Shown here piece by piece: positions 1 to 64,000 of a DNA stretch of 64,000 nt. The first letter of the stretch is position 1. The number at the start of each line of letters is the position of its first letter. The DNA comes from Nitrospira defluvii (GTDB taxonomy: Bacteria > Nitrospirota > Nitrospiria > Nitrospirales > Nitrospiraceae). The stretch is taken from the NCBI GenBank assembly GCA_000196815.1, contig FP929003.1, positions 3,929,501-3,993,500 on the forward strand. Direction: 5' to 3'. Below the pieces are notes generated by a model. The model worked only from the letters and a program-made list of their open reading frames with translations. It was not told the DNA's origin and did not search any database. The position numbers and the translations under genes are program-made.

Positions 1-474
1 TACATTCAAGACAAAGATCTCTGGAACTGGGCGCTTCCGAACAGCCGGGAAATCAGCGCCGCGCTGGCCTCACATCCGTTCGATTTTCAACTCTGGAGCA
101 GCTTCGAGCAGCAGGAGTTAGAGCGGGAAGGACGAGCGATTCTCCGTTACGAAAACGAGCTGGTCACGAAACTGGCCTCGCACGCGACGATGGTGCAGTT
201 TGAAGGGGCGACTGTGCCCGCGGTTCAAAGCGCAGTCCTCACCAGTCAGATCGGCGAGCGACTCTCCTCCGCGCACCCCTTCTGCCTCATCTGGCACGAC
301 CGGAACGGACGACGGTACTACAGCATGCGCTCCCGCGAGGAGGGGACCGATGTGGGATCGATCGCCGCGTCGTTCGGTGGCGGAGGCCATACCCATGCGG
401 CCGGTTTCTCCATTCCGTTACAAACCGACGGCTCACTCCCCGGAAATCCTCGTCTCCCCCGACCGGCGCCGTAA
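1..474 (+). CDS. DHH-superfamily phosphoesterase, C-terminal part
   Basis: The frame is open from the first base, so the gene begins outside the window and only 157 C-terminal residues are seen. The segment carries the DHHA1 signature FGGGGHTHAAGF near its end. This glycine-rich loop binds substrate in DHH/DHHA1 phosphoesterases (NrnA-like oligoribonucleases and related enzymes). The opening YIQDKDLWNWALP is typical of the linker that follows the DHH domain. The catalytic DHH half is off the window, so the substrate cannot be specified. The rhomboid gene follows 24 bases later on the same strand and may be co-transcribed. Confidence 0.8.
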   Translation, partial: YIQDKDLWNWALPNSREISAALASHPFDFQLWSSFEQQELEREGRAILRYENELVTKLASHATMVQFEGATVPAVQSAVLTSQIGERLSSAHPFCLIWHDRNGRRYYSMRSREEGTDVGSIAASFGGGGHTHAAGFSIPLQTDGSLPGNPRLPRPAP

Positions 475-498
475 AGCGTCGCCTCCATAGGGATCGCC

Positions 499-1203
499 AT
501 GCTGCCCCTCAATGACGATAACCCGACCGAACACACACCGGTCGTGACCATCACCTTCATCGTCGCCTGCTGCCTCGTGTTCCTCTACCAGAGTTCGCTG
601 CCCCCGGCTCCCGGCGAAGCCTTTGTATATCAATATGGCGCGATCCCCTCCGTCGTCTTCGGCCACGCCATGCTCCCGCCCGAGGTCGCGACAGTGCCTG
701 CGTTCGCGACAATGCTGACCAGCATGTTCCTGCACGGCAGTTGGATGCACCTGATCGGCAACATGTTGTACCTCTGGGTGTTCGGCAACAACATTGAGGA
801 CATCATGGGTCATGCCAGATTTATCCTGTTCTATGTGGTGTGCGGCGTCCTGGCGGCATTGAGCCACGCCCTGACCGACCCGACATCCACCGTGCCGATG
901 GTGGGAGCGAGCGGAGCGATTTCCGGCATACTGGGCGCTTATCTGCTGCTGTTTCCCCACGCCCGGGTGTTGCTGCTCGCTCCGGTGGTGGGCACCACGT
1001 ATGTGCCGGCCGGCATCGTGCTGGGGTTCTGGTTCGTGATGCAGCTGCTGAACGGCGGCGCGAATATCGGTTCGCAGGGAGGAGGGGTGGCCTTCTTCGC
1101 GCACATCGGCGGATTCATTGCGGGGATAGTTCTGATCGGCTTGTTCAAACGACCGGAAGTGCGCTTCTTCACGCCTGGACGTACCAGGTCCTGGCGCTAC
1201 TAG
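499..1203 (+). CDS. Rhomboid-family intramembrane serine protease
   Basis: A 234-residue polytopic membrane protein. Family hallmarks are present: the loop HGSWMHLIGNMLYLWVFGNNIED after the first membrane segments, the catalytic serine in GASGAISG (about residues 139-146), and the catalytic histidine in AHIGGFIAG near the C-terminus. Six membrane segments are expected. These proteases cleave transmembrane helices of other proteins within the membrane; the substrate cannot be inferred. The ATG at 499 fits the usual rhomboid start. It is convergent with the kinase-like gene; the short inverted repeat GGCGGA/TCCGCC at 1209-1225 lies between them but has no T-run. Confidence 0.9.
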   Translation: MLPLNDDNPTEHTPVVTITFIVACCLVFLYQSSLPPAPGEAFVYQYGAIPSVVFGHAMLPPEVATVPAFATMLTSMFLHGSWMHLIGNMLYLWVFGNNIEDIMGHARFILFYVVCGVLAALSHALTDPTSTVPMVGASGAISGILGAYLLLFPHARVLLLAPVVGTTYVPAGIVLGFWFVMQLLNGGANIGSQGGGVAFFAHIGGFIAGIVLIGLFKRPEVRFFTPGRTRSWRY

Positions 1204-1287
1204 CAGGAGGCGGAAAAAATCCGCCAGCGGCGTCTCGCTATGCAACCATCAAGTTCTTCTGCCGCCGACCAGGGCACACTCGGCCGC

Positions 1288-3150
1288 TCACACATCCAGC
1301 AGTTCACGAATCTTTCCTGCCAGGTCGTGCTGCCGATACGGCTGCTGCAGGAAATACTTCTTATTGACCCGATGGCTCGCAATCGTGTCGTCCGAAAACC
1401 CTGAGACGAACAATGCTTTCATCTTGGGATGTTGGAGGACCAGGCGCTTGGCCAACTCCCGGCCGCTGATTTCCGGCATGGAAAGATGGCTGACCGTGAG
1501 ATGGATCGGCCCGGGATGCTGCTGAGCCACCAGTAATGCTTCTACGGCAGATCCAGCTTCGAGCACATGATATCGATGACACTGGAGCGTGGATGAGGCC
1601 AGTTTTCGGGTAATTTCATCTTCCTCCACCAGCAACACGGTCTCGGCCCCTTTTGAGAGCGCCCCGCCAAACACCCTCGTATCCCGCACCACCCCGTTCC
1701 GTTCAACCAGGGGAAAGTAGACCCGTACCGTCGTCCCTTGTCCGGGCTGACTCTGTACCTCGACCGTCCCTCCGTATTGCCGGACGATCCCGTACACCAA
1801 TGTCAGTCCCAGACCGGCGTGGGTGTCCTTCGTTGAGAAAAACGGCTCGAACATCTGTGCTTGCACATCCAGGTTCATTCCGCCGCCGTTGTCGCTCACG
1901 GCGATCCGCGCCATGCGCTTCCGGGGATTCTTTTCCAGTTGCTCGGCGGGAAGGAGTTCGCCGGTGACGACTTCCAGCGTGACCTCCACCCGTCCCGTCT
2001 TCGACATCGCGTCGCGTGCATTGGCGACCAGGTGCAATAACACCTGCTCCAAGCGGTCATGCCCGATCTCCACCAGGACTGGAATCGACTCGTTCGCCAG
2101 CCGCAAATCGATACGACCCGGCAACAATGTCTCAAACGTGTCCCGCATCGACTCGATGGCCGGGCTCAGCGACAGGGTATCCCGGATCGCCGTCTCCTGA
2201 ACGTGGAGCGCCAGCAATTGGGCCGTCAGAGTGGCCGCCCGTTCCCCGCTTCGGAAAATCTCTTCCACCGGCCGCTGCAACGGGTCATCCGGCTTCAACT
2301 TGGAGACAATGATGCCGGTTTGGCTCCCGATCACCGCGAGAACCTGATTGAACTCATTGGCCAATTTGGAGGCCAAGCGGCCGACCGCCTCGAACTTTTG
2401 AGCTTCTCGAAGCTGCCGCTCCAAGCCGGTCCGCTCCACCATGCCCTGCCGAATTTCCTGATTCGCGCGTGACAACCCCTGCTTCAATCCCTGCACGCGG
2501 GTTTCAAGTTGCGTCCGTCGTTCTTCCAACACCTGCCCGGACTGCTTTAATCCCTGCACGTTTTCCTGCAAGAGGCGATTGCGCCGGCGTTCGGTGGCGA
2601 CCGTTTCAAGCGTTAATCCATAAAAGACCGACATGATCAGCAACACGGGAATGCCCAAGAGATGCCCTACCTCGAGGCCGCCCGACTGCATCGCATGTTC
2701 GTAGACCAAGACGCCGTAGCCGGCGCATATCACCGTCGAAAGACCGAGTAGCTGCCTGAGCGACGGGGCCGATGAAGCGATCAAGAGAAGGAGAAAGTAT
2801 GTGAGGTACAGCTCTGAACTGGCGGTCCCGGAGAGATAAATTGTCCCCGTCACGAACAGCGTGTTGATGCTGATCAGCGCGCCGGGAAACCAGGTGCTCT
2901 CAAGGAGGGTTCGCGGCAACAGCATGATGCCGCAGCTGATCAGGATCAGGCCGGCGGCCACCATCAGGCTCACTCGATGTCCGAAGATCGTCTCGTTACT
3001 GACCAGCAATTCGTACGAGAGGATACCGGCCACCAGGCTTTGCAGAAAAATCGTGCGGGTTCGGGAATGATCGAGCAGCCGCCCCAGACCTCTGATGTTG
3101 AGGTGGCGTCCGGTTTGATCGAGATCGGAAGAGGAAGGTGGAACGCTCAC
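1288..3150 (-). CDS. Hybrid histidine kinase-like protein lacking both phospho-acceptors
   Basis: 620 residues: five to six membrane segments (about 35-185), a coiled-coil linker (190-245), a DHp-like region, an ATP-binding domain and a C-terminal receiver domain. The H-box reads VGRLASKLANEFNQVLAVI, with Asn265 where the phosphorylated His stands. The ATP-binding part looks intact: N-box HLVANARDAM, then DNGGGM, EPFFSTK and GLGLTLVYGIV. In the receiver the acceptor position reads TVSHLSMP, with His555 for Asp, and the conserved Lys is Gln in LQQP. By family knowledge such a protein should not autophosphorylate or accept phosphate conventionally. It may bind ATP and act by conformation or as a scaffold. 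Encoded alone on its strand, with no response regulator next to it. Confidence 0.85.
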   Translation of the reverse strand: MSVPPSSSDLDQTGRHLNIRGLGRLLDHSRTRTIFLQSLVAGILSYELLVSNETIFGHRVSLMVAAGLILISCGIMLLPRTLLESTWFPGALISINTLFVTGTIYLSGTASSELYLTYFLLLLIASSAPSLRQLLGLSTVICAGYGVLVYEHAMQSGGLEVGHLLGIPVLLIMSVFYGLTLETVATERRRNRLLQENVQGLKQSGQVLEERRTQLETRVQGLKQGLSRANQEIRQGMVERTGLERQLREAQKFEAVGRLASKLANEFNQVLAVIGSQTGIIVSKLKPDDPLQRPVEEIFRSGERAATLTAQLLALHVQETAIRDTLSLSPAIESMRDTFETLLPGRIDLRLANESIPVLVEIGHDRLEQVLLHLVANARDAMSKTGRVEVTLEVVTGELLPAEQLEKNPRKRMARIAVSDNGGGMNLDVQAQMFEPFFSTKDTHAGLGLTLVYGIVRQYGGTVEVQSQPGQGTTVRVYFPLVERNGVVRDTRVFGGALSKGAETVLLVEEDEITRKLASSTLQCHRYHVLEAGSAVEALLVAQQHPGPIHLTVSHLSMPEISGRELAKRLVLQHPKMKALFVSGFSDDTIASHRVNKKYFLQQPYRQHDLAGKIRELLDV

Positions 3151-3387
3151 GACTATGCCTGCTTTCGGTGGAAGAGTGTGAAACCAGCCGGAAGATCAGC
3201 AAGTCCTGTACCTTGCAACACCAAACGGCAAGTCGTCGCATTATCAGGAGCCGCGAGCGGACAGGTGCTCAGGAAGGGCCGGATCGTTCTCACCTGATCA
3301 CAAAAACGAACAGACCCGGGTTAGACGGGCTGCGCTAACGGATGCGAATGAGCAGCGCGCCGATACGCCTCGCGTGGCGCAGGGCGC

Positions 3388-4554
3388 TTAAGAGTGGGGC
3401 GGGACAAGGCGGGATCGGAAGACCGATGCTTTTGAAAGGGCGGCTTCACGGGTGGCGGCCAGGAAGGAAATGTGGCCCATCTTGCGTTTCGGGCGCACCA
3501 CACGCTTCCCATAGAGATGAACCACCGCGCCCGGCTCACGAAGGAGATCTTGCGCAGCGGGCGACACGGTTGCGAGCAGAACCTCGTCACCGATGAGATT
3601 GAGCATGACCGTCGGGCTCAGCAGGCGCACTTCGCCAAGCGGGAGCCCGCAGAGGGCGCGGACCTGTTGTTCAAATTGCGACACCGTACAGGCGTCCAAC
3701 GAATAGTGCCCGGAGTTATGCGGCCTGGGCGCGACCTCGTTGATGAGTAGCCGGCCATCGGACATGAGAAATAACTCCACGCAGAACACCCCTACACCGT
3801 CCAAAGCCTCCACTGCGCTCCGTGCCATCACCGCAGCCTGATCGGCCACTGTGGCGGGCACATCGGCCGGAACAGTGGACTGACGAAGGATCCCTTCTTC
3901 ATGCACATTTTCGACGAGCGGGTAAGTTCGCACCGCCCCATCCATGCCGCGCACCACCAGAATCGACACCTCACGTTCGAAGGGCAACCAGGCTTCCAGG
4001 ATCCAGCGTGAACCGGGGCGTAGGCTTCGAGCCAGATCTTCCTGCACAGCGGCGCCATCCTCTGCGCGTGCAATTTTCCATTGGCCTTTGCCATCGTACC
4101 CGGCCGTCGCAGTCTTACAGACAAGCGGATATTCCAGCGCTCTCTGCCGGCAGAGTTCCTCCGGCGACGAGATCGCGTGAAACGCCGGAACAGGCAAGCC
4201 GTGGGCTCGAAGAAAGGTTTTCTGCTCGATTCGGTCCTGAATCACACGAAGCACCCGGCTCGAGGGCCGGACCGGCACATCGCGTTCCAACTGTTCGCAG
4301 AGGTCGGCAGGCACATTTTCCCATTCATACGTGACGGCACACACGCGCCCGATAAAGTCCTGACACGCGGCAGAGTCCGTAAATGGTCGGATAAGGGAGG
4401 AGTCGGCCAGCCGGTGGGCCGGCGCTTCAGGATCGGGATCCCACACGACCACCGCATACCCGAGACGCCGGGCCGCGGTTGCGAACATGGCGCCGAGTTG
4501 TCCGCCTCCCAGCACACCCAGCGTTGCGCCGGGATCGATGACCGTCACATTCAC
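3388..4554 (-). CDS. purK: N5-carboxyaminoimidazole ribonucleotide synthase (PurK)
   Basis: 388 residues. ATP-grasp enzyme of purine synthesis that converts AIR, ATP and bicarbonate to N5-CAIR. The N-terminal dinucleotide-like fold GVLGGGQLGAMFATAARRLGY and the ATP-grasp core (KTATAGYDGKGQW, FEREVSILVVR, INEVAPRPHNSGHY) are clear. The frame is open further upstream, but the GTG at 4554 is the best start because it overlaps the purE stop as GTGA, implying translational coupling. Order purE-purK is the common operon. Confidence 0.93.
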   Translation of the reverse strand: MNVTVIDPGATLGVLGGGQLGAMFATAARRLGYAVVVWDPDPEAPAHRLADSSLIRPFTDSAACQDFIGRVCAVTYEWENVPADLCEQLERDVPVRPSSRVLRVIQDRIEQKTFLRAHGLPVPAFHAISSPEELCRQRALEYPLVCKTATAGYDGKGQWKIARAEDGAAVQEDLARSLRPGSRWILEAWLPFEREVSILVVRGMDGAVRTYPLVENVHEEGILRQSTVPADVPATVADQAAVMARSAVEALDGVGVFCVELFLMSDGRLLINEVAPRPHNSGHYSLDACTVSQFEQQVRALCGLPLGEVRLLSPTVMLNLIGDEVLLATVSPAAQDLLREPGAVVHLYGKRVVRPKRKMGHISFLAATREAALSKASVFRSRLVPPHS

Positions 4555-5105
4555 GGCCGGCGGCTCGCCCGGAAGCTTCGCCCCATCCGCAAGGGAGGAG
4601 ACAATCGGGCGTCGTCCTGTGAGTCGAGCACCGACTGTGTTTGATTGGCGCGAAACTGTTCGACGCGTTGTCTGATGGCGGCGGACCGGAGTCCGAGTAT
4701 TTGAGCGGCAAGAATGGCGGCATTCTCCGCGCCCCCGATGGCGACCGTCGCCACCGGAATGCCTCTGGGCATCTGCACGATGGACAACAGCGAGTCCAAT
4801 CCTCTGAGATTCTCTGTGGGGATGGGAACCCCGATCACCGGCAACGGAGTCTTCGCCGCCAGCATTCCGGGAAGATGGGCGGCCCCGCCGGCGCCCGCAA
4901 TGATGACCTGGATGCCCCGGTCGATCGCCTGTTCCGCGTAGGCGAAGAGACGATCGGGAGTCCGGTGGGCGGAGACCACCAAGAGCTCGTTGGGAATCCC
5001 GAGTTCGTTCAGCATGGCTACGGCCTTTTCCAGAATCGGGAAGTCCGACTTGCTTCCGCCCAGGACCCCGACAGAAGCCCGGACCACGGTGTTGTTCTTT
5101 GACAT
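4551..5105 (-). CDS. purE: N5-carboxyaminoimidazole ribonucleotide mutase (PurE)
   Basis: 184 residues, class I PurE, moving the carboxyl of N5-CAIR to C4 to give CAIR. The motif GGSKSDFPILEKA near the N-terminus, SAHRTPDRLF, and AGAGGAAHLPGMLAAKTPLPVIGVP form the active site. The last 25 or so residues extend past the usual core and end in a basic tail. It partners purK, whose start overlaps this stop codon. The neighbouring hlyD-like gene is divergent. Confidence 0.93.
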   Translation of the reverse strand: MSKNNTVVRASVGVLGGSKSDFPILEKAVAMLNELGIPNELLVVSAHRTPDRLFAYAEQAIDRGIQVIIAGAGGAAHLPGMLAAKTPLPVIGVPIPTENLRGLDSLLSIVQMPRGIPVATVAIGGAENAAILAAQILGLRSAAIRQRVEQFRANQTQSVLDSQDDARLSPPLRMGRSFRASRRP

Positions 5106-5281
5106 GTGAGAGGCCGCCTTTGGCTGAAGAAGAGAACGATGCGGCGAACCTTAGCCGTTCTCCGGTCAAAGGGTCAAGCCGCACCCCGGCGGAACCCCTC
5201 ATTGAATTGACCAAGTCCTCCGCAATCCACTATGATACGCTGTGTAATTTTCTCTCACTGGCTGTGCCCTGGAGGGGACAC

Positions 5282-6718
5282 GTGCAGCGGATCCGTGAAG
5301 GGCTCAAAAGCAGAATTCGCTCCCTGGTCACCCAGCGCACGGGGCTGGATGAGATGGCGGTCGATGATCTTGCGACATCGACCCAGCTCCAGTCGTGGGA
5401 GGCGGTCCAGATTCCCGAGCGGCTTCGCTTCTCCTCGCGGCTGGCCATTCTCCTGGTCGGCTTCTTCATACTCATCGTCGCGTTCGTACCCTGGACGCAA
5501 ACCATTACCGTGACCGGACAACTTTCGGCCTACACACCGTTCGAACGGCCGCAGGACGTCGAAGCACAGATCACCGGCCGCATCAGAAAATGGCACGTCT
5601 TCGAAGGCGTGCGAGTCAAGACCGGCGATGTGATTCTCGAACTCGATGACTACGATCCGAACTTCATGGCCCCGGATCTCCTGAGCCTCCTCGAACAGCG
5701 CAAGAAAGCACTGGAGGACACCCGGAAGGCGGCGTTGAGCCGAGCCGATCAGCTCGATAAGCGGATCAAAGAAATGCAAAACCTGGTGAAGGCGGCTGTC
5801 CCTTCGGCAGGTGCCCGCGTCCTCGAGGCGGAAAGCAAGGTGCGCGAAGCGAGGCAGAAAATCGAAGCCTCCAAGATTGCCGTCGCCACTGCCGAACTCA
5901 ACGTCGAACGGCACCAGCAATTGGCGCAACAAGGCCTGGTCTCCCAACGCGAACTGGAACTCACTATTCAATCTGCCCTGGCCAGTAAAGCCGACCTGCA
6001 AGGCGCACAGGCCAATTTGAGTGCGGCCGAACAGGGCATGAAAGCATTGAGTTTCGGACGCGAACAAGTCAGCGCGGAAGTGCTCCAACGTCTCCTCGAT
6101 GCTGAAGCCGCCCGCGATGCGTCGATCGGAGAGGCGGCGCGAGCCGCCGATCAAGTCGCGGACGTATCGTTACGCCTCTCCAACGCGAATCAGCGGCGCG
6201 TGGCCGGCCGCATTCTTTCCCCCATCGACGGTACCGTGGTGAAAATGGCGCAGGCCGGCGCGGGCGAAACCGTGCGTCCCGGGGACAAACTCGTCAGAAT
6301 TTCACCGAGCAGCACGGACAAGGCCATCGAAATGGTCGCCGACGGCATCGACGCGCCCTTGCTGAATGTCGGCCGGAAGGTCAAGATTCTCTTCTACGGT
6401 ATTCCCGCCATCCCGTTGCCGGCGTGGCCGGAACTGATGGCCGGTACCTATAACGGCGTCATCAAAGTCATCGACCAGGTGGACGACGGAAAAGGCAACT
6501 TCCGCTTCTGGGTCGTCCCCGACCTGGAGGAACGTCCCTGGCCTCCGCAAGAACATGTCCGCCAGGGCACCAAAGCCATGGGGTGGGTCATTCTCAATCG
6601 TGTCCCGCTCTGGTACGAGCTGTGGCGCCGCTTCAATCTGTTTCCGCCCGACTACCAGGAACGGCCCCCGAGCTTGATCGATACGCTCTTGCCGAAAGCC
6701 GGTCGCGGGGCGAAGTAA
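5282..6718 (+). CDS. HlyD-like periplasmic adaptor subunit
   Basis: 478 residues from the GTG at 5282, chosen because GGAGG lies six bases upstream; an open frame extends further 5' but overlaps purE. One N-terminal membrane helix (about residues 50-72) is followed by a beta-barrel/lipoyl region (VEAQITGRIRKWHVFEGVRVKTGDVI), a long alpha-helical hairpin rich in Ala, Glu, Gln and Arg, then the second lipoyl half (GRILSPIDGTVVKMAQAGAGETVRPGD). This is the membrane-fusion architecture that bridges an inner-membrane exporter to a TolC-type channel. First gene of a five-gene co-directional set with the TolC-like protein and two ABC-like proteins. Confidence 0.87.
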   Translation: MQRIREGLKSRIRSLVTQRTGLDEMAVDDLATSTQLQSWEAVQIPERLRFSSRLAILLVGFFILIVAFVPWTQTITVTGQLSAYTPFERPQDVEAQITGRIRKWHVFEGVRVKTGDVILELDDYDPNFMAPDLLSLLEQRKKALEDTRKAALSRADQLDKRIKEMQNLVKAAVPSAGARVLEAESKVREARQKIEASKIAVATAELNVERHQQLAQQGLVSQRELELTIQSALASKADLQGAQANLSAAEQGMKALSFGREQVSAEVLQRLLDAEAARDASIGEAARAADQVADVSLRLSNANQRRVAGRILSPIDGTVVKMAQAGAGETVRPGDKLVRISPSSTDKAIEMVADGIDAPLLNVGRKVKILFYGIPAIPLPAWPELMAGTYNGVIKVIDQVDDGKGNFRFWVVPDLEERPWPPQEHVRQGTKAMGWVILNRVPLWYELWRRFNLFPPDYQERPPSLIDTLLPKAGRGAK

Positions 6719-6807
6719 CAGGCCCCTTCCGACCGGCCGCCAGGCCGAAGCGCTCATTTCCTTCGACCTTGCTCTCTCTTGTTTATACTCAGAAAGGAGT
6801 GCGTTTC

Positions 6808-8295
6808 ATGAAGATCCATGCCTGGGTACTTGCCCTCGCCGCCTGTGGGCTCTGCTCGCTTCCTGACACCGGTCTGTCGGCGGAGGAGACGGCGAAACCA
6901 CGCACGCTCCCGCCCATCCCTCTCTCGTTGAACGAAGTCCACGCCTGGATCGATCGGTCCCATCCGCTCCTGAAGGGAGCCGGCACCGAAAAAACTTCGG
7001 CGCGCGGGAAAATGCTCAAAGCCCTGGGCGCCTTCGAGCCCGTCCTCGTGAACGATACGGAAATCGAACGGTTTATCGACAAAGGGACCACCAAGACGCA
7101 AAGCGTCGGCTTCAACGATACGCTGGTCGAAGCGCGCACGCCTTGGGGGTTCCGTGGCAGCGCGGGCGTTCGGCAGTCCATTGGCGACGCCAAGATCCCA
7201 GACCTCGGTTTCGGCAATGGCCAACAGGTCATTCTCGGTGGCTTCCTGCCCCTCCTCAAAGGACTCATGGTCAACCCCGAGAATGCCGAACTCCAGCGAT
7301 CGGAGTTGGCCGATCCACGCGCCGATGTCAAAATCTCGCAAACCAGGCAGGACCTGTTCCTCGCAGCCGCCACCCAGTTCTGGGATTGGGTCTCAGCCGC
7401 AAAGTACGTGGACGTGCAGCGACGGGCCCTGGGAGTCGCGGAAGAACGGTTGCGTCAGGTCGAAGGCAGAGCCAAAGCCGGCGCCGTCGCCCCGCTCGAC
7501 GTCGTTGAAGCAGGACAGGAAGTCCAGCGCCGGCGCGAGATCGCCATCGGCGCACAACGAGCCGTAGAGCAGGAGCAATATAAGATGTCGATGTTCCTCT
7601 GGGAAAACCAGGCCCCGACCGCGCCACAACTCGAGCGAGCTCCGGATTTCCCGCCGCCGACCGCCGTGCCGACGCCTGAAATCGTGCGAGCCGACAAGCT
7701 CCAGGCGAAAACCGACCGGCCGGAGATTCGCGAGGTCGATATCGAAGCCAAGGTCAACAACATCGACCTGGAATTGGCCAAAAACAACCTGCTGCCCAGC
7801 CTCGATCTTGAAGCAGCGCCGGCGCGAGCGCCGGAGAAATTCGTCCTCGGCCTCGGCTACCGGTTTGGTGTGGAGTTGCGCATGCCGATCCTGCAGCGGA
7901 GAAGCCGCGGTGAAGTGATGGAAGCGCAAGCACAGGCCGATCGCCTGGTGATGGTGCAGAAATACCGGGAACAGCAAGTGGTCGTAGACGTCGACAATGC
8001 GCTCTCGGCCATCGAACGCGCGAAGGAGCGGGTCGCCGCAGCGGCCGAATCGCTCCGCATGGCCAAGACCCTGGAGGAGGGCGAGCGGTTCCGTTTCAGC
8101 CTGGGCGCCACCAGCGTTCTGTTTGTGAACCTGCGGGAGCGAAATTCCGTCGATTCGGAAATGCAGCTGGTGCGAGCGAAGGCAGACTATCAGAAGGCGC
8201 TGGCCCTGTATCAATGGGCGACCGGCACCTGGGCACGGAGTCAGCCATCCGCGACACCGGTGAACTACCGCGTCGGGGCGAGCTTCTCCAAATAG
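6808..8295 (+). CDS. TolC-family outer-membrane channel-like protein
   Basis: 495 residues with a signal peptide (MKIHAWVLALAACGLCSL, cleavage probably near LSA-EE). The rest is mostly long amphipathic helices with two related halves, as in TolC (for example QTRQDLFLAAATQFWDWVSAAK and the late ADYQKALALYQWATG segment). AAGGAG-like ribosome-binding sequence precedes the ATG at 6808. It should form the outer-membrane exit duct of the export system whose adaptor lies just upstream. Confidence 0.82.
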   Translation: MKIHAWVLALAACGLCSLPDTGLSAEETAKPRTLPPIPLSLNEVHAWIDRSHPLLKGAGTEKTSARGKMLKALGAFEPVLVNDTEIERFIDKGTTKTQSVGFNDTLVEARTPWGFRGSAGVRQSIGDAKIPDLGFGNGQQVILGGFLPLLKGLMVNPENAELQRSELADPRADVKISQTRQDLFLAAATQFWDWVSAAKYVDVQRRALGVAEERLRQVEGRAKAGAVAPLDVVEAGQEVQRRREIAIGAQRAVEQEQYKMSMFLWENQAPTAPQLERAPDFPPPTAVPTPEIVRADKLQAKTDRPEIREVDIEAKVNNIDLELAKNNLLPSLDLEAAPARAPEKFVLGLGYRFGVELRMPILQRRSRGEVMEAQAQADRLVMVQKYREQQVVVDVDNALSAIERAKERVAAAAESLRMAKTLEEGERFRFSLGATSVLFVNLRERNSVDSEMQLVRAKADYQKALALYQWATGTWARSQPSATPVNYRVGASFSK

Positions 8296-8429
8296 TGGTA
8301 TTTTGCGGTCTGCTCTGATAGGTTTTAGCCGACGAGGTGGTCCGGCACAGGCGTGTCACCTCCACGGCTTCAGACTGCTCGCGAAGAGACACGGCAAGGG
8401 GCCCGGTCAGGTTTTGCTGGAGTAACACG

Positions 8430-10097
8430 ATGGCCCAGGACCATTCCGATAATCAGAGCAATCTGTTCCAGGCCGTCATCGGCCATCTCGGCCTCCTCTT
8501 TCGCCTGGAACGGCGGGTTCTCGGACTCATCGTTTCCTATTCGATCGCCATCGGGCTCTTCTCCCTGATCGTACCTCTCACGGTTCAGGAACTCGTCAAT
8601 ACCTTCGCATTCGCGCTTCAACCCATTACCATCGTTACCCTGGCCGCCGTCATGGTGGCCGCCCTGTTATTTGTCGGCGCCTTCCGGGCCCTGCAGTATT
8701 ATGCGGTCGAAGTGTTGGAGCGTCGCATTTTCGCCCGGGTCGCCATTGCCATGGCCCAGCAACTCCCGCACCTGCGCTACCAGGGCTTTAAGCCGCGCTT
8801 TGCAAATTTCTTCGTCGAAACCATTCTCATGCAGCGGGCGGTCTCGGTCCTGCTGGTGGATCTGATCAACGTCATCGTCGGCGGCGCGGTCGGCATGACC
8901 ATCCTGGTGTTTTATCACCCGTATTTCCTGCTGTACAACGCGATCCTGCTGGTCGGATTCAACGTGGTCTTTTTCCTCATGAGCCATGGCGGCCTCAAGG
9001 CCGACATGAACCTCTCTCATGCCAAGTACGATACCCTGCACTGGTTTCAGGAAATTGCCTATAACCTGCTCCATTTCAAATCGACGGACAGCCAGGCCCT
9101 GCTGGTGAAGAAGACGGACCAGCTCCTGGATACCTACGTCGGCATCCGTCGGACCAGATTTGGAATTTTGATCCGGCAATATCTGGGCTCACTGGGCTGG
9201 CAGGCCATCGCGCATAGCGGTCTGATTGCGACGGCCGGCTGGCTTTTGGGCATCGGACAGTTGACGCTCGGACAATTTGTCGCCGCCGAAGTCGTCGTCA
9301 GCGGCATCCTCTCGAGCTTCGACGGGGTCGTGAAACGGATGGGGCACATCTATTACTTCCTGACGGCATTGACGGAGCTGAGCTTCTTATTCTCCCTCCC
9401 GAAAGACCAGGATACGGCGACCCTCTCCATCCCGCTCCCGGACCCGACCGTGCACGGTATTCGTGTCACCTGCAAAGATCTGACGTTTGCCCCCGCCGGC
9501 GGACCGGCCGTCTTCGAGCGCTTCAACCTGGAAGTCACGCCCGGCGAAAAAATCGGCATTTATGCGGACAGCACAATGGCTAAAACTGCGCTGGCCCGGG
9601 TACTGGGCGGTCTGGAATCGCCCACCTCCGGCGTGATCCGCTACAACGGCGTCGACCTCCGGCACCTCAACCTGGACTCCGTCAACCGGTTCAGAGGATT
9701 CATCCTGGACTCGCAGTTGTCGTTGTTCGAAGGCACGCTCGAAGAGAACATTGTGCTTGGACGGGAGTATATCCCCTACAGCGATGTGCGGTGGGCGTTA
9801 CGCTTTACCGAGCTGGAAGAGGAAGTCGATGCCCTGCCGCATGGCCTCAAGACGCACGTCCGGGCTGCCGGAAAAATTTTCGCGCCGACGCACATTGTGC
9901 GCATCCTGGTCGCGCGCGCGATCCTGGGGCGGCCGCAACTTCTCATTTTCGAAGGGATCCTCCACAACATGCATCCCGCGATGCGCGAGACGATTCTCCG
10001 GCGCCTCTGCAGCAAGGAAGAGCCGTGGTCGGTCATTTTCGTCTCGAACGATCCCAACCTGACCCCGCATGTCGACCGCCGTATCATGCTGAATTAG
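8430..10097 (+). CDS. ABC exporter-like protein 1 with degenerate ATPase domain
   Basis: 555 residues: an N-terminal membrane domain with about five to six helices (residues 30-320) and a C-terminal fold that follows an ABC ATPase. No C39 peptidase domain. Every catalytic motif is altered: Walker A reads ADSTMAKT (379-386, both key glycines lost), the Q-loop reads ILDSQ (Asp427), the LSGGQ signature is replaced near 484-488 (FAPTH), Walker B is LLIFEGILHN (Glu508, Gly509 in place of Asp-Glu), and the H-loop is VSNDP (Asn540). The surrounding fold (FERFNLEVTPGEKIGI, LFEGTLEENI) is well kept and the frame is open, so this is not recent decay. ATG at 8430 has GGAG seven bases upstream. It probably pairs with the next gene. 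Confidence 0.85.
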   Translation: MAQDHSDNQSNLFQAVIGHLGLLFRLERRVLGLIVSYSIAIGLFSLIVPLTVQELVNTFAFALQPITIVTLAAVMVAALLFVGAFRALQYYAVEVLERRIFARVAIAMAQQLPHLRYQGFKPRFANFFVETILMQRAVSVLLVDLINVIVGGAVGMTILVFYHPYFLLYNAILLVGFNVVFFLMSHGGLKADMNLSHAKYDTLHWFQEIAYNLLHFKSTDSQALLVKKTDQLLDTYVGIRRTRFGILIRQYLGSLGWQAIAHSGLIATAGWLLGIGQLTLGQFVAAEVVVSGILSSFDGVVKRMGHIYYFLTALTELSFLFSLPKDQDTATLSIPLPDPTVHGIRVTCKDLTFAPAGGPAVFERFNLEVTPGEKIGIYADSTMAKTALARVLGGLESPTSGVIRYNGVDLRHLNLDSVNRFRGFILDSQLSLFEGTLEENIVLGREYIPYSDVRWALRFTELEEEVDALPHGLKTHVRAAGKIFAPTHIVRILVARAILGRPQLLIFEGILHNMHPAMRETILRRLCSKEEPWSVIFVSNDPNLTPHVDRRIMLN

Positions 10098-10238
10098 CCG
10101 GACAACGCATCGATTCTATAGTTCTGTTTCCGCATGCTTCATGTCCCTCCGTTCCGCGCGGCCGGACCTGCTCAAACTTGACAGATATCAGGCAATCGCC
10201 CACACTGCGGCCCACAGCCGACCGATACGAGCCCACGT

Positions 10239-11915
10239 GTGAACGACACCGCCACTGAAACGCCCATTTCGACGCCCTCCGCCTGGACCATCCTTGCCCG
10301 CCTGAATCTGCTGATCGGGCTCGAGCGCCGCATCCTCGCCATCATCGTGTCCTATGCCGTCGTGATCGGTCTGTTTGCATTGATCGTCCCGCTCACGGTC
10401 CAGGAACTGGTCAATACCTTCGCGTTCGCCATTCAACCGATCATGATCGTCACCCTGGTGGCCACGATGTTCGGCGCGCTGCTCGCGATGGGCGCCTTCC
10501 GGGTCCTGCAGGCGCGGGCGGTGGAAATCCTGGTGCAACGCCTCTATACGAGGCTCGCCGTCTCCTTTACCGAAGCCCTGCCCCGCTTCCGCGAGAATGT
10601 CTTTCTTCCTCAGCATACCAACACGTTCATTGAGGCGGAACTGTTGCCCCGAGCCTTGGTCGCCATGCTGGTCGATGTAATCAATGTGTCGGTGTCGGGC
10701 ACCATCGGCATGGCGATCCTGATCATGTACCATCCCTACTTCCTGGGATATAACACGCTCCTGATCACAGGGTTTGCCTTTCTGCTGACGTTTTTCGGTC
10801 GAGGCGGACTCCGCATCACGCAACGGGTGTCCCGGCTGCACTACCAGACCTTTCACTGGCTCCAGGACATCGGGATCAACCGGCTCCATTTCAAGTCCAC
10901 GGACAGCCTGCCGCTGCTCCTCAAAAAAACCGACGCGCTGGTCAAGGCGTATGTGATGGCGCGGAAGACGCGCTCCGATATTCTGAGCGGCGCGCAATAT
11001 AAGAGTACGGTCGTGTTTCAGGCCGTGGCGCATAGCGGCATGATCGGCCTCGGCGGCTGGTTGCTATCGGTCGGCGACATCACCCTCGGACAGTTCGTCG
11101 CGGCGGAGGTGATCGTCGGCACCCTGCTGCTCAATCTCGATACCGTCGCCCGACGCATGTATGCCGCCATCTATGTCGCCACCTCACTCCATGAGCTTTC
11201 CACGCTGTTTGACATGCCGAAGGAGGATGTCTCCGGCCCCGTGGCCGCCTGGCTCCCCGATCCCTCGCTGCAGGGGGTCCGCCTGACGTGCAAAGACGTG
11301 TCCTTCGCCGCGCCGGACGGACCGCTGCTCTTCGAACGATTCAACCTGGAAGTCATGCCGGGTGAAAAAATCAGCGTCCTCTCCGGAACCAGCAGAAGCA
11401 AAACCTCGCTCGCGCTGGTCTTAGCCGGACTGTACCATCCGACCGCTGGGGTGATCCGCTACAACGACATTGACCTGCGCGATGTGTCGCTGAATTACGT
11501 GAACCGCTGCCGGGGATTGATGCTGGACTCCCACCCCACCCTGTTCGACGGATCCCTGGAGGAAAATATCACTCTGCAGCGCCCTTCGATTCAGTTCGAA
11601 GATTTGAGCTGGGCGCTCCGGTTTGTGGAACTTGAAGAGGAGATCGACGCCATGCCGCAGGGACTGGAAACTCTGGTGCATGGAAACGGCGCCAACTTGA
11701 CTCGAAGCCAGGTTCTCCGCGTGCTCCTGGCCAGGATGATCGTCACCCGGCCGGAACTGCTGATCTTCAACGGCAGCCTCCACAACATCGAACCGGCGCT
11801 GCGGCTCACCCTGCTGCGCCGACTCTGTTCGAAAGAAGAACCCTGGTCGGTGGTGTTCGTCTCCAACGATCCGGAGGTCAGTCAGCTGGTCGAACGACGG
11901 GTCGTGCTGGACTAA
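10239..11915 (+). CDS. ABC exporter-like protein 2 with degenerate ATPase domain
   Basis: 558 residues, clearly homologous to the preceding protein across both domains (VPLTVQELVNTFAFA, HFKSTDS and LRRLCSKEEPWSV recur). Its ATPase motifs are also lost: Walker A is GTSRSKT (383-389; Lys388 retained, glycines largely lost), Q-loop MLDSH, signature NLTRSQ (486-491), Walker B LLIFNGSLHN (Asn511, Gly512), H-loop VSNDP (Asn543). The replacements LDS, LIFxGxLHN and SND are the same as in its neighbour, so they were probably present before the duplication. GTG start at 10239; no strong ribosome-binding sequence is seen. Likely heterodimer partner of protein 1. Confidence 0.85.
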   Translation: MNDTATETPISTPSAWTILARLNLLIGLERRILAIIVSYAVVIGLFALIVPLTVQELVNTFAFAIQPIMIVTLVATMFGALLAMGAFRVLQARAVEILVQRLYTRLAVSFTEALPRFRENVFLPQHTNTFIEAELLPRALVAMLVDVINVSVSGTIGMAILIMYHPYFLGYNTLLITGFAFLLTFFGRGGLRITQRVSRLHYQTFHWLQDIGINRLHFKSTDSLPLLLKKTDALVKAYVMARKTRSDILSGAQYKSTVVFQAVAHSGMIGLGGWLLSVGDITLGQFVAAEVIVGTLLLNLDTVARRMYAAIYVATSLHELSTLFDMPKEDVSGPVAAWLPDPSLQGVRLTCKDVSFAAPDGPLLFERFNLEVMPGEKISVLSGTSRSKTSLALVLAGLYHPTAGVIRYNDIDLRDVSLNYVNRCRGLMLDSHPTLFDGSLEENITLQRPSIQFEDLSWALRFVELEEEIDAMPQGLETLVHGNGANLTRSQVLRVLLARMIVTRPELLIFNGSLHNIEPALRLTLLRRLCSKEEPWSVVFVSNDPEVSQLVERRVVLD

Positions 11916-12015
11916 CGGCCGGTTCTGCATCAAAACAGGCTCGATTTCTTTCTTCTCGAACGATCTGCTAGACTGAGCGCGAGTGGTGGCCTGCAGCCTG
12001 ACGAAAGGAACGCTT

Positions 12016-12774
12016 GTGTCATTGGCATCCCGTCTGAAATTGTCCTTTCCCACTACGAACCAACTGATCATCAGTCTTCTGATCGCGGGGTTGGGATGGG
12101 TCAGCGGCCAGGCTCTCAGCCGTATCGATCAGGACCTGCGCATCATGTACACCGAGTACACCCTGGGCGCAGCGGACCTCGCCCATATTTCAGCGGATGT
12201 CATTCGCTATCGAAATACGATCATCCGGTCGTTGGAGGCCGAGAACCAGGCCATCTTCGAACGAATTACTGAGTCGTTGCCGACGCAACGCGCACGCATT
12301 CAACATGCCGTGGATCGATACGCCGCAGCCGGTCTGCGTGTGTCACGGAGCGGACGGAGCGAAGAAAAAGACATTCAAGCGGTTCGCGAAAGCCTCGATC
12401 AGTACTTCCATGTCGCCAGCAAGACCATTGATTTGCTGGCCCAGGAATGGAGGGCCGGTTCCGCAGCCGAAGCAGCGGAACTGCGTCGAAAAGCCGAGAT
12501 TCATGCGGCCGACAATGGAGGACCAAAAGTCATGCAGGTGAGTCTCGCGCTGGACCGCCTGCTGGAGACGGTGGCGGAGGTCGCGAAGGACATGCGCGAA
12601 GAAGGAACGAAAACGATTGTGACGACCGGCTACTGGATCGTGGGCGGGAGTTTTTTCATCGCGCTGTTGAACCTGTTTCTGACCCGTCCGGTGCGTGGAC
12701 AGGAACTGCCCTCCTCACGACGTGAAGAAACGCCCCATCCTGGATCAACGAGGGGCCTGCCGAGCGAGGGATAA
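12016..12774 (+). CDS. Membrane protein with periplasmic four-helix-bundle-type domain
   Basis: 252 residues from the GTG at 12016, which has AAGGAA at 12005-12010; a GTG 33 bases earlier lacks such a site. One membrane helix near the N-terminus (about 15-32) and another near residues 205-225 enclose a helical region of about 170 residues, resembling the four-helix-bundle sensor domain of chemoreceptors. There is no HAMP, kinase or methyl-accepting domain after the second helix, only a short polar tail. It lies 100 bases after the second ABC-like gene and may belong to that system. Confidence 0.6.
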   Translation: MSLASRLKLSFPTTNQLIISLLIAGLGWVSGQALSRIDQDLRIMYTEYTLGAADLAHISADVIRYRNTIIRSLEAENQAIFERITESLPTQRARIQHAVDRYAAAGLRVSRSGRSEEKDIQAVRESLDQYFHVASKTIDLLAQEWRAGSAAEAAELRRKAEIHAADNGGPKVMQVSLALDRLLETVAEVAKDMREEGTKTIVTTGYWIVGGSFFIALLNLFLTRPVRGQELPSSRREETPHPGSTRGLPSEG

Positions 12775-12817
12775 CCGCTCGCAATCCCAGCGATTCACCC
12801 CGACGCCCCCTCCCTGC

Positions 12818-13528
12818 TTACATCGACGAATCAGCCGGCCTGCCGAGAGCCCGAAAAAGTCGGCTACGCTCATCGTGGGTCAAATCCATCCACTGCCCGG
12901 CATGCAAACCGTCAATGGTAATGTGCATGATCCGCACGCGATGTAACGACACGACGCGATAACCGAGCGCCTGACACATGCGCCGGATTTGCCGGTTGCG
13001 TCCTTCCGTCAGAATGATGCGGAAGCGACGGGGACCGAGACGCGCCAGGGTGCACGGCCTGGTGGGCACCCCCAGAATGGTCACCCCACGGGCCATCCGT
13101 GCAAGAAACGTCTCGTCGAACTCCCGATCCACTTCCACGCGATATTCACGCTCATGTCCGTGCTCGACCCGCAGGATCTCATTGACGATGTCGCCGTCGT
13201 TCGTCAGCAGAATGAGGCCGGAGGAATCTTTGTCGAGCCGTCCGATCGGAAAAATTCTGGCCGTATGGCCGATCTCGGCGATGATGTTCCGCCGCACATG
13301 CGGTTCGGTGGTCGTCGTCACCCCGACCGGTTTGTGATACTTGAGATACACCGCGCGATTGCCGCGCTGTAGCACAACGCCGTCGCGCGCCACCGCGTCC
13401 TGTGGCGAGACCTGGTCGCCGAGCTTGGCCACCCGGCCGTTGATGGTCACCCGCCCTTCGGCAATGAGGCGATCGGCTTCCCGCCGTGAACACAGGCCCT
13501 GCTCAGTAAAGAATTTATTGATGCGCAT
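12818..13528 (-). CDS. rluF: 23S rRNA pseudouridine synthase, RluF type
   Basis: 236 residues. N-terminal S4 RNA-binding domain (MRINKFFTEQGLCSRREADRL) followed by the RsuA/RluB/RluF catalytic domain with the catalytic Asp in GRLDKDSSGLILLTND and the motif RNRQIRRMCQALGY. The order of motifs and the RIMHITIDGL ending fit RluF best, which modifies 23S rRNA near position 2604; RluB is the alternative. Lacks the long basic C-terminal tail of the E. coli protein. Confidence 0.87.
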   Translation of the reverse strand: MRINKFFTEQGLCSRREADRLIAEGRVTINGRVAKLGDQVSPQDAVARDGVVLQRGNRAVYLKYHKPVGVTTTTEPHVRRNIIAEIGHTARIFPIGRLDKDSSGLILLTNDGDIVNEILRVEHGHEREYRVEVDREFDETFLARMARGVTILGVPTRPCTLARLGPRRFRIILTEGRNRQIRRMCQALGYRVVSLHRVRIMHITIDGLHAGQWMDLTHDERSRLFRALGRPADSSM

Positions 13529-13714
13529 GGCAGGGGGATGAAGTCGCGTCAGCCGTTCCTGGTGCAGCCTATGCTCTCTCTCAAAAATCGCAGAAGCAAT
13601 GGACTTGCCATAAAAACCAGGCTGCGGCTTCTGTGTCTAGGTTCTCCGTCGCAAGCGATACGTTCCGCTCTCCAACGAAAGACGCTTCACGAACGACGGG
13701 GCACCATGCGGGAG

Positions 13715-14647
13715 TCAATGCACGCGGCGGCCGGCACGAATCCGTCCCAGCATTCGATAGATCAAACGGGCGATGCTGAACTGTGGAGCGACAAAACCTT
13801 CGATCGGCGCAATCTCGCTGATGTCCATGCCGACAATGCCGGGACCGTTTGCCAGCGCGGTCACCAGCGCGAGGGTATCGTACCAGCCCAATCCGCCCGG
13901 CTCCGGCGTACCCAATGCCGGTACAATCGACGCATCGAGTCCGTCGCAATCGAAAGTGAGATAGACCGGCCCGGTGCAGGCAGCCAGGACCTCTGGAATC
14001 CAGCGAGCGGCCCGCCCCTCATAGGGACCGGACGGATCCAGAATCGAAGCGGCAAAAAAGGTATGGATCTGCGGGGTCTTCTGAATGAGATCGATTTCTT
14101 CCGGACTGATCGAGCGAACACCGACTTGCACTAAGGGCAACCCATCTTGCACCACGCGGGCCATCACACTCGCATGGCTGTAGGGATTGTCCTCGTAGGC
14201 CTGACGGAGATCGCCATGGGCGTCGATCTGCACCACACACATCCCCGGATAATTGCGGGCATGCGCCCGAATCGCCCCTAATGCGCCGGTATGTTCACCT
14301 GTCAGGGTCACCAGAAATTTCCCGTGGCCCACGTGCGGCTGCACAAAATCCTGAATAGCCTGGACGGCCTGGCCATCGACCCGCCCATCGAGATTCAATG
14401 TGGCTGCGGTCGCCACGCCGCCCCATTCACGGTAGGGCTCGTAGCGCAGCGTCTCATCGTATAACTCGACCTGCTGAGAAGCTTCAATGATCGCGGAGGG
14501 ACCCCGATCGGACCCGAGGATATAACTGGAGGTATGTTCGTAAGGGGCGGGGAGTACGTAGACTCCGGCCTGATCGGGATGACACCAGGGTTCGTCGATC
14601 CCAAGAAAGTTGTCGGCTTGCCCAAGCCATCCGGACGGGAGCGCCAT
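13715..14647 (-). CDS. speB: Agmatinase / ureohydrolase (SpeB-like)
   Basis: 310 residues from the ATG at 14647. Ureohydrolase that would split agmatine into putrescine and urea. Dimanganese ligands are visible: GEHTGALGA, DAHGDLR and the late FDCDGLDASIVPALGTPEPGG. The longer upstream frame is discarded because it overlaps pdaD. It lies 11 bases after the arginine decarboxylase gene, which makes agmatine, so its role as agmatinase is well supported by context; the sequence alone could not exclude another guanidino substrate. Confidence 0.88.
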   Translation of the reverse strand: MALPSGWLGQADNFLGIDEPWCHPDQAGVYVLPAPYEHTSSYILGSDRGPSAIIEASQQVELYDETLRYEPYREWGGVATAATLNLDGRVDGQAVQAIQDFVQPHVGHGKFLVTLTGEHTGALGAIRAHARNYPGMCVVQIDAHGDLRQAYEDNPYSHASVMARVVQDGLPLVQVGVRSISPEEIDLIQKTPQIHTFFAASILDPSGPYEGRAARWIPEVLAACTGPVYLTFDCDGLDASIVPALGTPEPGGLGWYDTLALVTALANGPGIVGMDISEIAPIEGFVAPQFSIARLIYRMLGRIRAGRRVH

Positions 14648-14658
14648 GCCGCCCGCCG

Positions 14659-15252
14659 CTAGGCCTTGTTCCGAAGACTCTTGGGGATGTTTTCCGTGGG
14701 GATAAACACCGCCAAGGCGATGACACACGTCCACCGGTTCGGACGGCCGACCGCCGATTGCGTGATATTCAAGGTCCGCACGATTTTGCCGCCCATCTTG
14801 AAGACCTGCTCACGCTCTTTCCAGGCGACATCGGGATCGAACTCGATGCCTTGCGTAGTCGCGAGCATCTGTGCGGCCAAGTCTTCCGTGTATTCACCGG
14901 ACTCTTCGTCCGTTTCACCGTACGCATGGTGCTCGGAGAGATAGCCGTACGTATCGCGATCCGTCGGAATCGCCAAACCGATCGACGCGGAGATCAGCCG
15001 GTTGCGCTCGTTGGTCTCCGATCTGGCCATGACGCAAAACGTGATCTCACCGGGATTCAACAATTTTTCGCCGCGCTTGCGAGGGAGAATCTTGCAATTG
15101 GGCGGGAGAATCGACGAGACACTGACGAGGTTGCAATAGGCCACGCCGGCGCTACGCAAGGCCTGCTCGAACGCAGCCAGCTTTTCCTTGTGCACCCCGA
15201 CGCCCCTCGTCAAAAACATGTGTGTTGGTACCATGTAGGTCTCCCTCTTCAT
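14659..15252 (-). CDS. pdaD: Pyruvoyl-dependent arginine decarboxylase
   Basis: 197 residues. Decarboxylates arginine to agmatine using a pyruvoyl group made by self-cleavage. The cleavage site is the Ser-Ser pair in [14 protein letters not shown] (about residues 42-55); the second Ser becomes the pyruvoyl. Also typical are [10 protein letters not shown] and [10 protein letters not shown]. Archaeal-type family also found in some bacteria. Forms a two-gene unit with the agmatinase gene, giving a short path from arginine to putrescine. Confidence 0.92.
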
Positions 15253-15407
15253 CCCTCGTCGAAATCACTCCACCCTGAGTGTTCGAAGAATTGTCACAGG
15301 CCTTGTGCCACGCAATTGATCATGCGGCGACACGCGCGAAAGTTGTATCAAGTTTGTGGGGCATCCGCAATACGGCGGCGGGGTTTTTTTGCCTCGGCCC
15401 AGGCCTT

Positions 15408-16838
15408 TCAGGGTCTGCGGAGATTCATGACCAGCAACTTGGGCTCGGTCATGTCTTCGATCGCATACCGGAGCCCTTCACGTCCGATGCCGGAGTCTTT
15501 CACCCCGCCATAGGGCATATGGTCCGCGCGGAACGTCGGAATTTCGTTCGCCAGGACGGCGCCGACCTCCAGCTGCTCAAATGCTTGGAAAATTCGCCCG
15601 ATATTGCTGGTGAATACACCCGCCTGCAAGCCGTAGTCCGACTCATTGACGGCCTTCAATACGTCATCGAACTCGCGATACGGCGTAATCGTCACCAAGG
15701 GACCGAACACTTCCTGGCAGGACACCTTCATGCCGGGAGTCACCTGGGACAAGACCGTCGGCCGGACGACCGACCCCACCCGTGTTCCGCCCGACAGCAC
15801 CCTGGCCCCTTGGGTCACGGCGTCCTCTATCCAGCCTTCGATGCGCTGGGCAGCCCCCGGATCGATGAGCGGGCCGACGACCGTGCGTTCATTGCCGGGA
15901 TCTCCGGTTTCCAATCGCTCCACACGGGCCACGAGATTCTCGGTAAAGGCTGCGGCAACCGACTCGTGTACAAAAATCCGCTGGACCGAAATGCAGGTCT
16001 GCCCCGCATAGCTGAATCCCCCGGTCACACAACGCTGTGCCACATAATCCAGATCCGCGTCCGGCTCGACGATCACGGCGGCATTCCCGCCCAATTCGAG
16101 CACCACCTTCTTCTTGCCGCACTTGGCTTTCAGCATCCAGCCTACCGGCGCGCTTCCCGTAAAGCTCAGCAACTTGAACCGGGAATCGACCACCAGTTGC
16201 TCCGCCACCCGGTTATCGCAGGGCAGCACATTGAGACCACCCGCAGGAACACCCGCTTCGAGAAGCAGCTCCGCCAGGAGGAGCGACGTCAGAGGGGTCT
16301 GCGGAGCCGGTTTGATGAGAATCGAGTTACCGGCCGCCAAGGCCGGAGCGACCTTATGGACGACGAGATTCAGCGGGAAGTTGAACGGGGTAATCCCGAG
16401 AATTGGTCCGATGGGAAATCGCCGCGTCACCCCCCAATACGACTCCATCCCGGGAGACCAATCGAGCGGAACCACTTCCCCTCCGATGCGCTTGGCTTCT
16501 TCCCCAGCGATCGAGAACGTCTGCACGGCACGGCCGACCTCGCGACGCGCATCGGTCAGGGGCTTGCCGGCCTCAGCCGTCATGGTGCGCGCAAACTCTT
16601 CCTGCCTGGACTGAAGGGCCTGAGCAGTCTTCTGAAGCAGAGTCGAGCGCGCATAGCCGGACAACCGGCGCATTGCTGCCGCGCCTTCGACGGACGACTG
16701 CATTGCCGCCTCCGCTTCGGCGGGGCCGGCCTGGCAGACATGAGCGATCGTCTCGCCTGAATAGGGATTGTGTACGGAAGCAGTCGAGCTGGTGTGAACC
16801 CACCGACCGCCGATTAGAAATGGACGTCCATTTTCCAA
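15408..16838 (-). CDS. NAD(P)-dependent aldehyde dehydrogenase
   Basis: 476 residues from a TTG at 16838, selected because GGAG sits eight bases upstream and because homologues start close to this point; the open frame runs further 5' into the neighbouring gene. Catalytic Cys in AGQTCISVQR, general-base Glu in LELGGNAAV, cofactor loop PFNFPLNLVVHK, and EVFGPLV all present. Resembles the lactaldehyde/non-phosphorylating glyceraldehyde-3-phosphate dehydrogenase branch, but aminoaldehyde oxidation is possible given the polyamine neighbours. Substrate unproven. Confidence 0.88.
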   Translation of the reverse strand: MENGRPFLIGGRWVHTSSTASVHNPYSGETIAHVCQAGPAEAEAAMQSSVEGAAAMRRLSGYARSTLLQKTAQALQSRQEEFARTMTAEAGKPLTDARREVGRAVQTFSIAGEEAKRIGGEVVPLDWSPGMESYWGVTRRFPIGPILGITPFNFPLNLVVHKVAPALAAGNSILIKPAPQTPLTSLLLAELLLEAGVPAGGLNVLPCDNRVAEQLVVDSRFKLLSFTGSAPVGWMLKAKCGKKKVVLELGGNAAVIVEPDADLDYVAQRCVTGGFSYAGQTCISVQRIFVHESVAAAFTENLVARVERLETGDPGNERTVVGPLIDPGAAQRIEGWIEDAVTQGARVLSGGTRVGSVVRPTVLSQVTPGMKVSCQEVFGPLVTITPYREFDDVLKAVNESDYGLQAGVFTSNIGRIFQAFEQLEVGAVLANEIPTFRADHMPYGGVKDSGIGREGLRYAIEDMTEPKLLVMNLRRP

Positions 16839-16866
16839 CGGACTTACTCCAGGAGAGGGAGAATCG

Positions 16867-17142
16867 CTACTGCACGGATTCCAATGGTGGTGTTGCAGGG
16901 GCCGCGCTGATCGCCTCCGCATCACGCTGAGCGGCCACCGCCTTGGCGATTAATTCCTCGGTTCCCCAATCCTGAACTGCCGCCAAGGTAAAGGCTTCAT
17001 AGGTCGACACGCCGTGGCATGTCGGACAGGCCGGCATCGGCACCTTCCGGCAAAACGCCTCGCTCAAACAGGACATGCACACCCATAAATCGGGCTCTCC
17101 ATCCTTTGCAGGCACAGACCAAAAGGCTTGTTTCGACGCCAT
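16867..17142 (-). CDS. Small zinc-ribbon protein
   Basis: 91 residues with two cysteine pairs, CMSC and CPTC, spaced about 16 residues apart, forming a probable zinc ribbon after a short N-terminal segment. The C-terminal half is helical and Ala-rich. No enzymatic motif. It precedes the aldehyde dehydrogenase on the same strand and is separated from the DsbA-like gene by 72 bases. Function unknown. Confidence 0.65.
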   Translation of the reverse strand: MASKQAFWSVPAKDGEPDLWVCMSCLSEAFCRKVPMPACPTCHGVSTYEAFTLAAVQDWGTEELIAKAVAAQRDAEAISAAPATPPLESVQ

Positions 17143-17214
17143 AGTGCAGTTTCCTCTTTCCTGGCTAAACGATGAGTCTCGTCACAGTCCTGGCTTTCTT
17201 CCGCATGAGAAACA

Positions 17215-17868
17215 TTATTTCTGTTTCGCCCCCGCCGGCGCGAGCAGCTTCTCAATTTCTTCCTCGAAGGCCTCAAAAGGGAACGCGCCGGGAATCGCAA
17301 TAGCCGGGTTCTTGGTCGTCGGCTGCTGCGCCGTGCGCATCAGGACGAAGCCGGGCGTGCCGTGAAATCCCCAGGAATTCGCTTCATCCCGGTCGTGAAA
17401 GATCGCCTGCATATGCGGAGCATCACGCAAACATTGCCGGAATTGCGATTGGTCGAGTCCGATCGCCTTGGCATGTTGGGAGTAACTGTCCACATCCAAC
17501 CGCCCGTCTGCCGCAAACAATCGGTCATGCATCGGCCAATAGGTTCCCTGATCGCCGGCGCAACGAGCGGCAAGCGCAGCAGTGACCCCTGGCCCCTGAT
17601 CGGCGCGGGGATAATCTTTATAGAGAAACCGCACCTTGCCCGTGTCGACATAGCGCGCCTGAATCTTGGGCCAGGTTTCTTTGAAAAACTTGAGGCAGTA
17701 CCCGCACGTGAAGTCCGAATACTCGATCAGCGTCACCGGCGCATCCGCCTTGCCCCGCATACGATGATCGACCGCCGGCGCACTCGCAGCCAAAGCCGCT
17801 CCGGCAACAAGCAAGAGCAGGAAACACGACGCCCCGACCCGAAGCAGCCACGCCGTCACGGGGGTCAT
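17215..17868 (-). CDS. DsbA-like secreted thiol-disulfide protein
   Basis: 217 residues from the ATG at 17868, which overlaps the stop of the upstream gene as ATGA. An N-terminal signal sequence (LLRVGASCFLLLLVAGAALA) is followed by a thioredoxin fold with active site CGYC in YSDFTCGYCLKFF, and the cis-Pro in FHGTPGFVL. DsbA/DsbG-like, acting in the periplasm on protein thiols. Coupling to the deoxyhypusine synthase homologue looks like operon packing rather than a functional link. Confidence 0.88.
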   Translation of the reverse strand: MTPVTAWLLRVGASCFLLLLVAGAALAASAPAVDHRMRGKADAPVTLIEYSDFTCGYCLKFFKETWPKIQARYVDTGKVRFLYKDYPRADQGPGVTAALAARCAGDQGTYWPMHDRLFAADGRLDVDSYSQHAKAIGLDQSQFRQCLRDAPHMQAIFHDRDEANSWGFHGTPGFVLMRTAQQPTTKNPAIAIPGAFPFEAFEEEIEKLLAPAGAKQK

Positions 17869-18968
17869 GCCGTGACACTCTTGGCGCGGATTCGCTCCAG
17901 CAGTCCGACCATGAGCAGCGGCCACACCAGCGTCGCGTCGCTGAGCACTTCAGCGAACCGCCCACCCTCGGCCGGAGGCACGAACTTGCCCCAGGAGATG
18001 CCTTCTTGGTAGGTGCACCCGCTCAACCCGCCCCAATAATCCGGCTCGGGACAGATTCGCACACCATAATGAAAGCGTGGCGGTTGCACGTTGAGTCCCA
18101 AACGAGTATTGCTGATCTCGATATACGGCGCCACCTGTTGCGCCCAATTGCGCGGCACCCCGCCGCCGATAGTGAAAATGCCGAGGCGCTTCGACCCCAG
18201 GACTTCTTCGGCATAATGATTGAGATCGAGGTAGGGGTTGAAGTCCGGACAGGTCTGGTGCAGCGCGCGCAAGACCGCCGTGTCTCCACCGTCCTTCACT
18301 TGGCTGCGGGCCTGATCCATCCGCTTGCCCATCGCCCAGGTACCGACATCCAGCCCCATTTCTGAATCGGTAAAGGCAGGAATATAAACCGGCACATTTT
18401 TCAGATAGGCGCTCTTGAGGATGCCGGGGCCCTCAAATTCTTCCGCCAGCGTCTTGCCGAGTTCCCGAGTCAGGAGGTGCGAGGAGAGGGGTTGTTCGAT
18501 GTTGATACGCTTCAAGGTCAGTGAAACGACATGCTCGACGTAATTGAGGTTCGACTCCATTTCAAGGGTGTCATAGACGCGGTTGTATCCCTTCTGGAAT
18601 AACTCCTCGTCGCTATGGGACGCCTCGTGACGGTAGTGAAGCTTGCCCACCGATTCGCTCAGGCCATGGGCAACCAGCGCGCCGGTCGAGACGATGGCAT
18701 CCACCATGCCACGGTCGATCATGGTGCTGATGATCTTGCCCATCTTCGCAATGGTCATGGCGCCGGAGAGGGTCAGCACCACCTTGCAATCGGCATCCTC
18801 GATCATCGCGGCGAGTGTTTCGTACGCTTCGCCCAGACGCCGGCCGCCGAAGGCCGTCTTTCGCATCGCCTCCAGCAGTTCCGAAAAGGAATGAATCTTC
18901 TCGGGGTCGAGAGGCTCGAGTGCCTCCAAGCCATCCGTGGCACCGTCGTGAAATTCCCGTCCCGCCAT
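17865..18968 (-). CDS. Deoxyhypusine synthase-like protein
   Basis: 367 residues, deoxyhypusine synthase fold over its whole length. Seen: LTLSGAMTIAKMG (NAD-binding region), VDAIVSTGALVAHGL, GIFTIGGGVPRNW, and the active-site lysine in GISWGKF near the C-terminus. Bacteria lack eIF5A, and bacterial relatives have been linked to homospermidine synthesis from putrescine and spermidine. Together with the nearby arginine decarboxylase and agmatinase this supports a polyamine role. The exact product is inferred. Confidence 0.85.
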   Translation of the reverse strand: MAGREFHDGATDGLEALEPLDPEKIHSFSELLEAMRKTAFGGRRLGEAYETLAAMIEDADCKVVLTLSGAMTIAKMGKIISTMIDRGMVDAIVSTGALVAHGLSESVGKLHYRHEASHSDEELFQKGYNRVYDTLEMESNLNYVEHVVSLTLKRINIEQPLSSHLLTRELGKTLAEEFEGPGILKSAYLKNVPVYIPAFTDSEMGLDVGTWAMGKRMDQARSQVKDGGDTAVLRALHQTCPDFNPYLDLNHYAEEVLGSKRLGIFTIGGGVPRNWAQQVAPYIEISNTRLGLNVQPPRFHYGVRICPEPDYWGGLSGCTYQEGISWGKFVPPAEGGRFAEVLSDATLVWPLLMVGLLERIRAKSVTA

Positions 18969-19191
18969 GATGAGAGCCTCCCGAAAAAAATCAGCCTTTG
19001 GATCGAGCAGGTCATTTTATACACAACCGAGCGTCGCGGGGTCAATTGAAGCGCCGACCAGCCCCCACGCCGATCCCGTAGTCAGACCGCCGGACAGCGC
19101 CAGGAACGCGCGCCGTGCACCGTGCGAACAGTACGCAGGGGTGATGCGCATCAACCGGGCAGGAAGGAGCCTGCGGATGAATGGAGAGACG

Positions 19192-19944
19192 TCAGCTGCG
19201 AACGCCGCTGACCAGAGTCAGTACCATCGCCGTCACATACATGAGACTGATACCGGCAAACATCCCGGCCGCCACCTGCACCCGGCGCGTCGCCGTATAC
19301 GACATCACCGTCAAGGAGAGCACCACATACAGCAACGAGCCGGCTGCCAGCGCGTAAAAGCAGATGGAGAAATAGGGAGACACCCCTTGCCCGCTGAGAA
19401 ATGTCCCGACACAGGTCGGCAACCCGGCGATCAATCCCAGCAGCAGGACATCGCGCCACGACATCGGCGTTTTGCCCGACGCGCCCACAATGCCGAACCC
19501 CTCCGTGCCGTTATGCAGACCGAACCCCGCCACCAATAACGCGCTCAGCGTATATTCACCGCTGGCGTAGCTGGCGCCGATAGCCAGTCCCTCGCCGAGA
19601 TTGTGCAAGCCCATTCCCACCGCAATCATATAGGGCAGAGACAGAATCCGGCTTCCTGACCGACCGCCGAATACCTGACTGGACTCCAAGGCCACCAACC
19701 CGACGAAACTCATCCCCAGACTCCCGAGAAACACCACCCACGACACCACATCACGTGCGCCGGTCTGCTCGGTCGCCTCATGCATGAGATCGAAAAAGAG
19801 ATACACCAAGACACCGTTCGCCACGCCGATCAGCCCGCCCTCCCAAGTCCGCGGCAACACCTTGCCCAAAAACAGGGCCGCAAGGATGCCGAGATAGACC
19901 GGAATGAGACCGGCGATCGCGCCCAGTCCAATGACATTCACCAT
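19192..19944 (-). CDS. ZIP-family metal transporter
   Basis: 250 residues, about eight membrane helices. The two metal-binding helices carry GMGLHNLGEGLAIG and GFGLHNGTEGFGI, the ZIP signature for zinc or other divalent metal uptake. A His-containing loop lies between helices 3 and 4 as expected but is short. Stands alone on the minus strand, with about 220 bases between it and the deoxyhypusine synthase homologue. Metal specificity cannot be told. Confidence 0.9.
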   Translation of the reverse strand: MVNVIGLGAIAGLIPVYLGILAALFLGKVLPRTWEGGLIGVANGVLVYLFFDLMHEATEQTGARDVVSWVVFLGSLGMSFVGLVALESSQVFGGRSGSRILSLPYMIAVGMGLHNLGEGLAIGASYASGEYTLSALLVAGFGLHNGTEGFGIVGASGKTPMSWRDVLLLGLIAGLPTCVGTFLSGQGVSPYFSICFYALAAGSLLYVVLSLTVMSYTATRRVQVAAGMFAGISLMYVTAMVLTLVSGVRS

Positions 19945-20142
19945 ATCAGACTTCTACCAGAACCGGCGGCGGGGAAGAAAGATCGTTCTCAAGGATTCGG
20001 AATGCCTCATCCAAGAAGAAGAGCTACAATGGGCATGTGTTGCCTCGGGTTTGTAGAGGGAAGAGAACGCGAGGCTCGCGAAGGCCGTGGCGCACACGGC
20101 GCGAGCGGCCTGATCTGCCGCTGCCGTTCAGCAGGAGGAGCT

Positions 20143-21114
20143 GTGACCTACCAGCAACTCATGGGTCTGGCAAACGGCTACGCCGACTCGAAAGTACTCC
20201 TCGTTGCCAACGAGCTCGGTGTGTTTACCGCGATCGGAACCGGTGGACATCGGGTCAACGCCCTCGCCGCTGCATGCGGGACCACACACGAAGGCATGCG
20301 GCTATTACTGCACGCCCTGGCGGGACTCGGGCTGCTTCGCCGGCAAGCAGGCCGATACTGGAACACCCCCTTGGGTCTCAGGTTTCTGGATGGTCACAGC
20401 CCGCTGGCGATCACCAACCTCCTGTGGCTCCTCAACCACCATTGGTCCGACTGGACGGGCATGGCGCGGGCAATTCGTCGAGGCCGCCCCGGATGGGCGA
20501 CGGTAACCAAGACCGCCGAATTCCGGCGGCGATTCGCGCTCGCGATGCAGGAACGCAGCCATGTCTTGGCTCCACCCACAATCGCTTCGTTTCGGCTCCC
20601 GCGAAATGCCACACGATTTCTCGATCTCGGGGGTGGGGCAGGCTCTTATTCCATCGCGCTGGCCCGGCAGTACCCGACCCTGCAGGGACTAGTCATCGAT
20701 CAGTCGGTGGCGGTCGCGAGACGGTTGACCCGGCAACAAGGGTTGGCGGATCGGCTCAAAGTCCGGACAGGAAATCTCTTCACGCTGCCGCTGGCAACCG
20801 GTTTCGATGTCGCCCTGCTGTCCAACGTGCTCCACGATTTTAGCGAGAAGGAAAATCTCCGGTTGCTTCGCCGGGTATATCAATCGCTACGGCCGGGTGG
20901 AAAACTCTTTATCGTGGAGTACTTTCTCAACCCAGCCGGAATCCGTCCCGCCGAAGCCGCCATCTTTTCGCTTCTGATGTACGCCTTCACCGACACGGGA
21001 CGCTGCTATGCCTGGAAAGAGACCGAGGGGTGGCTGGCAACCGCCGGATTCTCCCGCTGTCGTCGACACAGGATTACGGGTACGATCGGAACGCTGGAAG
21101 CCGTGAAACGGTGA
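20143..21114 (+). CDS. SAM-dependent O-methyltransferase-like protein
   Basis: 323 residues from the GTG at 20143, which has AGGAGG at 20133-20138; the longer open frame upstream lacks such support. Residues 1-150 form a winged-helix dimerisation domain as in acetylserotonin/hydroxyneurosporene O-methyltransferases. The SAM-binding motif is FLDLGGGAGSYSIALA, followed by LLSNVLHDFSEKENLRLLRR and LRPGGKLFIVEYF. A small-molecule methyltransferase is likely; the substrate is unknown. Its stop abuts that of the convergent gene. Confidence 0.83.
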   Translation: MTYQQLMGLANGYADSKVLLVANELGVFTAIGTGGHRVNALAAACGTTHEGMRLLLHALAGLGLLRRQAGRYWNTPLGLRFLDGHSPLAITNLLWLLNHHWSDWTGMARAIRRGRPGWATVTKTAEFRRRFALAMQERSHVLAPPTIASFRLPRNATRFLDLGGGAGSYSIALARQYPTLQGLVIDQSVAVARRLTRQQGLADRLKVRTGNLFTLPLATGFDVALLSNVLHDFSEKENLRLLRRVYQSLRPGGKLFIVEYFLNPAGIRPAEAAIFSLLMYAFTDTGRCYAWKETEGWLATAGFSRCRRHRITGTIGTLEAVKR

Positions 21115-22341
21115 TCAGCAGGGCAATCCGGAAGACTGATCGAAAGGGCCGAGGCGCCCGTGATACGCCTCCAGATGTCGGCGGACAGGGATCAGGAGGC
21201 CGGGAGGAATCCGGGGACAGACTTCGCGATCGAACGACACCATGCGTTGATACCGTTTGACGCCGACCGCGGCCTCGGCCAAGGCCCAATACAGATTCTC
21301 TACCCAACGTAATGAGATCACCTGCCCCAGGTAGTGATACAGGACCTTCGGGTCACGAATCGCTCCACGGAAAGCATCCTTCATCTCGTGTAACAGCCGG
21401 TCTTCAGCCGAAGAGCGCTGGTAAATCCCTTCCACCATGTGATTCAACGAAATAAAGTCCTGGAGATCGAAGCGGGCATCCACGTCTTTGGTCTGTTCAC
21501 GATACACGACCCAATCGCTGGTGAATTGCAGGCGTTCGAGGAGTCGCAAAAAATCCTGCAAGGCGATTTCCTCCACCGTCTCGCAGGCCCGTGACGCCCG
21601 CACCTTGATGAAGGTCCGGCGATCATAGCTGTGCGTCGGGAGGTAATGCGTACCGGAGACTTCCAGCAATCGGCCGGTTGCGTCACGCTTGGGGAATTGA
21701 TAGGTCCACAGGTCGGGAAACGCGACCCCTGCCGCCCATAACTCGGCCCGGTACCGTGGCAGCATGTAGTCAAACAGCGGCCCGCCCTGTTCCTGCAGCG
21801 GAGTGGCGGCGAGCCCGCCCACTGCCAACGTCAGTCGGGCAAACGGCATGCGCGTATAGCCATCCGGTTCGAGTACAAAATTGAATCCCCCCCAGGGCCC
21901 CACATCGAGCAACGTCTCATACCCTTGCGCGGCCAGCCATGCTTCTGTTTCCAGCGCAAGGGATCGCCAGAGCCGGATGAGCACGCCGACATGCACATGC
22001 CGGTTGCGAAAGAGCGGGGTCGCATCGGTGGAGCACAACGGTTCTGCACTTGCCAGACGAGTTTGAAGCTTGAGGATTTCCCACTCGATGGCCTGCGCCA
22101 AGGTGCCCTTCCCAAAGGACACCCCCGAGCACAGTCGCTCACAGTCGGCACGGATGTCCTTCCAGAGGTCCGTGCCGTGGGGGAATGTGGCCGCCGTAGT
22201 CATTACGTCGTCGAGAAACGAGTGGAGCCCTCCCGCGGGTTGAGCGGCGACGAGCCTGGTTACCGTGCCATGAAAATGTCGAATGGCCCGATGGGACCGG
22301 TGAGCATAGGCGCAATCGAAGCCTGCGCGCTCTATCGCCAC
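21115..22341 (-). CDS. Unrecognised 408-residue protein
   Basis: I do not recognise a family. The product is soluble, with no signal peptide or membrane helix, and has conserved-looking stretches such as LLDVGPWGGFNFVLEPDGYTR and LVDVGPW-like Gly/Trp-rich turns in the middle, then an Arg/Glu-rich helical C-terminal third. Coding character (uninterrupted frame, GC-rich third positions) is strong. It lies 13 bases after a small zinc-ribbon gene and the two are probably co-transcribed. Confidence 0.7.
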   Translation of the reverse strand: MAIERAGFDCAYAHRSHRAIRHFHGTVTRLVAAQPAGGLHSFLDDVMTTAATFPHGTDLWKDIRADCERLCSGVSFGKGTLAQAIEWEILKLQTRLASAEPLCSTDATPLFRNRHVHVGVLIRLWRSLALETEAWLAAQGYETLLDVGPWGGFNFVLEPDGYTRMPFARLTLAVGGLAATPLQEQGGPLFDYMLPRYRAELWAAGVAFPDLWTYQFPKRDATGRLLEVSGTHYLPTHSYDRRTFIKVRASRACETVEEIALQDFLRLLERLQFTSDWVVYREQTKDVDARFDLQDFISLNHMVEGIYQRSSAEDRLLHEMKDAFRGAIRDPKVLYHYLGQVISLRWVENLYWALAEAAVGVKRYQRMVSFDREVCPRIPPGLLIPVRRHLEAYHGRLGPFDQSSGLPC

Positions 22342-22354
22342 AGTGGTGAGAGGA

Positions 22355-22585
22355 CTATCGGACAGGATTCAACTCCTTCTGTGTGCGCTGACAGCCTTCA
22401 CAGACAGTCTGGAACCACCACAGATCCGCAGGACTGACGTGGTGCTGTTCCATCGCGGCCCCCTCCTCCAGCCAGCGAGCTCGGGAAGGTTCTACCTCCG
22501 TGACAGGATTCACCCGTTGACAGAGCTTGCAACGCAACCACACCGGTCGACCGAACAAGGCGATCAGACAATCACTCCGGCTCAT
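22355..22585 (-). CDS. Small zinc-ribbon protein
   Basis: 76 residues from the ATG at 22585, preferred because AAGGA lies upstream at a suitable distance. Two pairs, CKLC and CEGC, separated by about 36 residues, suggest a zinc-binding site. No other motif. Sits directly upstream of the unrecognised 408-residue protein on the same strand. Confidence 0.55.
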   Translation of the reverse strand: MSRSDCLIALFGRPVWLRCKLCQRVNPVTEVEPSRARWLEEGAAMEQHHVSPADLWWFQTVCEGCQRTQKELNPVR

Positions 22586-22770
22586 GGCCACGTTCCTTGT
22601 GATCGGGCACACCGGTCACCTTTTGCGATGGCGTTGGAATCCCGAAGGTTCCTTGTAGTGCACCCCGCCTGGACGGGGAACTCGTAAAGCCCGATAGTTT
22701 TGGACAGAAGATTACGAGGGTTTGGAAAAGGCACAGGCCGCGGAGGGCCCTGGACAGGTGTCAGCGGGAG

Positions 22771-23415
22771 CTAGGAAGAGGCAATGAATCCGTGTGTTAA
22801 CGCATACTTAATCAATTCGGCCGTCGTATGGAGATTCAGTTGTTCCATGAGCTGGGCTTTATGAAACTCGACGGTTCGTGTGGAAATCTTGAGCCGGAGG
22901 GCGATGTCTTTGGCCGTTCGCCCCTCGGCCAACAATTGCAGCACCTCACGCTGACGAAAGGTGAGTGTCTTTCTCTGCTGGGCCTGTCCTGCCCCCAACG
23001 TGAGCAAGACATCCAGCAAATCTTTGGCGATCAAGGGCGTGATGTAGGTGTGCCCGGCCCACACTGCCCGTATCGCCTGTTCTAATTCATCGACCGCCGA
23101 TCGCTTCAGCAGATAGCCCGAGGCGCCGGCCTCGAACGCCGATCGGACATAGTCGGCATCAGCATGCATCGTGACAAAAATAACTTTGATCGAGGGGTGA
23201 GTCTTCTTGAGTTGTGTAGCGGCATCGATGCCATTCAACAGCGGCATCGACACGTCAAGAATGACAATGTCGGGATGGACTCGATCCACCGCTTCCAGTA
23301 GGGCGCGGCCATCCTCAACCATCCCCACTAGCTCACATTGGTCGTCGAGAATGCGGCGAAACCCTTCCAGCACCAGGGAATGATCGTCGGCCAAGAGCAC
23401 ACGCGCTTTAGACAT
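22771..23415 (-). CDS. NarL/LuxR-family response regulator
   Basis: 214 residues. N-terminal receiver with acidic pair LLADDHSL, phospho-acceptor Asp in VILDVSMPLLNG, Thr in FVTMHAD and Lys in YLLKRSA; C-terminal LuxR-type helix-turn-helix (LTFRQREVLQLLAEGRTAKDIALRLKIS is the start of it). ATG at 23415 overlaps the end of the kinase gene by eight bases. Partner of the adjacent kinase; binds DNA when phosphorylated. Target genes unknown. Confidence 0.92.
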   Translation of the reverse strand: MSKARVLLADDHSLVLEGFRRILDDQCELVGMVEDGRALLEAVDRVHPDIVILDVSMPLLNGIDAATQLKKTHPSIKVIFVTMHADADYVRSAFEAGASGYLLKRSAVDELEQAIRAVWAGHTYITPLIAKDLLDVLLTLGAGQAQQRKTLTFRQREVLQLLAEGRTAKDIALRLKISTRTVEFHKAQLMEQLNLHTTAELIKYALTHGFIASS

Positions 23416-24577
23416 AGGCGCCACCTGGAAGCGGAACACAGACCTCGAGATGCGTGCCGCGGCCGGGCGCCGTCGACACGGTCAAGGTGCCTCGCACCAA
23501 CCGCACTCGTTCTTTCATACTTAACAACCCCAGGCGTCCCAGGCCCTGTGACGCCTGTTGCGAATCGAACCCGACGCCGTTGTCCCGGACCGAAAGAGTA
23601 ATGACCTCGTCGTCACAAATCAATTCGACTTCCACTTCCGTGGCCTGCGCATGACGGGCGACGTTATTCAAACTCTCTTGCGCAATCCGGTACACGCAGG
23701 TGGCCAGTTCGGTCGGCACCGGACTCACGGCATCGTGATGCACATACACCGCTTCAATCTTAGTCGTTGCAGAAAAATCATCCACCAGCCGACGAACTGC
23801 TTTCACAAGTCCCAAGTCATCGAGAATAGATGGATGGAACCGGTAGGCCATCTGGCGGACATCATCCGAGACCGTCGTCAGACGACGGGTGATCGATCGC
23901 ACCACCCCCTCGACCGCGGCCAGATCGCCCGCTTCCCCTTTCTCAATTCGTCGAAGGTCCATGGCCAACATGGCTAGTCGTTGGTTGACATCATCATGCA
24001 AATCACGCGCGATACGGCGGCGCTCCCCTTCTTGTGCTGTCAACAGTTGGCCGGCCAGCGCCCGAAGTTCCTCTCGACTATGCTGTAACTCCTCCTGACT
24101 CACTTTCAGCGACGACTCGCTTTCCCGCAGGGACCGTTCCGTCTCCATGCGTTCGCCGATCTCTTCGACGAGCGCCTGGTTCACCAATGCCAGCTCACGC
24201 GTGCGTTCGCCCACACGTACCTCCAGTTCACTATGGGCGCTGCGCAGCGCTTCCTCGATTTTCCGGCGTTGGAACGCGTAGATCACCGGAAACCAGATCG
24301 CCGTCAGACTGAACATGCGATTGCTCAGTCCCATCCAGAGCGGCACATTGGGAAGAGTGACGCCCAGAAACACATCCGACAGAGCCAGCACCGAGCAAAT
24401 ACTGGCGACAAGAATCGGGGTTGTGCGATCCGGAAGCGCTAGGGACAGCACTACGAGTCCTCCATAGAGCACTCCATTACCGATTCCCAGCGGGAGATAC
24501 AAATCGAGGGTGTACAGGCCGAGGCCAAGGACAACAATCGCGAACAGCAACAGTCTGTGGGAGGGCTGTGTCGTCAC
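23408..24577 (-). CDS. Membrane histidine kinase, NarX/DegS type
   Basis: 389 residues. Four to five N-terminal membrane helices (MASE-like, residues 8-105), a coiled coil (110-190), then a HisKA_3 dimerisation domain with the phosphorylated His in ARDLHDDVNQRLA, and a HATPase domain with N-box AQESLNNVARHA and G-box DNGVGFD. Cognate to the overlapping response regulator. No recognisable ligand-binding domain, so the stimulus is unknown. Confidence 0.92.
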   Translation of the reverse strand: MTTQPSHRLLLFAIVVLGLGLYTLDLYLPLGIGNGVLYGGLVVLSLALPDRTTPILVASICSVLALSDVFLGVTLPNVPLWMGLSNRMFSLTAIWFPVIYAFQRRKIEEALRSAHSELEVRVGERTRELALVNQALVEEIGERMETERSLRESESSLKVSQEELQHSREELRALAGQLLTAQEGERRRIARDLHDDVNQRLAMLAMDLRRIEKGEAGDLAAVEGVVRSITRRLTTVSDDVRQMAYRFHPSILDDLGLVKAVRRLVDDFSATTKIEAVYVHHDAVSPVPTELATCVYRIAQESLNNVARHAQATEVEVELICDDEVITLSVRDNGVGFDSQQASQGLGRLGLLSMKERVRLVRGTLTVSTAPGRGTHLEVCVPLPGGAYV

Positions 24578-24813
24578 AGGACAGTCATTATCCTCCCCTC
24601 AGGCTGGAGGCTTCAAGCCGACTCCTCATGGGAGACATGAGAGAAGGATTCCGGGAATCGCCAGGAACAGGGGCAGGGAGCGGACGGGTAAGGCAGCCGA
24701 TTCGACGAGGTGACGGGGAGCGCCATGGCGGATCTGACGGAACAGGCCGGACCCGCCATGGCTATCACGCTCCGCGCAGAGACAGGCGGAGATCAGGGGA
24801 AGACAGCAGGCGA

Positions 24814-25326
24814 TCAAGGTCGATCGGAAATCCGGGCGACCATCGAGTGGCCGCTCACGGCATCCTGAAGCGCTTTGACCGCTGCCACGGAAGACGTGTC
24901 ACCGGCTTGAACCAGCATCTGATACTGTTGCTGCGTCATGGCAAAAAAGGCCGGCTGCTGCTCGGCCGGAACGCCCATTAACGTTGCCAAAGCCGCAAGA
25001 TGCTCCCCGCCGCCCCTCGCCATATCTTCAGACAGCGTGTCAAAGGTGCTGGCGATGAACAGATTCGTCTGCTGCCCGGCCATGACCTTGCCGTCGTTGG
25101 TACAGCCGGAGGTGCCGAAACTGATCCCGAACGTTTGGCTCCCGAACGTAACGTTAGTGGTGGCCATCATGACTTGAGGGGCAATGTTCTTCGGCGTTTT
25201 GTAATCCGCCCAGGCCAATTTACCCAATCCGCATCCGGGTCCGTTGTCCGGATTGACAGCGTGGACCACGCTGACTGGCCCCGCCATTAACACCCCTGTC
25301 AACGCGATTAACAATCCTTTGTTCAT
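24814..25326 (-). CDS. DUF3015 family secreted protein
   Basis: 170 residues with a signal peptide (MNKGLLIALTGVLMAGPVSVVHA). The mature part begins with NPDNGPGCGLGKLAW and contains FGISFGTSGCTNDG, the Gly- and Cys-containing pattern of DUF3015 proteins. Ribosome-binding sequence AAGGAG precedes the ATG. Function of the family is not established; a periplasmic location is expected. Confidence 0.75.
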   Translation of the reverse strand: MNKGLLIALTGVLMAGPVSVVHAVNPDNGPGCGLGKLAWADYKTPKNIAPQVMMATTNVTFGSQTFGISFGTSGCTNDGKVMAGQQTNLFIASTFDTLSEDMARGGGEHLAALATLMGVPAEQQPAFFAMTQQQYQMLVQAGDTSSVAAVKALQDAVSGHSMVARISDRP

Positions 25327-25650
25327 GCCATCTCCTTTCTATACACACGCGTCACCGCACACTGGCAAGGCACATTCGTGCCGACATCTCTGCGCGGCCA
25401 GCCTTACTTTAGCGGTGTTTTTTTCACAGTCAATCGAAGCCGCTATTTCCAGCAGGAGGCCACACTCGTCGCTACGCTTCTGCACTGTGGCGCAGTGCGA
25501 GTATAGATCAGCGTGCCGCTCACGCAAGAAGGCGAGTCAGCCTGTCTCCATGAAACCCGTTGCATCGGGCCGATCGACGCAACAGGGTGAAGGGCTCGGC
25601 GGAAGAATCGGAGTAACGGATGAGGTCTATCAGAGACGCCAGCGAAAAGG
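25327..25650. other. Intergenic stretch without a supported gene
   Basis: 324 bases between the DUF3015 gene and the left repeat of the integrated element. Open frames here are short and overlap the tRNA-derived repeat. I see no RNA gene. Before insertion this DNA lay directly downstream of the tRNA-Glu gene, so it may hold the original tRNA terminator, but no clear hairpin with T-run was found. Confidence 0.5.
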
Positions 25651-25695
25651 TGGTGGTCCCAACGGGATTTGAACCCGTGTCTGAGCCTTGAGAGG
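25651..25695. repeat. attL: 45-bp direct repeat from the 3' part of tRNA-Glu
   Basis: Perfect 45-base copy of 41782-41826. On the minus strand it matches tRNA-Glu from one base before the anticodon loop through the T-arm to the CCA. The two copies diverge immediately after the anticodon loop (ACGGAC here, GCTCCG at the right copy). The 5' half of a tRNA is absent here, so this is a repeat remnant rather than a tRNA gene. Confidence 0.95.
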
Positions 25696-25823
25696 ACGGA
25701 CAAAACTGAAGAAAAACAACAGGATGATCAATCAGAAACTTCCAATGAGTAATTAGCTTTTGCAATGGCTTACAAGTTCGCTGTCCCATATCGGATAGCT
25801 CAAAATCGATATACGTTGGCGAC

Positions 25824-27596
25824 GTGTCACGCAATACATCTGAAATCTCAAAGGTAGCCAAGGTTTGCGGCAGGCGAAAGTCGCAGCCAGCCACAACTGT
25901 CAGAGTTGTGAACGATTATATCGAGGGCGTGCTGAATGGCACCGTGATTGCCGGGGAACTGATTCGGCTCGCGGTGAAGCGCCACCTACTCGATCTGCAG
26001 AATGGAAAAAAGCGTGGGCTGTACTTCGATGAGCAGAAGGCCAGTGATGCGATCGAGTTCTTTTCCTACCTGAAACACTCCAAGGGCGAATGGGCGGGGC
26101 AGTCCTTCAAGCTGGAGCCGTGGCAGCAATTCATCGTCTGGGCTATCTTCGGATGGGTGAAGAAGGACGGCCTGAGAAGATTCAAAAGCGCCTACCTGGA
26201 AGTGCCACGAAAAAACGGCAAGAGCACGCTCGGTGCAGGAGTCGGCCTCAAGCTGGCCTTCGCCGACAATGAGCCGGGAGCAGAAGTCTTCAGCGCCGCC
26301 ACGAAGAAGGATCAGGCCATCATCGTGCACGGAGAAGCAACGCGCATGGTCAAGGCCTCGCCGGATCTCGCCGACATCATCCAGGTCTACAAGAACAGTC
26401 TCTCCCGACCAGAAAAGGCACAGAAATATGAACCGCTGGGGGCTGACGAAGACACCCTCGACGGATTAAACGTCCATGCCGCCATAGTCGACGAGCTGCA
26501 CGCGCACAAGACTCGCGGGGTCTACGATCTCATGGAGACCGGAACCAGCGCACGCCGGCAGCCGCTGACGTTCGCCATCACCACGGCCGGGACCGATCAG
26601 ACCGACGCCTCCATCTGCTGGGAGCAGCATGTCTATGTCGAGCAAATCCTCCGCGAGGTGATTCAGGACGATACCTATTTCGGCTTCATCTGCGCAATGG
26701 ATGAGGGCGACGACTGGCAGAACGAGCGCAACTGGTACAAGGCCAACCCGAATCTCGGAGTGAGTAAAAAACTTGACTACATGCGCGACCAGGCCCAGAA
26801 GGCCGCGAACATGCCGTCGAAGTTGAACACTTTTCTGCAGCTCGATCTCAACAAGTGGACGCAGCAGGTCACACGATGGATTGACCTTGGGCTGTGGGAT
26901 ACGAACGCCGGCGCACCGATCGTTGAGACTGAGTTCAAGGGGCGGCCATGCTATGCCGGGCTCGACCTCTCATCCGTGTCAGACCTCACGGCGTTCATCT
27001 TGTTGTTCCCAGATGCCGCGACCGGCGTGGCCTCGGTCCTCTGCCGATTTTGGTGCCCAGAATCACGGCTGACCGATGAGCATAACCGTTACCGGGATCA
27101 GTACCAGGCCTGGGAGCGAGAGGGCTGGATCACTGCCACACCGGGGAACGCGATCGACTATGAGGCGGTGAAGGCTCAGGTGCTGCAGGACGCGCAGACG
27201 TTTCAGATGCAGGAACTCGCGGTCGACCGTCTCTTCCAGGGCTATCAGATGTCCATGCAGCTCGCCGAAGAAGGCCTCACGGTCGCGGCCTGCGGGATGG
27301 GCTTCATGTCGATGGCCGGGCCCACCGCAGAACTCGAACGGCGGCTGCTGTCCAAAGGGTTACGGCATGGGGGCAACCCAGTGCTTCGATGGATGGCGAA
27401 TAACGTCGCCGTGAAACAGGATCCGGCCGGAAATAAGAAACCGGACAAGGCGCAGTCACAAGGGAAGATCGACGGAATTGTCGCGCTGCTGCTGGCGCTT
27501 GATCGGGATATGCGACACGAAACCATCAAGTCGATCTATGAAGAACGCGGCCTGACGACCCTCGGAGAAGGAAACCATGTCCTTATCACCACGTAA
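25824..27596 (+). CDS. terL: Phage terminase large subunit (TerL)
   Basis: 590 residues by the GTG at 25824; the GTG at 25908 (VNDYIEGVLNG) is an alternative, and neither has a strong ribosome-binding site. Packaging ATPase: Walker A in VPRKNGKST (about 129-134), Walker B in AAIVDELHAHK (Asp223, Glu224), coupling motif ITTAG. Nuclease domain: YAGLDLSSVSDLTAF and DGIVALLLALD. Complete length for the family. In the circular form it would lie just after the integrase gene, across the attachment site. Confidence 0.92.
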   Translation: MSRNTSEISKVAKVCGRRKSQPATTVRVVNDYIEGVLNGTVIAGELIRLAVKRHLLDLQNGKKRGLYFDEQKASDAIEFFSYLKHSKGEWAGQSFKLEPWQQFIVWAIFGWVKKDGLRRFKSAYLEVPRKNGKSTLGAGVGLKLAFADNEPGAEVFSAATKKDQAIIVHGEATRMVKASPDLADIIQVYKNSLSRPEKAQKYEPLGADEDTLDGLNVHAAIVDELHAHKTRGVYDLMETGTSARRQPLTFAITTAGTDQTDASICWEQHVYVEQILREVIQDDTYFGFICAMDEGDDWQNERNWYKANPNLGVSKKLDYMRDQAQKAANMPSKLNTFLQLDLNKWTQQVTRWIDLGLWDTNAGAPIVETEFKGRPCYAGLDLSSVSDLTAFILLFPDAATGVASVLCRFWCPESRLTDEHNRYRDQYQAWEREGWITATPGNAIDYEAVKAQVLQDAQTFQMQELAVDRLFQGYQMSMQLAEEGLTVAACGMGFMSMAGPTAELERRLLSKGLRHGGNPVLRWMANNVAVKQDPAGNKKPDKAQSQGKIDGIVALLLALDRDMRHETIKSIYEERGLTTLGEGNHVLITT

Positions 27597-27606
27597 GGGA
27601 GGCGCA

Positions 27607-27786
27607 ATGTACGACACCGCTCTACTGTTGCAGAAGCCCAATCTCCGTATCGATGAAGCCGCCGCACTGCTCGGCGTGCACCACAACACCATCCGCCGCT
27701 GGATCGATGAAGGAAAGCTGACCGGAGTGCGAATGGCTGACGGCCATCGACGGGTGGCTACCGCGTCGATTCTTGAATTTTTGTAG
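27607..27786 (+). CDS. Small helix-turn-helix DNA-binding protein
   Basis: 59 residues, MerR/excisionase-type helix-turn-helix (IDEAAALLGVHHNTIRRWIDEGKL, of which AALLGVHHNTIRRWI is the core) followed by a short wing ending in a hydrophobic helix. GGAGG lies four bases before the ATG. It follows terL by 10 bases and is probably translated from the same message. Could be a transcription regulator or an excision factor. Confidence 0.75.
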   Translation: MYDTALLLQKPNLRIDEAAALLGVHHNTIRRWIDEGKLTGVRMADGHRRVATASILEFL

Positions 27787-27941
27787 CTGGAAGTGCGTTT
27801 TGGGTTGATTCCTATCCAGACCTTCTCTATCCTGCCCGCCATTTTTGAAGAATTTCCTATCATCGCGAATAATTTGAATGTTTGGGCAGATTTCAACTAG
27901 ACATTCATGGAAATCGGGCGTAGCGTGAATACTATATATGG

Positions 27942-28100
27942 TTGTTCCAAAAACGGACGGCCCTAGAACTCATCTGCGGGGATGAAGTCCAGGGCCGCCA
28001 TTACCAGGGATGGTACTACGATGAGAAGACCATAACCGCCCCTAGAAAGGGCGACCCGGCACGAAAGTCCGGCAACCTCGATAGGCAGTGGGGCGCTTAG
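27942..28100 (+). CDS. Possible small protein (TTG start)
   Basis: A 52-residue frame that begins at TTG and ends at TAG. Its codons have GC-rich third positions like real genes here, and it contains an aromatic patch (HYQGWYYDEKT) and a basic tail ending DRQWGA. No ATG or GTG start and no clear ribosome-binding site are present, so it may be a small gene or a remnant of a longer one. An imperfect inverted repeat (27958-27974 against 27981-27997) lies inside it. Confidence 0.35.
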   Translation: MFQKRTALELICGDEVQGRHYQGWYYDEKTITAPRKGDPARKSGNLDRQWGA

Positions 28101-28125
28101 CTTGGCAGCGGTTGCCCCTCTGTCT

Positions 28126-28157
28126 TGAAAGGGTCTGCAGTATAGTGGGCCCTTTCA
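28126..28157. promoter_or_regulatory. Inverted repeat flanking a TATAGT element
   Basis: Perfect arms TGAAAGGG (28126-28133) and CCCTTTCA (28150-28157) enclose TATAGT at 28141-28146, about 70 bases ahead of the next small gene. It could be an operator over a -10 element, although no matching -35 at the right distance is seen. Confidence 0.3.
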
Positions 28158-28229
28158 TGACTTTCAACGGGTATCACTTGAGCCCGGCAATTCCGTCGTA
28201 CTCAAGCATACCAAATACTATCTGGAGAC

Positions 28230-28379
28230 ATGAAAATGGCAAACAAAGATTCGAAAACCACGCTGCGCGGACGAGATTCTGGAGACGGTCGATTCATTCC
28301 CGTGAAGGAAGCTCGAGAGAATCCGAAGACTTCAACAGTCGAACGGGTTCCGAAACCTGGCTACGGTGATACTAAGTAG
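28230..28379 (+). CDS. Small basic protein of 49 residues
   Basis: Begins MKMANKDSKTTLRGRDSG; the second ATG two codons on is an alternative. It is hydrophilic with the core GDGRFIPVKEARENPKTSTVERV, a pattern I associate with short conserved bacterial proteins of unknown role. GGAG lies a few bases before the start. A rho-independent terminator follows 26 bases after the stop, which supports a separate short transcript. Confidence 0.6.
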   Translation: MKMANKDSKTTLRGRDSGDGRFIPVKEARENPKTSTVERVPKPGYGDTK

Positions 28380-28405
28380 TCGGCTCTAAACCCGTTAGGG
28401 TTTGC

Positions 28406-28441
28406 GGGACGGAGGTCGAGAGGCTTCCGTCCCGTTTTTAT
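28406..28441 (+). terminator. Rho-independent terminator
   Basis: Stem GGGACGGA (28406-28413) with TCCGTCCC (28426-28433), then GTTTTTATTT. Ends the small-protein transcript on the plus strand. Its T-run overlaps the stop codon of the convergent ribbon-helix-helix gene. Confidence 0.85.
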
Positions 28442-28614
28442 TTCCGCTTCTCCGCATACTTCTTCAGCAGGTCCCGCGCCGCCTCTTCCAGTATCTCGTT
28501 GACGTACCTATCCTGATCAAGGGCCAGGTGCTGGATCTCCAACATCAGCTCCCGATTCAAACTCAACCCAAAGGTCTTCCTCGGCTTTTCTGCCTTGTCC
28601 TGACGTTTCATCAT
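28438..28614 (-). CDS. Ribbon-helix-helix-like small protein
   Basis: 58 residues. The stretch RKTFGLSLNRELMLEIQHLA followed by DRYVNEILEEAARDLL fits a CopG/Arc-type ribbon-helix-helix with the strand, helix A and helix B in order. Start at 28614, or the next ATG at 28611. Divergent from a second protein of this kind at 28722. A repressor or antitoxin role is possible, but no toxin partner is seen. Confidence 0.6.
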   Translation of the reverse strand: MMKRQDKAEKPRKTFGLSLNRELMLEIQHLALDQDRYVNEILEEAARDLLKKYAEKRK

Positions 28615-28666
28615 GCACCTCGGGCGGCATTCTGACTGCGGCTGAATGCCTAGTCAACAATATGTC

Positions 28667-28694
28667 TTGACATATAGGAATATAGAGATATAGA
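28667..28694 (+). promoter_or_regulatory. Sigma-70-type promoter
   Basis: TTGACA (28667-28672), a 16-base spacer and TATAGA (28689-28694), 28 bases ahead of the ATG at 28722. The spacer and the region around it contain repeated ATATAG units that could be an operator. It lies in the divergent gap between the two ribbon-helix-helix genes and would drive the replication and first Xis-Int block. Confidence 0.7.
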
Positions 28695-28721
28695 TTGTGT
28701 CCGAAAGGTAGGGCATACCGT

Positions 28722-28877
28722 ATGGCCATGGTCAAACTTCTGATTCAAATTCCCCACGCGATCAAAGCCAAGCTCGATGCGTTGCGACAACAAGGCACGA
28801 CTTCCAGCGGGTTCATTCGTAGCCTGTTGGAGCGCGAGTTTCAGGAGCGGGACGAAAAGACGCGCTCGAAACGATGA
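28722..28877 (+). CDS. Ribbon-helix-helix-like small regulator
   Basis: 51 residues: MAMVKLLIQIPHAIKAKLDA, then GTTSSGFIRSLLEREFQERDEK. This matches the strand, helix and Ser-Gly-hinge-helix plan of CopG-type DNA-binding proteins. A second ATG lies two codons inside. First gene after the predicted promoter and likely autoregulated; it may control the downstream replication gene. Confidence 0.6.
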   Translation: MAMVKLLIQIPHAIKAKLDALRQQGTTSSGFIRSLLEREFQERDEKTRSKR

Positions 28878-28923
28878 GGCACCTGAGACCGGTGCGAGCG
28901 TTGTAGAACCTGGAGGCTAGAGA

Positions 28924-29622
28924 ATGGGTCGCTTAGACGTGCCCAAATACTTTCGCGTATCTGGCAGATTCTGGTTCGATGAACGGGCTGCGAAATGGCC
29001 GGACGATCTGAAGCTCTTTGCCTTATACATCCTGACAAACCAGCATCGCACCATGGAGGGCATTTTCGTCCTGCCAATTCCCTACATGGCCGCCGATCTC
29101 CGCTGGCCGACCAAGAAAATCGACCACATGATGGCGGCGCTCAGAGACGAGGAATTCATCTCCTACGACTTGGACACCAGCACCATCCTCATTCGGAATG
29201 CGCTCAAATATCAGAGCCCGGAGAACCCCAACCAATCCGAAGCATGCCTTCGCCGCATCAAAGAGCTACCCAAGTCATCGATTGTTACAGAGTTTCAAGC
29301 GATGGCCCGGAAACACTGTTACCGAAAAGGGGCGTCTGCCTCGGCGCAAGCGTTCGCGCAACTGTTAGACAAACTGTTGCTCGAACACTTCCACGAACAG
29401 TTGTACCCAGCAGGGAGCACTCTTAATCTTGAATCTTCATCTTCACCTGAACCTAAAACTAAATCTTCATCTTCACCTCCTCTGAGCTCCGGAGTGTCTC
29501 TACGGGAAATGCGTGAGGAACGGTTGGCCCCCCACCTCAGGGCAACTGAGGATGTCTCTTCTGTTCGTCAACTTTCGGAAGAATATTTTGGGAAGACCCT
29601 ACAGGAGGCCGCTGATGGGTAA
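28924..29622 (+). CDS. Phage replication initiation-like protein
   Basis: 232 residues; GGAGG seven bases before the ATG. The N-terminal half (FDERAAKWPDDLKLFALYILTN, EGIFVLPIPYMAADL, IDHMMAALRDEEFI) looks like the winged-helix module of phage replisome-organiser proteins. Residues about 165-190 are a low-complexity Ser/Pro/Glu/Lys linker, followed by a charged tail. Function is inferred from fold-like pattern and position beside regulatory genes. Confidence 0.55.
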   Translation: MGRLDVPKYFRVSGRFWFDERAAKWPDDLKLFALYILTNQHRTMEGIFVLPIPYMAADLRWPTKKIDHMMAALRDEEFISYDLDTSTILIRNALKYQSPENPNQSEACLRRIKELPKSSIVTEFQAMARKHCYRKGASASAQAFAQLLDKLLLEHFHEQLYPAGSTLNLESSSSPEPKTKSSSSPPLSSGVSLREMREERLAPHLRATEDVSSVRQLSEEYFGKTLQEAADG

Positions 29623-29695
29623 CCAACTGTGCCGCGATTCAGCCACCGCTAAACCGCAGAAAATGATCAAAGAATAATCGAAACGGAGGATCTTT

Positions 29696-30046
29696 ATGAC
29701 AACCGCACTGTTCGGCACAGATTCCATCAACACAATTTCTCAAATTTTCGATGAACTGAGCCATGTGAAAAGCGCTTTGGAAAGTGTCATGGATCGCTTA
29801 ACGGACGAGGAATATCAGGGGCGGGATTACGCAGCGAAGCGAGTCATGGAGGATGGCCGTGTTATGGCAATTGTTTTAAAGCGATTCGCAGAGCTTATCG
29901 ACGTAGGTTGGGAGATCCACCGAGCTACAAAGATTGACGATTCGCCTACGTCGTTCGATTCAAGCGCGAGGATATTCCTGAAGTCGCCCCAACAGCGTAG
30001 CGCTGCTCTTTCCAGTTCTCATGCAGGGAAGGAGGCCCGCGGATGA
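29696..30046 (+). CDS. Hypothetical helical protein of 116 residues
   Basis: Good GGAGG site ahead of the ATG. Largely helical (FDELSHVKSALESVMDRLTD, VMAIVLKRFAELIDVG) with a polar tail. No known domain recognised. Its stop overlaps the start of the Xis-like gene as ATGA, so translation is coupled. Confidence 0.6.
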   Translation: MTTALFGTDSINTISQIFDELSHVKSALESVMDRLTDEEYQGRDYAAKRVMEDGRVMAIVLKRFAELIDVGWEIHRATKIDDSPTSFDSSARIFLKSPQQRSAALSSSHAGKEARG

Positions 30047-30327
30047 CATTGCTAACGCCCTCGGAAACAGCCCAGTTTCTCAGGGTCTCGGCGCGCACCT
30101 TGCGACGTCTTCCGGTGCCGCGCGCGAAAATCGGGGGCCAGCTGCGGTATGATCTCGCCGATCTAGAGGCCTGGGTGCGGAAGCAGAAGCAGGGCATGAT
30201 TCTCGATGTGACGCCCGCGACCCCACTGACCAGTCTTCCTACACCTGCCTTGATACCTGCCGCATCACCTCGACCAGTGAAACATCGGAACCCTCTTTTT
30301 GCAATCGGAGGTAGGCGGCCCACATGA
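30043..30327 (+). CDS. Excisionase-like helix-turn-helix protein 1
   Basis: 94 residues. Helix-turn-helix of the MerR/Xis kind (LLTPSETAQFLRVSARTLRR) with the wing KIGGQLRYDLADLEAWVRKQ, then a Pro/Ala-rich tail. ATGA overlaps link it to genes on both sides. Its position just before an integrase gene suggests a recombination directionality factor. Confidence 0.72.
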   Translation: MTLLTPSETAQFLRVSARTLRRLPVPRAKIGGQLRYDLADLEAWVRKQKQGMILDVTPATPLTSLPTPALIPAASPRPVKHRNPLFAIGGRRPT

Positions 30328-31499
30328 AAACCACCCGCACCATGACGCCGCAAGGGATGCGCTCGCTGCTAGATTTTCGCTATCGTGGCGTCCGGTACCG
30401 GCCCGTGCTTGGGTACAACCTCACGCCCGATCAGGAACACGAGGCGATGGTACAGGTACTGGCGGCGATTCAATCGCAGATCCGGCCGGATGCTACGACG
30501 ACCGGCCTCACATTCGCCCAGTTCGTGCCCAAATACCTGGATCGGCTCAACGGCAAAGCGCTCGCGGCACTCGATCGGCCGAGAACGATTCTCACGCGTC
30601 ACCTGGTCCCGTTTTTTGGGATTCGGCCGCTGCAGTCCATGAAATTGGAGGACGGTGTCGCCTATATCGCCCACCGGCGCGCCGAAATGGCTGCAGATGG
30701 CACGATCCGACGGGAGTGCGGCGTCTTACTCGGATTGCTGAATTATGCCGTCGCCAACGAAGACCTCGACAAGAATCGCCTGTTGGCGCTCGATCTGCCC
30801 GCTGGCGCGCAGCGCACCCGCGTGGCAAAGCCCTGGGAGCTCTACCGGATCTATCATCTGAGCGCGCCGGCCATTCAACGGATGATGATGCTGGCCCTGC
30901 TCACTGGTTTGCGCGAGGCAAAGATTATCGCCATTGACCAGGAATGGATCATTGAGCCGGCTGATGGTGAATGGCTCATTCCGGTCCAGGGCAGCCGGCT
31001 GAAGCGCGTCCCGGAGGAGCTGCCTCTGTCTCCCCTCGCCGCTTCGTTTCTACGTGGGACACTCCCGCGCATCGGCGGACGATTCTTCAGCCAATGGCGA
31101 GACGCGGGCTCATTCAAACATCGATGGGCGGAGGCATGTGCCCGCGCAGGCGTGCAGGATCTGCATTTTCATGATCTCCGCCATACGGCGGCAACCTGGC
31201 TGTGTGAGGCGGGTGTCGAATATGCGACCACGGAGAAACTGCTCGGCCATCGTCTGCCGGGTATGGGCGAGCTATACATGCACAATTGGAAGCCGAAGTT
31301 GCGCATGGCCGTCACGACGCTGGAAGCGATCGCCTTCGAGCGATTCCGCGAGGCCTCGCATGAAGCAGGTGCGGGCGTCCAGAACCGCAGCCACACGCAC
31401 TCCACCCTAGCCGGCTGGTGGGAATCCATGCCGGCATCCCGCTCCGCAATCTCTAACCGGTCCCTACACACATCACAACTGAAAGGAGTTTCAGTATGA
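30324..31499 (+). CDS. Tyrosine integrase 1
   Basis: 391 residues. N-terminal arm-binding part, SAM-like core-binding domain (about 60-165), catalytic domain with Arg in TGLREAK, HxxR in HDLRHTAATWL, Gly-His in LLGHRLPGMG, and Tyr in ELYMHN. The C-terminal 50 residues are a variable tail. All catalytic residues are present. It is homologous to the integrase at the right end, but no attachment repeat was found next to it. It may be relic or serve another site. Confidence 0.9.
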   Translation: MKTTRTMTPQGMRSLLDFRYRGVRYRPVLGYNLTPDQEHEAMVQVLAAIQSQIRPDATTTGLTFAQFVPKYLDRLNGKALAALDRPRTILTRHLVPFFGIRPLQSMKLEDGVAYIAHRRAEMAADGTIRRECGVLLGLLNYAVANEDLDKNRLLALDLPAGAQRTRVAKPWELYRIYHLSAPAIQRMMMLALLTGLREAKIIAIDQEWIIEPADGEWLIPVQGSRLKRVPEELPLSPLAASFLRGTLPRIGGRFFSQWRDAGSFKHRWAEACARAGVQDLHFHDLRHTAATWLCEAGVEYATTEKLLGHRLPGMGELYMHNWKPKLRMAVTTLEAIAFERFREASHEAGAGVQNRSHTHSTLAGWWESMPASRSAISNRSLHTSQLKGVSV

Positions 31500-31729
31500 G
31501 TCACCAGCTGTTGAGTCTGTCGTGCGATGCTCCGGTAGAAAGCCTGCAAGACATCTTAGGAAATTTTGAAGGCGCACAGGTTGGACTCAGAAAATTACGC
31601 GATCGCCTCGTTGACAGCGGTGAACAGGGGCTCGTGGAAGATGCCTCAATATTCCTGGGGCTTTATCTAAACTATACTGATGAACTGATAAGAAGGGCCT
31701 ATTTGCAGACGGCCGAGAAGACCGCATAG
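31496..31729 (+). CDS. Hypothetical protein of 77 residues
   Basis: Starts at an ATGA overlap with the integrase 1 stop and has an AAAGGAG site. Mostly helical (VGLRKLRDRLVDSG, FLGLYLNYTDELIRRAYL). No family recognised. End of the run starting at 28722. Confidence 0.55.
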   Translation: MSHQLLSLSCDAPVESLQDILGNFEGAQVGLRKLRDRLVDSGEQGLVEDASIFLGLYLNYTDELIRRAYLQTAEKTA

Positions 31730-31751
31730 CGTAAGCTGCGAACTGGAAGGG

Positions 31752-32687
31752 CTAGGCGTCTGCTGATCCTGAGCGTGATGCGACTCCCTCGAATCGCGAG
31801 CCCTTCTTAGATCGAGCCTGGATTCTCTGTCGAAATCGCTGAACCCTTGCTAGGACGGCGCAGGGGCTCTCTAATTTATTGTCCTGATCTCCAGGGCAGA
31901 ACCGCTGTCTGCCATCGGTCTGAATAAATGCTCCTCCGCATCCTGGGCGTTCACATCTTCTTACTCTTCCACCGCGAAGGGCATTTGCCACATGCCAGTA
32001 GGCCATCTCGATCAATGCAGTGCAGTGGAAATACTGAGCAAAGGTCTGTCGGCTTTCCAGCCAGGCCATCTCAGGAAAAATGCCCGATATATTTTTACTC
32101 ACTATGGTTGCGAGAATTTTGCCCGTTAAATGGCGCACTACATTCTTATCATCCTCTTTGCTAACAGGAGAGAAAAACTGTTGGACAACTCCTGCGCCGG
32201 CTGAAAATTTCAGAAAAGGCGAAGGATGCTTCTGATGTTTCATGTCCGATGGCGTCAAGCTCAGTAGTCGGTTCCTCAAAGAATCATCGCGTTCACAGTC
32301 CAGCATTTCTTTAAGATCTAAACAGAGGCGCAATGTTTCAGCATGTGACCAGATCCACGCCAACGGGTCTCCAAACGTGGCATTAAGCTTAGAGTTCTCA
32401 GGAAGAATTTCATTAAACCCAAACATTCCATAGATTTTTGCGAATCGGATGATAGCCGCTTCGTCGCCACGCTGTAATTTAGCCACTGCGCTGGGAAGCT
32501 CTGCACGACTGGCTGGCGTATATATGTGAGTCTTCCCCTCTGCACTGAGGAGAGGCTTAAGCACTGCTACCCGCTTTCCCCTGCCCATCACCTGCTCAAT
32601 TGTGTAATCCGCTTCTACCATCCAACCAGTCGTGATCCCCAATGCGCGACTCTTAGCGGGTTCCGGTTTTGGCAATTTTCTTTTCAT
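31752..32687 (-). CDS. Zinc-finger protein of CGNR-like type
   Basis: 311 residues, the only long minus-strand gene inside the element. A C-terminal module RRCERPGCGGAFIQTDGRQRFC with a later Cys resembles the CGNR/ABATE zinc finger of predicted transcription regulators. The N-terminal 200 residues are alpha-helical with no recognisable enzyme motif. It stands divergent to the second regulatory and replication block, the position typical of a prophage repressor. That role is inferred from position. Confidence 0.55.
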   Translation of the reverse strand: MKRKLPKPEPAKSRALGITTGWMVEADYTIEQVMGRGKRVAVLKPLLSAEGKTHIYTPASRAELPSAVAKLQRGDEAAIIRFAKIYGMFGFNEILPENSKLNATFGDPLAWIWSHAETLRLCLDLKEMLDCERDDSLRNRLLSLTPSDMKHQKHPSPFLKFSAGAGVVQQFFSPVSKEDDKNVVRHLTGKILATIVSKNISGIFPEMAWLESRQTFAQYFHCTALIEMAYWHVANALRGGRVRRCERPGCGGAFIQTDGRQRFCPGDQDNKLESPCAVLARVQRFRQRIQARSKKGSRFEGVASRSGSADA

Positions 32688-32732
32688 GGCTTACTCTCTC
32701 CTCTGTAACGTTAATGTAACGGTATATCATGA

Positions 32733-32761
32733 TTGAATTATCGTAACAATAAGAATACTTG
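32733..32761 (+). promoter_or_regulatory. Possible promoter in the divergent gap
   Basis: TTGAAT (32733-32738), a 17-base spacer and TACTTG (32756-32761). The gap also holds three GTAAC words between 32704 and 32745, which could be operator half-sites for the divergent regulator. Confidence 0.35.
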
Positions 32762-32768
32762 TACACGA

Positions 32769-32783
32769 GTGCATGTCATGCAC
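32769..32783. promoter_or_regulatory. Perfect palindrome, candidate operator
   Basis: GTGCATGTCATGCAC: seven-base arms around one central base, immediately ahead of the GGAGGAGG ribosome-binding site of the gene at 32797. Placed downstream of the predicted start site, it could act as a repressor-binding site or an mRNA hairpin. Confidence 0.45.
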
Positions 32784-32796
32784 GGAGGAGGCAACA

Positions 32797-33009
32797 ATGG
32801 ACCAGAAGAAAATCGTCAGTGCCGGGGAACTGGAGGAGTTAGGCATTCTTAAAAGACGAACGGCTCTTCGGATGGCCCAACTCGGCATGCTTCCCCATGT
32901 CAGGTTTGGAGCCAAACTAAAGGGCGTAGGTTTCTTTCAGGAAGATGTGATTGAGGCCCTTAAATGCCGGCTCAACCATGCTGCGGAATCTCGCAAAGTA
33001 GTTGGCTGA
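32797..33009 (+). CDS. Small DNA-binding protein (helix-turn-helix)
   Basis: 70 residues. Pattern VSAGELEELGILKRRTALRMAQ followed by a basic wing (FGAKLKGVGFFQEDVIEAL) fits an excisionase/MerR-like helix-turn-helix. Strong GGAGGAGG site. First gene of the second block in the element. Confidence 0.6.
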   Translation: MDQKKIVSAGELEELGILKRRTALRMAQLGMLPHVRFGAKLKGVGFFQEDVIEALKCRLNHAAESRKVVG

Positions 33010-33018
33010 GCGCTCACT

Positions 33019-33561
33019 ATGAAGTGGATCAAGCATATGGTCGCTACGACGCGCGATGAAAAAGTAGCTGCATACCTCGAAGACACGGGCTTGCAAGGCT
33101 ACGGGTTCTACTGGCGGCTGCTTGAGATCGTAGCTGAGGCCATGCCTCCCGGTGATGAGACCTGCACAGTCACCTACTCTCTATCCACCTGGTCACGTTT
33201 GCTTTATTGCCACCATCACCAGGCGGGTAAGTACCTGGGTAGGCTGAGGGGTAACGGCCTGGTAACGATGGCTAAGCGAGGGAGTGATATTAGGGTAACT
33301 ATTCCTAACTTAGCGAAATATCGTGATGAGTATTCCCAAAAGTCCCGACACGCTCCCGACCCACACCGGACAATGTCCGCCTCAGAGTCAGAATCAGAGA
33401 AAGAAAGAACCGGATCCGGATCTTCGGAGCAAGACCGGAGCCAGACTAGGAAGGTTGGTAGGTCGATGCGGGAAGAAGATCTCCCTGATCATCTTCGGGA
33501 GGTGGAAGGCTTCAGCATGATAGGGCCAATCGCCAAAGAAATTATGCGGAGGATGCATTGA
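33019..33561 (+). CDS. Phage replication initiation-like protein, second copy
   Basis: 180 residues. The start MKWIKHMVATTRDEKVAAYL with GYGFYWRLLEIVAEAMPP resembles the N-terminal domain of DUF4373/Lin1244-type phage replication proteins, a winged-helix DNA-binding module. A Ser/Glu/Arg-rich linker follows at about 115-150, then a short conserved tail. Parallel in position to the gene at 28924 but not obviously its close copy. Confidence 0.6.
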   Translation: MKWIKHMVATTRDEKVAAYLEDTGLQGYGFYWRLLEIVAEAMPPGDETCTVTYSLSTWSRLLYCHHHQAGKYLGRLRGNGLVTMAKRGSDIRVTIPNLAKYRDEYSQKSRHAPDPHRTMSASESESEKERTGSGSSEQDRSQTRKVGRSMREEDLPDHLREVEGFSMIGPIAKEIMRRMH

Positions 33562-33801
33562 ATGGGCCCGACGAAGGTGGCGGCGAGGTATCGGAAGGGA
33601 TGGGCCCACGTGAAGAACATGCTGCGCACGATGGCCCAAGCGGTAGACCTCCTCGATGTGGTGCTTCTGGCTGCGCTGTCCTTCATCACGTCTGGCATGT
33701 ATCAGCTCGCCGGAAGCGGATGGGCCTGCCTAGTGCTCGGGGCGCTGTTACTGGGCCTTGTGATGATCGGCGTGCCAACGGAGAAACCTTTAGCGCCGTA
33801 A
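33562..33801 (+). CDS. Small membrane protein
   Basis: 79 residues directly after the stop of the previous gene. Basic N-terminus, then two hydrophobic helices (VDLLDVVLLAALSFITSGMY and GWACLVLGALLLGLVMIGV). Could be a holin-like or inner-membrane protein, but there is no lysis gene beside it, so no function is assigned. Confidence 0.55.
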   Translation: MGPTKVAARYRKGWAHVKNMLRTMAQAVDLLDVVLLAALSFITSGMYQLAGSGWACLVLGALLLGLVMIGVPTEKPLAP

Positions 33802-33862
33802 AGGTTGACGCATTCAGATTGCAGAACTAGTGAGTCGCTGGGAAGGAAATCGGAGGGGGCGT

Positions 33863-34015
33863 ATGGACAGGATTTCAGTACCGAAGGAGAACCCGCTGCA
33901 ACTTGCCGGCTTGCAATTCCTCACAGCACTGTTGGTCCACTTCGAACAGGATCCGCCAGATCGCAGCGTGCTCGCCGTATCGTCGCCTGTCGTCAGATCA
34001 TGGGAGGATCTATGA
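33863..34015 (+). CDS. Small hypothetical protein of 50 residues
   Basis: ATG at 33863 with GGAGGGGG just upstream; the longer frame is less likely. The stop overlaps the next start as ATGA, which supports its reality. No known motif (MDRISVPKENPLQLAGLQFL). Confidence 0.5.
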   Translation: MDRISVPKENPLQLAGLQFLTALLVHFEQDPPDRSVLAVSSPVVRSWEDL

Positions 34016-34560
34016 GAGATGCAGGCGCCAGAAAACTAGTGTCTGTGCCGTCAGGCGATGCGCTCATTCCTCATCGCTGGATCGCCTTGCCCGGGCAGCC
34101 ATCCTATGTCGCGGCAATGACGACCCTGCGGACCGTCGAAACACAAATCGCCGAGGCCCAGCGAGCATGTCTAGTGAATGAAAGCGATCGGTTGCAAGCT
34201 GATCGTCTAGAGGCCGAAACTAATTTGCTTCATATCACTGACCGCTTACACATGGATTTGCAGGATCTCCTCAGTCCTGCTGTGACCGGCTTTGTTCGGT
34301 ATACGCTCAACTCACTGGTCGCGTTTCTGCAGTGGCAACTGATTTTGTCCAATAGCAGCCTCATGGTTCAGAACACGGGGTTTAGCTCGTCTGCACTTCC
34401 TCTGCGATCAACCATTGATGCCGTCTTGGCGCTCGATCTGAGATCAGCCTTTTCCCTGCTTATCGCATCAGCTCAGGTTAGCCAGGCAATCACGAGTGCC
34501 GAGGCGAGCGAATTGTTATCCGGCAAACTACTTTCCATGAGCAACCCGACAGCCAAGTAG
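34012..34560 (+). CDS. Hypothetical protein of 182 residues
   Basis: ATG at 34012 preceded by GGGAGG; an open frame extends 69 codons further 5' but runs over the previous gene. Contains a central coiled coil (TVETQIAEAQRACLVNESD and onward) and a more hydrophobic C-terminal half. No family recognised. Lies before the capsid-protease region. Confidence 0.55.
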   Translation: MRDAGARKLVSVPSGDALIPHRWIALPGQPSYVAAMTTLRTVETQIAEAQRACLVNESDRLQADRLEAETNLLHITDRLHMDLQDLLSPAVTGFVRYTLNSLVAFLQWQLILSNSSLMVQNTGFSSSALPLRSTIDAVLALDLRSAFSLLIASAQVSQAITSAEASELLSGKLLSMSNPTAK

Positions 34561-34574
34561 GAGGAATCATTCAC

Positions 34575-35219
34575 ATGAAGCTACTTACCCGCCCATCCAA
34601 ATCAGCGTCAGATCTAAAACCGATTGAAGAATACGCAGAATATCAGGCGGCCCAGGAGGTGGTCGATCGGTTAAATCGAGAGCGCAATGCAGTTGCCGCA
34701 GAGAAAACAGATCTGATCAACAAAGCTAACGCATATCGACGCCCTGCCGTGGAGGTTCTTTCTGCCGCCTATCTCCGGGGGCCACGCCCGTCGCTAGATG
34801 AAGATGGAATCCTCCTCAGCAAGAAGATTAGCGAACTCGGTCTGAGGTTCAACGCACTCACACTGGCCATTCAAACTGCTGAGAAAGAAGTGGTGGCGGT
34901 TCGACATCGATTATCTGCCGAAACCGCTAAGGAGCAGGCTTCTAGCTATCGCTTGTATGTCCGAGTAGTTCTGTTCGGCATGCTGAAAATTCAGCAAGGC
35001 AACTCTCAAATCAATGACATGGCCGACGGCCGAAAGGAACTTGGATATAACGAGATCTTTTCGCCTGTTGGGCCTTCCCCGTGGCCACAGTGGGGCGATC
35101 CAAAGGAGGACTCTTCACTTTGGAGAATGATTTTGAATGAGTTCTTAGAGGCAGGTCATATTTCGGGTGGAGAGCACAGCCGAATTATCAACGGTCTCCT
35201 TAGGGATTTCGAGCCCTAA
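34575..35219 (+). CDS. Hypothetical coiled-coil protein of 214 residues
   Basis: AGGAGG precedes the ATG. Long Ala/Glu/Arg-rich helices (EYQAAQEVVDRLNRERNAVA) suggest a coiled coil, ending in a compact C-terminal segment. Position immediately ahead of the prohead protease could suggest a head-related role, but nothing in the sequence proves it. Confidence 0.55.
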   Translation: MKLLTRPSKSASDLKPIEEYAEYQAAQEVVDRLNRERNAVAAEKTDLINKANAYRRPAVEVLSAAYLRGPRPSLDEDGILLSKKISELGLRFNALTLAIQTAEKEVVAVRHRLSAETAKEQASSYRLYVRVVLFGMLKIQQGNSQINDMADGRKELGYNEIFSPVGPSPWPQWGDPKEDSSLWRMILNEFLEAGHISGGEHSRIINGLLRDFEP

Positions 35220-35259
35220 GCGGTGCTCGCTGAAAACACTTCACGATTGGAGAATTCAA

Positions 35260-36012
35260 ATGGAGCATGAGAGACGAATCCTTGGCTCATACTTCACACT
35301 GCGGAATTCAGGAGGTGCTCCGGTTCTTGTTGGGCATGCGGCCGTCTTCGATCGAGATAGCGAGCTGATCGCCGGAAGCTTTATAGAACGCATCGCACCT
35401 GGGGCATTTCGCGAATCTATCGCGAGGAGAGACGACGTTAGGGCTCTCATAAACCATGACAGCAATCTGATTCTGGCGAGGACTGTCAGCGGAACGCTAC
35501 TCCTTCGAGAAGACCAGCACGGGCTGTATGTCGAGATTAATCCACCAAAGACTAGCTATGCCCAAGACCTGTTGGAAAGTGCCAGACGTGGGGATGTTTC
35601 GCAGATGAGCTTCGGCTTTACCGTGCCACCCGGTGGAGAGCAATGGGAGCGAGGCCAGAACGGCAGGCCTGATATCAGAACTCTCCTCAAAGTGAACCTC
35701 TTCGATGTAAGTGCCGTCACGTTCCCAGCATACCCAGACACGAATGTCGCGGTGCGAAGCCATAGTCAATTCGTGGGCCATGCCAGCGTCTCATCCGGTT
35801 CACCAGACGTGCAACTGCGTCGTCGCCGGCTAAGGCTAGAGATGTTGGCTGCTGGCATCCCTGATGCTTCGGAGGACGTTGCACTGCGACGACGGAAGCT
35901 GCGCAACGAGGTAATGACCACCAAGCATGCAGATCTTCAATTGGAAAGTTACTTGTCCAAACGAGAGCGCCAAGTCGAACGTGAGAGAGAAGCTGAATGG
36001 ACTCGTGGGTGA
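35260..36012 (+). CDS. HK97-type prohead protease
   Basis: 250 residues from the ATG at 35260 (an upstream frame overlaps the previous gene). Family S78 pattern: GHAAVFDRDSELIAG, FIERIAPGAFRESI, RALINHDSNLILART (catalytic His), and MSFGFTVPPGGEQW with the nucleophile Ser, then VTFPAYPDTNVAVR. It matures HK97-type capsids by cutting scaffold or capsid N-termini. The last 60 residues are a basic helical extension. No capsid gene follows, which is unusual. Confidence 0.88.
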   Translation: MEHERRILGSYFTLRNSGGAPVLVGHAAVFDRDSELIAGSFIERIAPGAFRESIARRDDVRALINHDSNLILARTVSGTLLLREDQHGLYVEINPPKTSYAQDLLESARRGDVSQMSFGFTVPPGGEQWERGQNGRPDIRTLLKVNLFDVSAVTFPAYPDTNVAVRSHSQFVGHASVSSGSPDVQLRRRRLRLEMLAAGIPDASEDVALRRRKLRNEVMTTKHADLQLESYLSKRERQVEREREAEWTRG

Positions 36013-36016
36013 GCCA

Positions 36017-36367
36017 ATGCCGACTCTTCCACTGAGACCTTGCACATATTCAGGATGCCCGGCACTCACTGCCACCGGTCGCTGCCCTGCACACAGGCGT
36101 GCGCCTAAACCAGAAGTTCAGCCAGTGCGGCTCTATGACGACAGGCGAGGAAGCTCAGCCAAGCGTGGATATGACCGTCAATGGAGAAAGAAGCGCGCAG
36201 CATATTTGATCGCCAATCCATGGTGCAGGAAATGCGCTGCTGCGGCTGCGTTGGTCGACCACATTATACCCAAGGCAATTGGCGGAACGGATGACGATCG
36301 CAATCTGCAGCCACTCTGCGTGCGTTGCCACAATATAAAAACAGGGAGTGAGCGACGTGCGCGATGA
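36017..36367 (+). CDS. HNH endonuclease
   Basis: 116 residues from the ATG at 36017. HNH core: LVDHIIPKAIGGTDDDRNLQ, PLCVRCHNIKT, with a zinc site from CRKC and CVRC. An extra N-terminal CTYSGCPALTATGRCPAH cluster may bind zinc. Such nucleases commonly sit beside terminase genes of HK97-type phages and assist packaging. Confidence 0.87.
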   Translation: MPTLPLRPCTYSGCPALTATGRCPAHRRAPKPEVQPVRLYDDRRGSSAKRGYDRQWRKKRAAYLIANPWCRKCAAAAALVDHIIPKAIGGTDDDRNLQPLCVRCHNIKTGSERRAR

Positions 36368-36523
36368 CCGGGGGCGGGTGCAATCTCTACAGAGTTTCAG
36401 CGTTGACCGATCGTCTTCCCTCTACGTATATCTCCGCGAAATTGGAAAACATTTTCCCCTTTTTACTGGTGCACTGAGAGGCCCAAAACAGGCTCAATAC
36501 GATGCGGGGAAAGGTCGGTAAAT

Positions 36524-36916
36524 ATGTTGAAAACTGGGCCGTTTGATCTTGGTATCCCACCCATGCCGAAAGGACTCGATGGATATGCCCGGGGAGAATG
36601 GCGGCGGCTTGTGTCCCATCTATCGGAGAAAGGTGTTTTGTGTCCTGCCGACATTTTCATTCTGCAGGTCACTTGTGAGGCCTACTCCGAGCTAATGCGA
36701 TGGTCCAGCGCGCTCAAACGATCTGTCTCTCGTTACCCACACAGCCGACGGACAATGCGAGCACGTGACGTCGATATGCGGTCTGCTCTCCTAAATACCT
36801 ATTTGCACTGCCTCGAAGAATGCTCCGCACCTCCGCCTGATCACATTCGTCTTCGTGTACTGCCGACGAAAGATCCTGGTGGTGCAGGAAATCTGTTGGC
36901 AGGAGGTGCCCGATGA
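36524..36916 (+). CDS. TerS-like protein, P27 family, divergent copy
   Basis: 130 residues. The segment GEWRRLVSHLSEKGVLCPAD with FILQVTCEAYSELMRWSSAL aligns by eye with the next protein (EWDRLIGLLCDESGVLSPAD, CEHYSAFRRASRIL). It appears to be a paralogue of the small terminase subunit, shorter at the N-terminus. Ends four bases into the next gene as ATGA. Confidence 0.6.
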   Translation: MLKTGPFDLGIPPMPKGLDGYARGEWRRLVSHLSEKGVLCPADIFILQVTCEAYSELMRWSSALKRSVSRYPHSRRTMRARDVDMRSALLNTYLHCLEECSAPPPDHIRLRVLPTKDPGGAGNLLAGGAR

Positions 36917-37383
36917 GAGGCAGAAAGCCAAAACCACCTGATCTGCGAGCGCTACAGGGGAACGTCGGCCATCGTCCGCCTTCTTCGGCGGCAACAGCGT
37001 TTGTAGCAGGCGCGCCGGATAAACCAGAGTGGCTCGACGCTGACGGTTCAGCGGAATGGGACAGATTGATCGGATTGCTCTGTGATGAAAGCGGGGTTCT
37101 TTCGCCGGCTGATTGCGGGATCTTGATTTGTGCCTGCGAGCACTATTCTGCGTTCAGGAGAGCCAGCCGAATTCTAGCCGAGAAGGGCGACACCTACGAA
37201 ACGAATGGGGAAGCCGGCACCATGATCCGTGTACGGCCAGAGGTTCGCATGCGACAGGATGCGCTTCGCAATTATCAACGCACCCTGACCGAATTGGGGT
37301 GCACACCAACACAACATGGCCGAGTGCGCCGCCTTCCGGATGGCCAAACTGAACTTTTTGGAATAAAGAAACTCCTCGGATAA
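36913..37383 (+). CDS. terS: Phage terminase small subunit, P27 family
   Basis: 156 residues. N-terminal basic RGRKPKPPDLRALQGNVGHR is a classic opening for P27-type small terminase subunits, followed by the EWDRL helix region and the C-terminal VRPEVRMRQDALRNYQRT and LGCTP segment. It recognises DNA for packaging and partners TerL, whose gene is at the other end of the integrated element. Confidence 0.85.
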   Translation: MRGRKPKPPDLRALQGNVGHRPPSSAATAFVAGAPDKPEWLDADGSAEWDRLIGLLCDESGVLSPADCGILICACEHYSAFRRASRILAEKGDTYETNGEAGTMIRVRPEVRMRQDALRNYQRTLTELGCTPTQHGRVRRLPDGQTELFGIKKLLG

Positions 37384-37392
37384 GGAGACACG

Positions 37393-40008
37393 ATGGCAAA
37401 CAGGTTGACATTAGAACTAGTGGCCGATGCGAACGGGCTGCTAAAGACAATGGAGCAAGCCCAACGCCAGCTGAATAGTTTCATCAAAAGCGCGGATTCT
37501 GCTGGCCAATCGCTGGGAGGCGGAGTCAACCAGGCGCTTGATGTGTTTCAGGGCTTGGCCAGGGGCGGCGCGGCCGCAGCTGGTGTTCTAGCTGGAGGGT
37601 TTGTGGCTGCTGCTGGGGCTGCCATTCTCCTGGTTGAGAGTGCCGGGAAACAGGCCGAGATACTCGACCAGACCAGCCAGAAAACCGGCATAGCCATCAG
37701 CACACTTCAGAGCTGGACCGTCGCCATGGCCCAGAGCGGCCTGGGGATGGACACACTCACGCGCGGAGTGAAACAGCTTTCCGACCAGATCGTTCAGTCG
37801 CGAAATCCTAACAGTCAGGCGGCCGAAAAGTTCAACCAGCTGGGAATCACCGCGACTTCAGTGGATGGCGTGCTCGAGCAACTGGCCGATCGCTTCGGCA
37901 TGATGCCGGACGGTGCGGACAAAACGCGTATCGCCGTGGAGATGTTCGGGAAAGCCGGACAAGACTTGATCCCAATTCTAAATAAAGGCTCTGCGGGGCT
38001 ACGGGAGAGCATGGAAGCCTCCAAGAGACTCGGCGCGGTCCTCTCCGACGATACAGTCAAGTCGCTGGCCATTGCGGACGATGCCTTCGACACTCTCGGC
38101 GTCGCCACACGGGCTGCTGCGAACCAGTTTGCTGGGTTAATGGCGCCGGCGGTGGGAGCGGTGACGGAATCCTTTGCGAAGGGAGTGGGTGCCGTCGCGA
38201 CATTCTTCGGGGCACTCAACGAAGGCAGCAAGGGCGGAGAAAACACCATTCAGTTTCTCAAGACGCTCAACCCCTTGATTCAGAAACTCGGGGGCCCGGG
38301 ATTCAACGTCGAGGCAATGGAGAAGCAGGCCAAAGACATGGCCTCCTTCGGAGACGCCACGAAGCAGCTCCATGACGAACTCATCGCGAAGCTCGAAGCC
38401 GAAGGCAAGATCGAAGAAGAAAAGGGCATGAGGTTGCGATCCGTGCACATCGCCGCCTATCGCGACATCACGGCGGAAATGAAAGCTCAGGAACAATTGG
38501 GCCGAAACCAAATGGAGATTGAGGCTCACGCGCAAAAAGACCGGAATGCGGCGTTTGGCCTACAGCTGCAGCAACAAGAAGAGCTCAACAACATGCAGTT
38601 TGCGCCGGCCACGATCAGCCCAGCGATGGCCGCGCATGAAGCCGCGGTCGAGAACCTCATCCGGCTCATGCCGGAGCTGAACCACCAGGAAGCGGCACTC
38701 CAGGCCCTATTCAACGCACAGTCCGGACACGACACTGTCGTCGCGACTACAGAAGCCTTCAAATATCAGAACAAAGAAATCGAGCGGGGGATTCAGGCGT
38801 TGCTGGTGCTCTATCCGGAGCTCTCGCGAGCCCAGGCTGAGGCCATGGCCATTGATCAGGCAGAAAAAGGCCACAATGCCATGATCCAGCAGATAGCCGA
38901 CCATAAGGATGTAAATAAGGAGCTTGAGCTAGGAACCGAATACGCTAAGGCAAATTATTCATTGCAGGAGGCGTTCTACAGAAACGCACCAGGTCTTATT
39001 GGACAGGCGGATCTTGCCAGGCAACGTGGCTTCGAGCTCTTACAGGCGGAAAATGACCTCCGGAGACGGGTAATCGATCAGACTATTTTTGACGAAGAAC
39101 GCAAAGGTGCAGCCATATTCGCGCTCGACAAAGATCTGCAGGCGAAAAGAATGGGGATTCTTAATCAGTTCCCGACGTTTTGGGAGCAGCAACTCAACGC
39201 GATCGTCGCCAGCAACGCCTTCTCACTCTCTAGCATCACCTCGAATTTCAACAATGCCACCGCGCAATGGATTCAGGGACAGGGCGATTTTACCCAGTTT
39301 TGGCAACAGACGCAGACGACCCTCTTAACTAGCGCTCTGCAATTTACGGAGCAGTGGCTCGTTCAATTAGCCCTCGCGCAATTGAAAGAGATCGCCATGG
39401 TGACGACGCAGGAGGCGACCAAAACATCCATTCAGATGGCTGGCGATGCCGCACGCGTGGCATCAAACGCCACGGCCAATGCGGCCATGGAGGCGAGCAA
39501 TGTCGCGTCGGCCACCGCTTCGACCTCGATCTGGGGAAGTGCGGTCGACGGCATCTCCGGATTCTTCGGCATGATCGGCAGCGGGTTTTCCGCAGTGGCC
39601 GGTTCGTTGGTCGAAACCGTCATTGCCGCCGGGACGTTCATCATGACCGTGCTGTCAGCCGTTGCGGAAGCCTTGTCGGCCACGGTCTTCGGCATTCCCT
39701 TCGCCGGGGCGATCGTGGTCGGCATCGGCCTCATTGCGGCTGCGCTCGCCATGACGGACAACCTCCCGGCGTTCGCTCATGGCGGCATCGTGTCTGGCCC
39801 AACAGTCGGACTCATGGGAGAAGCCGGCTCACCGGAAGCCGCCATTCCGCTGAACGATCGCGGCGCGGCGTTCATGCAAAAGGCGATGGGCTTCGGCGGC
39901 GGCGGTGGACCCGTCACAATCGTTCTCCAGGTGGATCGCCGCACGATGGCGAAGGCCGTGGTGCCTGAGCTGCATAGCGTCATCCATACCAAGCTGGGAT
40001 ACACATGA
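37393..40008 (+). CDS. Phage tail tape measure protein
   Basis: 871 residues. Hydrophobic helices near the N-terminus (about 55-75), long helical middle, hydrophobic cluster near residues 755-800, and the family C-terminal signature AHGGIVSGPTVGLMGEAGSP with EAAIPL. The protein sets tail length in siphophages. Here it stands without tail tube, chaperone or tip genes, which is odd. GGAGA precedes the ATG at 37393. Confidence 0.88.
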   Translation: MANRLTLELVADANGLLKTMEQAQRQLNSFIKSADSAGQSLGGGVNQALDVFQGLARGGAAAAGVLAGGFVAAAGAAILLVESAGKQAEILDQTSQKTGIAISTLQSWTVAMAQSGLGMDTLTRGVKQLSDQIVQSRNPNSQAAEKFNQLGITATSVDGVLEQLADRFGMMPDGADKTRIAVEMFGKAGQDLIPILNKGSAGLRESMEASKRLGAVLSDDTVKSLAIADDAFDTLGVATRAAANQFAGLMAPAVGAVTESFAKGVGAVATFFGALNEGSKGGENTIQFLKTLNPLIQKLGGPGFNVEAMEKQAKDMASFGDATKQLHDELIAKLEAEGKIEEEKGMRLRSVHIAAYRDITAEMKAQEQLGRNQMEIEAHAQKDRNAAFGLQLQQQEELNNMQFAPATISPAMAAHEAAVENLIRLMPELNHQEAALQALFNAQSGHDTVVATTEAFKYQNKEIERGIQALLVLYPELSRAQAEAMAIDQAEKGHNAMIQQIADHKDVNKELELGTEYAKANYSLQEAFYRNAPGLIGQADLARQRGFELLQAENDLRRRVIDQTIFDEERKGAAIFALDKDLQAKRMGILNQFPTFWEQQLNAIVASNAFSLSSITSNFNNATAQWIQGQGDFTQFWQQTQTTLLTSALQFTEQWLVQLALAQLKEIAMVTTQEATKTSIQMAGDAARVASNATANAAMEASNVASATASTSIWGSAVDGISGFFGMIGSGFSAVAGSLVETVIAAGTFIMTVLSAVAEALSATVFGIPFAGAIVVGIGLIAAALAMTDNLPAFAHGGIVSGPTVGLMGEAGSPEAAIPLNDRGAAFMQKAMGFGGGGGPVTIVLQVDRRTMAKAVVPELHSVIHTKLGYT

Positions 40009-40322
40009 TGAGAACGCTGGCAGCAGTGGGCACCACACAGGCGCAACGTCAGGCCCTGGTCCGCATCAACCTGTCGCTGAGCCTGATCGCGACCGGCCTG
40101 CTCTATCGCGATCAGCAAATTCGCAACGCAATCCTCAGCGAACTGGCCGGAACCACCGTGCCCAGCCAATTAATCAGGAAACCTGTGGAATTGCTGAACA
40201 CGATCGCCGAAACCATCACCATGCTCAGCCGCCGGCTCAGCGATGGGGTTGCCTACGAGACCCTCCTGGAGCTCCAAACCGAAGCGCGAGCGATCTTCGG
40301 CAGGCTGGAGAGAGCGCGATGA
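40005..40322 (+). CDS. Hypothetical protein of 105 residues
   Basis: Overlaps the tape measure stop and the next start as ATGA. Helical throughout (LVRINLSLSLIATGLLYRD, LLNTIAETITMLSRRLSD). No known family. In position it parallels the gene at 29696 ahead of the other Xis-Int pair. Confidence 0.55.
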   Translation: MMRTLAAVGTTQAQRQALVRINLSLSLIATGLLYRDQQIRNAILSELAGTTVPSQLIRKPVELLNTIAETITMLSRRLSDGVAYETLLELQTEARAIFGRLERAR

Positions 40323-40600
40323 TACCCGGTGCAGCACAAAATCACACGGCTCCGGAAATCATGACGCTCGCCGAAGCGGCGGCCTACCTTCGCCTGTCGA
40401 AATCCACGCTGTACCAGCGGAAGGACATTCCGAGGCATAGGATACCGAAATCGCGTGAGGTTCGATTTCTGAAAGAGGAGTTACTTGCCTGGCTCAGAAG
40501 CGGACACGTTGCGCCCGCACCGACTGACAGCGATGTGCTGACTCTCCCCCTAGACAGGACCGCCGCCGCTGTTTACCATCGGAACCCACGGTATCGTTAA
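40319..40600 (+). CDS. Excisionase-like helix-turn-helix protein 2
   Basis: 93 residues. Helix-turn-helix MTLAEAAAYLRLSKSTLYQR with wing RHRIPKSREVRFLKEELLAWL, as in Xis/AlpA-type proteins. It is six bases before integrase 2 and is the likely directionality factor for the attachment sites seen here. Related in plan to the protein at 30043. Confidence 0.72.
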   Translation: MIPGAAQNHTAPEIMTLAEAAAYLRLSKSTLYQRKDIPRHRIPKSREVRFLKEELLAWLRSGHVAPAPTDSDVLTLPLDRTAAAVYHRNPRYR

Positions 40601-40605
40601 GACGC

Positions 40606-41838
40606 ATGTCCTACACCATCAATAAACGGCGGACTCAGAAAGGTCTGGCCTTCGACCTTTACTACCGCTGGAAAGGGCAGCGGTATCGACCCCTGTTAGG
40701 GTACGATCTCTCACCGGACGAGGCTGAGGAACTCGCTATCGCGATGATCAGCACGATCCATCGAGGCGAACAGGCGCCGCCCTCGCGATCTCCGGAATCC
40801 ACACTCCGGACATTCCTTCCAATCTACTGGCAGGCGCTGCGGGTGAAAAACCGTGTGGACCTCCGCCGGCCAGAGATCATCCTTGAAACGCATCTTCTTC
40901 CCCGTTTCGGCGACCGGCTGTTGGATTCACTAACCCCTGAAGATGGGCAAGAGTACATCGCCGCCCGCCTCGATGCGAAGGCTTCACCAGGCACCATTCA
41001 GAAGGAATGGGGCGTGCTCATGCGCATCCTAAATCTCGCAGTCGATTTTGAAAAGCTGGATAGGAATCGCCTGAAGCGAGTCCAGCTTCCTGAGGTGGCC
41101 CGCCGGGAACGTGTGGCCACGAACGAGGAACTGTCAGCGATTCAGGCCGAGGCGGCCAAACGGAAGCCCTACAAGATCCTCGGACGTGTCTATGACCCTG
41201 CCGAGTTCTGGCGGATTGTTCAGGTGGCCCTCCATACAGGCCTCAGAGAGGCCAAGATCCTCGAAATCGACCGATCTTGGCTCCGACAGAGGGATGATGG
41301 CTGGTGGCTCATCCTGCCGCCTTCCAGGACGCGTCTGAAGGGAACACCGAGGGAACTCCCCCTGAATCATCTGGTCTATCGGGCACTGCGCCCAGAGGTG
41401 GCAGCGATTGAGGGGCCCATCTTCGCCAATTGGTCTGCTGATGCGTTCGGCCATCAGTGGCATCGAACCTGTAAAGCAGCCAAGGTGCAGGATCTCCACT
41501 TCCACGACCTCCGCCACACATTCACAACCCGGCTGCAGAACCTCGGAGTGAGCCTGGAGATTCGCTCTGCACTGCTGGGACACAGCACCAAAGCCATAAT
41601 GACGAGTCAGTATTCACACGGCGGACAAGGTTGGAATCTGAAGCTTCGCGAAGCCGTGACGCAGCTCGAAACTACGTATACGACGCCGATTTTGTCCTAT
41701 GGAGTGTCCTATGAGGGGTCGAGCCTACTCAGGCCAGAACTGAGGAAGGTCGCGAACTCCGCAGAAGATCAGGGGAAAGGTTGGTGGTCCCAACGGGATT
41801 TGAACCCGTGTCTGAGCCTTGAGAGGGCTCCGTCCTAG
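40606..41838 (+). CDS. int: Tyrosine integrase 2, C-terminus encoded across tRNA-Glu
   Basis: 410 residues. Catalytic residues present: Arg in TGLREAK, HxxR in HDLRHTFTTRL, LLGHSTKAIM and Tyr in MTSQYSH. The last 20 residues or so (WWSQRDLNPCLSLERAPS) are read from the strand opposite tRNA-Glu, through the 45-bp core and on to a TAG in the tRNA 5' half. Position at the attachment site makes this the enzyme that inserted the element. In the circle the frame would continue into the left end and finish LER-TDKTEEKQQDDQSETSNE at 25752. Confidence 0.92.
   Translation: MSYTINKRRTQKGLAFDLYYRWKGQRYRPLLGYDLSPDEAEELAIAMISTIHRGEQAPPSRSPESTLRTFLPIYWQALRVKNRVDLRRPEIILETHLLPRFGDRLLDSLTPEDGQEYIAARLDAKASPGTIQKEWGVLMRILNLAVDFEKLDRNRLKRVQLPEVARRERVATNEELSAIQAEAAKRKPYKILGRVYDPAEFWRIVQVALHTGLREAKILEIDRSWLRQRDDGWWLILPPSRTRLKGTPRELPLNHLVYRALRPEVAAIEGPIFANWSADAFGHQWHRTCKAAKVQDLHFHDLRHTFTTRLQNLGVSLEIRSALLGHSTKAIMTSQYSHGGQGWNLKLREAVTQLETTYTTPILSYGVSYEGSSLLRPELRKVANSAEDQGKGWWSQRDLNPCLSLERAPS
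41782..41826. repeat. attR: 45-bp direct repeat
   Basis: Identical to 25651-25695. Lies within the intact tRNA-Glu gene and the integrase 2 reading frame. Its distal edge is one base beyond the anticodon loop, a usual crossover region for tyrosine integrases. Confidence 0.95.
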
Positions 41839-41859
41839 GCCAAGCTAGACGATGGGACC
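41782..41859 (-). tRNA. tRNA-Glu (anticodon CTC)
   Basis: 78 bases including encoded CCA. The acceptor stem starts GGTCCCA and pairs with TGGGACC, discriminator A, D-arm GTC/GAC, anticodon stem GAGCC/GGCTC around loop CTCTCAA, T-arm ACGGG/CCCGT with loop TTCAAAT. The gene is whole although the element was inserted, because the element carries the 3' half. A predicted promoter lies upstream at 41895-41924. Confidence 0.95.
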
Positions 41860-41894
41860 AGAGAGGCAATCTGCGAGGCAGCTGAAAGAGCAGG

Positions 41895-41924
41895 ACTGTA
41901 CCATAGCGGGTTTTGGCTTTTCAA
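41895..41924 (-). promoter_or_regulatory. Promoter for tRNA-Glu
   Basis: Read on the minus strand: TTGAAA, an 18-base spacer and TACAGT, about 35 bases ahead of the tRNA 5' end. Transcription through the tRNA runs antisense into integrase 2. Confidence 0.5.
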
Positions 41925-42030
41925 ACAGCAAGTCAAACTACACGTTGCCGAGGTTTGCTGAACAGAGAATCGAGATCGAATTGGGCTCAGTCTGCTTGCG
42001 GAGCCTATTGAATTGGCCTAAAGTAGACAT

Positions 42031-42465
42031 ATGCTTCTACGCTCCACTCGCCTCCGAACGGTTTTGATCGCGGGTCTGCTCCCGGCCTTCCTTTCACTGG
42101 CCGGCTGCGGGGCGAGCTTTCTGGAAGGAACCATCGCGCCCCCTTATTCAAGCGCTTGGACAAAATGCGGAACCACGACGAAGGTCCGCGTGAAGCCGCC
42201 ACATTCGACCGTTACTGTCGCCTACACCGAACCCACGACCGGCACCGACGGCAAACCCTTGACTAACCTTGCCTATACCACCATTTACTATAACGCCGGT
42301 GATGGCCCGGTCATCGGCAAGGTCGTCCCCGCGTCTGCAAAGACCGGCGGAGCGGCGGTGTCCCAAGTCGTCACAGTTCCTCTGCGTGACCAATCGGAGC
42401 AGGAAGTCACCATCTGCGTCACGGCCACCGATTCCGACGAGCGCGAAGGCCCCGCCTCCCCCTAG
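42031..42465 (+). CDS. Putative lipoprotein
   Basis: 144 residues with a signal peptide and lipobox (LLPAFLSLAGCGASF, Cys at about 26). The mature part is beta-rich (STVTVAYTEPTTGTDGKPL) and resembles a fibronectin-type fold by pattern only. Probably anchored in an outer or inner membrane leaflet. Function unknown. Confidence 0.7.
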   Translation: MLLRSTRLRTVLIAGLLPAFLSLAGCGASFLEGTIAPPYSSAWTKCGTTTKVRVKPPHSTVTVAYTEPTTGTDGKPLTNLAYTTIYYNAGDGPVIGKVVPASAKTGGAAVSQVVTVPLRDQSEQEVTICVTATDSDEREGPASP

Positions 42466-42482
42466 CTTCAGCCGGAACGGAC

Positions 42483-42511
42483 TTGACAGGGCCCGACTAA
42501 GGGCCTACCTT
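42483..42511 (+). promoter_or_regulatory. Sigma-70-type promoter
   Basis: TTGACA (42483-42488), 17-base spacer, TACCTT (42506-42511), about 80 bases before the gene at 42590. Confidence 0.5.
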
Positions 42512-42589
42512 GCTCCCACTTGCTCAGGCACCAACGTATGGTCGAGTGCGTCGTTCAATAGGTTCACGGGTCGCCCTAGATCTCTACGC

Positions 42590-43114
42590 ATGGAACTACG
42601 TAAACCTGACCCAGCCCACACTTCCCATGAGGCCGAATCGGATCGGCACAAGCACAGCCTGGAAATCCGGCTCGGTTCCAACATTTTCCGGAACACCAAC
42701 GGAGTCATCCGGGTTCAAGGCAAAGAACAGCTCGTGCTGGAGCTTGCGCCGGATCAGGAGCGCATCCTGCTGACCATCGACCTCTATGACGGCAGCGGAA
42801 ATCATGTGGCCCATCTGCGTCGCAATCGCTGGGCGTTCAACGACGGCAATCGCTTTTCACTCAACACCAGCGAGTCCCCGCCGACCCTCTTTCCCAATCT
42901 GCCATGGCTCAAAGTCACGGACCAGGAAACCGGCGAAACGGTCCTGGAAGCCGCTGTCGCACCCGGTGAAAAAATCCACGTGGCGACCGGGAAATTCTAT
43001 TCGCACCGCGGCCAGCTCATCGAAATCACGTCGCACTTCTGTCGCATCGGATCAACCCATACGCTGTTCGGGGATGTCTTCGAGGCTCGTGGCGGCACTG
43101 CGGTGCTCGGCTGA
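42590..43114 (+). CDS. Hypothetical protein of 174 residues
   Basis: ATG at 42590, chosen because the earlier frame overlaps the lipoprotein gene. No signal peptide. Contains beta-rich segments (LEIRLGSNIFRNTNGVIRVQ, LLTIDLYDGSGNHVAHL) and a His/Cys-containing end (ITSHFCRIGSTHTLFG). No family recognised. A DUF6941-like gene follows 15 bases later. Confidence 0.6.
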   Translation: MELRKPDPAHTSHEAESDRHKHSLEIRLGSNIFRNTNGVIRVQGKEQLVLELAPDQERILLTIDLYDGSGNHVAHLRRNRWAFNDGNRFSLNTSESPPTLFPNLPWLKVTDQETGETVLEAAVAPGEKIHVATGKFYSHRGQLIEITSHFCRIGSTHTLFGDVFEARGGTAVLG

Positions 43115-43129
43115 CAACGGCCGGATCTC

Positions 43130-43543
43130 ATGACTGACGTCTCGTCGCCCAGCATACAGGCGTTCCTCGTCTGCGACTGCGTCATCGAAGATAGCCTGAC
43201 CAAGAAAAAATCTCTGATCGGGCTGTTCACCCACCTCCAGTCGATGACGTTCCCGTTTCAGCACCATCAGCTCGGCCTGTACTTCTGCATGACCGACGCC
43301 GAAGGCACGTATCACGTCGAAATCGATCTAATGTTTGTGAATACGGACCAGTTGGTCTGCCGCGCATCGCTTCCCGACATCGTCATCGGAGACCGACTGC
43401 AGATTTCCGACTTCGGCATCAACATCCCCGCCCTCCTCTTCCCCGCGCCCGGTCGCTATGAGTTTCGTCTCCGCATGAACGGCCATATGATTGCGCAAAA
43501 GGATTTTCACGTGGTCCAGGTACCGGCCCCGCCCGGCGCCTGA
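43130..43543 (+). CDS. DUF6941-like protein
   Basis: 137 residues. The pattern AFLVCDCVIEDSLTKKKSLI near the start with a beta-sandwich-like remainder (FPAPGRYEFRLRMNG) fits the DUF6941 group of small bacterial proteins with unknown role. Soluble, no signal peptide. Likely co-transcribed with the gene before it. Confidence 0.6.
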   Translation: MTDVSSPSIQAFLVCDCVIEDSLTKKKSLIGLFTHLQSMTFPFQHHQLGLYFCMTDAEGTYHVEIDLMFVNTDQLVCRASLPDIVIGDRLQISDFGINIPALLFPAPGRYEFRLRMNGHMIAQKDFHVVQVPAPPGA

Positions 43544-43777
43544 CCTCGAACGGATTCCCCGCGAATCCCTCGGCGACCGTGAAGCGTCATTCGTATCCGG
43601 TTAAAAAACCGAGCATAGGAACTGAAATGGAGGGCGTGGTGCGTGGCCAGCGGCATTCGTCACGAGCCACACGCTCATCCCCCCACCGAGATGTGGTTCG
43701 CGCTTGACGAGATACGGGTCTGATCGGGGGCAGGATCCGGGCGGCGTGGCTGGACCGATGGCGCCGAAAGGCCCTAA

Positions 43778-44935
43778 CTAAAAGGCAGTGGCGACTGCAA
43801 GGCAGGCATCAACATACTCGTCTTCGCCTTTACGGCAGGCTTGCGCCCGCTTCTCCTTGTCGTCGAACAGGGGAATCACCATTTCACCCACGGTGGCATA
43901 ACAGTCTTTTTTGAATGGCCCGTCGAGGCTTCGGCACAGCGCGAGTCCCGGGTCCGGATTGGCGTCGGTGAGAATGAAGTCTTTCACGGCGCCGATGAAA
44001 CATTGCCGAATCTGGTCGGCCTGCCCCAGCCGGCACAATTCGTTGACCCGCACCGCATCTCGCAACGTATAGCCGCTGATGTCACGGCCCAAACTGCGGT
44101 AGCAGGTCGTCTGATGCTCTCCCTCCACGCGAGCGCACTGCGTGAAAGCCTGGGCAAAATCATAATTCAGGAACGTCAGCACGGCGGAGGTCTGCATCAG
44201 ATAACAGGCCCGCAGATATTTCTCATTCAATACGGAGCAGGGATAGAGGAGGTCTTGAGGGTTGAGGAAACTCGTTGCCTCATGGTGATGATGATCGCCG
44301 CCCGATTGCGCCGGCTGCGCCCGTTGTGCCTGCTGGAACGTCACGATGTTTTCCATAAACACGCCGCCATAGCAGGACTCCCGATCCCAACTGCCCGGCA
44401 ACGCATCACAAAATGCCAGGCTCTTGAGTAGGTCATAGCGAAATTGAATAGTCAGGCCATGGCCCAACCCATGGAGACAGTTGTACCGTTGAAACGAATA
44501 GGCGGAGACCGTCTCGCTGATCGGGCACAGGGGCAGAATGTGCTGTGGCTCGACGGTCTCAAGGCTGCTGAGGAAGGCCTGCAAGACCCCGTGGTAGCAG
44601 CCCGACCAAAACACGTCTCGACAGTGGGCCAGCGCGAGCGGTGCCGTACCATAGCGCGCAAACGACCGCTGGCCGACGTGATGAACCAGCGGATGCGCCT
44701 CGCGCAACGCCTCAGGATCCTGAACCGTGATCTGCTCCAAGATCGTGAGCGCCTGTTCTGTGCCCTCTGCCTGAAGCACTGCTTCCAAGTGCCGCTGATA
44801 ACACTGCATCTTGGCGTCGAACGGCTGAGCCTGGCACAGCGCAAGTGAGTCCTGCTCCGCCGCCTGACTTCCGCCCGCCCAGAGGATACCGAGCAGCACC
44901 ACCAGTCCGCATGCGCTCCATCGACCATTCATCAT
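43778..44935 (-). CDS. Secreted protein with nine cysteine-pair repeats
   Basis: 385 residues with signal peptide ([20 protein letters not shown], cleavage near SQA-AE). The mature part holds nine units of the form C-x(7 to 18)-C, usually C-x10-C followed by Tyr/Phe: for example [64 protein letters not shown]. Helices of about 30-40 residues separate them, so a disulfide-stapled helical-hairpin solenoid is likely. His-rich patches occur ([22 protein letters not shown]) and could bind metal or haem. No known family recognised. Periplasmic or extracellular. Confidence 0.7.
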
Positions 44936-45133
44936 TTCTTCTTCTCCGTTACTCGGCGCCCGTCAGACATCCGCCTTCCACAGCAACTTGATTCTAAGAT
45001 AGTCCTTCCGATCGATCCAGGGAAAATCGACCTGCCACAGCCTGAGACGCCAGGCCCTCTTCTCCCACCCCGCCGTTCTGTGATAGAACCATGCGCGTTT
45101 CATCACCTGCAACTCGACGGACTCGCAACCAGT

Positions 45134-46837
45134 ATGTCCACCACACCAGACCCGCCGACACGTTCAGACTTCATCCGCGACATTGTCGCGGCCGATCGCG
45201 CTGCCGGCAAACATGACGGACGAGTGGTCACCCGCTTTCCGCCGGAGCCGAATGGGTATCTCCATATCGGCCATGCCAAGTCGATTTGCCTCAACTTCGG
45301 CATCGCCAATGAGAATCCAGGCGGCATTTGCCATCTCCGCATGGACGATACCAACCCGACCACGGAAGATCCTGAATACGTGCAGGCCATTCAAGACGAT
45401 GTCCGCTGGCTCGGTTTCGACTGGCAGGACAAGATGTTCTTCGCGTCCGATTATTTCGAGCGGCTCTACGACTACGCCGTGGGCCTGATTCAGAAGGGCC
45501 TCGCCTACGTCGACAGCCTCACGGCCGACGACATGCGCACATATCGCGGAACCCTGACCGAGCCGGGCCAAGCCAGCCCGTTCCGCACCCGGAGCATCGA
45601 AGAAAACCTGGATCTGTTTCGACGGATGCGTGCCGGCGAATTTCCCGACGGGACTCATGTACTGCGGGCAAAGATCGACATGGCCGCACCGAACATCAAT
45701 CTCCGCGATCCGGTGCTCTACCGGATCAGACACGTGGCCCATTACCGCACCGGCACACGCTGGTGTATCTACCCGGCCTACGACTTTGCGCATCCCCTCT
45801 CCGACGCGATGGAAGGCATCACCCATTCGATCTGCACACTGGAATTTGAAGACCACCGGCCGCTGTATGACTGGGTGGTCGAAAACTGCGGCACTGCACA
45901 GCATCCGCAACAGATCGAATTCGCCCGACTGAACGTCACCTTCACCGTCATGAGCAAACGAAAATTGCTCGATCTGGTGGAACGCAAGCTAGTGAACGGG
46001 TGGGATGATCCTCGCCTTCCCACACTGAAAGGCCTCCGCCGCCGCGGGTTCACGCCCGAGGCCCTGCGGGCCTTTTGCGAAGCCATCGGCGTCGCGAAAC
46101 GGGATGCCGTGGTCGAGATGCAGCTCCTGGAACACTTCGTCCGGGAAGATCTGAACAAACGCGCGCCCCGCGTGATGGCGGTGCTGCGCCCCTTGAGGCT
46201 GGTCATTGAGAATTACCCGGAGGGACAGGTTGAGCAACTGGAGGCTGTCAACAATCCGGAAGATCCGTCAGCCGGGACGCGTCAGGTGCCCTTCTCACGC
46301 ACCCTCTATATCGACCAGGAAGATTTCCGAGAAGATCCGCCGAAGCAGTTCTTTCGCCTTTCTCCTGGACGCGAGGTGCGCCTGCGGTACGCCTACATCA
46401 TCACCTGTGTCGGCGTGGTGAAGGACCCGGCCACGGGTGAGGTCACGGAATTGCGTTGTACCTATGACCCTGAAACCAAAAGCGGCGGCACGCAGGCGCA
46501 ACGGAAGGTGAAGGCGACGATCCACTGGGTATCGGCCTCACACGCCGTCGATGCGGAAGTGCGGCTCTATGAGAGCCTCATGCTTACGGATCCAGGGAAA
46601 ATTCCCGCCGACCAGGACTGGACCCAGCACCTGAATCCCCATTCGCTGGAGCGATTGCCCACTTGCAAGGTCGAACCCAGCCTCGCCTCGATCGCCCCCG
46701 GCACGAGAGTGCAATTCGAGCGGGTGGGATACTTCTGCGCCGACCCCGATTCGTCACCCGCCAAGCTGGTGTTTAATCGGACCGTCACACTCAAAGACAC
46801 CTGGGCCAAAATCGAGAAAGCTCAGACCCCGCGCTGA
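45134..46837 (+). CDS. glnS: Glutaminyl-tRNA synthetase
   Basis: 567 residues from the ATG at 45134. Class I synthetase charging tRNA-Gln. HIGH motif in [21 protein letters not shown] counterpart VMSKRKL, GlnRS-specific [20 protein letters not shown], and a two-part C-terminal beta-barrel domain for the anticodon. Many bacteria outside proteobacteria lack GlnRS and use amidation of Glu-tRNA-Gln, so its presence, with two tRNA-Gln genes nearby, points to direct charging. Confidence 0.95.
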
Positions 46838-46989
46838 ACGGGACCGGCCACAGTTCATCCTCCCATCTCACCGTCCCACACAAAGTACGGGGACTCCAGC
46901 CTTCGGCACCCTTGAACCGTGTCATGTCGATGAACGAGAATCGCCACTCGCATGATCGGGCATCACTCCACGACAAAGGAGCTTCAACG

Positions 46990-47325
46990 ATGGTGACGGA
47001 ACCTTGCAGTGAACAGCCGCGTGAAGAACCAGGCTCGTTTCGCGAACGCCTCTCCCTACTCGAGGCGGCGATCCCTGGTGCGGCAACTGAAGTCCAACCG
47101 CTCCTCCGGCACATCTATCGCTCCACGCGTCGGCTGCACGATCAATTGCAGCGCATTGATCCCACGCCCGTCTTGCCACGGTCTGTGGTGAGCGAGGTGC
47201 GCTGTTTTGATTGCGGAACGGCCAGGATGGAGTCATTTCATACATCCACACAGAGCGGCTATCACCTCTGCCCGACCTGCTTCCAGCAACGCCTGCACAC
47301 CGGACGCGCTCGAACGGCGCACTGA
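46990..47325 (+). CDS. Small zinc-ribbon protein
   Basis: 111 residues from the ATG at 46990, supported by AAAGGAG seven bases ahead; earlier in-frame ATGs at 46912 and beyond lack this. A helical N-terminal half is followed by a zinc ribbon (CFDCGTARMESFH, then CPTCFQQRL). No known function. Confidence 0.55.
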   Translation: MVTEPCSEQPREEPGSFRERLSLLEAAIPGAATEVQPLLRHIYRSTRRLHDQLQRIDPTPVLPRSVVSEVRCFDCGTARMESFHTSTQSGYHLCPTCFQQRLHTGRARTAH

Positions 47326-47465
47326 GCCTCACCTTCCCTGCCCCGAGACACGCATCGTTCCATTCCATCGGCACGGTAGACCACTCCCTCCTGCGCCGCT
47401 AGCCCCGAGCCCCCGCCACACCGTATACTGCATGCTTTCAACGTGACGAAAGAGGTACCCAGGGT

Positions 47466-49310
47466 ATGGCCCCGAACATTCTGTTGAGTTGCGAATCGAT
47501 CAGTAAAAGCTATGGGGTCAGAGCCCTGTTTACAGATCTCTCCCTGGCACTCTCCGACGGCGATCATGTGGGATTAATCGGACCGAACGGATCCGGCAAA
47601 TCAACTTTGCTCAAGATCCTCGTCGGGCTCGAATCTCCGGATGAAGGCACGCGAACCCTGCGGCGCCACACGCGCGTCGGCTATGTTCCGCAGGAACCCC
47701 AGTTTCCCCCGCACCACAGCATCGAACAGGTGCTGCAAGACACGTTGACGGAAGACGGGCTTGATCCGCACGAGCAGGGTGGCCGGATCGCCAGGGCCCT
47801 CAGCATCGGAACCTTTCCCGACCCGGAACAAGCCGTTTCAACACTCTCCGGAGGCTGGCGTAAGCGATTGGCCATTACCCAAGCCTTGCTGCTCCAGCCG
47901 GATGTCCTGCTCATGGACGAGCCGACGAACCATTTGGACTTGGAAGGCATCATCTGGCTGGAGCAACTGCTGAAAAATCGCGCCAAAGCCTTTCTTGTCA
48001 TCAGCCACGATCGCCGGTTCCTCGAATCGGTGACATCTCGCATGGTGGAACTCAACCGCTGTTACCCCGAGGGCCGGTTTGAAGCCCGTGGCAGCTATAG
48101 CGATTTCCTCGAACAGCGAGATGCCGCCCTTCAAGCGCAAGCCGACTACCAGGCCTCGCTAGCCAATCGCGTCCGCCGTGAAGTGGAGTGGTTGCGCCGC
48201 GGCCCCAAAGCCCGCACGACCAAAGCCAAGGGCCGGATCCAATCAGCGGGCAAGCTCATCGACGAATTGAACCAGGCCGAATCCCGTTCGGCCCAGTCGA
48301 CCATCGGCATCGACTTCTCCGCCTCGGGCCGAAAATCCAAACAACTCGTGGTCGCGGAGCAGGTCAGCAAGAGCTTCAACGGGACACCCGTCATCACCAA
48401 TCTCGACCTCCTCCTCGGGCCCGGCCAACGGCTGGGACTCCTCGGTCCGAACGGCAGCGGGAAATCCACCCTGCTGCGGTTACTGGCGGGGACGCTGGAG
48501 CCCGATTCGGGCACCATCACGCGAGCCGAGGCCTTGCGCATCGTCTCCTTTGAACAGCATCGTGAGTCCCTGGACCAATCCACGAGCTTGCGACGCGCAC
48601 TGGCCCCGTCAGGCGATGCCGTCGTCTATCAGGATCGTTCGATTCACCTGGCCTCATGGGCGAAACGCTTTCTCTTCCGTCCCGAACAGCTGGATCTCCC
48701 CGTGTCGAAGCTGTCCGGCGGTGAACAGGCACGGCTCCTCATTGCCCGACTCATGCTGCAACCCGCAGACCTGCTCATTCTCGATGAGCCGACCAACGAT
48801 TTGGATATTCCAACCCTCGAAGTGCTGGAAGATAGCCTGCTGGAATTCCCCGGTGCGCTCGTGCTGGTGACCCATGATCGGTGGTTGCTGGATCGTGTCT
48901 CGACTATCCTGTTGGGACTGGACGGCACAGGACGAGTAGACTGGTATGCCGACTATGCCCAGTGGGAAAGTGCGCAAGAGCGGGCCGGTGGATCCGCCCC
49001 GGAGCCGAAGAGTGACGGGCGTGCTGCCCTCCAGGATGAGAACGCCACGGCAACTCCCGCTCGCAAGCCGAAAAAGATGAGTTATCGCGAACAGAAGGAA
49101 TGGGGCACGATCGAAGAAAGCATCCTCAAAGCCGAGGAAGAGGTCACGGCCTGCCAAGCCGCGATACAGGAACCGTCCGTGATGTCGGATGCTGCAGCGC
49201 TCCAGACTCGAAGCCAGGCATTGGTGGCGGCACAGGCTGAGGTGGAACGACTCTATGCCCGCTGGGCCGAACTGGATGAAAAACGTGCGCAGACCGTGCA
49301 GAGTTCGTGA
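47466..49310 (+). CDS. uup: ABC-F ATPase, Uup type
   Basis: 614 residues with two complete ABC domains and no membrane part. Walker A GPNGSGKST occurs twice, signatures LSGGWRKR and LSGGEQARL, Walker B DEPTNHLD and DEPTNDLD, switch His in SHDRRF and THDRWL. The Arg/Lys linker between domains and the C-terminal coiled coil (residues about 550-610) fit Uup, a soluble ribosome/DNA-structure-associated ABC-F protein. It offers a local contrast with the motif-less ABC pair at 8.4-11.9 kb. Confidence 0.9.
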   Translation: MAPNILLSCESISKSYGVRALFTDLSLALSDGDHVGLIGPNGSGKSTLLKILVGLESPDEGTRTLRRHTRVGYVPQEPQFPPHHSIEQVLQDTLTEDGLDPHEQGGRIARALSIGTFPDPEQAVSTLSGGWRKRLAITQALLLQPDVLLMDEPTNHLDLEGIIWLEQLLKNRAKAFLVISHDRRFLESVTSRMVELNRCYPEGRFEARGSYSDFLEQRDAALQAQADYQASLANRVRREVEWLRRGPKARTTKAKGRIQSAGKLIDELNQAESRSAQSTIGIDFSASGRKSKQLVVAEQVSKSFNGTPVITNLDLLLGPGQRLGLLGPNGSGKSTLLRLLAGTLEPDSGTITRAEALRIVSFEQHRESLDQSTSLRRALAPSGDAVVYQDRSIHLASWAKRFLFRPEQLDLPVSKLSGGEQARLLIARLMLQPADLLILDEPTNDLDIPTLEVLEDSLLEFPGALVLVTHDRWLLDRVSTILLGLDGTGRVDWYADYAQWESAQERAGGSAPEPKSDGRAALQDENATATPARKPKKMSYREQKEWGTIEESILKAEEEVTACQAAIQEPSVMSDAAALQTRSQALVAAQAEVERLYARWAELDEKRAQTVQSS

Positions 49311-49376
49311 GCGAACGATCTCACATCTCGACCTGAGATGCGTGCGGTCTCATGCAATCATGTCAGCAGATAAAAT

Positions 49377-49450
49377 TGGCTGGGGGACTAGGAATCGAAC
49401 CTAGGTAGCCAGCTCCAAAGGCTGGCGTCCTACCGCTAGACGATCCCCCA
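49377..49450 (-). tRNA. tRNA-Gln (anticodon TTG)
   Basis: 74 bases with encoded CCA. Acceptor TGGGGGA/TCCCCCA, discriminator G, anticodon stem CCAGC/GCTGG around loop CTTTGGA. The U1-A72 weak first pair is a GlnRS identity feature. Confidence 0.94.
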
Positions 49451-49503
49451 GCGCGGTACGGAACCGAGACATCGAGCTGAAGAGCAAGGCGTGGAAAAGG
49501 TTT

Positions 49504-49577
49504 TGGCTGGGGGACTAGGAATCGAACCTAGGTAGTCAGATCCAGAGACTGACGTCCTACCGCTAGACGATCCCCCA
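49504..49577 (-). tRNA. tRNA-Gln (anticodon CTG)
   Basis: 74 bases with encoded CCA, nearly the same as the gene 54 bases away apart from the anticodon arm. Loop CTCTGGA, with stem TCAGT/TCTGA giving a T-T opposition next to the loop. The pair probably arose by local duplication. Confidence 0.93.
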
Positions 49578-49647
49578 ACCGATCCACACAGTAATATAAG
49601 CTTCTCTACTGCGTCAAGATCGACGCTGATTCTTGACCGGCGGATTC

Positions 49648-51063
49648 TCAGGATCGGGAGGCTCTCTCGCTTCCCTGGCGGAGTCGAAACAACGTGCGGT
49701 CCCGGCCGAGCACGTCCATCACCTCGAACAGACCGGGGCTTGCCGTCCGTCCTGTCAGGGCCACCCGCACCGGCTGGGCCAGTTGCCCCATTTTTATCCC
49801 CTCTTCCTCGACCAGCTGCTTAAACGACTCTTCCCACTCCTGCTTGGAAAATGCGGGAAAGGCTTCGAATCGGGTCAAGAGTTTGGCTAAGACCGGCGCT
49901 TGAGTGGACGTGAGGAATTTCTTGGCCGCCTCTTCGTCAAATACGACCGCCTGGCCGAAGTAGGGTGTCACCCAGTGGACCATCTCCACCAATGTCTTCG
50001 TTCGCTCCTTCACCAGCACTACCAGCTGCGCGAGCCATTCGGTCGACACGGCACGAACCTCTTCTTTGAGACCGGCCTGCTCAAGGAGCGGCACCAGCGC
50101 CTGAGCAATTTCAGCCGGCGGGCTGGTCTTGAGGTATTCGGCATTGAGCCACAACAACTTGTCAGGATTAAACACCGCCGCCGAGGTCTGCACGTTCTTC
50201 CAGGAGAACTTCTCGATCAGTTCTGCACGCGAGAACAGTTCCTGATCGCCATGCGACCAGCCTAAGCGAACCAGGTAGTTGACCAGCGCGTCGGGAAGAT
50301 ACCCCATGTCCTTGTAAGCCATAATCGAGGTGGCGCCGTGCCGTTTCGACAATCTAGCCTTGTCCGGCCCGAGAATCATCGGGAGATGCCCGAAGCGCGG
50401 GAGCGGAAATCCCAGCGCCTGAAAAATCGGAATCTGTCGCGGCGTATTCGTGAGATGGTCATCGCCCCGCACCACATGGGTAATCCCCATCAAGGCATCG
50501 TCCACGACCACGGAAAAATTATAGGTAGGATATCCATTGGATCTGAGAATGATGACATCGTCCAGAATCTGGTTGTCGAACACCACAGGGCCCTTGATCA
50601 AATCATCGACAACCGTCTGTCCGTCCTGCGGAGCCCTAAAACGGAGCGCCGCTTCGCCGGTTGGTTTTGTCAGGCCGAGATTCCGGCACCGGCCGTCATA
50701 CTTAGGCGATCCACCCTTGGTTTCGGCCTCTTTTCGACGCGCCTCCAGTTCTTCAGACGTGCAGACACACCAATAGGCATGACCCTGCTCGAACAATCGC
50801 ATCGCGTGTTCACGATAGAGGTCCATTCGCTCGGTCTGCCGAAAGGGTCCTTCGTCCCAATCCAGTTTGACCCAGCGCATCCCGTCCAAAATGGCCTGAA
50901 TGGAGTCATCGGTGGAACGGCTCTGATCGGTGTCTTCAATGCGAAGGACAAACACCCCGTTCTGCTGCCGCGCAAATAGCCAGTTGAACAAGGCCGTGCG
51001 TACCCCGCCGATATGTAGAAAACCTGTCGGACTGGGCGCAAATCGAACCCTGACCTGACTCAT
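49648..51063 (-). CDS. gltX: Glutamyl-tRNA synthetase
   Basis: 471 residues. Class I; HIGH region PSPTGFLHIGGVRTALFNWL, KMSKS counterpart ARLSKRHGA, Cys/His-containing acceptor-domain segment (CVCTSEELEAR) and the GluRS helical anticodon-binding C-terminus. It lies on the same strand as the two tRNA-Gln genes but after them. Next to glnS this gives separate Glu and Gln charging in one locus. Confidence 0.95.
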   Translation of the reverse strand: MSQVRVRFAPSPTGFLHIGGVRTALFNWLFARQQNGVFVLRIEDTDQSRSTDDSIQAILDGMRWVKLDWDEGPFRQTERMDLYREHAMRLFEQGHAYWCVCTSEELEARRKEAETKGGSPKYDGRCRNLGLTKPTGEAALRFRAPQDGQTVVDDLIKGPVVFDNQILDDVIILRSNGYPTYNFSVVVDDALMGITHVVRGDDHLTNTPRQIPIFQALGFPLPRFGHLPMILGPDKARLSKRHGATSIMAYKDMGYLPDALVNYLVRLGWSHGDQELFSRAELIEKFSWKNVQTSAAVFNPDKLLWLNAEYLKTSPPAEIAQALVPLLEQAGLKEEVRAVSTEWLAQLVVLVKERTKTLVEMVHWVTPYFGQAVVFDEEAAKKFLTSTQAPVLAKLLTRFEAFPAFSKQEWEESFKQLVEEEGIKMGQLAQPVRVALTGRTASPGLFEVMDVLGRDRTLFRLRQGSERASRS

Positions 51064-51180
51064 CGCGTCACCGTAGTTTGTGTGAAAATAATAAACGGGG
51101 CGCTATCTATAACATGGCATTGGAATGATGTACAGAACTGGCCTGTTCCATTCTGAATCCGTTTTTGTTAAGAACAGACC

Positions 51181-51879
51181 ATGGCCGAACCGACACAGAT
51201 TGCCGAAACCATCTCGCTCACGACCCTGACTCCGCACACGACGGAACTTGTGCTCCGCCCAATCGAGCACCCGCTTTCCTTCAAGCCCGGACAGTGGATC
51301 TCCCTGCAATTGCCGGTCGGAGATCATCCTCCATTGAACCGTGCCTATTCGTTGGCGGAACCACCCTCCGCAACCGGCCACCTCACATTGGTCTTTGACC
51401 ACGTTCCAGGAGGCAAAGGCTCCGGCTATCTCTCGTCGCTCAAGCCGGGGGATCGCATTCCCCTCTCAGGCCCTTATGGCCACTTTGTGCTGCCCGACTC
51501 GGAACCTCAGCACTTGCTGTTGATCGGACGCTACTCAGGACTTGTCCCACTGCGCTGTATGCTCCGCTCACTGGCGGAACAGGGTTTGTTGCCTTCAAGC
51601 ACACTGATCGCCCAGGCGCCCACCACTGCCGAACAGCTTTATCATGAGGAGTTCATGGCCCTGGCGGCAACACACTCTAATTTCCAGTATCTCCCGTTTG
51701 TCAGCGACGGCCCAGACAGCCATGCCGAGACTGTGGATGTGATCAAACACATCGCGGGAAACGGTCGGCGGGTGACCCCCATGATTGCCGGGGTCAAAGC
51801 ATTTGCACGCCCGTTACGGGCGCTTCTGATGGAACTGGGGTTCGATCGGCGCGAAGTGAAGCTGGAAACGTACGACTGA
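51181..51879 (+). CDS. Ferredoxin reductase-like flavoprotein
   Basis: 232 residues. N-terminal FAD-binding barrel with the flavin motif RAYSLAEPP (about 56-64) and GPYGHFVLP. The NAD(P)-binding half is present in length, but its first motif reads GRYSGLVPLR rather than the usual GTGxxPLR, and the C-terminal CG(x)P motif is not seen (ETYD is kept as a terminus). It may be a reductase with changed cofactor use or a flavin-only partner of the convergent ferredoxin gene. Confidence 0.75.
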   Translation: MAEPTQIAETISLTTLTPHTTELVLRPIEHPLSFKPGQWISLQLPVGDHPPLNRAYSLAEPPSATGHLTLVFDHVPGGKGSGYLSSLKPGDRIPLSGPYGHFVLPDSEPQHLLLIGRYSGLVPLRCMLRSLAEQGLLPSSTLIAQAPTTAEQLYHEEFMALAATHSNFQYLPFVSDGPDSHAETVDVIKHIAGNGRRVTPMIAGVKAFARPLRALLMELGFDRREVKLETYD

Positions 51880-51917
51880 TACGCCCCCTATACGACCTGC
51901 ACTCAATCTCTTTGCCT

Positions 51918-52334
51918 TCAGTGCCCTTCTTTCGCCAGATTCTTGTTGATGGCAGGAATTTCTACCACGACTTCCACCGTTCCATTCGGCACACATTGGC
52001 AACCGAGTCGAGACTGCAACGTCGTGACGGGCGCTTCGTCTAACTGGTCGAACTCGTCATCCGTCCCCTCATTGCACGTCTCCAAGCCTTTCTTCACCAT
52101 GACATGACAGGTGGAGCAGGCGCAGACGCCACCGCACACATGTTCCAGGTCGATCCCATTGCCCATCGCAATGTCGAGAATACTTCCCGGCAGGCCCGTA
52201 GGACCGTACGGAATCTTGTCCGGTTGTACCTCAACCTTCTTTTCCGTTTTGTCGGGAAAAATGAAGGTCACGGTATAAGATTTTTGCGGCAGCTCCACGT
52301 CTGCCTTTTCAATATAAGGATTTGTCCCACCCAT
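51918..52334 (-). CDS. fdx: Plant/adrenodoxin-type [2Fe-2S] ferredoxin
   Basis: 138 residues. Cluster ligands in CGGVCACSTCH with the fourth Cys in SRLGCQCV. An N-terminal extension of about 20 residues precedes the fold. It sits divergent from iscR, and an Isc-type ferredoxin supplying electrons for cluster assembly is the likely role. Confidence 0.9.
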   Translation of the reverse strand: MGGTNPYIEKADVELPQKSYTVTFIFPDKTEKKVEVQPDKIPYGPTGLPGSILDIAMGNGIDLEHVCGGVCACSTCHVMVKKGLETCNEGTDDEFDQLDEAPVTTLQSRLGCQCVPNGTVEVVVEIPAINKNLAKEGH

Positions 52335-52446
52335 GTTGCTTAGCCCCTTTTGTCATGCATGTGGTGCAATGTATCGCGTTGCTTCCATATCATCACCCGC
52401 CAGCCTCCAGAGACTGACATTCTTACTTCTTCACCCCTTCGCTCGC

Positions 52447-52476
52447 TTGACAGGCCCAAAGACCACATGATACCTT
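52447..52476 (+). promoter_or_regulatory. isc operon promoter
   Basis: TTGACA (52447-52452), an 18-base spacer, TACCTT (52471-52476), 64 bases ahead of iscR. Confidence 0.6.
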
Positions 52477-52494
52477 TTGTACGACTGATTTGAT

Positions 52495-52515
52495 CGGAGA
52501 TCATTATAGTCTCCG
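52495..52515. promoter_or_regulatory. Inverted repeat before iscR, candidate Rrf2-type operator
   Basis: CGGAGA (52495-52500) and TCTCCG (52510-52515) flank nine bases. Lies downstream of the predicted start site and ahead of the gene of an Rrf2 regulator, so it may be the IscR site. Spacing differs from the classic E. coli type 1 site. Confidence 0.45.
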
Positions 52516-52539
52516 ACTTGAAGGATCGGCAATAGACCC

Positions 52540-53019
52540 ATGCTGAAATTATCGAAAAAAGCTGACTACGGGTTGATGGCACTCCAGCACATCGCCTCCA
52601 ATCAATACGGCGATGTCGCCCAAGCTCGCGTAGTAAACACAAAGGAAATCGCCGAGGAATATCACATTCCGGTCGAATTGCTTGCCAAAGTTCTCCAGAC
52701 CCTCTCCAAGAGCGGAATCATCGAGAGTCATAACGGCCCCAAGGGCGGCTATCTGCTCGGCAAGAATCCTCGTGAGATCACGATTGCCCACGTACTCGAA
52801 AGTCTGGAAGGTCCACTCGGCATCATGGACTGTTCACACGAAAAAGACGGCGATGCCTGCATGCAGCGCGAGCACTGTAACATTCGAACCCCGTTGCTGA
52901 AAATACAGAGCAGCATTTATCAGCTTCTCAACAATATGACCTTGCAAGATATGATGGGGGGCACCCCACTCATCACCATTCAATCCGTCGCGACGGAACA
53001 ACAAGGAGTCGAGCGATGA
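52540..53019 (+). CDS. iscR: Rrf2-family regulator IscR
   Basis: 159 residues. Winged helix at the N-terminus ([16 protein letters not shown]), three cysteines at about 98, 107 and 113 able to hold an Fe-S cluster, as in IscR (spacings 9 and 6, longer than in E. coli). First gene of the isc operon; its stop overlaps iscS as ATGA. Expected to repress the operon when cluster-loaded. Confidence 0.9.
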
Positions 53020-54233
53020 AGTTCCCGATCTACCTGGATAACCATTCGACCACCCCGATGGATCCGCGGGTGCTGGAATCGATGCTGCCCTATTTTACGG
53101 AAAAATTCGGGAATGCCGCCAGTCGTAACCACGCCTTCGGATGGGATGCCGAAGAAGGTGTCGAAGCCGCACGGAAACAGATCGCCAAGCTCATCCATGC
53201 AGATGCCAAGGAAATTGTCTTCACCAGCGGCGCCACCGAATCGAACAATCTCGCGCTCAAAGGCGTCATCGAGATGTATCACGAAAAGGGCGACCACATT
53301 ATTACGTCGTCCACCGAACATCGCGCGGTGCTGGACACGGCCAAAGCGCTCGAAGCCAAACGCGGGGTCAAGGTCACCTATCTGCCCGTCGACAAGTTCG
53401 GCATGGTGAATCCGGAGGATGTGCGGAACGCCATTACCGACAAGACCATCTTGATCTCGGTCATGTTCGCCAATAACGAAATCGGCACCATCAATCCAGT
53501 CAAAGCAATCGGGAAGATCGCGAAGGAAAAGGGCATTCTGCTTCATTGTGACGCGACTCAGGGCGTCGGGAAAGTCCCGATCGATGTCCAGGACATGGGA
53601 ATCGACCTGATGTCGTTCAGCGCGCACAAAATCTATGGGCCCAAGGGTGTCGGCGCCCTGTACGTGAGAAAAAAGAATCCCCGGGTCCGCATTGCGGCGC
53701 AAATGGATGGGGGCGGACATGAGCGCGGCATGCGTTCCGGCACCCTGCCTGTACCGTTGATTGTGGGCTTTGGAAAAGCCTGTGAACTGTGCGAGCAGGA
53801 AATGGCCGCCGATGCCGCGCGGCTTTCCGTCATGCGCGACCGGTTGCATGCGACCATTACCAAGGCGCTGGAAGACGTCTACTTAAACGGTCATCCCACA
53901 GAACGTCTCCCTCACAATCTCAATATCTCGTTTGCCTATGTCGAAGGTGAGTCGTTACTGATGGGCTGCAAAGAAATTGCTTTGTCTTCCGGTTCAGCCT
54001 GCACGTCGGCAACCCTGGAGCCCTCGTACGTGTTACGCGCATTAGGGGTGGGAGCAGAACTCGCGCACTCTTCCATTCGATTCGGCCTGGGACGTTTCAC
54101 ACTCGACGAAGAAGTTGACTACGCCGGAAAGCGAATTATCGAAACCGTGACGAAACTGAGAGAAATGTCGCCCTTGTATGAAATGGCAAAAGAAGGCATC
54201 GATCTGAAATCCGTGCAATGGGCAGCCCATTAA
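53016..54233 (+). CDS. iscS: Cysteine desulfurase IscS
   Basis: 405 residues. PLP enzyme that takes sulfur from cysteine. PLP Lys in [10 protein letters not shown], His in STEHRAVL, catalytic Cys in [14 protein letters not shown]. Full length for the IscS group. Translationally coupled to iscR, donates sulfur to IscU. Confidence 0.96.
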
Positions 54234-54276
54234 CCTGAATCATTACGCTCGTATGCGATAAATTTCGGAGGACACC

Positions 54277-54660
54277 ATGGCCTATAGCGAAAAAGTCGTC
54301 GACCACTTCAACAATCCCCGCAATATGGGCAGTTTCAAGAAAGAAGAAGACGGGGTCGGAACCGGCATCGTTGGGGCACCAGAATGCGGCGATGTCATGA
54401 AACTCCAGATCAAAGTCGAAAACGACACGATCGTGGACGCCAAGTTCAAGACCTTCGGTTGCGGCTCTGCCATTGCCAGCTCCAGCCTGGCTACCGAGTG
54501 GCTCAAGGGCAAAACGGTGGAAGAAGCCGGCAAGATCAAGAACACCGATATCGTGCAGGAATTGAATCTGCCTCCAGTGAAGATTCACTGTTCCGTACTG
54601 GCTGAAGATGCCATCAAAGCGGCCCTCGCCGACTATCAAAAGAAAGCCGACTCGAAGTAA
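54277..54660 (+). CDS. iscU: Iron-sulfur scaffold protein IscU
   Basis: 127 residues. The three scaffold cysteines are in GAPECGDVM, FGCGSAIASS and VKIHCSVLAEDA, with the conserved Asp after the first. The HscA-recognition segment LPPVKIH is present. GGAGG precedes the ATG. Confidence 0.95.
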   Translation: MAYSEKVVDHFNNPRNMGSFKKEEDGVGTGIVGAPECGDVMKLQIKVENDTIVDAKFKTFGCGSAIASSSLATEWLKGKTVEEAGKIKNTDIVQELNLPPVKIHCSVLAEDAIKAALADYQKKADSK

Positions 54661-54679
54661 CGGCTGGAAGGAGCGCACT

Positions 54680-55039
54680 ATGGACGCCACCACGAATACG
54701 GATGCTCAAGCGCCGGTCATTACACTGAGCGACGCAGCACTGAAAGAGGTCAAACGTCTCATCAATGTCCAAGGCATCGAGGAAGGCGGCCTCCGCCTGG
54801 GCGTCAAGGGAGGCGGTTGCTCCGGCCTGAGCTACACCATCAACTTCGACGAAAAGATCGGCCAGTACGATCAGGTGTACGAATTCGACGGCGTCAAGGT
54901 CATTGTGGATGCCAAGAGCGCCATCTACTTGCAGGGCACTCAGCTCGATTTCCAGAAGGATCTGATGGGCGGAAACTTCAAATTCGTGAACCCCAATGCC
55001 AACAAAACGTGCGGCTGCGGGGAATCTTTTTCGGCCTGA
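54680..55039 (+). CDS. iscA: A-type iron-sulfur carrier IscA
   Basis: 119 residues from the ATG at 54680. Family cysteines in GGGCSGLSY and TCGCGESF (the C-x-C pair near the end). AAGGAG upstream. An extra N-terminal segment of about 12 residues precedes the typical start ITLSDAALKEV. Confidence 0.94.
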   Translation: MDATTNTDAQAPVITLSDAALKEVKRLINVQGIEEGGLRLGVKGGGCSGLSYTINFDEKIGQYDQVYEFDGVKVIVDAKSAIYLQGTQLDFQKDLMGGNFKFVNPNANKTCGCGESFSA

Positions 55040-55053
55040 GCGAGCGACAGCCC

Positions 55054-55770
55054 ATGAGCGGACATACTCATAACGCCGATGATCGACGCGAGCTACAGAT
55101 GGCTCGCAGCATGTGCTGGCATTGCCAATCCGAAATGGCCGGAGAATACTTCTGCGACCGTTGCGTGAAGGTTCAGCCGGTCTCGAAGGATTTGGACTAT
55201 TTCACCTGCTTCGGGTTGCCCCGACGCCTCGCCCTCGATCCCCAGGCACTGGAGGCCAAGTTCTACGAGTTAAGCCGCGCATTCCATCCTGACTTTTATC
55301 AAAACAAAAGCGATGCGGAACAGACCATCAGCCTCGACAATTCGGCCATGCTGAATACCGCGTATCGTACGCTGCGGGACCCGATTCAGCGAGCCGAGTA
55401 TCTGCTGGATCTCGAAGCCGGATCGGTAAAAGATATCCGGACGACACCGCCGGCCGATCTCTTTGAGGAAATTCTCGAGCTGCAGGACACGCTGGATGAG
55501 TTCCGTACCAGCGATCGCGCCTCAGAAAATGCGGCCGTCCTGCGCACGAAACTCGACGCTGATCGTGCCACACTTGAACAGAGGCAGCGGGATATGGAAG
55601 CCGAACTGCAGCAACTATTCAGCCGGTGGGATGCGCTGCAGGATCGCGGTGAGGCCACGGAGCCGGCACGAGCCGAACGGGGCCGCATTCTGAAGGACAT
55701 GCGGGATATCCTGTCCAATCGCACCTACGTCAAAAACATTGTCAACGATCTCCTCGCAACGATCGCCTAA
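55054..55770 (+). CDS. hscB: J-domain co-chaperone HscB with zinc-binding N-terminus
   Basis: 238 residues. A J-domain with HPD in AFHPDFY is followed by the three-helix IscU-binding C-terminal domain. Ahead of it lies a tetracysteine CWHCQSEMAGEYFCDRC (about residues 21-37), absent in E. coli HscB but seen in eukaryotic HSCB. Delivers IscU to HscA. Six bases ahead of hscA. Confidence 0.9.
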   Translation: MSGHTHNADDRRELQMARSMCWHCQSEMAGEYFCDRCVKVQPVSKDLDYFTCFGLPRRLALDPQALEAKFYELSRAFHPDFYQNKSDAEQTISLDNSAMLNTAYRTLRDPIQRAEYLLDLEAGSVKDIRTTPPADLFEEILELQDTLDEFRTSDRASENAAVLRTKLDADRATLEQRQRDMEAELQQLFSRWDALQDRGEATEPARAERGRILKDMRDILSNRTYVKNIVNDLLATIA

Positions 55771-55775
55771 TCACT

Positions 55776-57596
55776 ATGTCACGTATTGTCGGTATCGACC
55801 TCGGCACTACCAATTCTCTCGTCGCATACATGGATCATGGCACCCCGCGTGTCATCTCGGCGCAGAATGAACGCGCGATGGTCCCTTCGGTCGTCTCGCT
55901 GACGGATAACGGACTGATGGTCGGTGATCCGGCAAAAGAACATCTCACGAGAAATCCTGAGCGTACGGTCTATTCGGTCAAGCGGTTCATGGGCAAGAGC
56001 CTGGCCGACGTCCAGGGCGAACTGGCCTACTTTCCCTACACACTCACAGAAAAAGGCGGCGTCATCCGGATCCAGCTGGGGGAGAAATCCTACTCCCCCC
56101 CGCAGATCTCGGCCATGATCCTCAAAGAACTCAAGCTTCGGGCTGAAGCCTTTCTGGGGGAAAGCATCACCAAGGCCGTCATCACCGTACCCGCCTACTT
56201 CAACGATAGCCAGCGTCAGGCCACGAAGGACGCGGGCATGATTGCCGGGCTCGAGGTGTTGCGCATCATTAATGAGCCCACCGCCGCTTCCTTGGCCTAT
56301 GGATTACAGAAAAAGACACAGGGCACCATCGCCGTCTACGATCTAGGCGGAGGCACATTCGACATCTCGATCCTCAAGTTGAAAAACGGGATCTTCGAAG
56401 TGCTCGCCACAAACGGCGATACCCATCTAGGCGGAGACGATTTCGACCAGCAGATTGCCGATCTGTTCCTCGCTGAGATCCGCACACAGTACGGGCTCGA
56501 CCTCAGTACGCATCCCGACAATATGCAGGCTGTCCGTCTCGAAGCCGAGCGCACGAAGATACGTCTTTCGGACGAACTCAAGACGACCGCCAGTCTCGAT
56601 CTGCCGGACGGGAAAGGCCGATTTACCCGTGAGCTCACGCGCGATCAACTTGATGCGCTCAGCATCGCCTTAGTTGAGCGCACGCTGGGTCCCTGCCGTC
56701 TGGCCTTGAAAGATTCCGGACTAGCGCCCGGCGACATCGATGAAGTCGTCCTTGTCGGCGGCTCGACACGCATGCCACTGGTTCGCCAACGAGTGCAAGC
56801 CCTGTTCGGGAAGCAACCGCACTGCGAGCTGAATCCGGACGAAGTGGTTGCGCTCGGCGCGGCGGTACAAGCGGATATTCTGAGCGGCGGCACAACGGAC
56901 ATGTTGCTGCTGGATGTGACCCCCCTGTCATTGGGTATCGAGACAATGGGCGGGGTCATGAGCAGCCTGATCAGACGAAACACCACCATCCCCGCCAGCG
57001 CCAAGGAAATGTTTACCACATATGTGGACGGCCAAACGGGGGTGGACATTCATATTCTCCAGGGCGAACGGGAGCTGGCAAAAGATAATCGCAGCCTGGC
57101 CCGTTTCCGTCTCAAGGTGCCGCCATTGCCCGCGGGAGTTCCACGCATTGAAGTGACCTTCCTGATCGATGCGAACGGCATTCTGAACGTCATGGCCAAA
57201 GACATGCGGACCGGCGAGACTCAATCGATGGAAGTTAAACCCTCCTACGGGTTATCGGATCAAGAAGTAGAGCGGATGATCGAAGATTCGTTCAAGTTCG
57301 CCGCAGACGACGTCAACGCGCGAAAGCTGATCGAAGCCCGACTCGATGCAGGAGCGCTGATCACCACGACCGAAAAATCGTTAGCGGACGGTGGGCATCT
57401 CGTCGCCACAGGAGAGATCGAGGCCATTCGCGCGGCCCTCTCGGCGCTGGTCACGGCCAAAGACGGAAACGATCCCCGTGCCATCCGTGCGCGCATGGCT
57501 GACATTGAGCAGGCAGCCAAGGGCCTCACCGTGGCCATGCTGGACGACTCCCTCAAGCAAGGGCTCCAAGGCAAAAAAGTCTCTGATGTGACGTAA
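55776..57596 (+). CDS. hscA: Hsp70-type chaperone HscA
   Basis: 606 residues. Starts with GIDLGTTNSLVAYMD, ATPase motifs YFNDSQRQATKDAG, NEPTAASLAYGL, DLGGGTFDISIL, and a substrate domain with LLDVTPLSLGIETMGG. Helps release the cluster from IscU with HscB. Typical length and place in the isc operon. Confidence 0.95.
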   Translation: MSRIVGIDLGTTNSLVAYMDHGTPRVISAQNERAMVPSVVSLTDNGLMVGDPAKEHLTRNPERTVYSVKRFMGKSLADVQGELAYFPYTLTEKGGVIRIQLGEKSYSPPQISAMILKELKLRAEAFLGESITKAVITVPAYFNDSQRQATKDAGMIAGLEVLRIINEPTAASLAYGLQKKTQGTIAVYDLGGGTFDISILKLKNGIFEVLATNGDTHLGGDDFDQQIADLFLAEIRTQYGLDLSTHPDNMQAVRLEAERTKIRLSDELKTTASLDLPDGKGRFTRELTRDQLDALSIALVERTLGPCRLALKDSGLAPGDIDEVVLVGGSTRMPLVRQRVQALFGKQPHCELNPDEVVALGAAVQADILSGGTTDMLLLDVTPLSLGIETMGGVMSSLIRRNTTIPASAKEMFTTYVDGQTGVDIHILQGERELAKDNRSLARFRLKVPPLPAGVPRIEVTFLIDANGILNVMAKDMRTGETQSMEVKPSYGLSDQEVERMIEDSFKFAADDVNARKLIEARLDAGALITTTEKSLADGGHLVATGEIEAIRAALSALVTAKDGNDPRAIRARMADIEQAAKGLTVAMLDDSLKQGLQGKKVSDVT

Positions 57597-57618
57597 TCCC
57601 TGAACATGAGGAACTGCA

Positions 57619-57831
57619 ATGGATTTGAAGTGGAGTGACGCTGAAGAACTCGCCATCCGTTTGGTGGAGGCCCACCCGACCACGGACCCCCTCACGGTCC
57701 GCTTCACCGACATGCATGCATGGATTGTCGCCCTCCCCGAATTTAAGGACGACCCGAAGAAATCGAACGAAAAAACCCTCGAATCCATTCAAATGGCCTG
57801 GCACGAAGAATATCAGGACTCCCAGTCCTGA
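57619..57831 (+). CDS. iscX: Fe-S assembly protein IscX
   Basis: 70 residues: LKWSDAEELAIRLVEAHP and ALPEFKDDPKKSNEKTLESI are typical of IscX (YfhJ), a small acidic iron-binding adaptor of IscS. Last gene of the operon. Confidence 0.94.
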   Translation: MDLKWSDAEELAIRLVEAHPTTDPLTVRFTDMHAWIVALPEFKDDPKKSNEKTLESIQMAWHEEYQDSQS

Positions 57832-57960
57832 TCGGCCCCTCGAACGCCCTTCACCACACATCTCACAGCCAGACCGCCGCCAGCGCGACGACCGTCGCAA
57901 TGTTGTGCGCTGCCCGCATGAGCGGAGAAGACTTGGACAGGAAACCTGCCCGGTGTTGCG

Positions 57961-60354
57961 TTACGGTTCGACAGGAACCGCTGGAGCGCTGTCCTGCACT
58001 TGATCCAGCTTATAGAACTCGGTGGGATCGATTTTTGATCCGGCGCTCTTGGTTGGCTCGGTGCCTTTGGTGAAGAGCTCCACGGTGCCATGCTGCTCGT
58101 CCTGATCAGTGAGAAGGGCTGTCGAGGGATCCACTTTCACAAACATCACCCCGTCGGGGATTTCAAACGGCACAACCGGTAGCTGCTTGAGTGCGTCCTT
58201 CATAAAGGAGATCCAAATGGGCAGGGCTGCATGCGCTCCGGATTCGGTTTCACCCAAGGGACGCCGATCATCGAAACCCACCCAGGCCCCGGTCGCAAGG
58301 TTGGGCGTAGACCCGATGAACCAGGCATCGGTAAAGTCATTAGTCGTCCCGGTTTTCCCCGCCACCGGCCGGTCAATGACTGCCTTGGCCGCCACACCGG
58401 TTCCACGTTGAATAACATCTTCCATCATATTCGTAATCAGATAGGCCGTTTCTCTGGACACCACCTGCCGCGGTTGAATGGCGGCTTGATCCAACGTCCG
58501 GCCTCCGCTGTCCTGCACGCTCGCCACCGCATAGGGTTCCACCCGCATACCTTGATTGGCGAAGACGCCATACACCGACACTAACTCCGTTAATCCCACA
58601 CCGGACGAACCCAACGCGAGCGAAAGATCGGCAGCCAGCGGACTCACGATCCCGACCGTCCGCGAGAAATCGATCACGTTGCGAATGCCCACTTTATCCA
58701 GGAGACGCACAGTCGCGAGATTGTGCGAATGAATCAGCGCCTCCCGTAAACTCACAATGCCGTGAAACCGCTTGCCGTAGTTTTCAGGCTTCCAGGTCTT
58801 GTCCTCTTCTTCCTGTTCATACACCACCGGGGCATCCAACACTACCGTAGCCGGACTCATACCTTGATTCATCGCCGTGGCATAGATGATGGGCTTAAAT
58901 GAGGATCCGGGCTGACGGCGGGCAAGCACCGCACGATTGTATTCGCTCCGCGCAAAATCATACCCCCCGACCATGGCGCGGATGGCGCCTGTTTTGGGAT
59001 CGATCGCAACCAGAGCGCCTTCAACCAGCGGGGTCTGCTCCAAGCGCAGATGCACCGTTTCCTTCTCAAGCTTCTTCACCCCGACCTCGATCACGTCACC
59101 GAGTGCCAGCAGTTGCTTGAGATTTTTGACCGGGGTCGCATCCTTCGTGGGATCCTTGCCTTTCAGATACTTGGTTGCCCAGGCCATATCGTCGAACGCA
59201 AGCCGACCGGTGGTACCGCCGATCTGGACCAGTACGTGATCTTTGGCGATCTTTGTCACCACCCCTTCCATGATGTCCCCCTCCGCAAGTTTCACAGAGG
59301 GATCGGGTGCCGGCACCTCCAAAGTCGCCAGATCGACGGTGCGGAGCGGACCGCGCCAGCCCTGACGCTTATCGACCTCGCGCAATCCATTAAACACAGC
59401 GGCTTCAGCGGCTTTCTGCATATCGGCATTCAGCGTGGTGAACACTTCCAATCCGCCCTTGTACACCATCGCTTCACCGAACTTGGCCACCAACAATTGC
59501 CGGATATACTCCACGAAATAGGGCCCAAGATGCTCGCTGCCAGGACGGCGGAAGTTCAGCTTTTCGGCTACGGCTTGTTCGCGGTCGGCGGCATTGATGA
59601 AACCTGCCTCAGCCATCCGGCTCAACACATGCTCCTGCCGCTTCTTAGCCCGGTCATAGGCTTTGAAGGGCGAATAGTGACTCGGGGACTTGGGAAGGCC
59701 GGCGAGGAACGCCGATTCAGCCAGCGTGAGCTTTGACAGTTCTTTCCCGAAATAGGTCTGGCTGGCCGCGGCCACGCCATAGGCGCCCTGACCGAAATAG
59801 ATCTGGTTCAAATACATCTCCAGAATCTGTTCTTTCGTCAGCACCAGCTCCATCTTGTAGGCCAGGATGAGTTCCCGCACTTTGCGATCGAACGTTCGCT
59901 CTGCCGAAAGAAACAGGGACCGCGCCAACTGCTGGGTAATGGTACTGGCGCCTTCGACTTTCCGGCCACCATGGCGAATATTAGTCCAGGCCGCTCGGAG
60001 AATCCCGACAATGTCCAGGCCCGGGTGTTCAAAAAATCTCGTGTCTTCCGTCGCGATGACGGCTTGGGTCAGGCTCTTCGGCATCTCCTGAATAGGCTTG
60101 AGGAATCGTCGTTCGATGAAAAACTGGCCGATCACTTGTCGGTCGTCGGAATAGACGCGTGTCACCAGGCTCGGCTGATAGTTCTGCAAGGGATCCAGCG
60201 AGGGGAGGTCTTGGGAGAAATACCAGAGAATGCCGGCCACCCCGCCGCCACCGAGCACAATGGCGAGCAGCAGGCCGATGACGGCAATCTTCCACCATCG
60301 CCAGCGACGGCGAGGCTTCTCCGGCTTATCGAGTAAGTGATCGAGTTCGGACAT
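57961..60354 (-). CDS. mrcA: Penicillin-binding protein 1A
   Basis: 797 residues. N-terminal cytoplasmic basic stretch and one membrane helix (about 22-45), glycosyltransferase domain (EDTRFFEHPGLD, EGASTITQQLARSL), an OB-like linker, and transpeptidase domain (catalytic Ser in PGSSFKP, SHN in LIHSHNLAT, KTG in VAGKTGTTNDF). Class A enzyme that makes peptidoglycan. Convergent with the isc operon; no partner gene nearby. Confidence 0.94.
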   Translation of the reverse strand: MSELDHLLDKPEKPRRRWRWWKIAVIGLLLAIVLGGGGVAGILWYFSQDLPSLDPLQNYQPSLVTRVYSDDRQVIGQFFIERRFLKPIQEMPKSLTQAVIATEDTRFFEHPGLDIVGILRAAWTNIRHGGRKVEGASTITQQLARSLFLSAERTFDRKVRELILAYKMELVLTKEQILEMYLNQIYFGQGAYGVAAASQTYFGKELSKLTLAESAFLAGLPKSPSHYSPFKAYDRAKKRQEHVLSRMAEAGFINAADREQAVAEKLNFRRPGSEHLGPYFVEYIRQLLVAKFGEAMVYKGGLEVFTTLNADMQKAAEAAVFNGLREVDKRQGWRGPLRTVDLATLEVPAPDPSVKLAEGDIMEGVVTKIAKDHVLVQIGGTTGRLAFDDMAWATKYLKGKDPTKDATPVKNLKQLLALGDVIEVGVKKLEKETVHLRLEQTPLVEGALVAIDPKTGAIRAMVGGYDFARSEYNRAVLARRQPGSSFKPIIYATAMNQGMSPATVVLDAPVVYEQEEEDKTWKPENYGKRFHGIVSLREALIHSHNLATVRLLDKVGIRNVIDFSRTVGIVSPLAADLSLALGSSGVGLTELVSVYGVFANQGMRVEPYAVASVQDSGGRTLDQAAIQPRQVVSRETAYLITNMMEDVIQRGTGVAAKAVIDRPVAGKTGTTNDFTDAWFIGSTPNLATGAWVGFDDRRPLGETESGAHAALPIWISFMKDALKQLPVVPFEIPDGVMFVKVDPSTALLTDQDEQHGTVELFTKGTEPTKSAGSKIDPTEFYKLDQVQDSAPAVPVEP

Positions 60355-60482
60355 GAAGTTGGATGGTTGCGAGGAAAGGGGTCAACCCGCGACAACCCCA
60401 CCATACAATGCACACCCGACAAACTCAAGCAAGGTTCGAATCATCGTCCGCAGAAGTTTCCGCTGAACATTCGACAATCAGC

Positions 60483-60512
60483 TTGCGGGAAGACATTTGA
60501 ATCGGGTATAGT
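60483..60512 (+). promoter_or_regulatory. Predicted typA promoter
   Basis: TTGCGG (60483-60488), 18-base spacer, TATAGT (60507-60512). Start of transcription would be near 60519, right at the foot of the next hairpin. Confidence 0.5.
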
Positions 60513-60522
60513 CCATAGGCTT

Positions 60523-60553
60523 AGACGCCTTCATAGGAAGGCGTCTTTTTTTT
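60523..60553 (+). terminator. Terminator-like hairpin at the 5' end of the typA message
   Basis: Stem AGACGCCTTC (60523-60532) with GAAGGCGTCT (60537-60546), loop of four bases, then a run of T to 60553. No plus-strand gene lies upstream within the 170 bases to the divergent mrcA gene, so this cannot end an upstream coding transcript. It may be a leader hairpin or attenuator for typA. Confidence 0.75.
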
Positions 60554-60577
60554 GGCACTTTCACGGCATTGGAGATT

Positions 60578-62461
60578 ATGAACAGCTCAGCGCCTTCATC
60601 CACCACATCGGGTCTGCACGCGCCGCAAGGTCGTCGGACCGACATCCGCAACATTGCCATCATCGCGCACGTCGACCACGGGAAAACGACTCTCGTCGAC
60701 GCCGTGCTGCGCCAGACCCACGTCCATCGTAAAATCGATGACATGGGTGAGCGCATCATGGACTCAATGGATCAGGAACGCGAGCGCGGGATCACGATCC
60801 GAGCCAAGAACGCCAGCGTGACCTATAAAGGTGTGAAGATCAACATCGTCGACACGCCGGGCCACGCAGATTTCGGCGGAGAAGTGGAGCGGACACTCCG
60901 CATGGTCGATGGCGTACTGATCCTGGTCGATGCCAAAGAAGGCCCGATGCCCCAAACCACGTTCGTCTTGCGCAAAGCGTTGGCCCTCGGGCACAAAGCC
61001 ATCGTCGTCATCAACAAGATCGATCGCCCCGATGCAGTCATCGATGACGTTGTCAATCGCACGTTCGATCTCTTCGTGCATCTGGGAGCCACCGACGAAC
61101 AGCTGGATTTTCCTATCGTCTACACCTCCGCCATCAAGGGCGTGGCGACCCTCGATCTGAAGCAGCCAGGGACGGAGATCTCCCCGCTCCTGGAGACGAT
61201 TCTCGACAAGATTCCGGCTCCGGCCATCAACGCGGACGCCCCGTTTCAGCTCCTCGTGCTGGCCCTGGCCCAGGATTCCTACAAAGGGAAAATGGGGATC
61301 GGGAAGATCCAATCCGGCTCCATCGCCCGCCGCCAAAACGTGGTCACACTGACCAAGGACGGCGGCCAGGTCCCCGGCAAGATCTCCGACCTTGCAGTGT
61401 TTTCAGGCCTTGAACGCACCGATGTCGAAACGGCTGAAGCGGGTGAAATTATCGCCCTCTCCGGCCTGGAAGAAGTAAACATCGGTGACACGATTGCCGA
61501 TCCGACCAATCCGGTCGCGCTCCCGCGCGTGACGATCGACGAACCGACGGTGCAGATGACGTTTTCGGTCAACAACAGCCCGTTCGCGGGCCGTGACGGA
61601 AAATATCTGACCTCGCGCCACCTGCGTGAACGGTTGTTCAAGGAGCTGGAAACCAACGTCTCCCTGCGCGTGCAAGAAACAGACAGCGCCGACCGGTTTC
61701 TCGTGGCCGGCCGTGGCGAACTCCATCTCGGCGTGCTGATCGAACAGATGCGTCGTGAAGGCTATGAGCTGCAGATCTCTCAGCCCGAGGTCATCCTGCA
61801 CCGAGAAGGCGATACGGTCACGGAACCGTTTGAAGAGTTGACCATTCAGGTTCCTTCTGAATATCAAGGACCGGTGATTGAAGAAATCGGCAAACGACGC
61901 GGCGAACTCCGGCACATGAAGCTCGTGCATTCCGAAGGCACCGCCAGCGAAATGCACATCGAGTATCACATCCCGACGCGCGGCATTATCGGCCTGAAGA
62001 ACATCCTGCTGGCAAAGACCCGCGGCACTATCATCCTGCACCATGTGTTTTCCGGGTATGCCCCGGCGGATGAAAAGGCGCTTCTCGTGGCACCGCATGG
62101 TTCGCTGGTAGCCTTCGAAGCCGGAACCAGCACGGCCTACGCGCTCTTCATGACTCAAGAACGTGGTGAATTGTTTATCGGCGCCTCGGTCGAAGTCTAC
62201 CAGGGCATGGTCGTCGGCCAGAACAGCCGCGACGAGGACCTGGACGTCAACGTGTGCAAGCAGAAACAATTGAGCAACATGCGCGCAGCCGGCACGGACG
62301 AGGCCTTGGTGCTCACACCACCTCGTGAAATGTCGCTGGAATTCGCGATGGAGTACATCGGCCAGGATGAATTGGTCGAGGTGACGCCGAAATATCTCCG
62401 CCTCCGCAAGCGGCTCCTGAACCCGGATGACCGTCGGAAAGCGAAGAAGAGCTCCAAGTAA
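60578..62461 (+). CDS. typA: Ribosome-associated GTPase TypA/BipA
   Basis: 627 residues from the ATG at 60578 (GGAG seven bases ahead). GTPase motifs [20 protein letters not shown] and NKIDRPDA, then domain II, two EF-G-like domains and the BipA-specific C-terminal domain ([32 protein letters not shown]). A translational GTPase involved in ribosome assembly and stress. Slight N-terminal extension of about 20 residues. Confidence 0.95.
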
Positions 62462-62497
62462 CTCCGCAGGCGCTCGGCGCCTTGCTGAGCGGGCGGC

Positions 62498-63253
62498 ATG
62501 AAGATCAGGAAAAAATCTCCGAAACCTGCGCCCGCGAAGTCGCCACTCTACTTGGTCGGCTATCGCGGGGCGCCTCCGTCTCTCGAGGAACTAAAGATCT
62601 GGTACGACCTGCAGTACGGCGGGCCGCTGACCTGCCTCCAACATGAAGCCGGAGGCCGCGTCAGCGCCAGCCACGGTCCATGGCAGGCATATCTCCTGAC
62701 TAGCCTCCCTCAATCCGACGCCGCACAATGGCAGCCCGTCCTATCCTGGGATCACCGGCAGCTCGGATCCATCTCACCAGCCGCCACCGCCCCAAGCACC
62801 ATTGCAGATACAGTGCTCGTCGCTGCCAGGCTCGCCCGCGGACTGACCCTGCTCACCCAGGGCACGGCCCTCGATGTTCTGTGCCACGAGTACCTAAATC
62901 CGTCGGATTGGAATGACAGATCACTGGATGTCTTCTCTTCCCGGGACCATGTCACCGTCCAGCAGAGCGAGAGTACCGATGAATCATCTGAATGGTTCCA
63001 CACATTGGGATTAAACAAGTTCGGACTGGACGAGTTGGAAGTGATTCAGCCCCGAGGCCTTCCGGACGCCGAGACCATCGCCCTTCTAAAGTCCGCAGCC
63101 GATACAGTCTTACGGTCCGGACAGAATCAAAAGGTGGGAAGCTCGTTGGACCTTCCGGCCGTCGCCCACACCATTCGATTCATCAAACATCGCACGGCAG
63201 CGCCCACAGGTCGCGTGATAGCGTTCCGGCAAATCATCACCGACATCCTCTGA
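62498..63253 (+). CDS. DUF4261-like protein
   Basis: 251 residues, ATG 36 bases after typA. The motif FHTLGLNKFGLDELEVIQP is close to the pattern of DUF4261 proteins, and the region LLTQGTALDVLCHEYLNP fits the middle of that domain. Basic, Pro/Lys-rich N-terminus. No known function. Confidence 0.55.
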   Translation: MKIRKKSPKPAPAKSPLYLVGYRGAPPSLEELKIWYDLQYGGPLTCLQHEAGGRVSASHGPWQAYLLTSLPQSDAAQWQPVLSWDHRQLGSISPAATAPSTIADTVLVAARLARGLTLLTQGTALDVLCHEYLNPSDWNDRSLDVFSSRDHVTVQQSESTDESSEWFHTLGLNKFGLDELEVIQPRGLPDAETIALLKSAADTVLRSGQNQKVGSSLDLPAVAHTIRFIKHRTAAPTGRVIAFRQIITDIL

Positions 63254-63414
63254 CCCGCCACTTCAAAAAGCCCATAAAGCATCGCGAAATCAATTAATTG
63301 CGACGGCACACCGTGCTCCCTAGGCCTTCTGGCCCCGTTGACAAGGTTTTTCCAGGCGTGGTACCACGAAAGAGTTTTGCGTCGTGCTGTGGGTCTAACC
63401 TAGGAGGATTCTCA

Positions 63415-63885
63415 ATGAGTGATGTGGCTGCAGAAATTAAGGTCGGCGATACCGCGCCGGATTTCACATTAAAGGATCAGGACCAGAAGGACGTGAAGTT
63501 GAGCGATTTCAGAGGGAAGAGCAATGTCGTGCTCGCGTTCTACCCGCTCGACTGGAGCCCGGTCTGTCAGGGTGAAAACAAGTGCCTGACCGATGACTTC
63601 CCGAAGTTCCAAAGTGCCCACGCGGAACTGTTCGGCATCAGCTGCGACAGCTTCTTCTCCCACAAGGCCTGGGCGGATTCCCTCGACTTGAAGCATCGCC
63701 TGCTCTCTGACTTCAATCGCGAAGTCGTGAAGAAGTATGGACTGTATTTTGAACCGTTGAATTGCGGCAAGCGCGCAACGGTCATCGTCGATAAGAACGG
63801 CAAAGTCGCCTACGTGAAGGTTCAGGAAATCAAGGTGGCACGGGAAGATAAGGACATTCTCGCGGCCCTCGCGAAACTGAGCTAA
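63415..63885 (+). CDS. Peroxiredoxin (AhpC/TSA, AhpE-like)
   Basis: 156 residues from the ATG at 63415 with AGGAGG upstream. Thioredoxin fold; peroxidatic Cys in [13 protein letters not shown] (the usual Thr two before Cys is Ser). A second Cys lies six residues later (ENKC) and another in FGISCDSF and LNCGKRA. Reduces peroxides. The class cannot be decided without structure. Confidence 0.88.
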
Positions 63886-63898
63886 GCGCCACGAGGAA

Positions 63899-63934
63899 CC
63901 GAGGGGGGAGGGGTCACCACGACGCCCCCCTCGG
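63899..63934 (+). terminator. GC-rich inverted repeat after the peroxiredoxin gene
   Basis: CCGAGGGGGG (63899-63908) pairs with CCCCCCTCGG (63925-63934) around a 16-base loop. No T-run follows, so termination is possible but not certain. Confidence 0.4.
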
Positions 63935-63960
63935 TCATCCCTCACAGCCGAGGAGAGAGT

Positions 63961-64000
63961 ATGACCGGCACAGTCCAAGACGTTCGCGACGAAAATTACA
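63961..64000 (+). CDS. Start of a further gene, cut by the window end
   Basis: ATG at 63961 follows GAGGAGAG. Only MTGTVQDVRDENY is visible, so no product can be named. Confidence 0.55.
   Translation, partial: MTGTVQDVRDENY

Follow-up and report, generated by a model that had tools for sequence, protein, structure and literature searches.

The integrase gene of a phage-like element in Nitrospira defluvii runs through the element's own attachment core. This raises the question of whether the enzyme has one C-terminus in the free circle and another in the chromosome, and whether such a difference would matter to the protein or only to the DNA that encodes it. We analysed a stretch of 64,000 nucleotides (hereafter the window), part of a 4,317,083-bp single-contig genome.

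An integrase gene that overlaps its attachment site

The element of 16.1 kb is bounded by a 45-bp perfect repeat at 25651-25695 and 41782-41826. No exact repeat shared by the element's two ends is longer than this core (TGGTGGTCCCAACGGGATTTGAACCCGTGTCTGAGCCTTGAGAGG), and no third copy of it lies within the window. When joined, the outer flanks match the same-genus genome G034 contiguously (92% over 407 columns), as an empty attB with a whole tRNA, which shows the ends of the element to be real. The features that define the arrangement are as follows.

25651-41826, no strand: integrated phage-like element, from attL core to attR core (45-bp perfect repeat; empty site in G034)
25651-25695, plus strand: attL core (45-bp repeat)
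41782-41826, plus strand: attR core, lying inside both the reading frame of int2 and the 3' portion of the tRNA (repeat; tRNA prediction)
41782-41859, minus strand: tRNA-Glu (CTC), intact at the end of int2 (ARAGORN)
40606-41838, plus strand: int2, tyrosine integrase of 410 aa when integrated, ending LER-APS, with putative catalytic Tyr336 (open reading frame; Pfam; phrog_1)
25696-25752, plus strand: 18 tail codons (TDKTEEKQQDDQSETSNE) followed by TAA, continuous with int2 in the circle alone (tails of this kind in relatives)

The initial annotation held that int2 reads through the core on the strand opposite tRNA-Glu, and the repeat, the open reading frame and the ARAGORN coordinates bear this out to the base. 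In the integrated state the protein ends inside the tRNA-Glu(CTC) gene with RDLNPCLSLERAPS (410 aa), the LER-APS terminus that had been proposed. An attP made in silico by joining 40606-41826 to 25696 onward encodes 425 aa ending LERTDKTEEKQQDDQSETSNE, that is LER-TDKTEEKQQDDQSETSNE, with the stop codon TAA at 25750-25752; every number in the initial annotation proved right. The predicted attP junction is CTTGAGAGGACGGACAAAACT.

The catalytic domain of the enzyme stays whole in the exchange. int2 matches Phage_integrase (PF00589, 1.7e-14) and phrog_1 (2.4e-43), and the invariant motifs HDLRH and YSHGG of its catalytic domain mark it as a tyrosine (lambda-type) integrase. Tyr336 lies about 56 residues ahead of the core, which begins near residue 392. 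The AlphaFold2 model of a related integrase (L039, see below) has a lambda-type fold up to about residue 370, with lambda integrase (1z1b) as its best solved match in Foldseek, and residues 373-431 are of low confidence, indicating disorder. Its N-terminus consists of strands plus a helix, and candidate arm repeats flanking the core are conserved.

Tails in related elements

A protein search over 175 genomes of the family returned an integrase clade 54-93% identical to int2, and a second copy of the core was sought in DNA fetched upstream of the clade integrases. The 93% identical integrase is found in a Nitrospira record among the relatives of the window's genome. The tail frame is more than chance: in eleven other Glu-type elements (10 joined in silico and one natural) and four tRNA-Lys elements, a tail of this kind follows the core without a change of frame. 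Examples from Glu-type elements are TDQTEEKQQDDSSIMSDE (G023), TDEKEEKQQLSSEESSNE (G036), TDQTEENQQDDTPKISDE (G078) and TEDTTENQQDDTSGMSDE (G107), and the four Lys-type attP tails are STDISEINQQDDSSESSDE and similar sequences. These members are not all independent, as two Glu-type elements (G108a and G083) are nearly one element. The same tail is also retained at attL in two decayed elements (G025 and G044).

The natural case is L039 (G113:C167), whose integrase is not followed by a tRNA and ends LER-TEKDEENQQDKPLEPSDES. The ends of its contig overlap by 147 bp with one indel, which fits a circle, although a tandem array would look alike; an intact tRNA-Glu(CTC) is located on a different contig of the same assembly. 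The L039 junction, from a relative with 65% identity, thus confirms that a junction such as the one predicted for the window exists. Viral contigs yielded no further attP: the integrase query matched only a contig identical to this element and ending in the same tRNA, the core-plus-tail pattern gave three matches, all in unrelated coding sequence, and the arm pattern gave none. The arm pattern also misses the window's own genome, because the P' arm there is degenerate.

The integrated C-termini are dictated by the tRNA. Members at tRNA-Glu(CTC) that reach the tRNA end in APS, whereas integrated members at tRNA-Lys have ragged ends (404-478 aa in total). Thus a regular, conserved end belongs to the circular form, while the end of the integrated form depends on the host sequence that it meets. 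By inspection, the core ends at the anticodon loop in both Glu and Lys elements, and the integrase frame relative to the core end is identical for the two targets. The natural attP, the conserved tail and the frame kept across tRNA targets together support the earlier prediction that integration swaps an acidic tail of 18 residues for three. In G036, tandem elements (L037/L077) occupy a single tRNA-Glu, and the upstream integrase ends LESRY, since the left end of its neighbour, not the tRNA, comes after the core.

Read-through is also seen in a related class at tRNA-Phe (about 40% identical), where integrases read through their own core. Three sister genomes (L105, L106 and L107) carry, beside this same tRNA-Glu(CTC), a more distant integrase, about 34% identical, whose frame does not enter the core; in four other elements at that tRNA (L108-L111) no long frame enters it either. 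We therefore rejected the explanation that the tRNA site alone forces read-through. Since the tRNA-Phe relatives read through and the 34% identical integrases at the same tRNA-Glu do not, read-through is a property of this integrase clade, with acidity specific to some lineages. The acidic tail is indeed not universal: it is absent from a tRNA-Lys subgroup (K) and basic in two Phe-type relatives (IRCRK/IRCKK), where the attP tail of L124 is predicted and L136 and L140 lack a tRNA and are not shown to be circular. L140 in particular is not taken for a circle, there being no overlap of its ends. The elements L105-L111 of sister genomes, which use that tRNA-Glu(CTC) core too, are about 5-13 kb long.

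Constraint on the tail as DNA and as peptide

The DNA on both sides of the core carries conserved blocks.

41693-41712, plus strand: P arm within int2, made of two direct repeats of TGTCCTAT (41693-41700 and 41705-41712) over the codons LSYGVSY (third-position invariance of S and Y codons)
25713-25727, plus strand: conserved tail DNA block, AAAACAACAGGATGA here and AATCAACAAGATGA in most relatives (few third-position changes in the coding group; AATCAA non-coding in K)
25741-25749, plus strand: conserved block TCCRATGAG just 5' of the stop codon (no third-position change in three codons; TCCRAT non-coding in K)
25758-25797, plus strand: P' arm, TTTTGCAATGGCTTACA and TGTCCCATATCGGATA, with common forms TTTTACAANGNNTTACA and TGTCCTATATAGGACA in relatives (window copy degenerate)

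The P arm has the layout TGTCCTAT-N4-TGTCCTAT over codons for LSYGLSY, and its S, Y, S and Y codons show no third-position changes among 20 integrases, in which codons for invariant residues have 5.0 on average. After the tail, the P' arm of relatives consists of TTTTACAANGNNTTACA followed by the palindrome TGTCCTATATAGGACA, so placed that the tail DNA forms the spacer between core and P' arm. Both motifs depart from the common form in the window, which suggests a decaying attachment site, and because of this degenerate P' arm the window copy may excise poorly or no longer. In the tRNA-Phe relatives L124 and L068 the arm palindrome is different (GTGCCACTAGTGGCAC in L124).

The tail itself bears marks of both kinds of constraint. 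Parsimony changes per site at the three codon positions are 1.32/1.01/4.09 in the integrase body but 2.44/1.50/3.00 in the tail. In the tail, the TCC, GAT/AAT and GAG codons have zero third-position changes, and the third positions of the NQQD and SDE codons hardly vary. The K subgroup (G018, G034, G037 and G039), in which the tail stops early (RAPGDK), keeps AATCAA...TCCRAT as non-coding DNA together with the 17-bp spacing to TTTTACAA. Because these third positions hardly vary and the K subgroup retains the blocks without coding for them, much of the sequence conservation of the tail is that of attP DNA, and a purely protein-level conservation was rejected on the same two grounds. The K subgroup also contains AATCAANNNNTTR, which we take to fit the IHF consensus and offer as a lead only.

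These observations are what one would expect if attP overlapped int for the sake of compactness, the tail being merely the translated P' spacer, the two protein forms working alike, and the DNA site (arm sites, spacing and possibly a host-factor site) being what is conserved. We regard this by-product explanation as a serious one, a little short of an even chance. The absence or scarcity of synonymous changes within AATCAACARGAT and TCCRATGAG, the conservation of the same blocks and the 17-bp spacing in non-coding K DNA, and the predicted disorder of the tail all agree with it. So does the Mx8 phage, in which integration reportedly works without the final 30 residues of Int.

Outside these two blocks, however, third positions change preferentially. 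All 16 tails are free of in-frame stops, while each of them has a stop in the +2 frame, and the net charge of the tails lies between -5 and -8. G036 lacks the DD pair, yet other acidic residues stand there. We simulated neutral change on the integrase tree with observed site rates and matched divergence (129 simulated versus 125 observed changes); stop-free sets arose in 0.5% of the 600 runs and the observed acidity was never reached, results that count as support and not as proof, given that a single base composition was used for all sites. Such an open frame with a narrow acidic charge is improbable under neutral change as simulated, which speaks against the by-product explanation. A column-shuffle test, which ignores shared ancestry, was weighted below the tree simulation. 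The simulation supports selection for an open frame and for acidity, over and above the constraint on DNA, in the Glu lineages and in those Lys lineages whose tail is acidic.

Proposed mechanism and known systems

Our main reading, to which we assign a probability of roughly 0.7, is that attP forms part of the 3' end of the element's integrase gene, giving a protein of 425 aa from the circle and one of 410 aa from the integrated element, and that the two forms probably differ in activity. The P arm (TGTCCTAT repeats) and the tRNA-identical core sit under int codons, and the spacer to the other arm codes for the C-terminal tail of 18 residues, which is acidic and probably disordered. This layout is seen directly, as are its conservation, the natural attP of a relative and the empty site. 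From the free circle would thus come the 425-aa integrase; integration would exchange the sequence after the core for that of the host tRNA, giving the 410-aa form ending APS; and excision would restore the long form. The long protein would most likely be the integration form, and the short one an altered enzyme that can still carry out excision, in line with what is reported for Mx8. The bias of integration against excision that the initial annotation proposed would be no more than a candidate consequence of the swap: part of the tail's conservation reflects attP DNA, the acidic tail is missing from one tRNA-Lys subgroup and gives way to a basic one in two tRNA-Phe relatives, and the integrated form of the Mx8 enzyme is weaker yet active. 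The disordered acidic tail could compete with DNA for basic surfaces or contact partners. The fuller version of the main reading, in which the tail is a state-dependent protein switch, with a dual-coded attP, a spacer selected both as DNA and as acidic peptide, and activity or direction set by integration and kept through switches between tRNA-Glu and tRNA-Lys, is one that we hold only tentatively and would put at rather worse than even odds.

The exchange could instead act on the message, if the difference between circle and integrated element lay in where the transcript ends at its 3' side and not in the protein tail, either in the manner of lambda sib or by reading into left-end genes. In the circular state int2 continues into the left end, and a terminase open reading frame starts there about 70 bp past the stop codon, and there is a palindrome in the P' arm of relatives; this palindrome, however, fits an arm site common to the P arm, and we consider control at the message level improbable. 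It is more improbable still, and quite unlikely in our view, that the circular-form tail targets the integrase for proteolysis and that integration stabilises it, as in the BPs phages, which share the topology of a viral long form and a prophage-encoded short form and have C-terminal proteolysis signals on repressor and integrase: ssrA-like tags end in small hydrophobic residues, and the tails here end SDE, SNE or SD.

Very few elements with attachment sites within their own integrase gene have been described (PMC4701971). In Mx8, according to two accounts (PMC6070905, PMC4701971), attP lies inside int and integration swaps a C-terminus of 112 residues for one of 13, leaving the enzyme less active, not dead. 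Like Mx8 int (Tojo 1996, Magrini 1999), int2 encodes a tyrosine integrase with the core within its frame and a C-terminus changed by integration, and by arrangement, not by descent, the element appears to belong to the Mx8 kind. Unlike in Mx8, the Nitrospira tail is short and acidic (18 to 3 residues), recurs in many elements at two different tRNA targets as a conserved feature, and lies on DNA that doubles as the core-to-arm spacer. The principle is thus already known from Mx8; what stands out here is how deeply the arrangement is conserved and that it is constrained in two ways.

Three other systems are comparable in part. In streptococcal ICEs at rumA, attR lies within the integrase gene and the integrase of the excised element differs in length and C-terminus (PMC4701971), but that enzyme is a serine integrase with rumA as its target. 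In BPs phages, as PMC4557955 describes, attP lies inside the repressor gene and integration trims from the C-terminus a tail that is a degradation tag; the likeness is an attP inside a regulatory gene and a trimmed C-terminus, and the difference is that the altered gene here is the integrase. The suicidal archaeal integrases of the SSV type also have the recombination site inside int, where the gene is split in two (PMC8371274), whereas the catalytic domain of int2 stays whole, with Tyr336 ahead of the core.

Nitrospira relatives offer a family of 16 or more comparable elements in which both forms of the protein can be read, plus a natural attP, and their acidic-tailed, tail-less and basic-tailed lineages are natural contrasts. 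Whether such C-terminal swaps are regulation or by-product is directly testable, since there are two forms of the enzyme to compare and an attP that extends about 100 bp to either side of the core.

Between its ends the element encodes a terminase large subunit, a prohead protease, terminase small subunits, a tape-measure protein and two integrases, each with an HTH_17 gene ahead of it. Among the element proteins searched (25824-40008) no portal or major capsid gene was seen, and for this reason the element looks like a phage remnant or satellite. The HTH_17 gene upstream of int2 is given here.

40361-40600, plus strand: HTH_17 protein, putative excisionase, directly 5' of int2 (Pfam HTH_17, 4.2e-11)

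Its putative role as an excisionase follows from its position, and a similar open reading frame occupies the equivalent place in L039. L124 (reverse strand, 3328 onward) retains AAAATCAACAG after its core, hinting at a shared accessory-protein site. The second integrase (30324-31499, plus strand), with its own HTH_17 gene at 30043-30327, is about 45% identical to int2, adjoins no tRNA and may be the leftover of a nested element. An extra integrase of a similar sort is present in the G023 contig.
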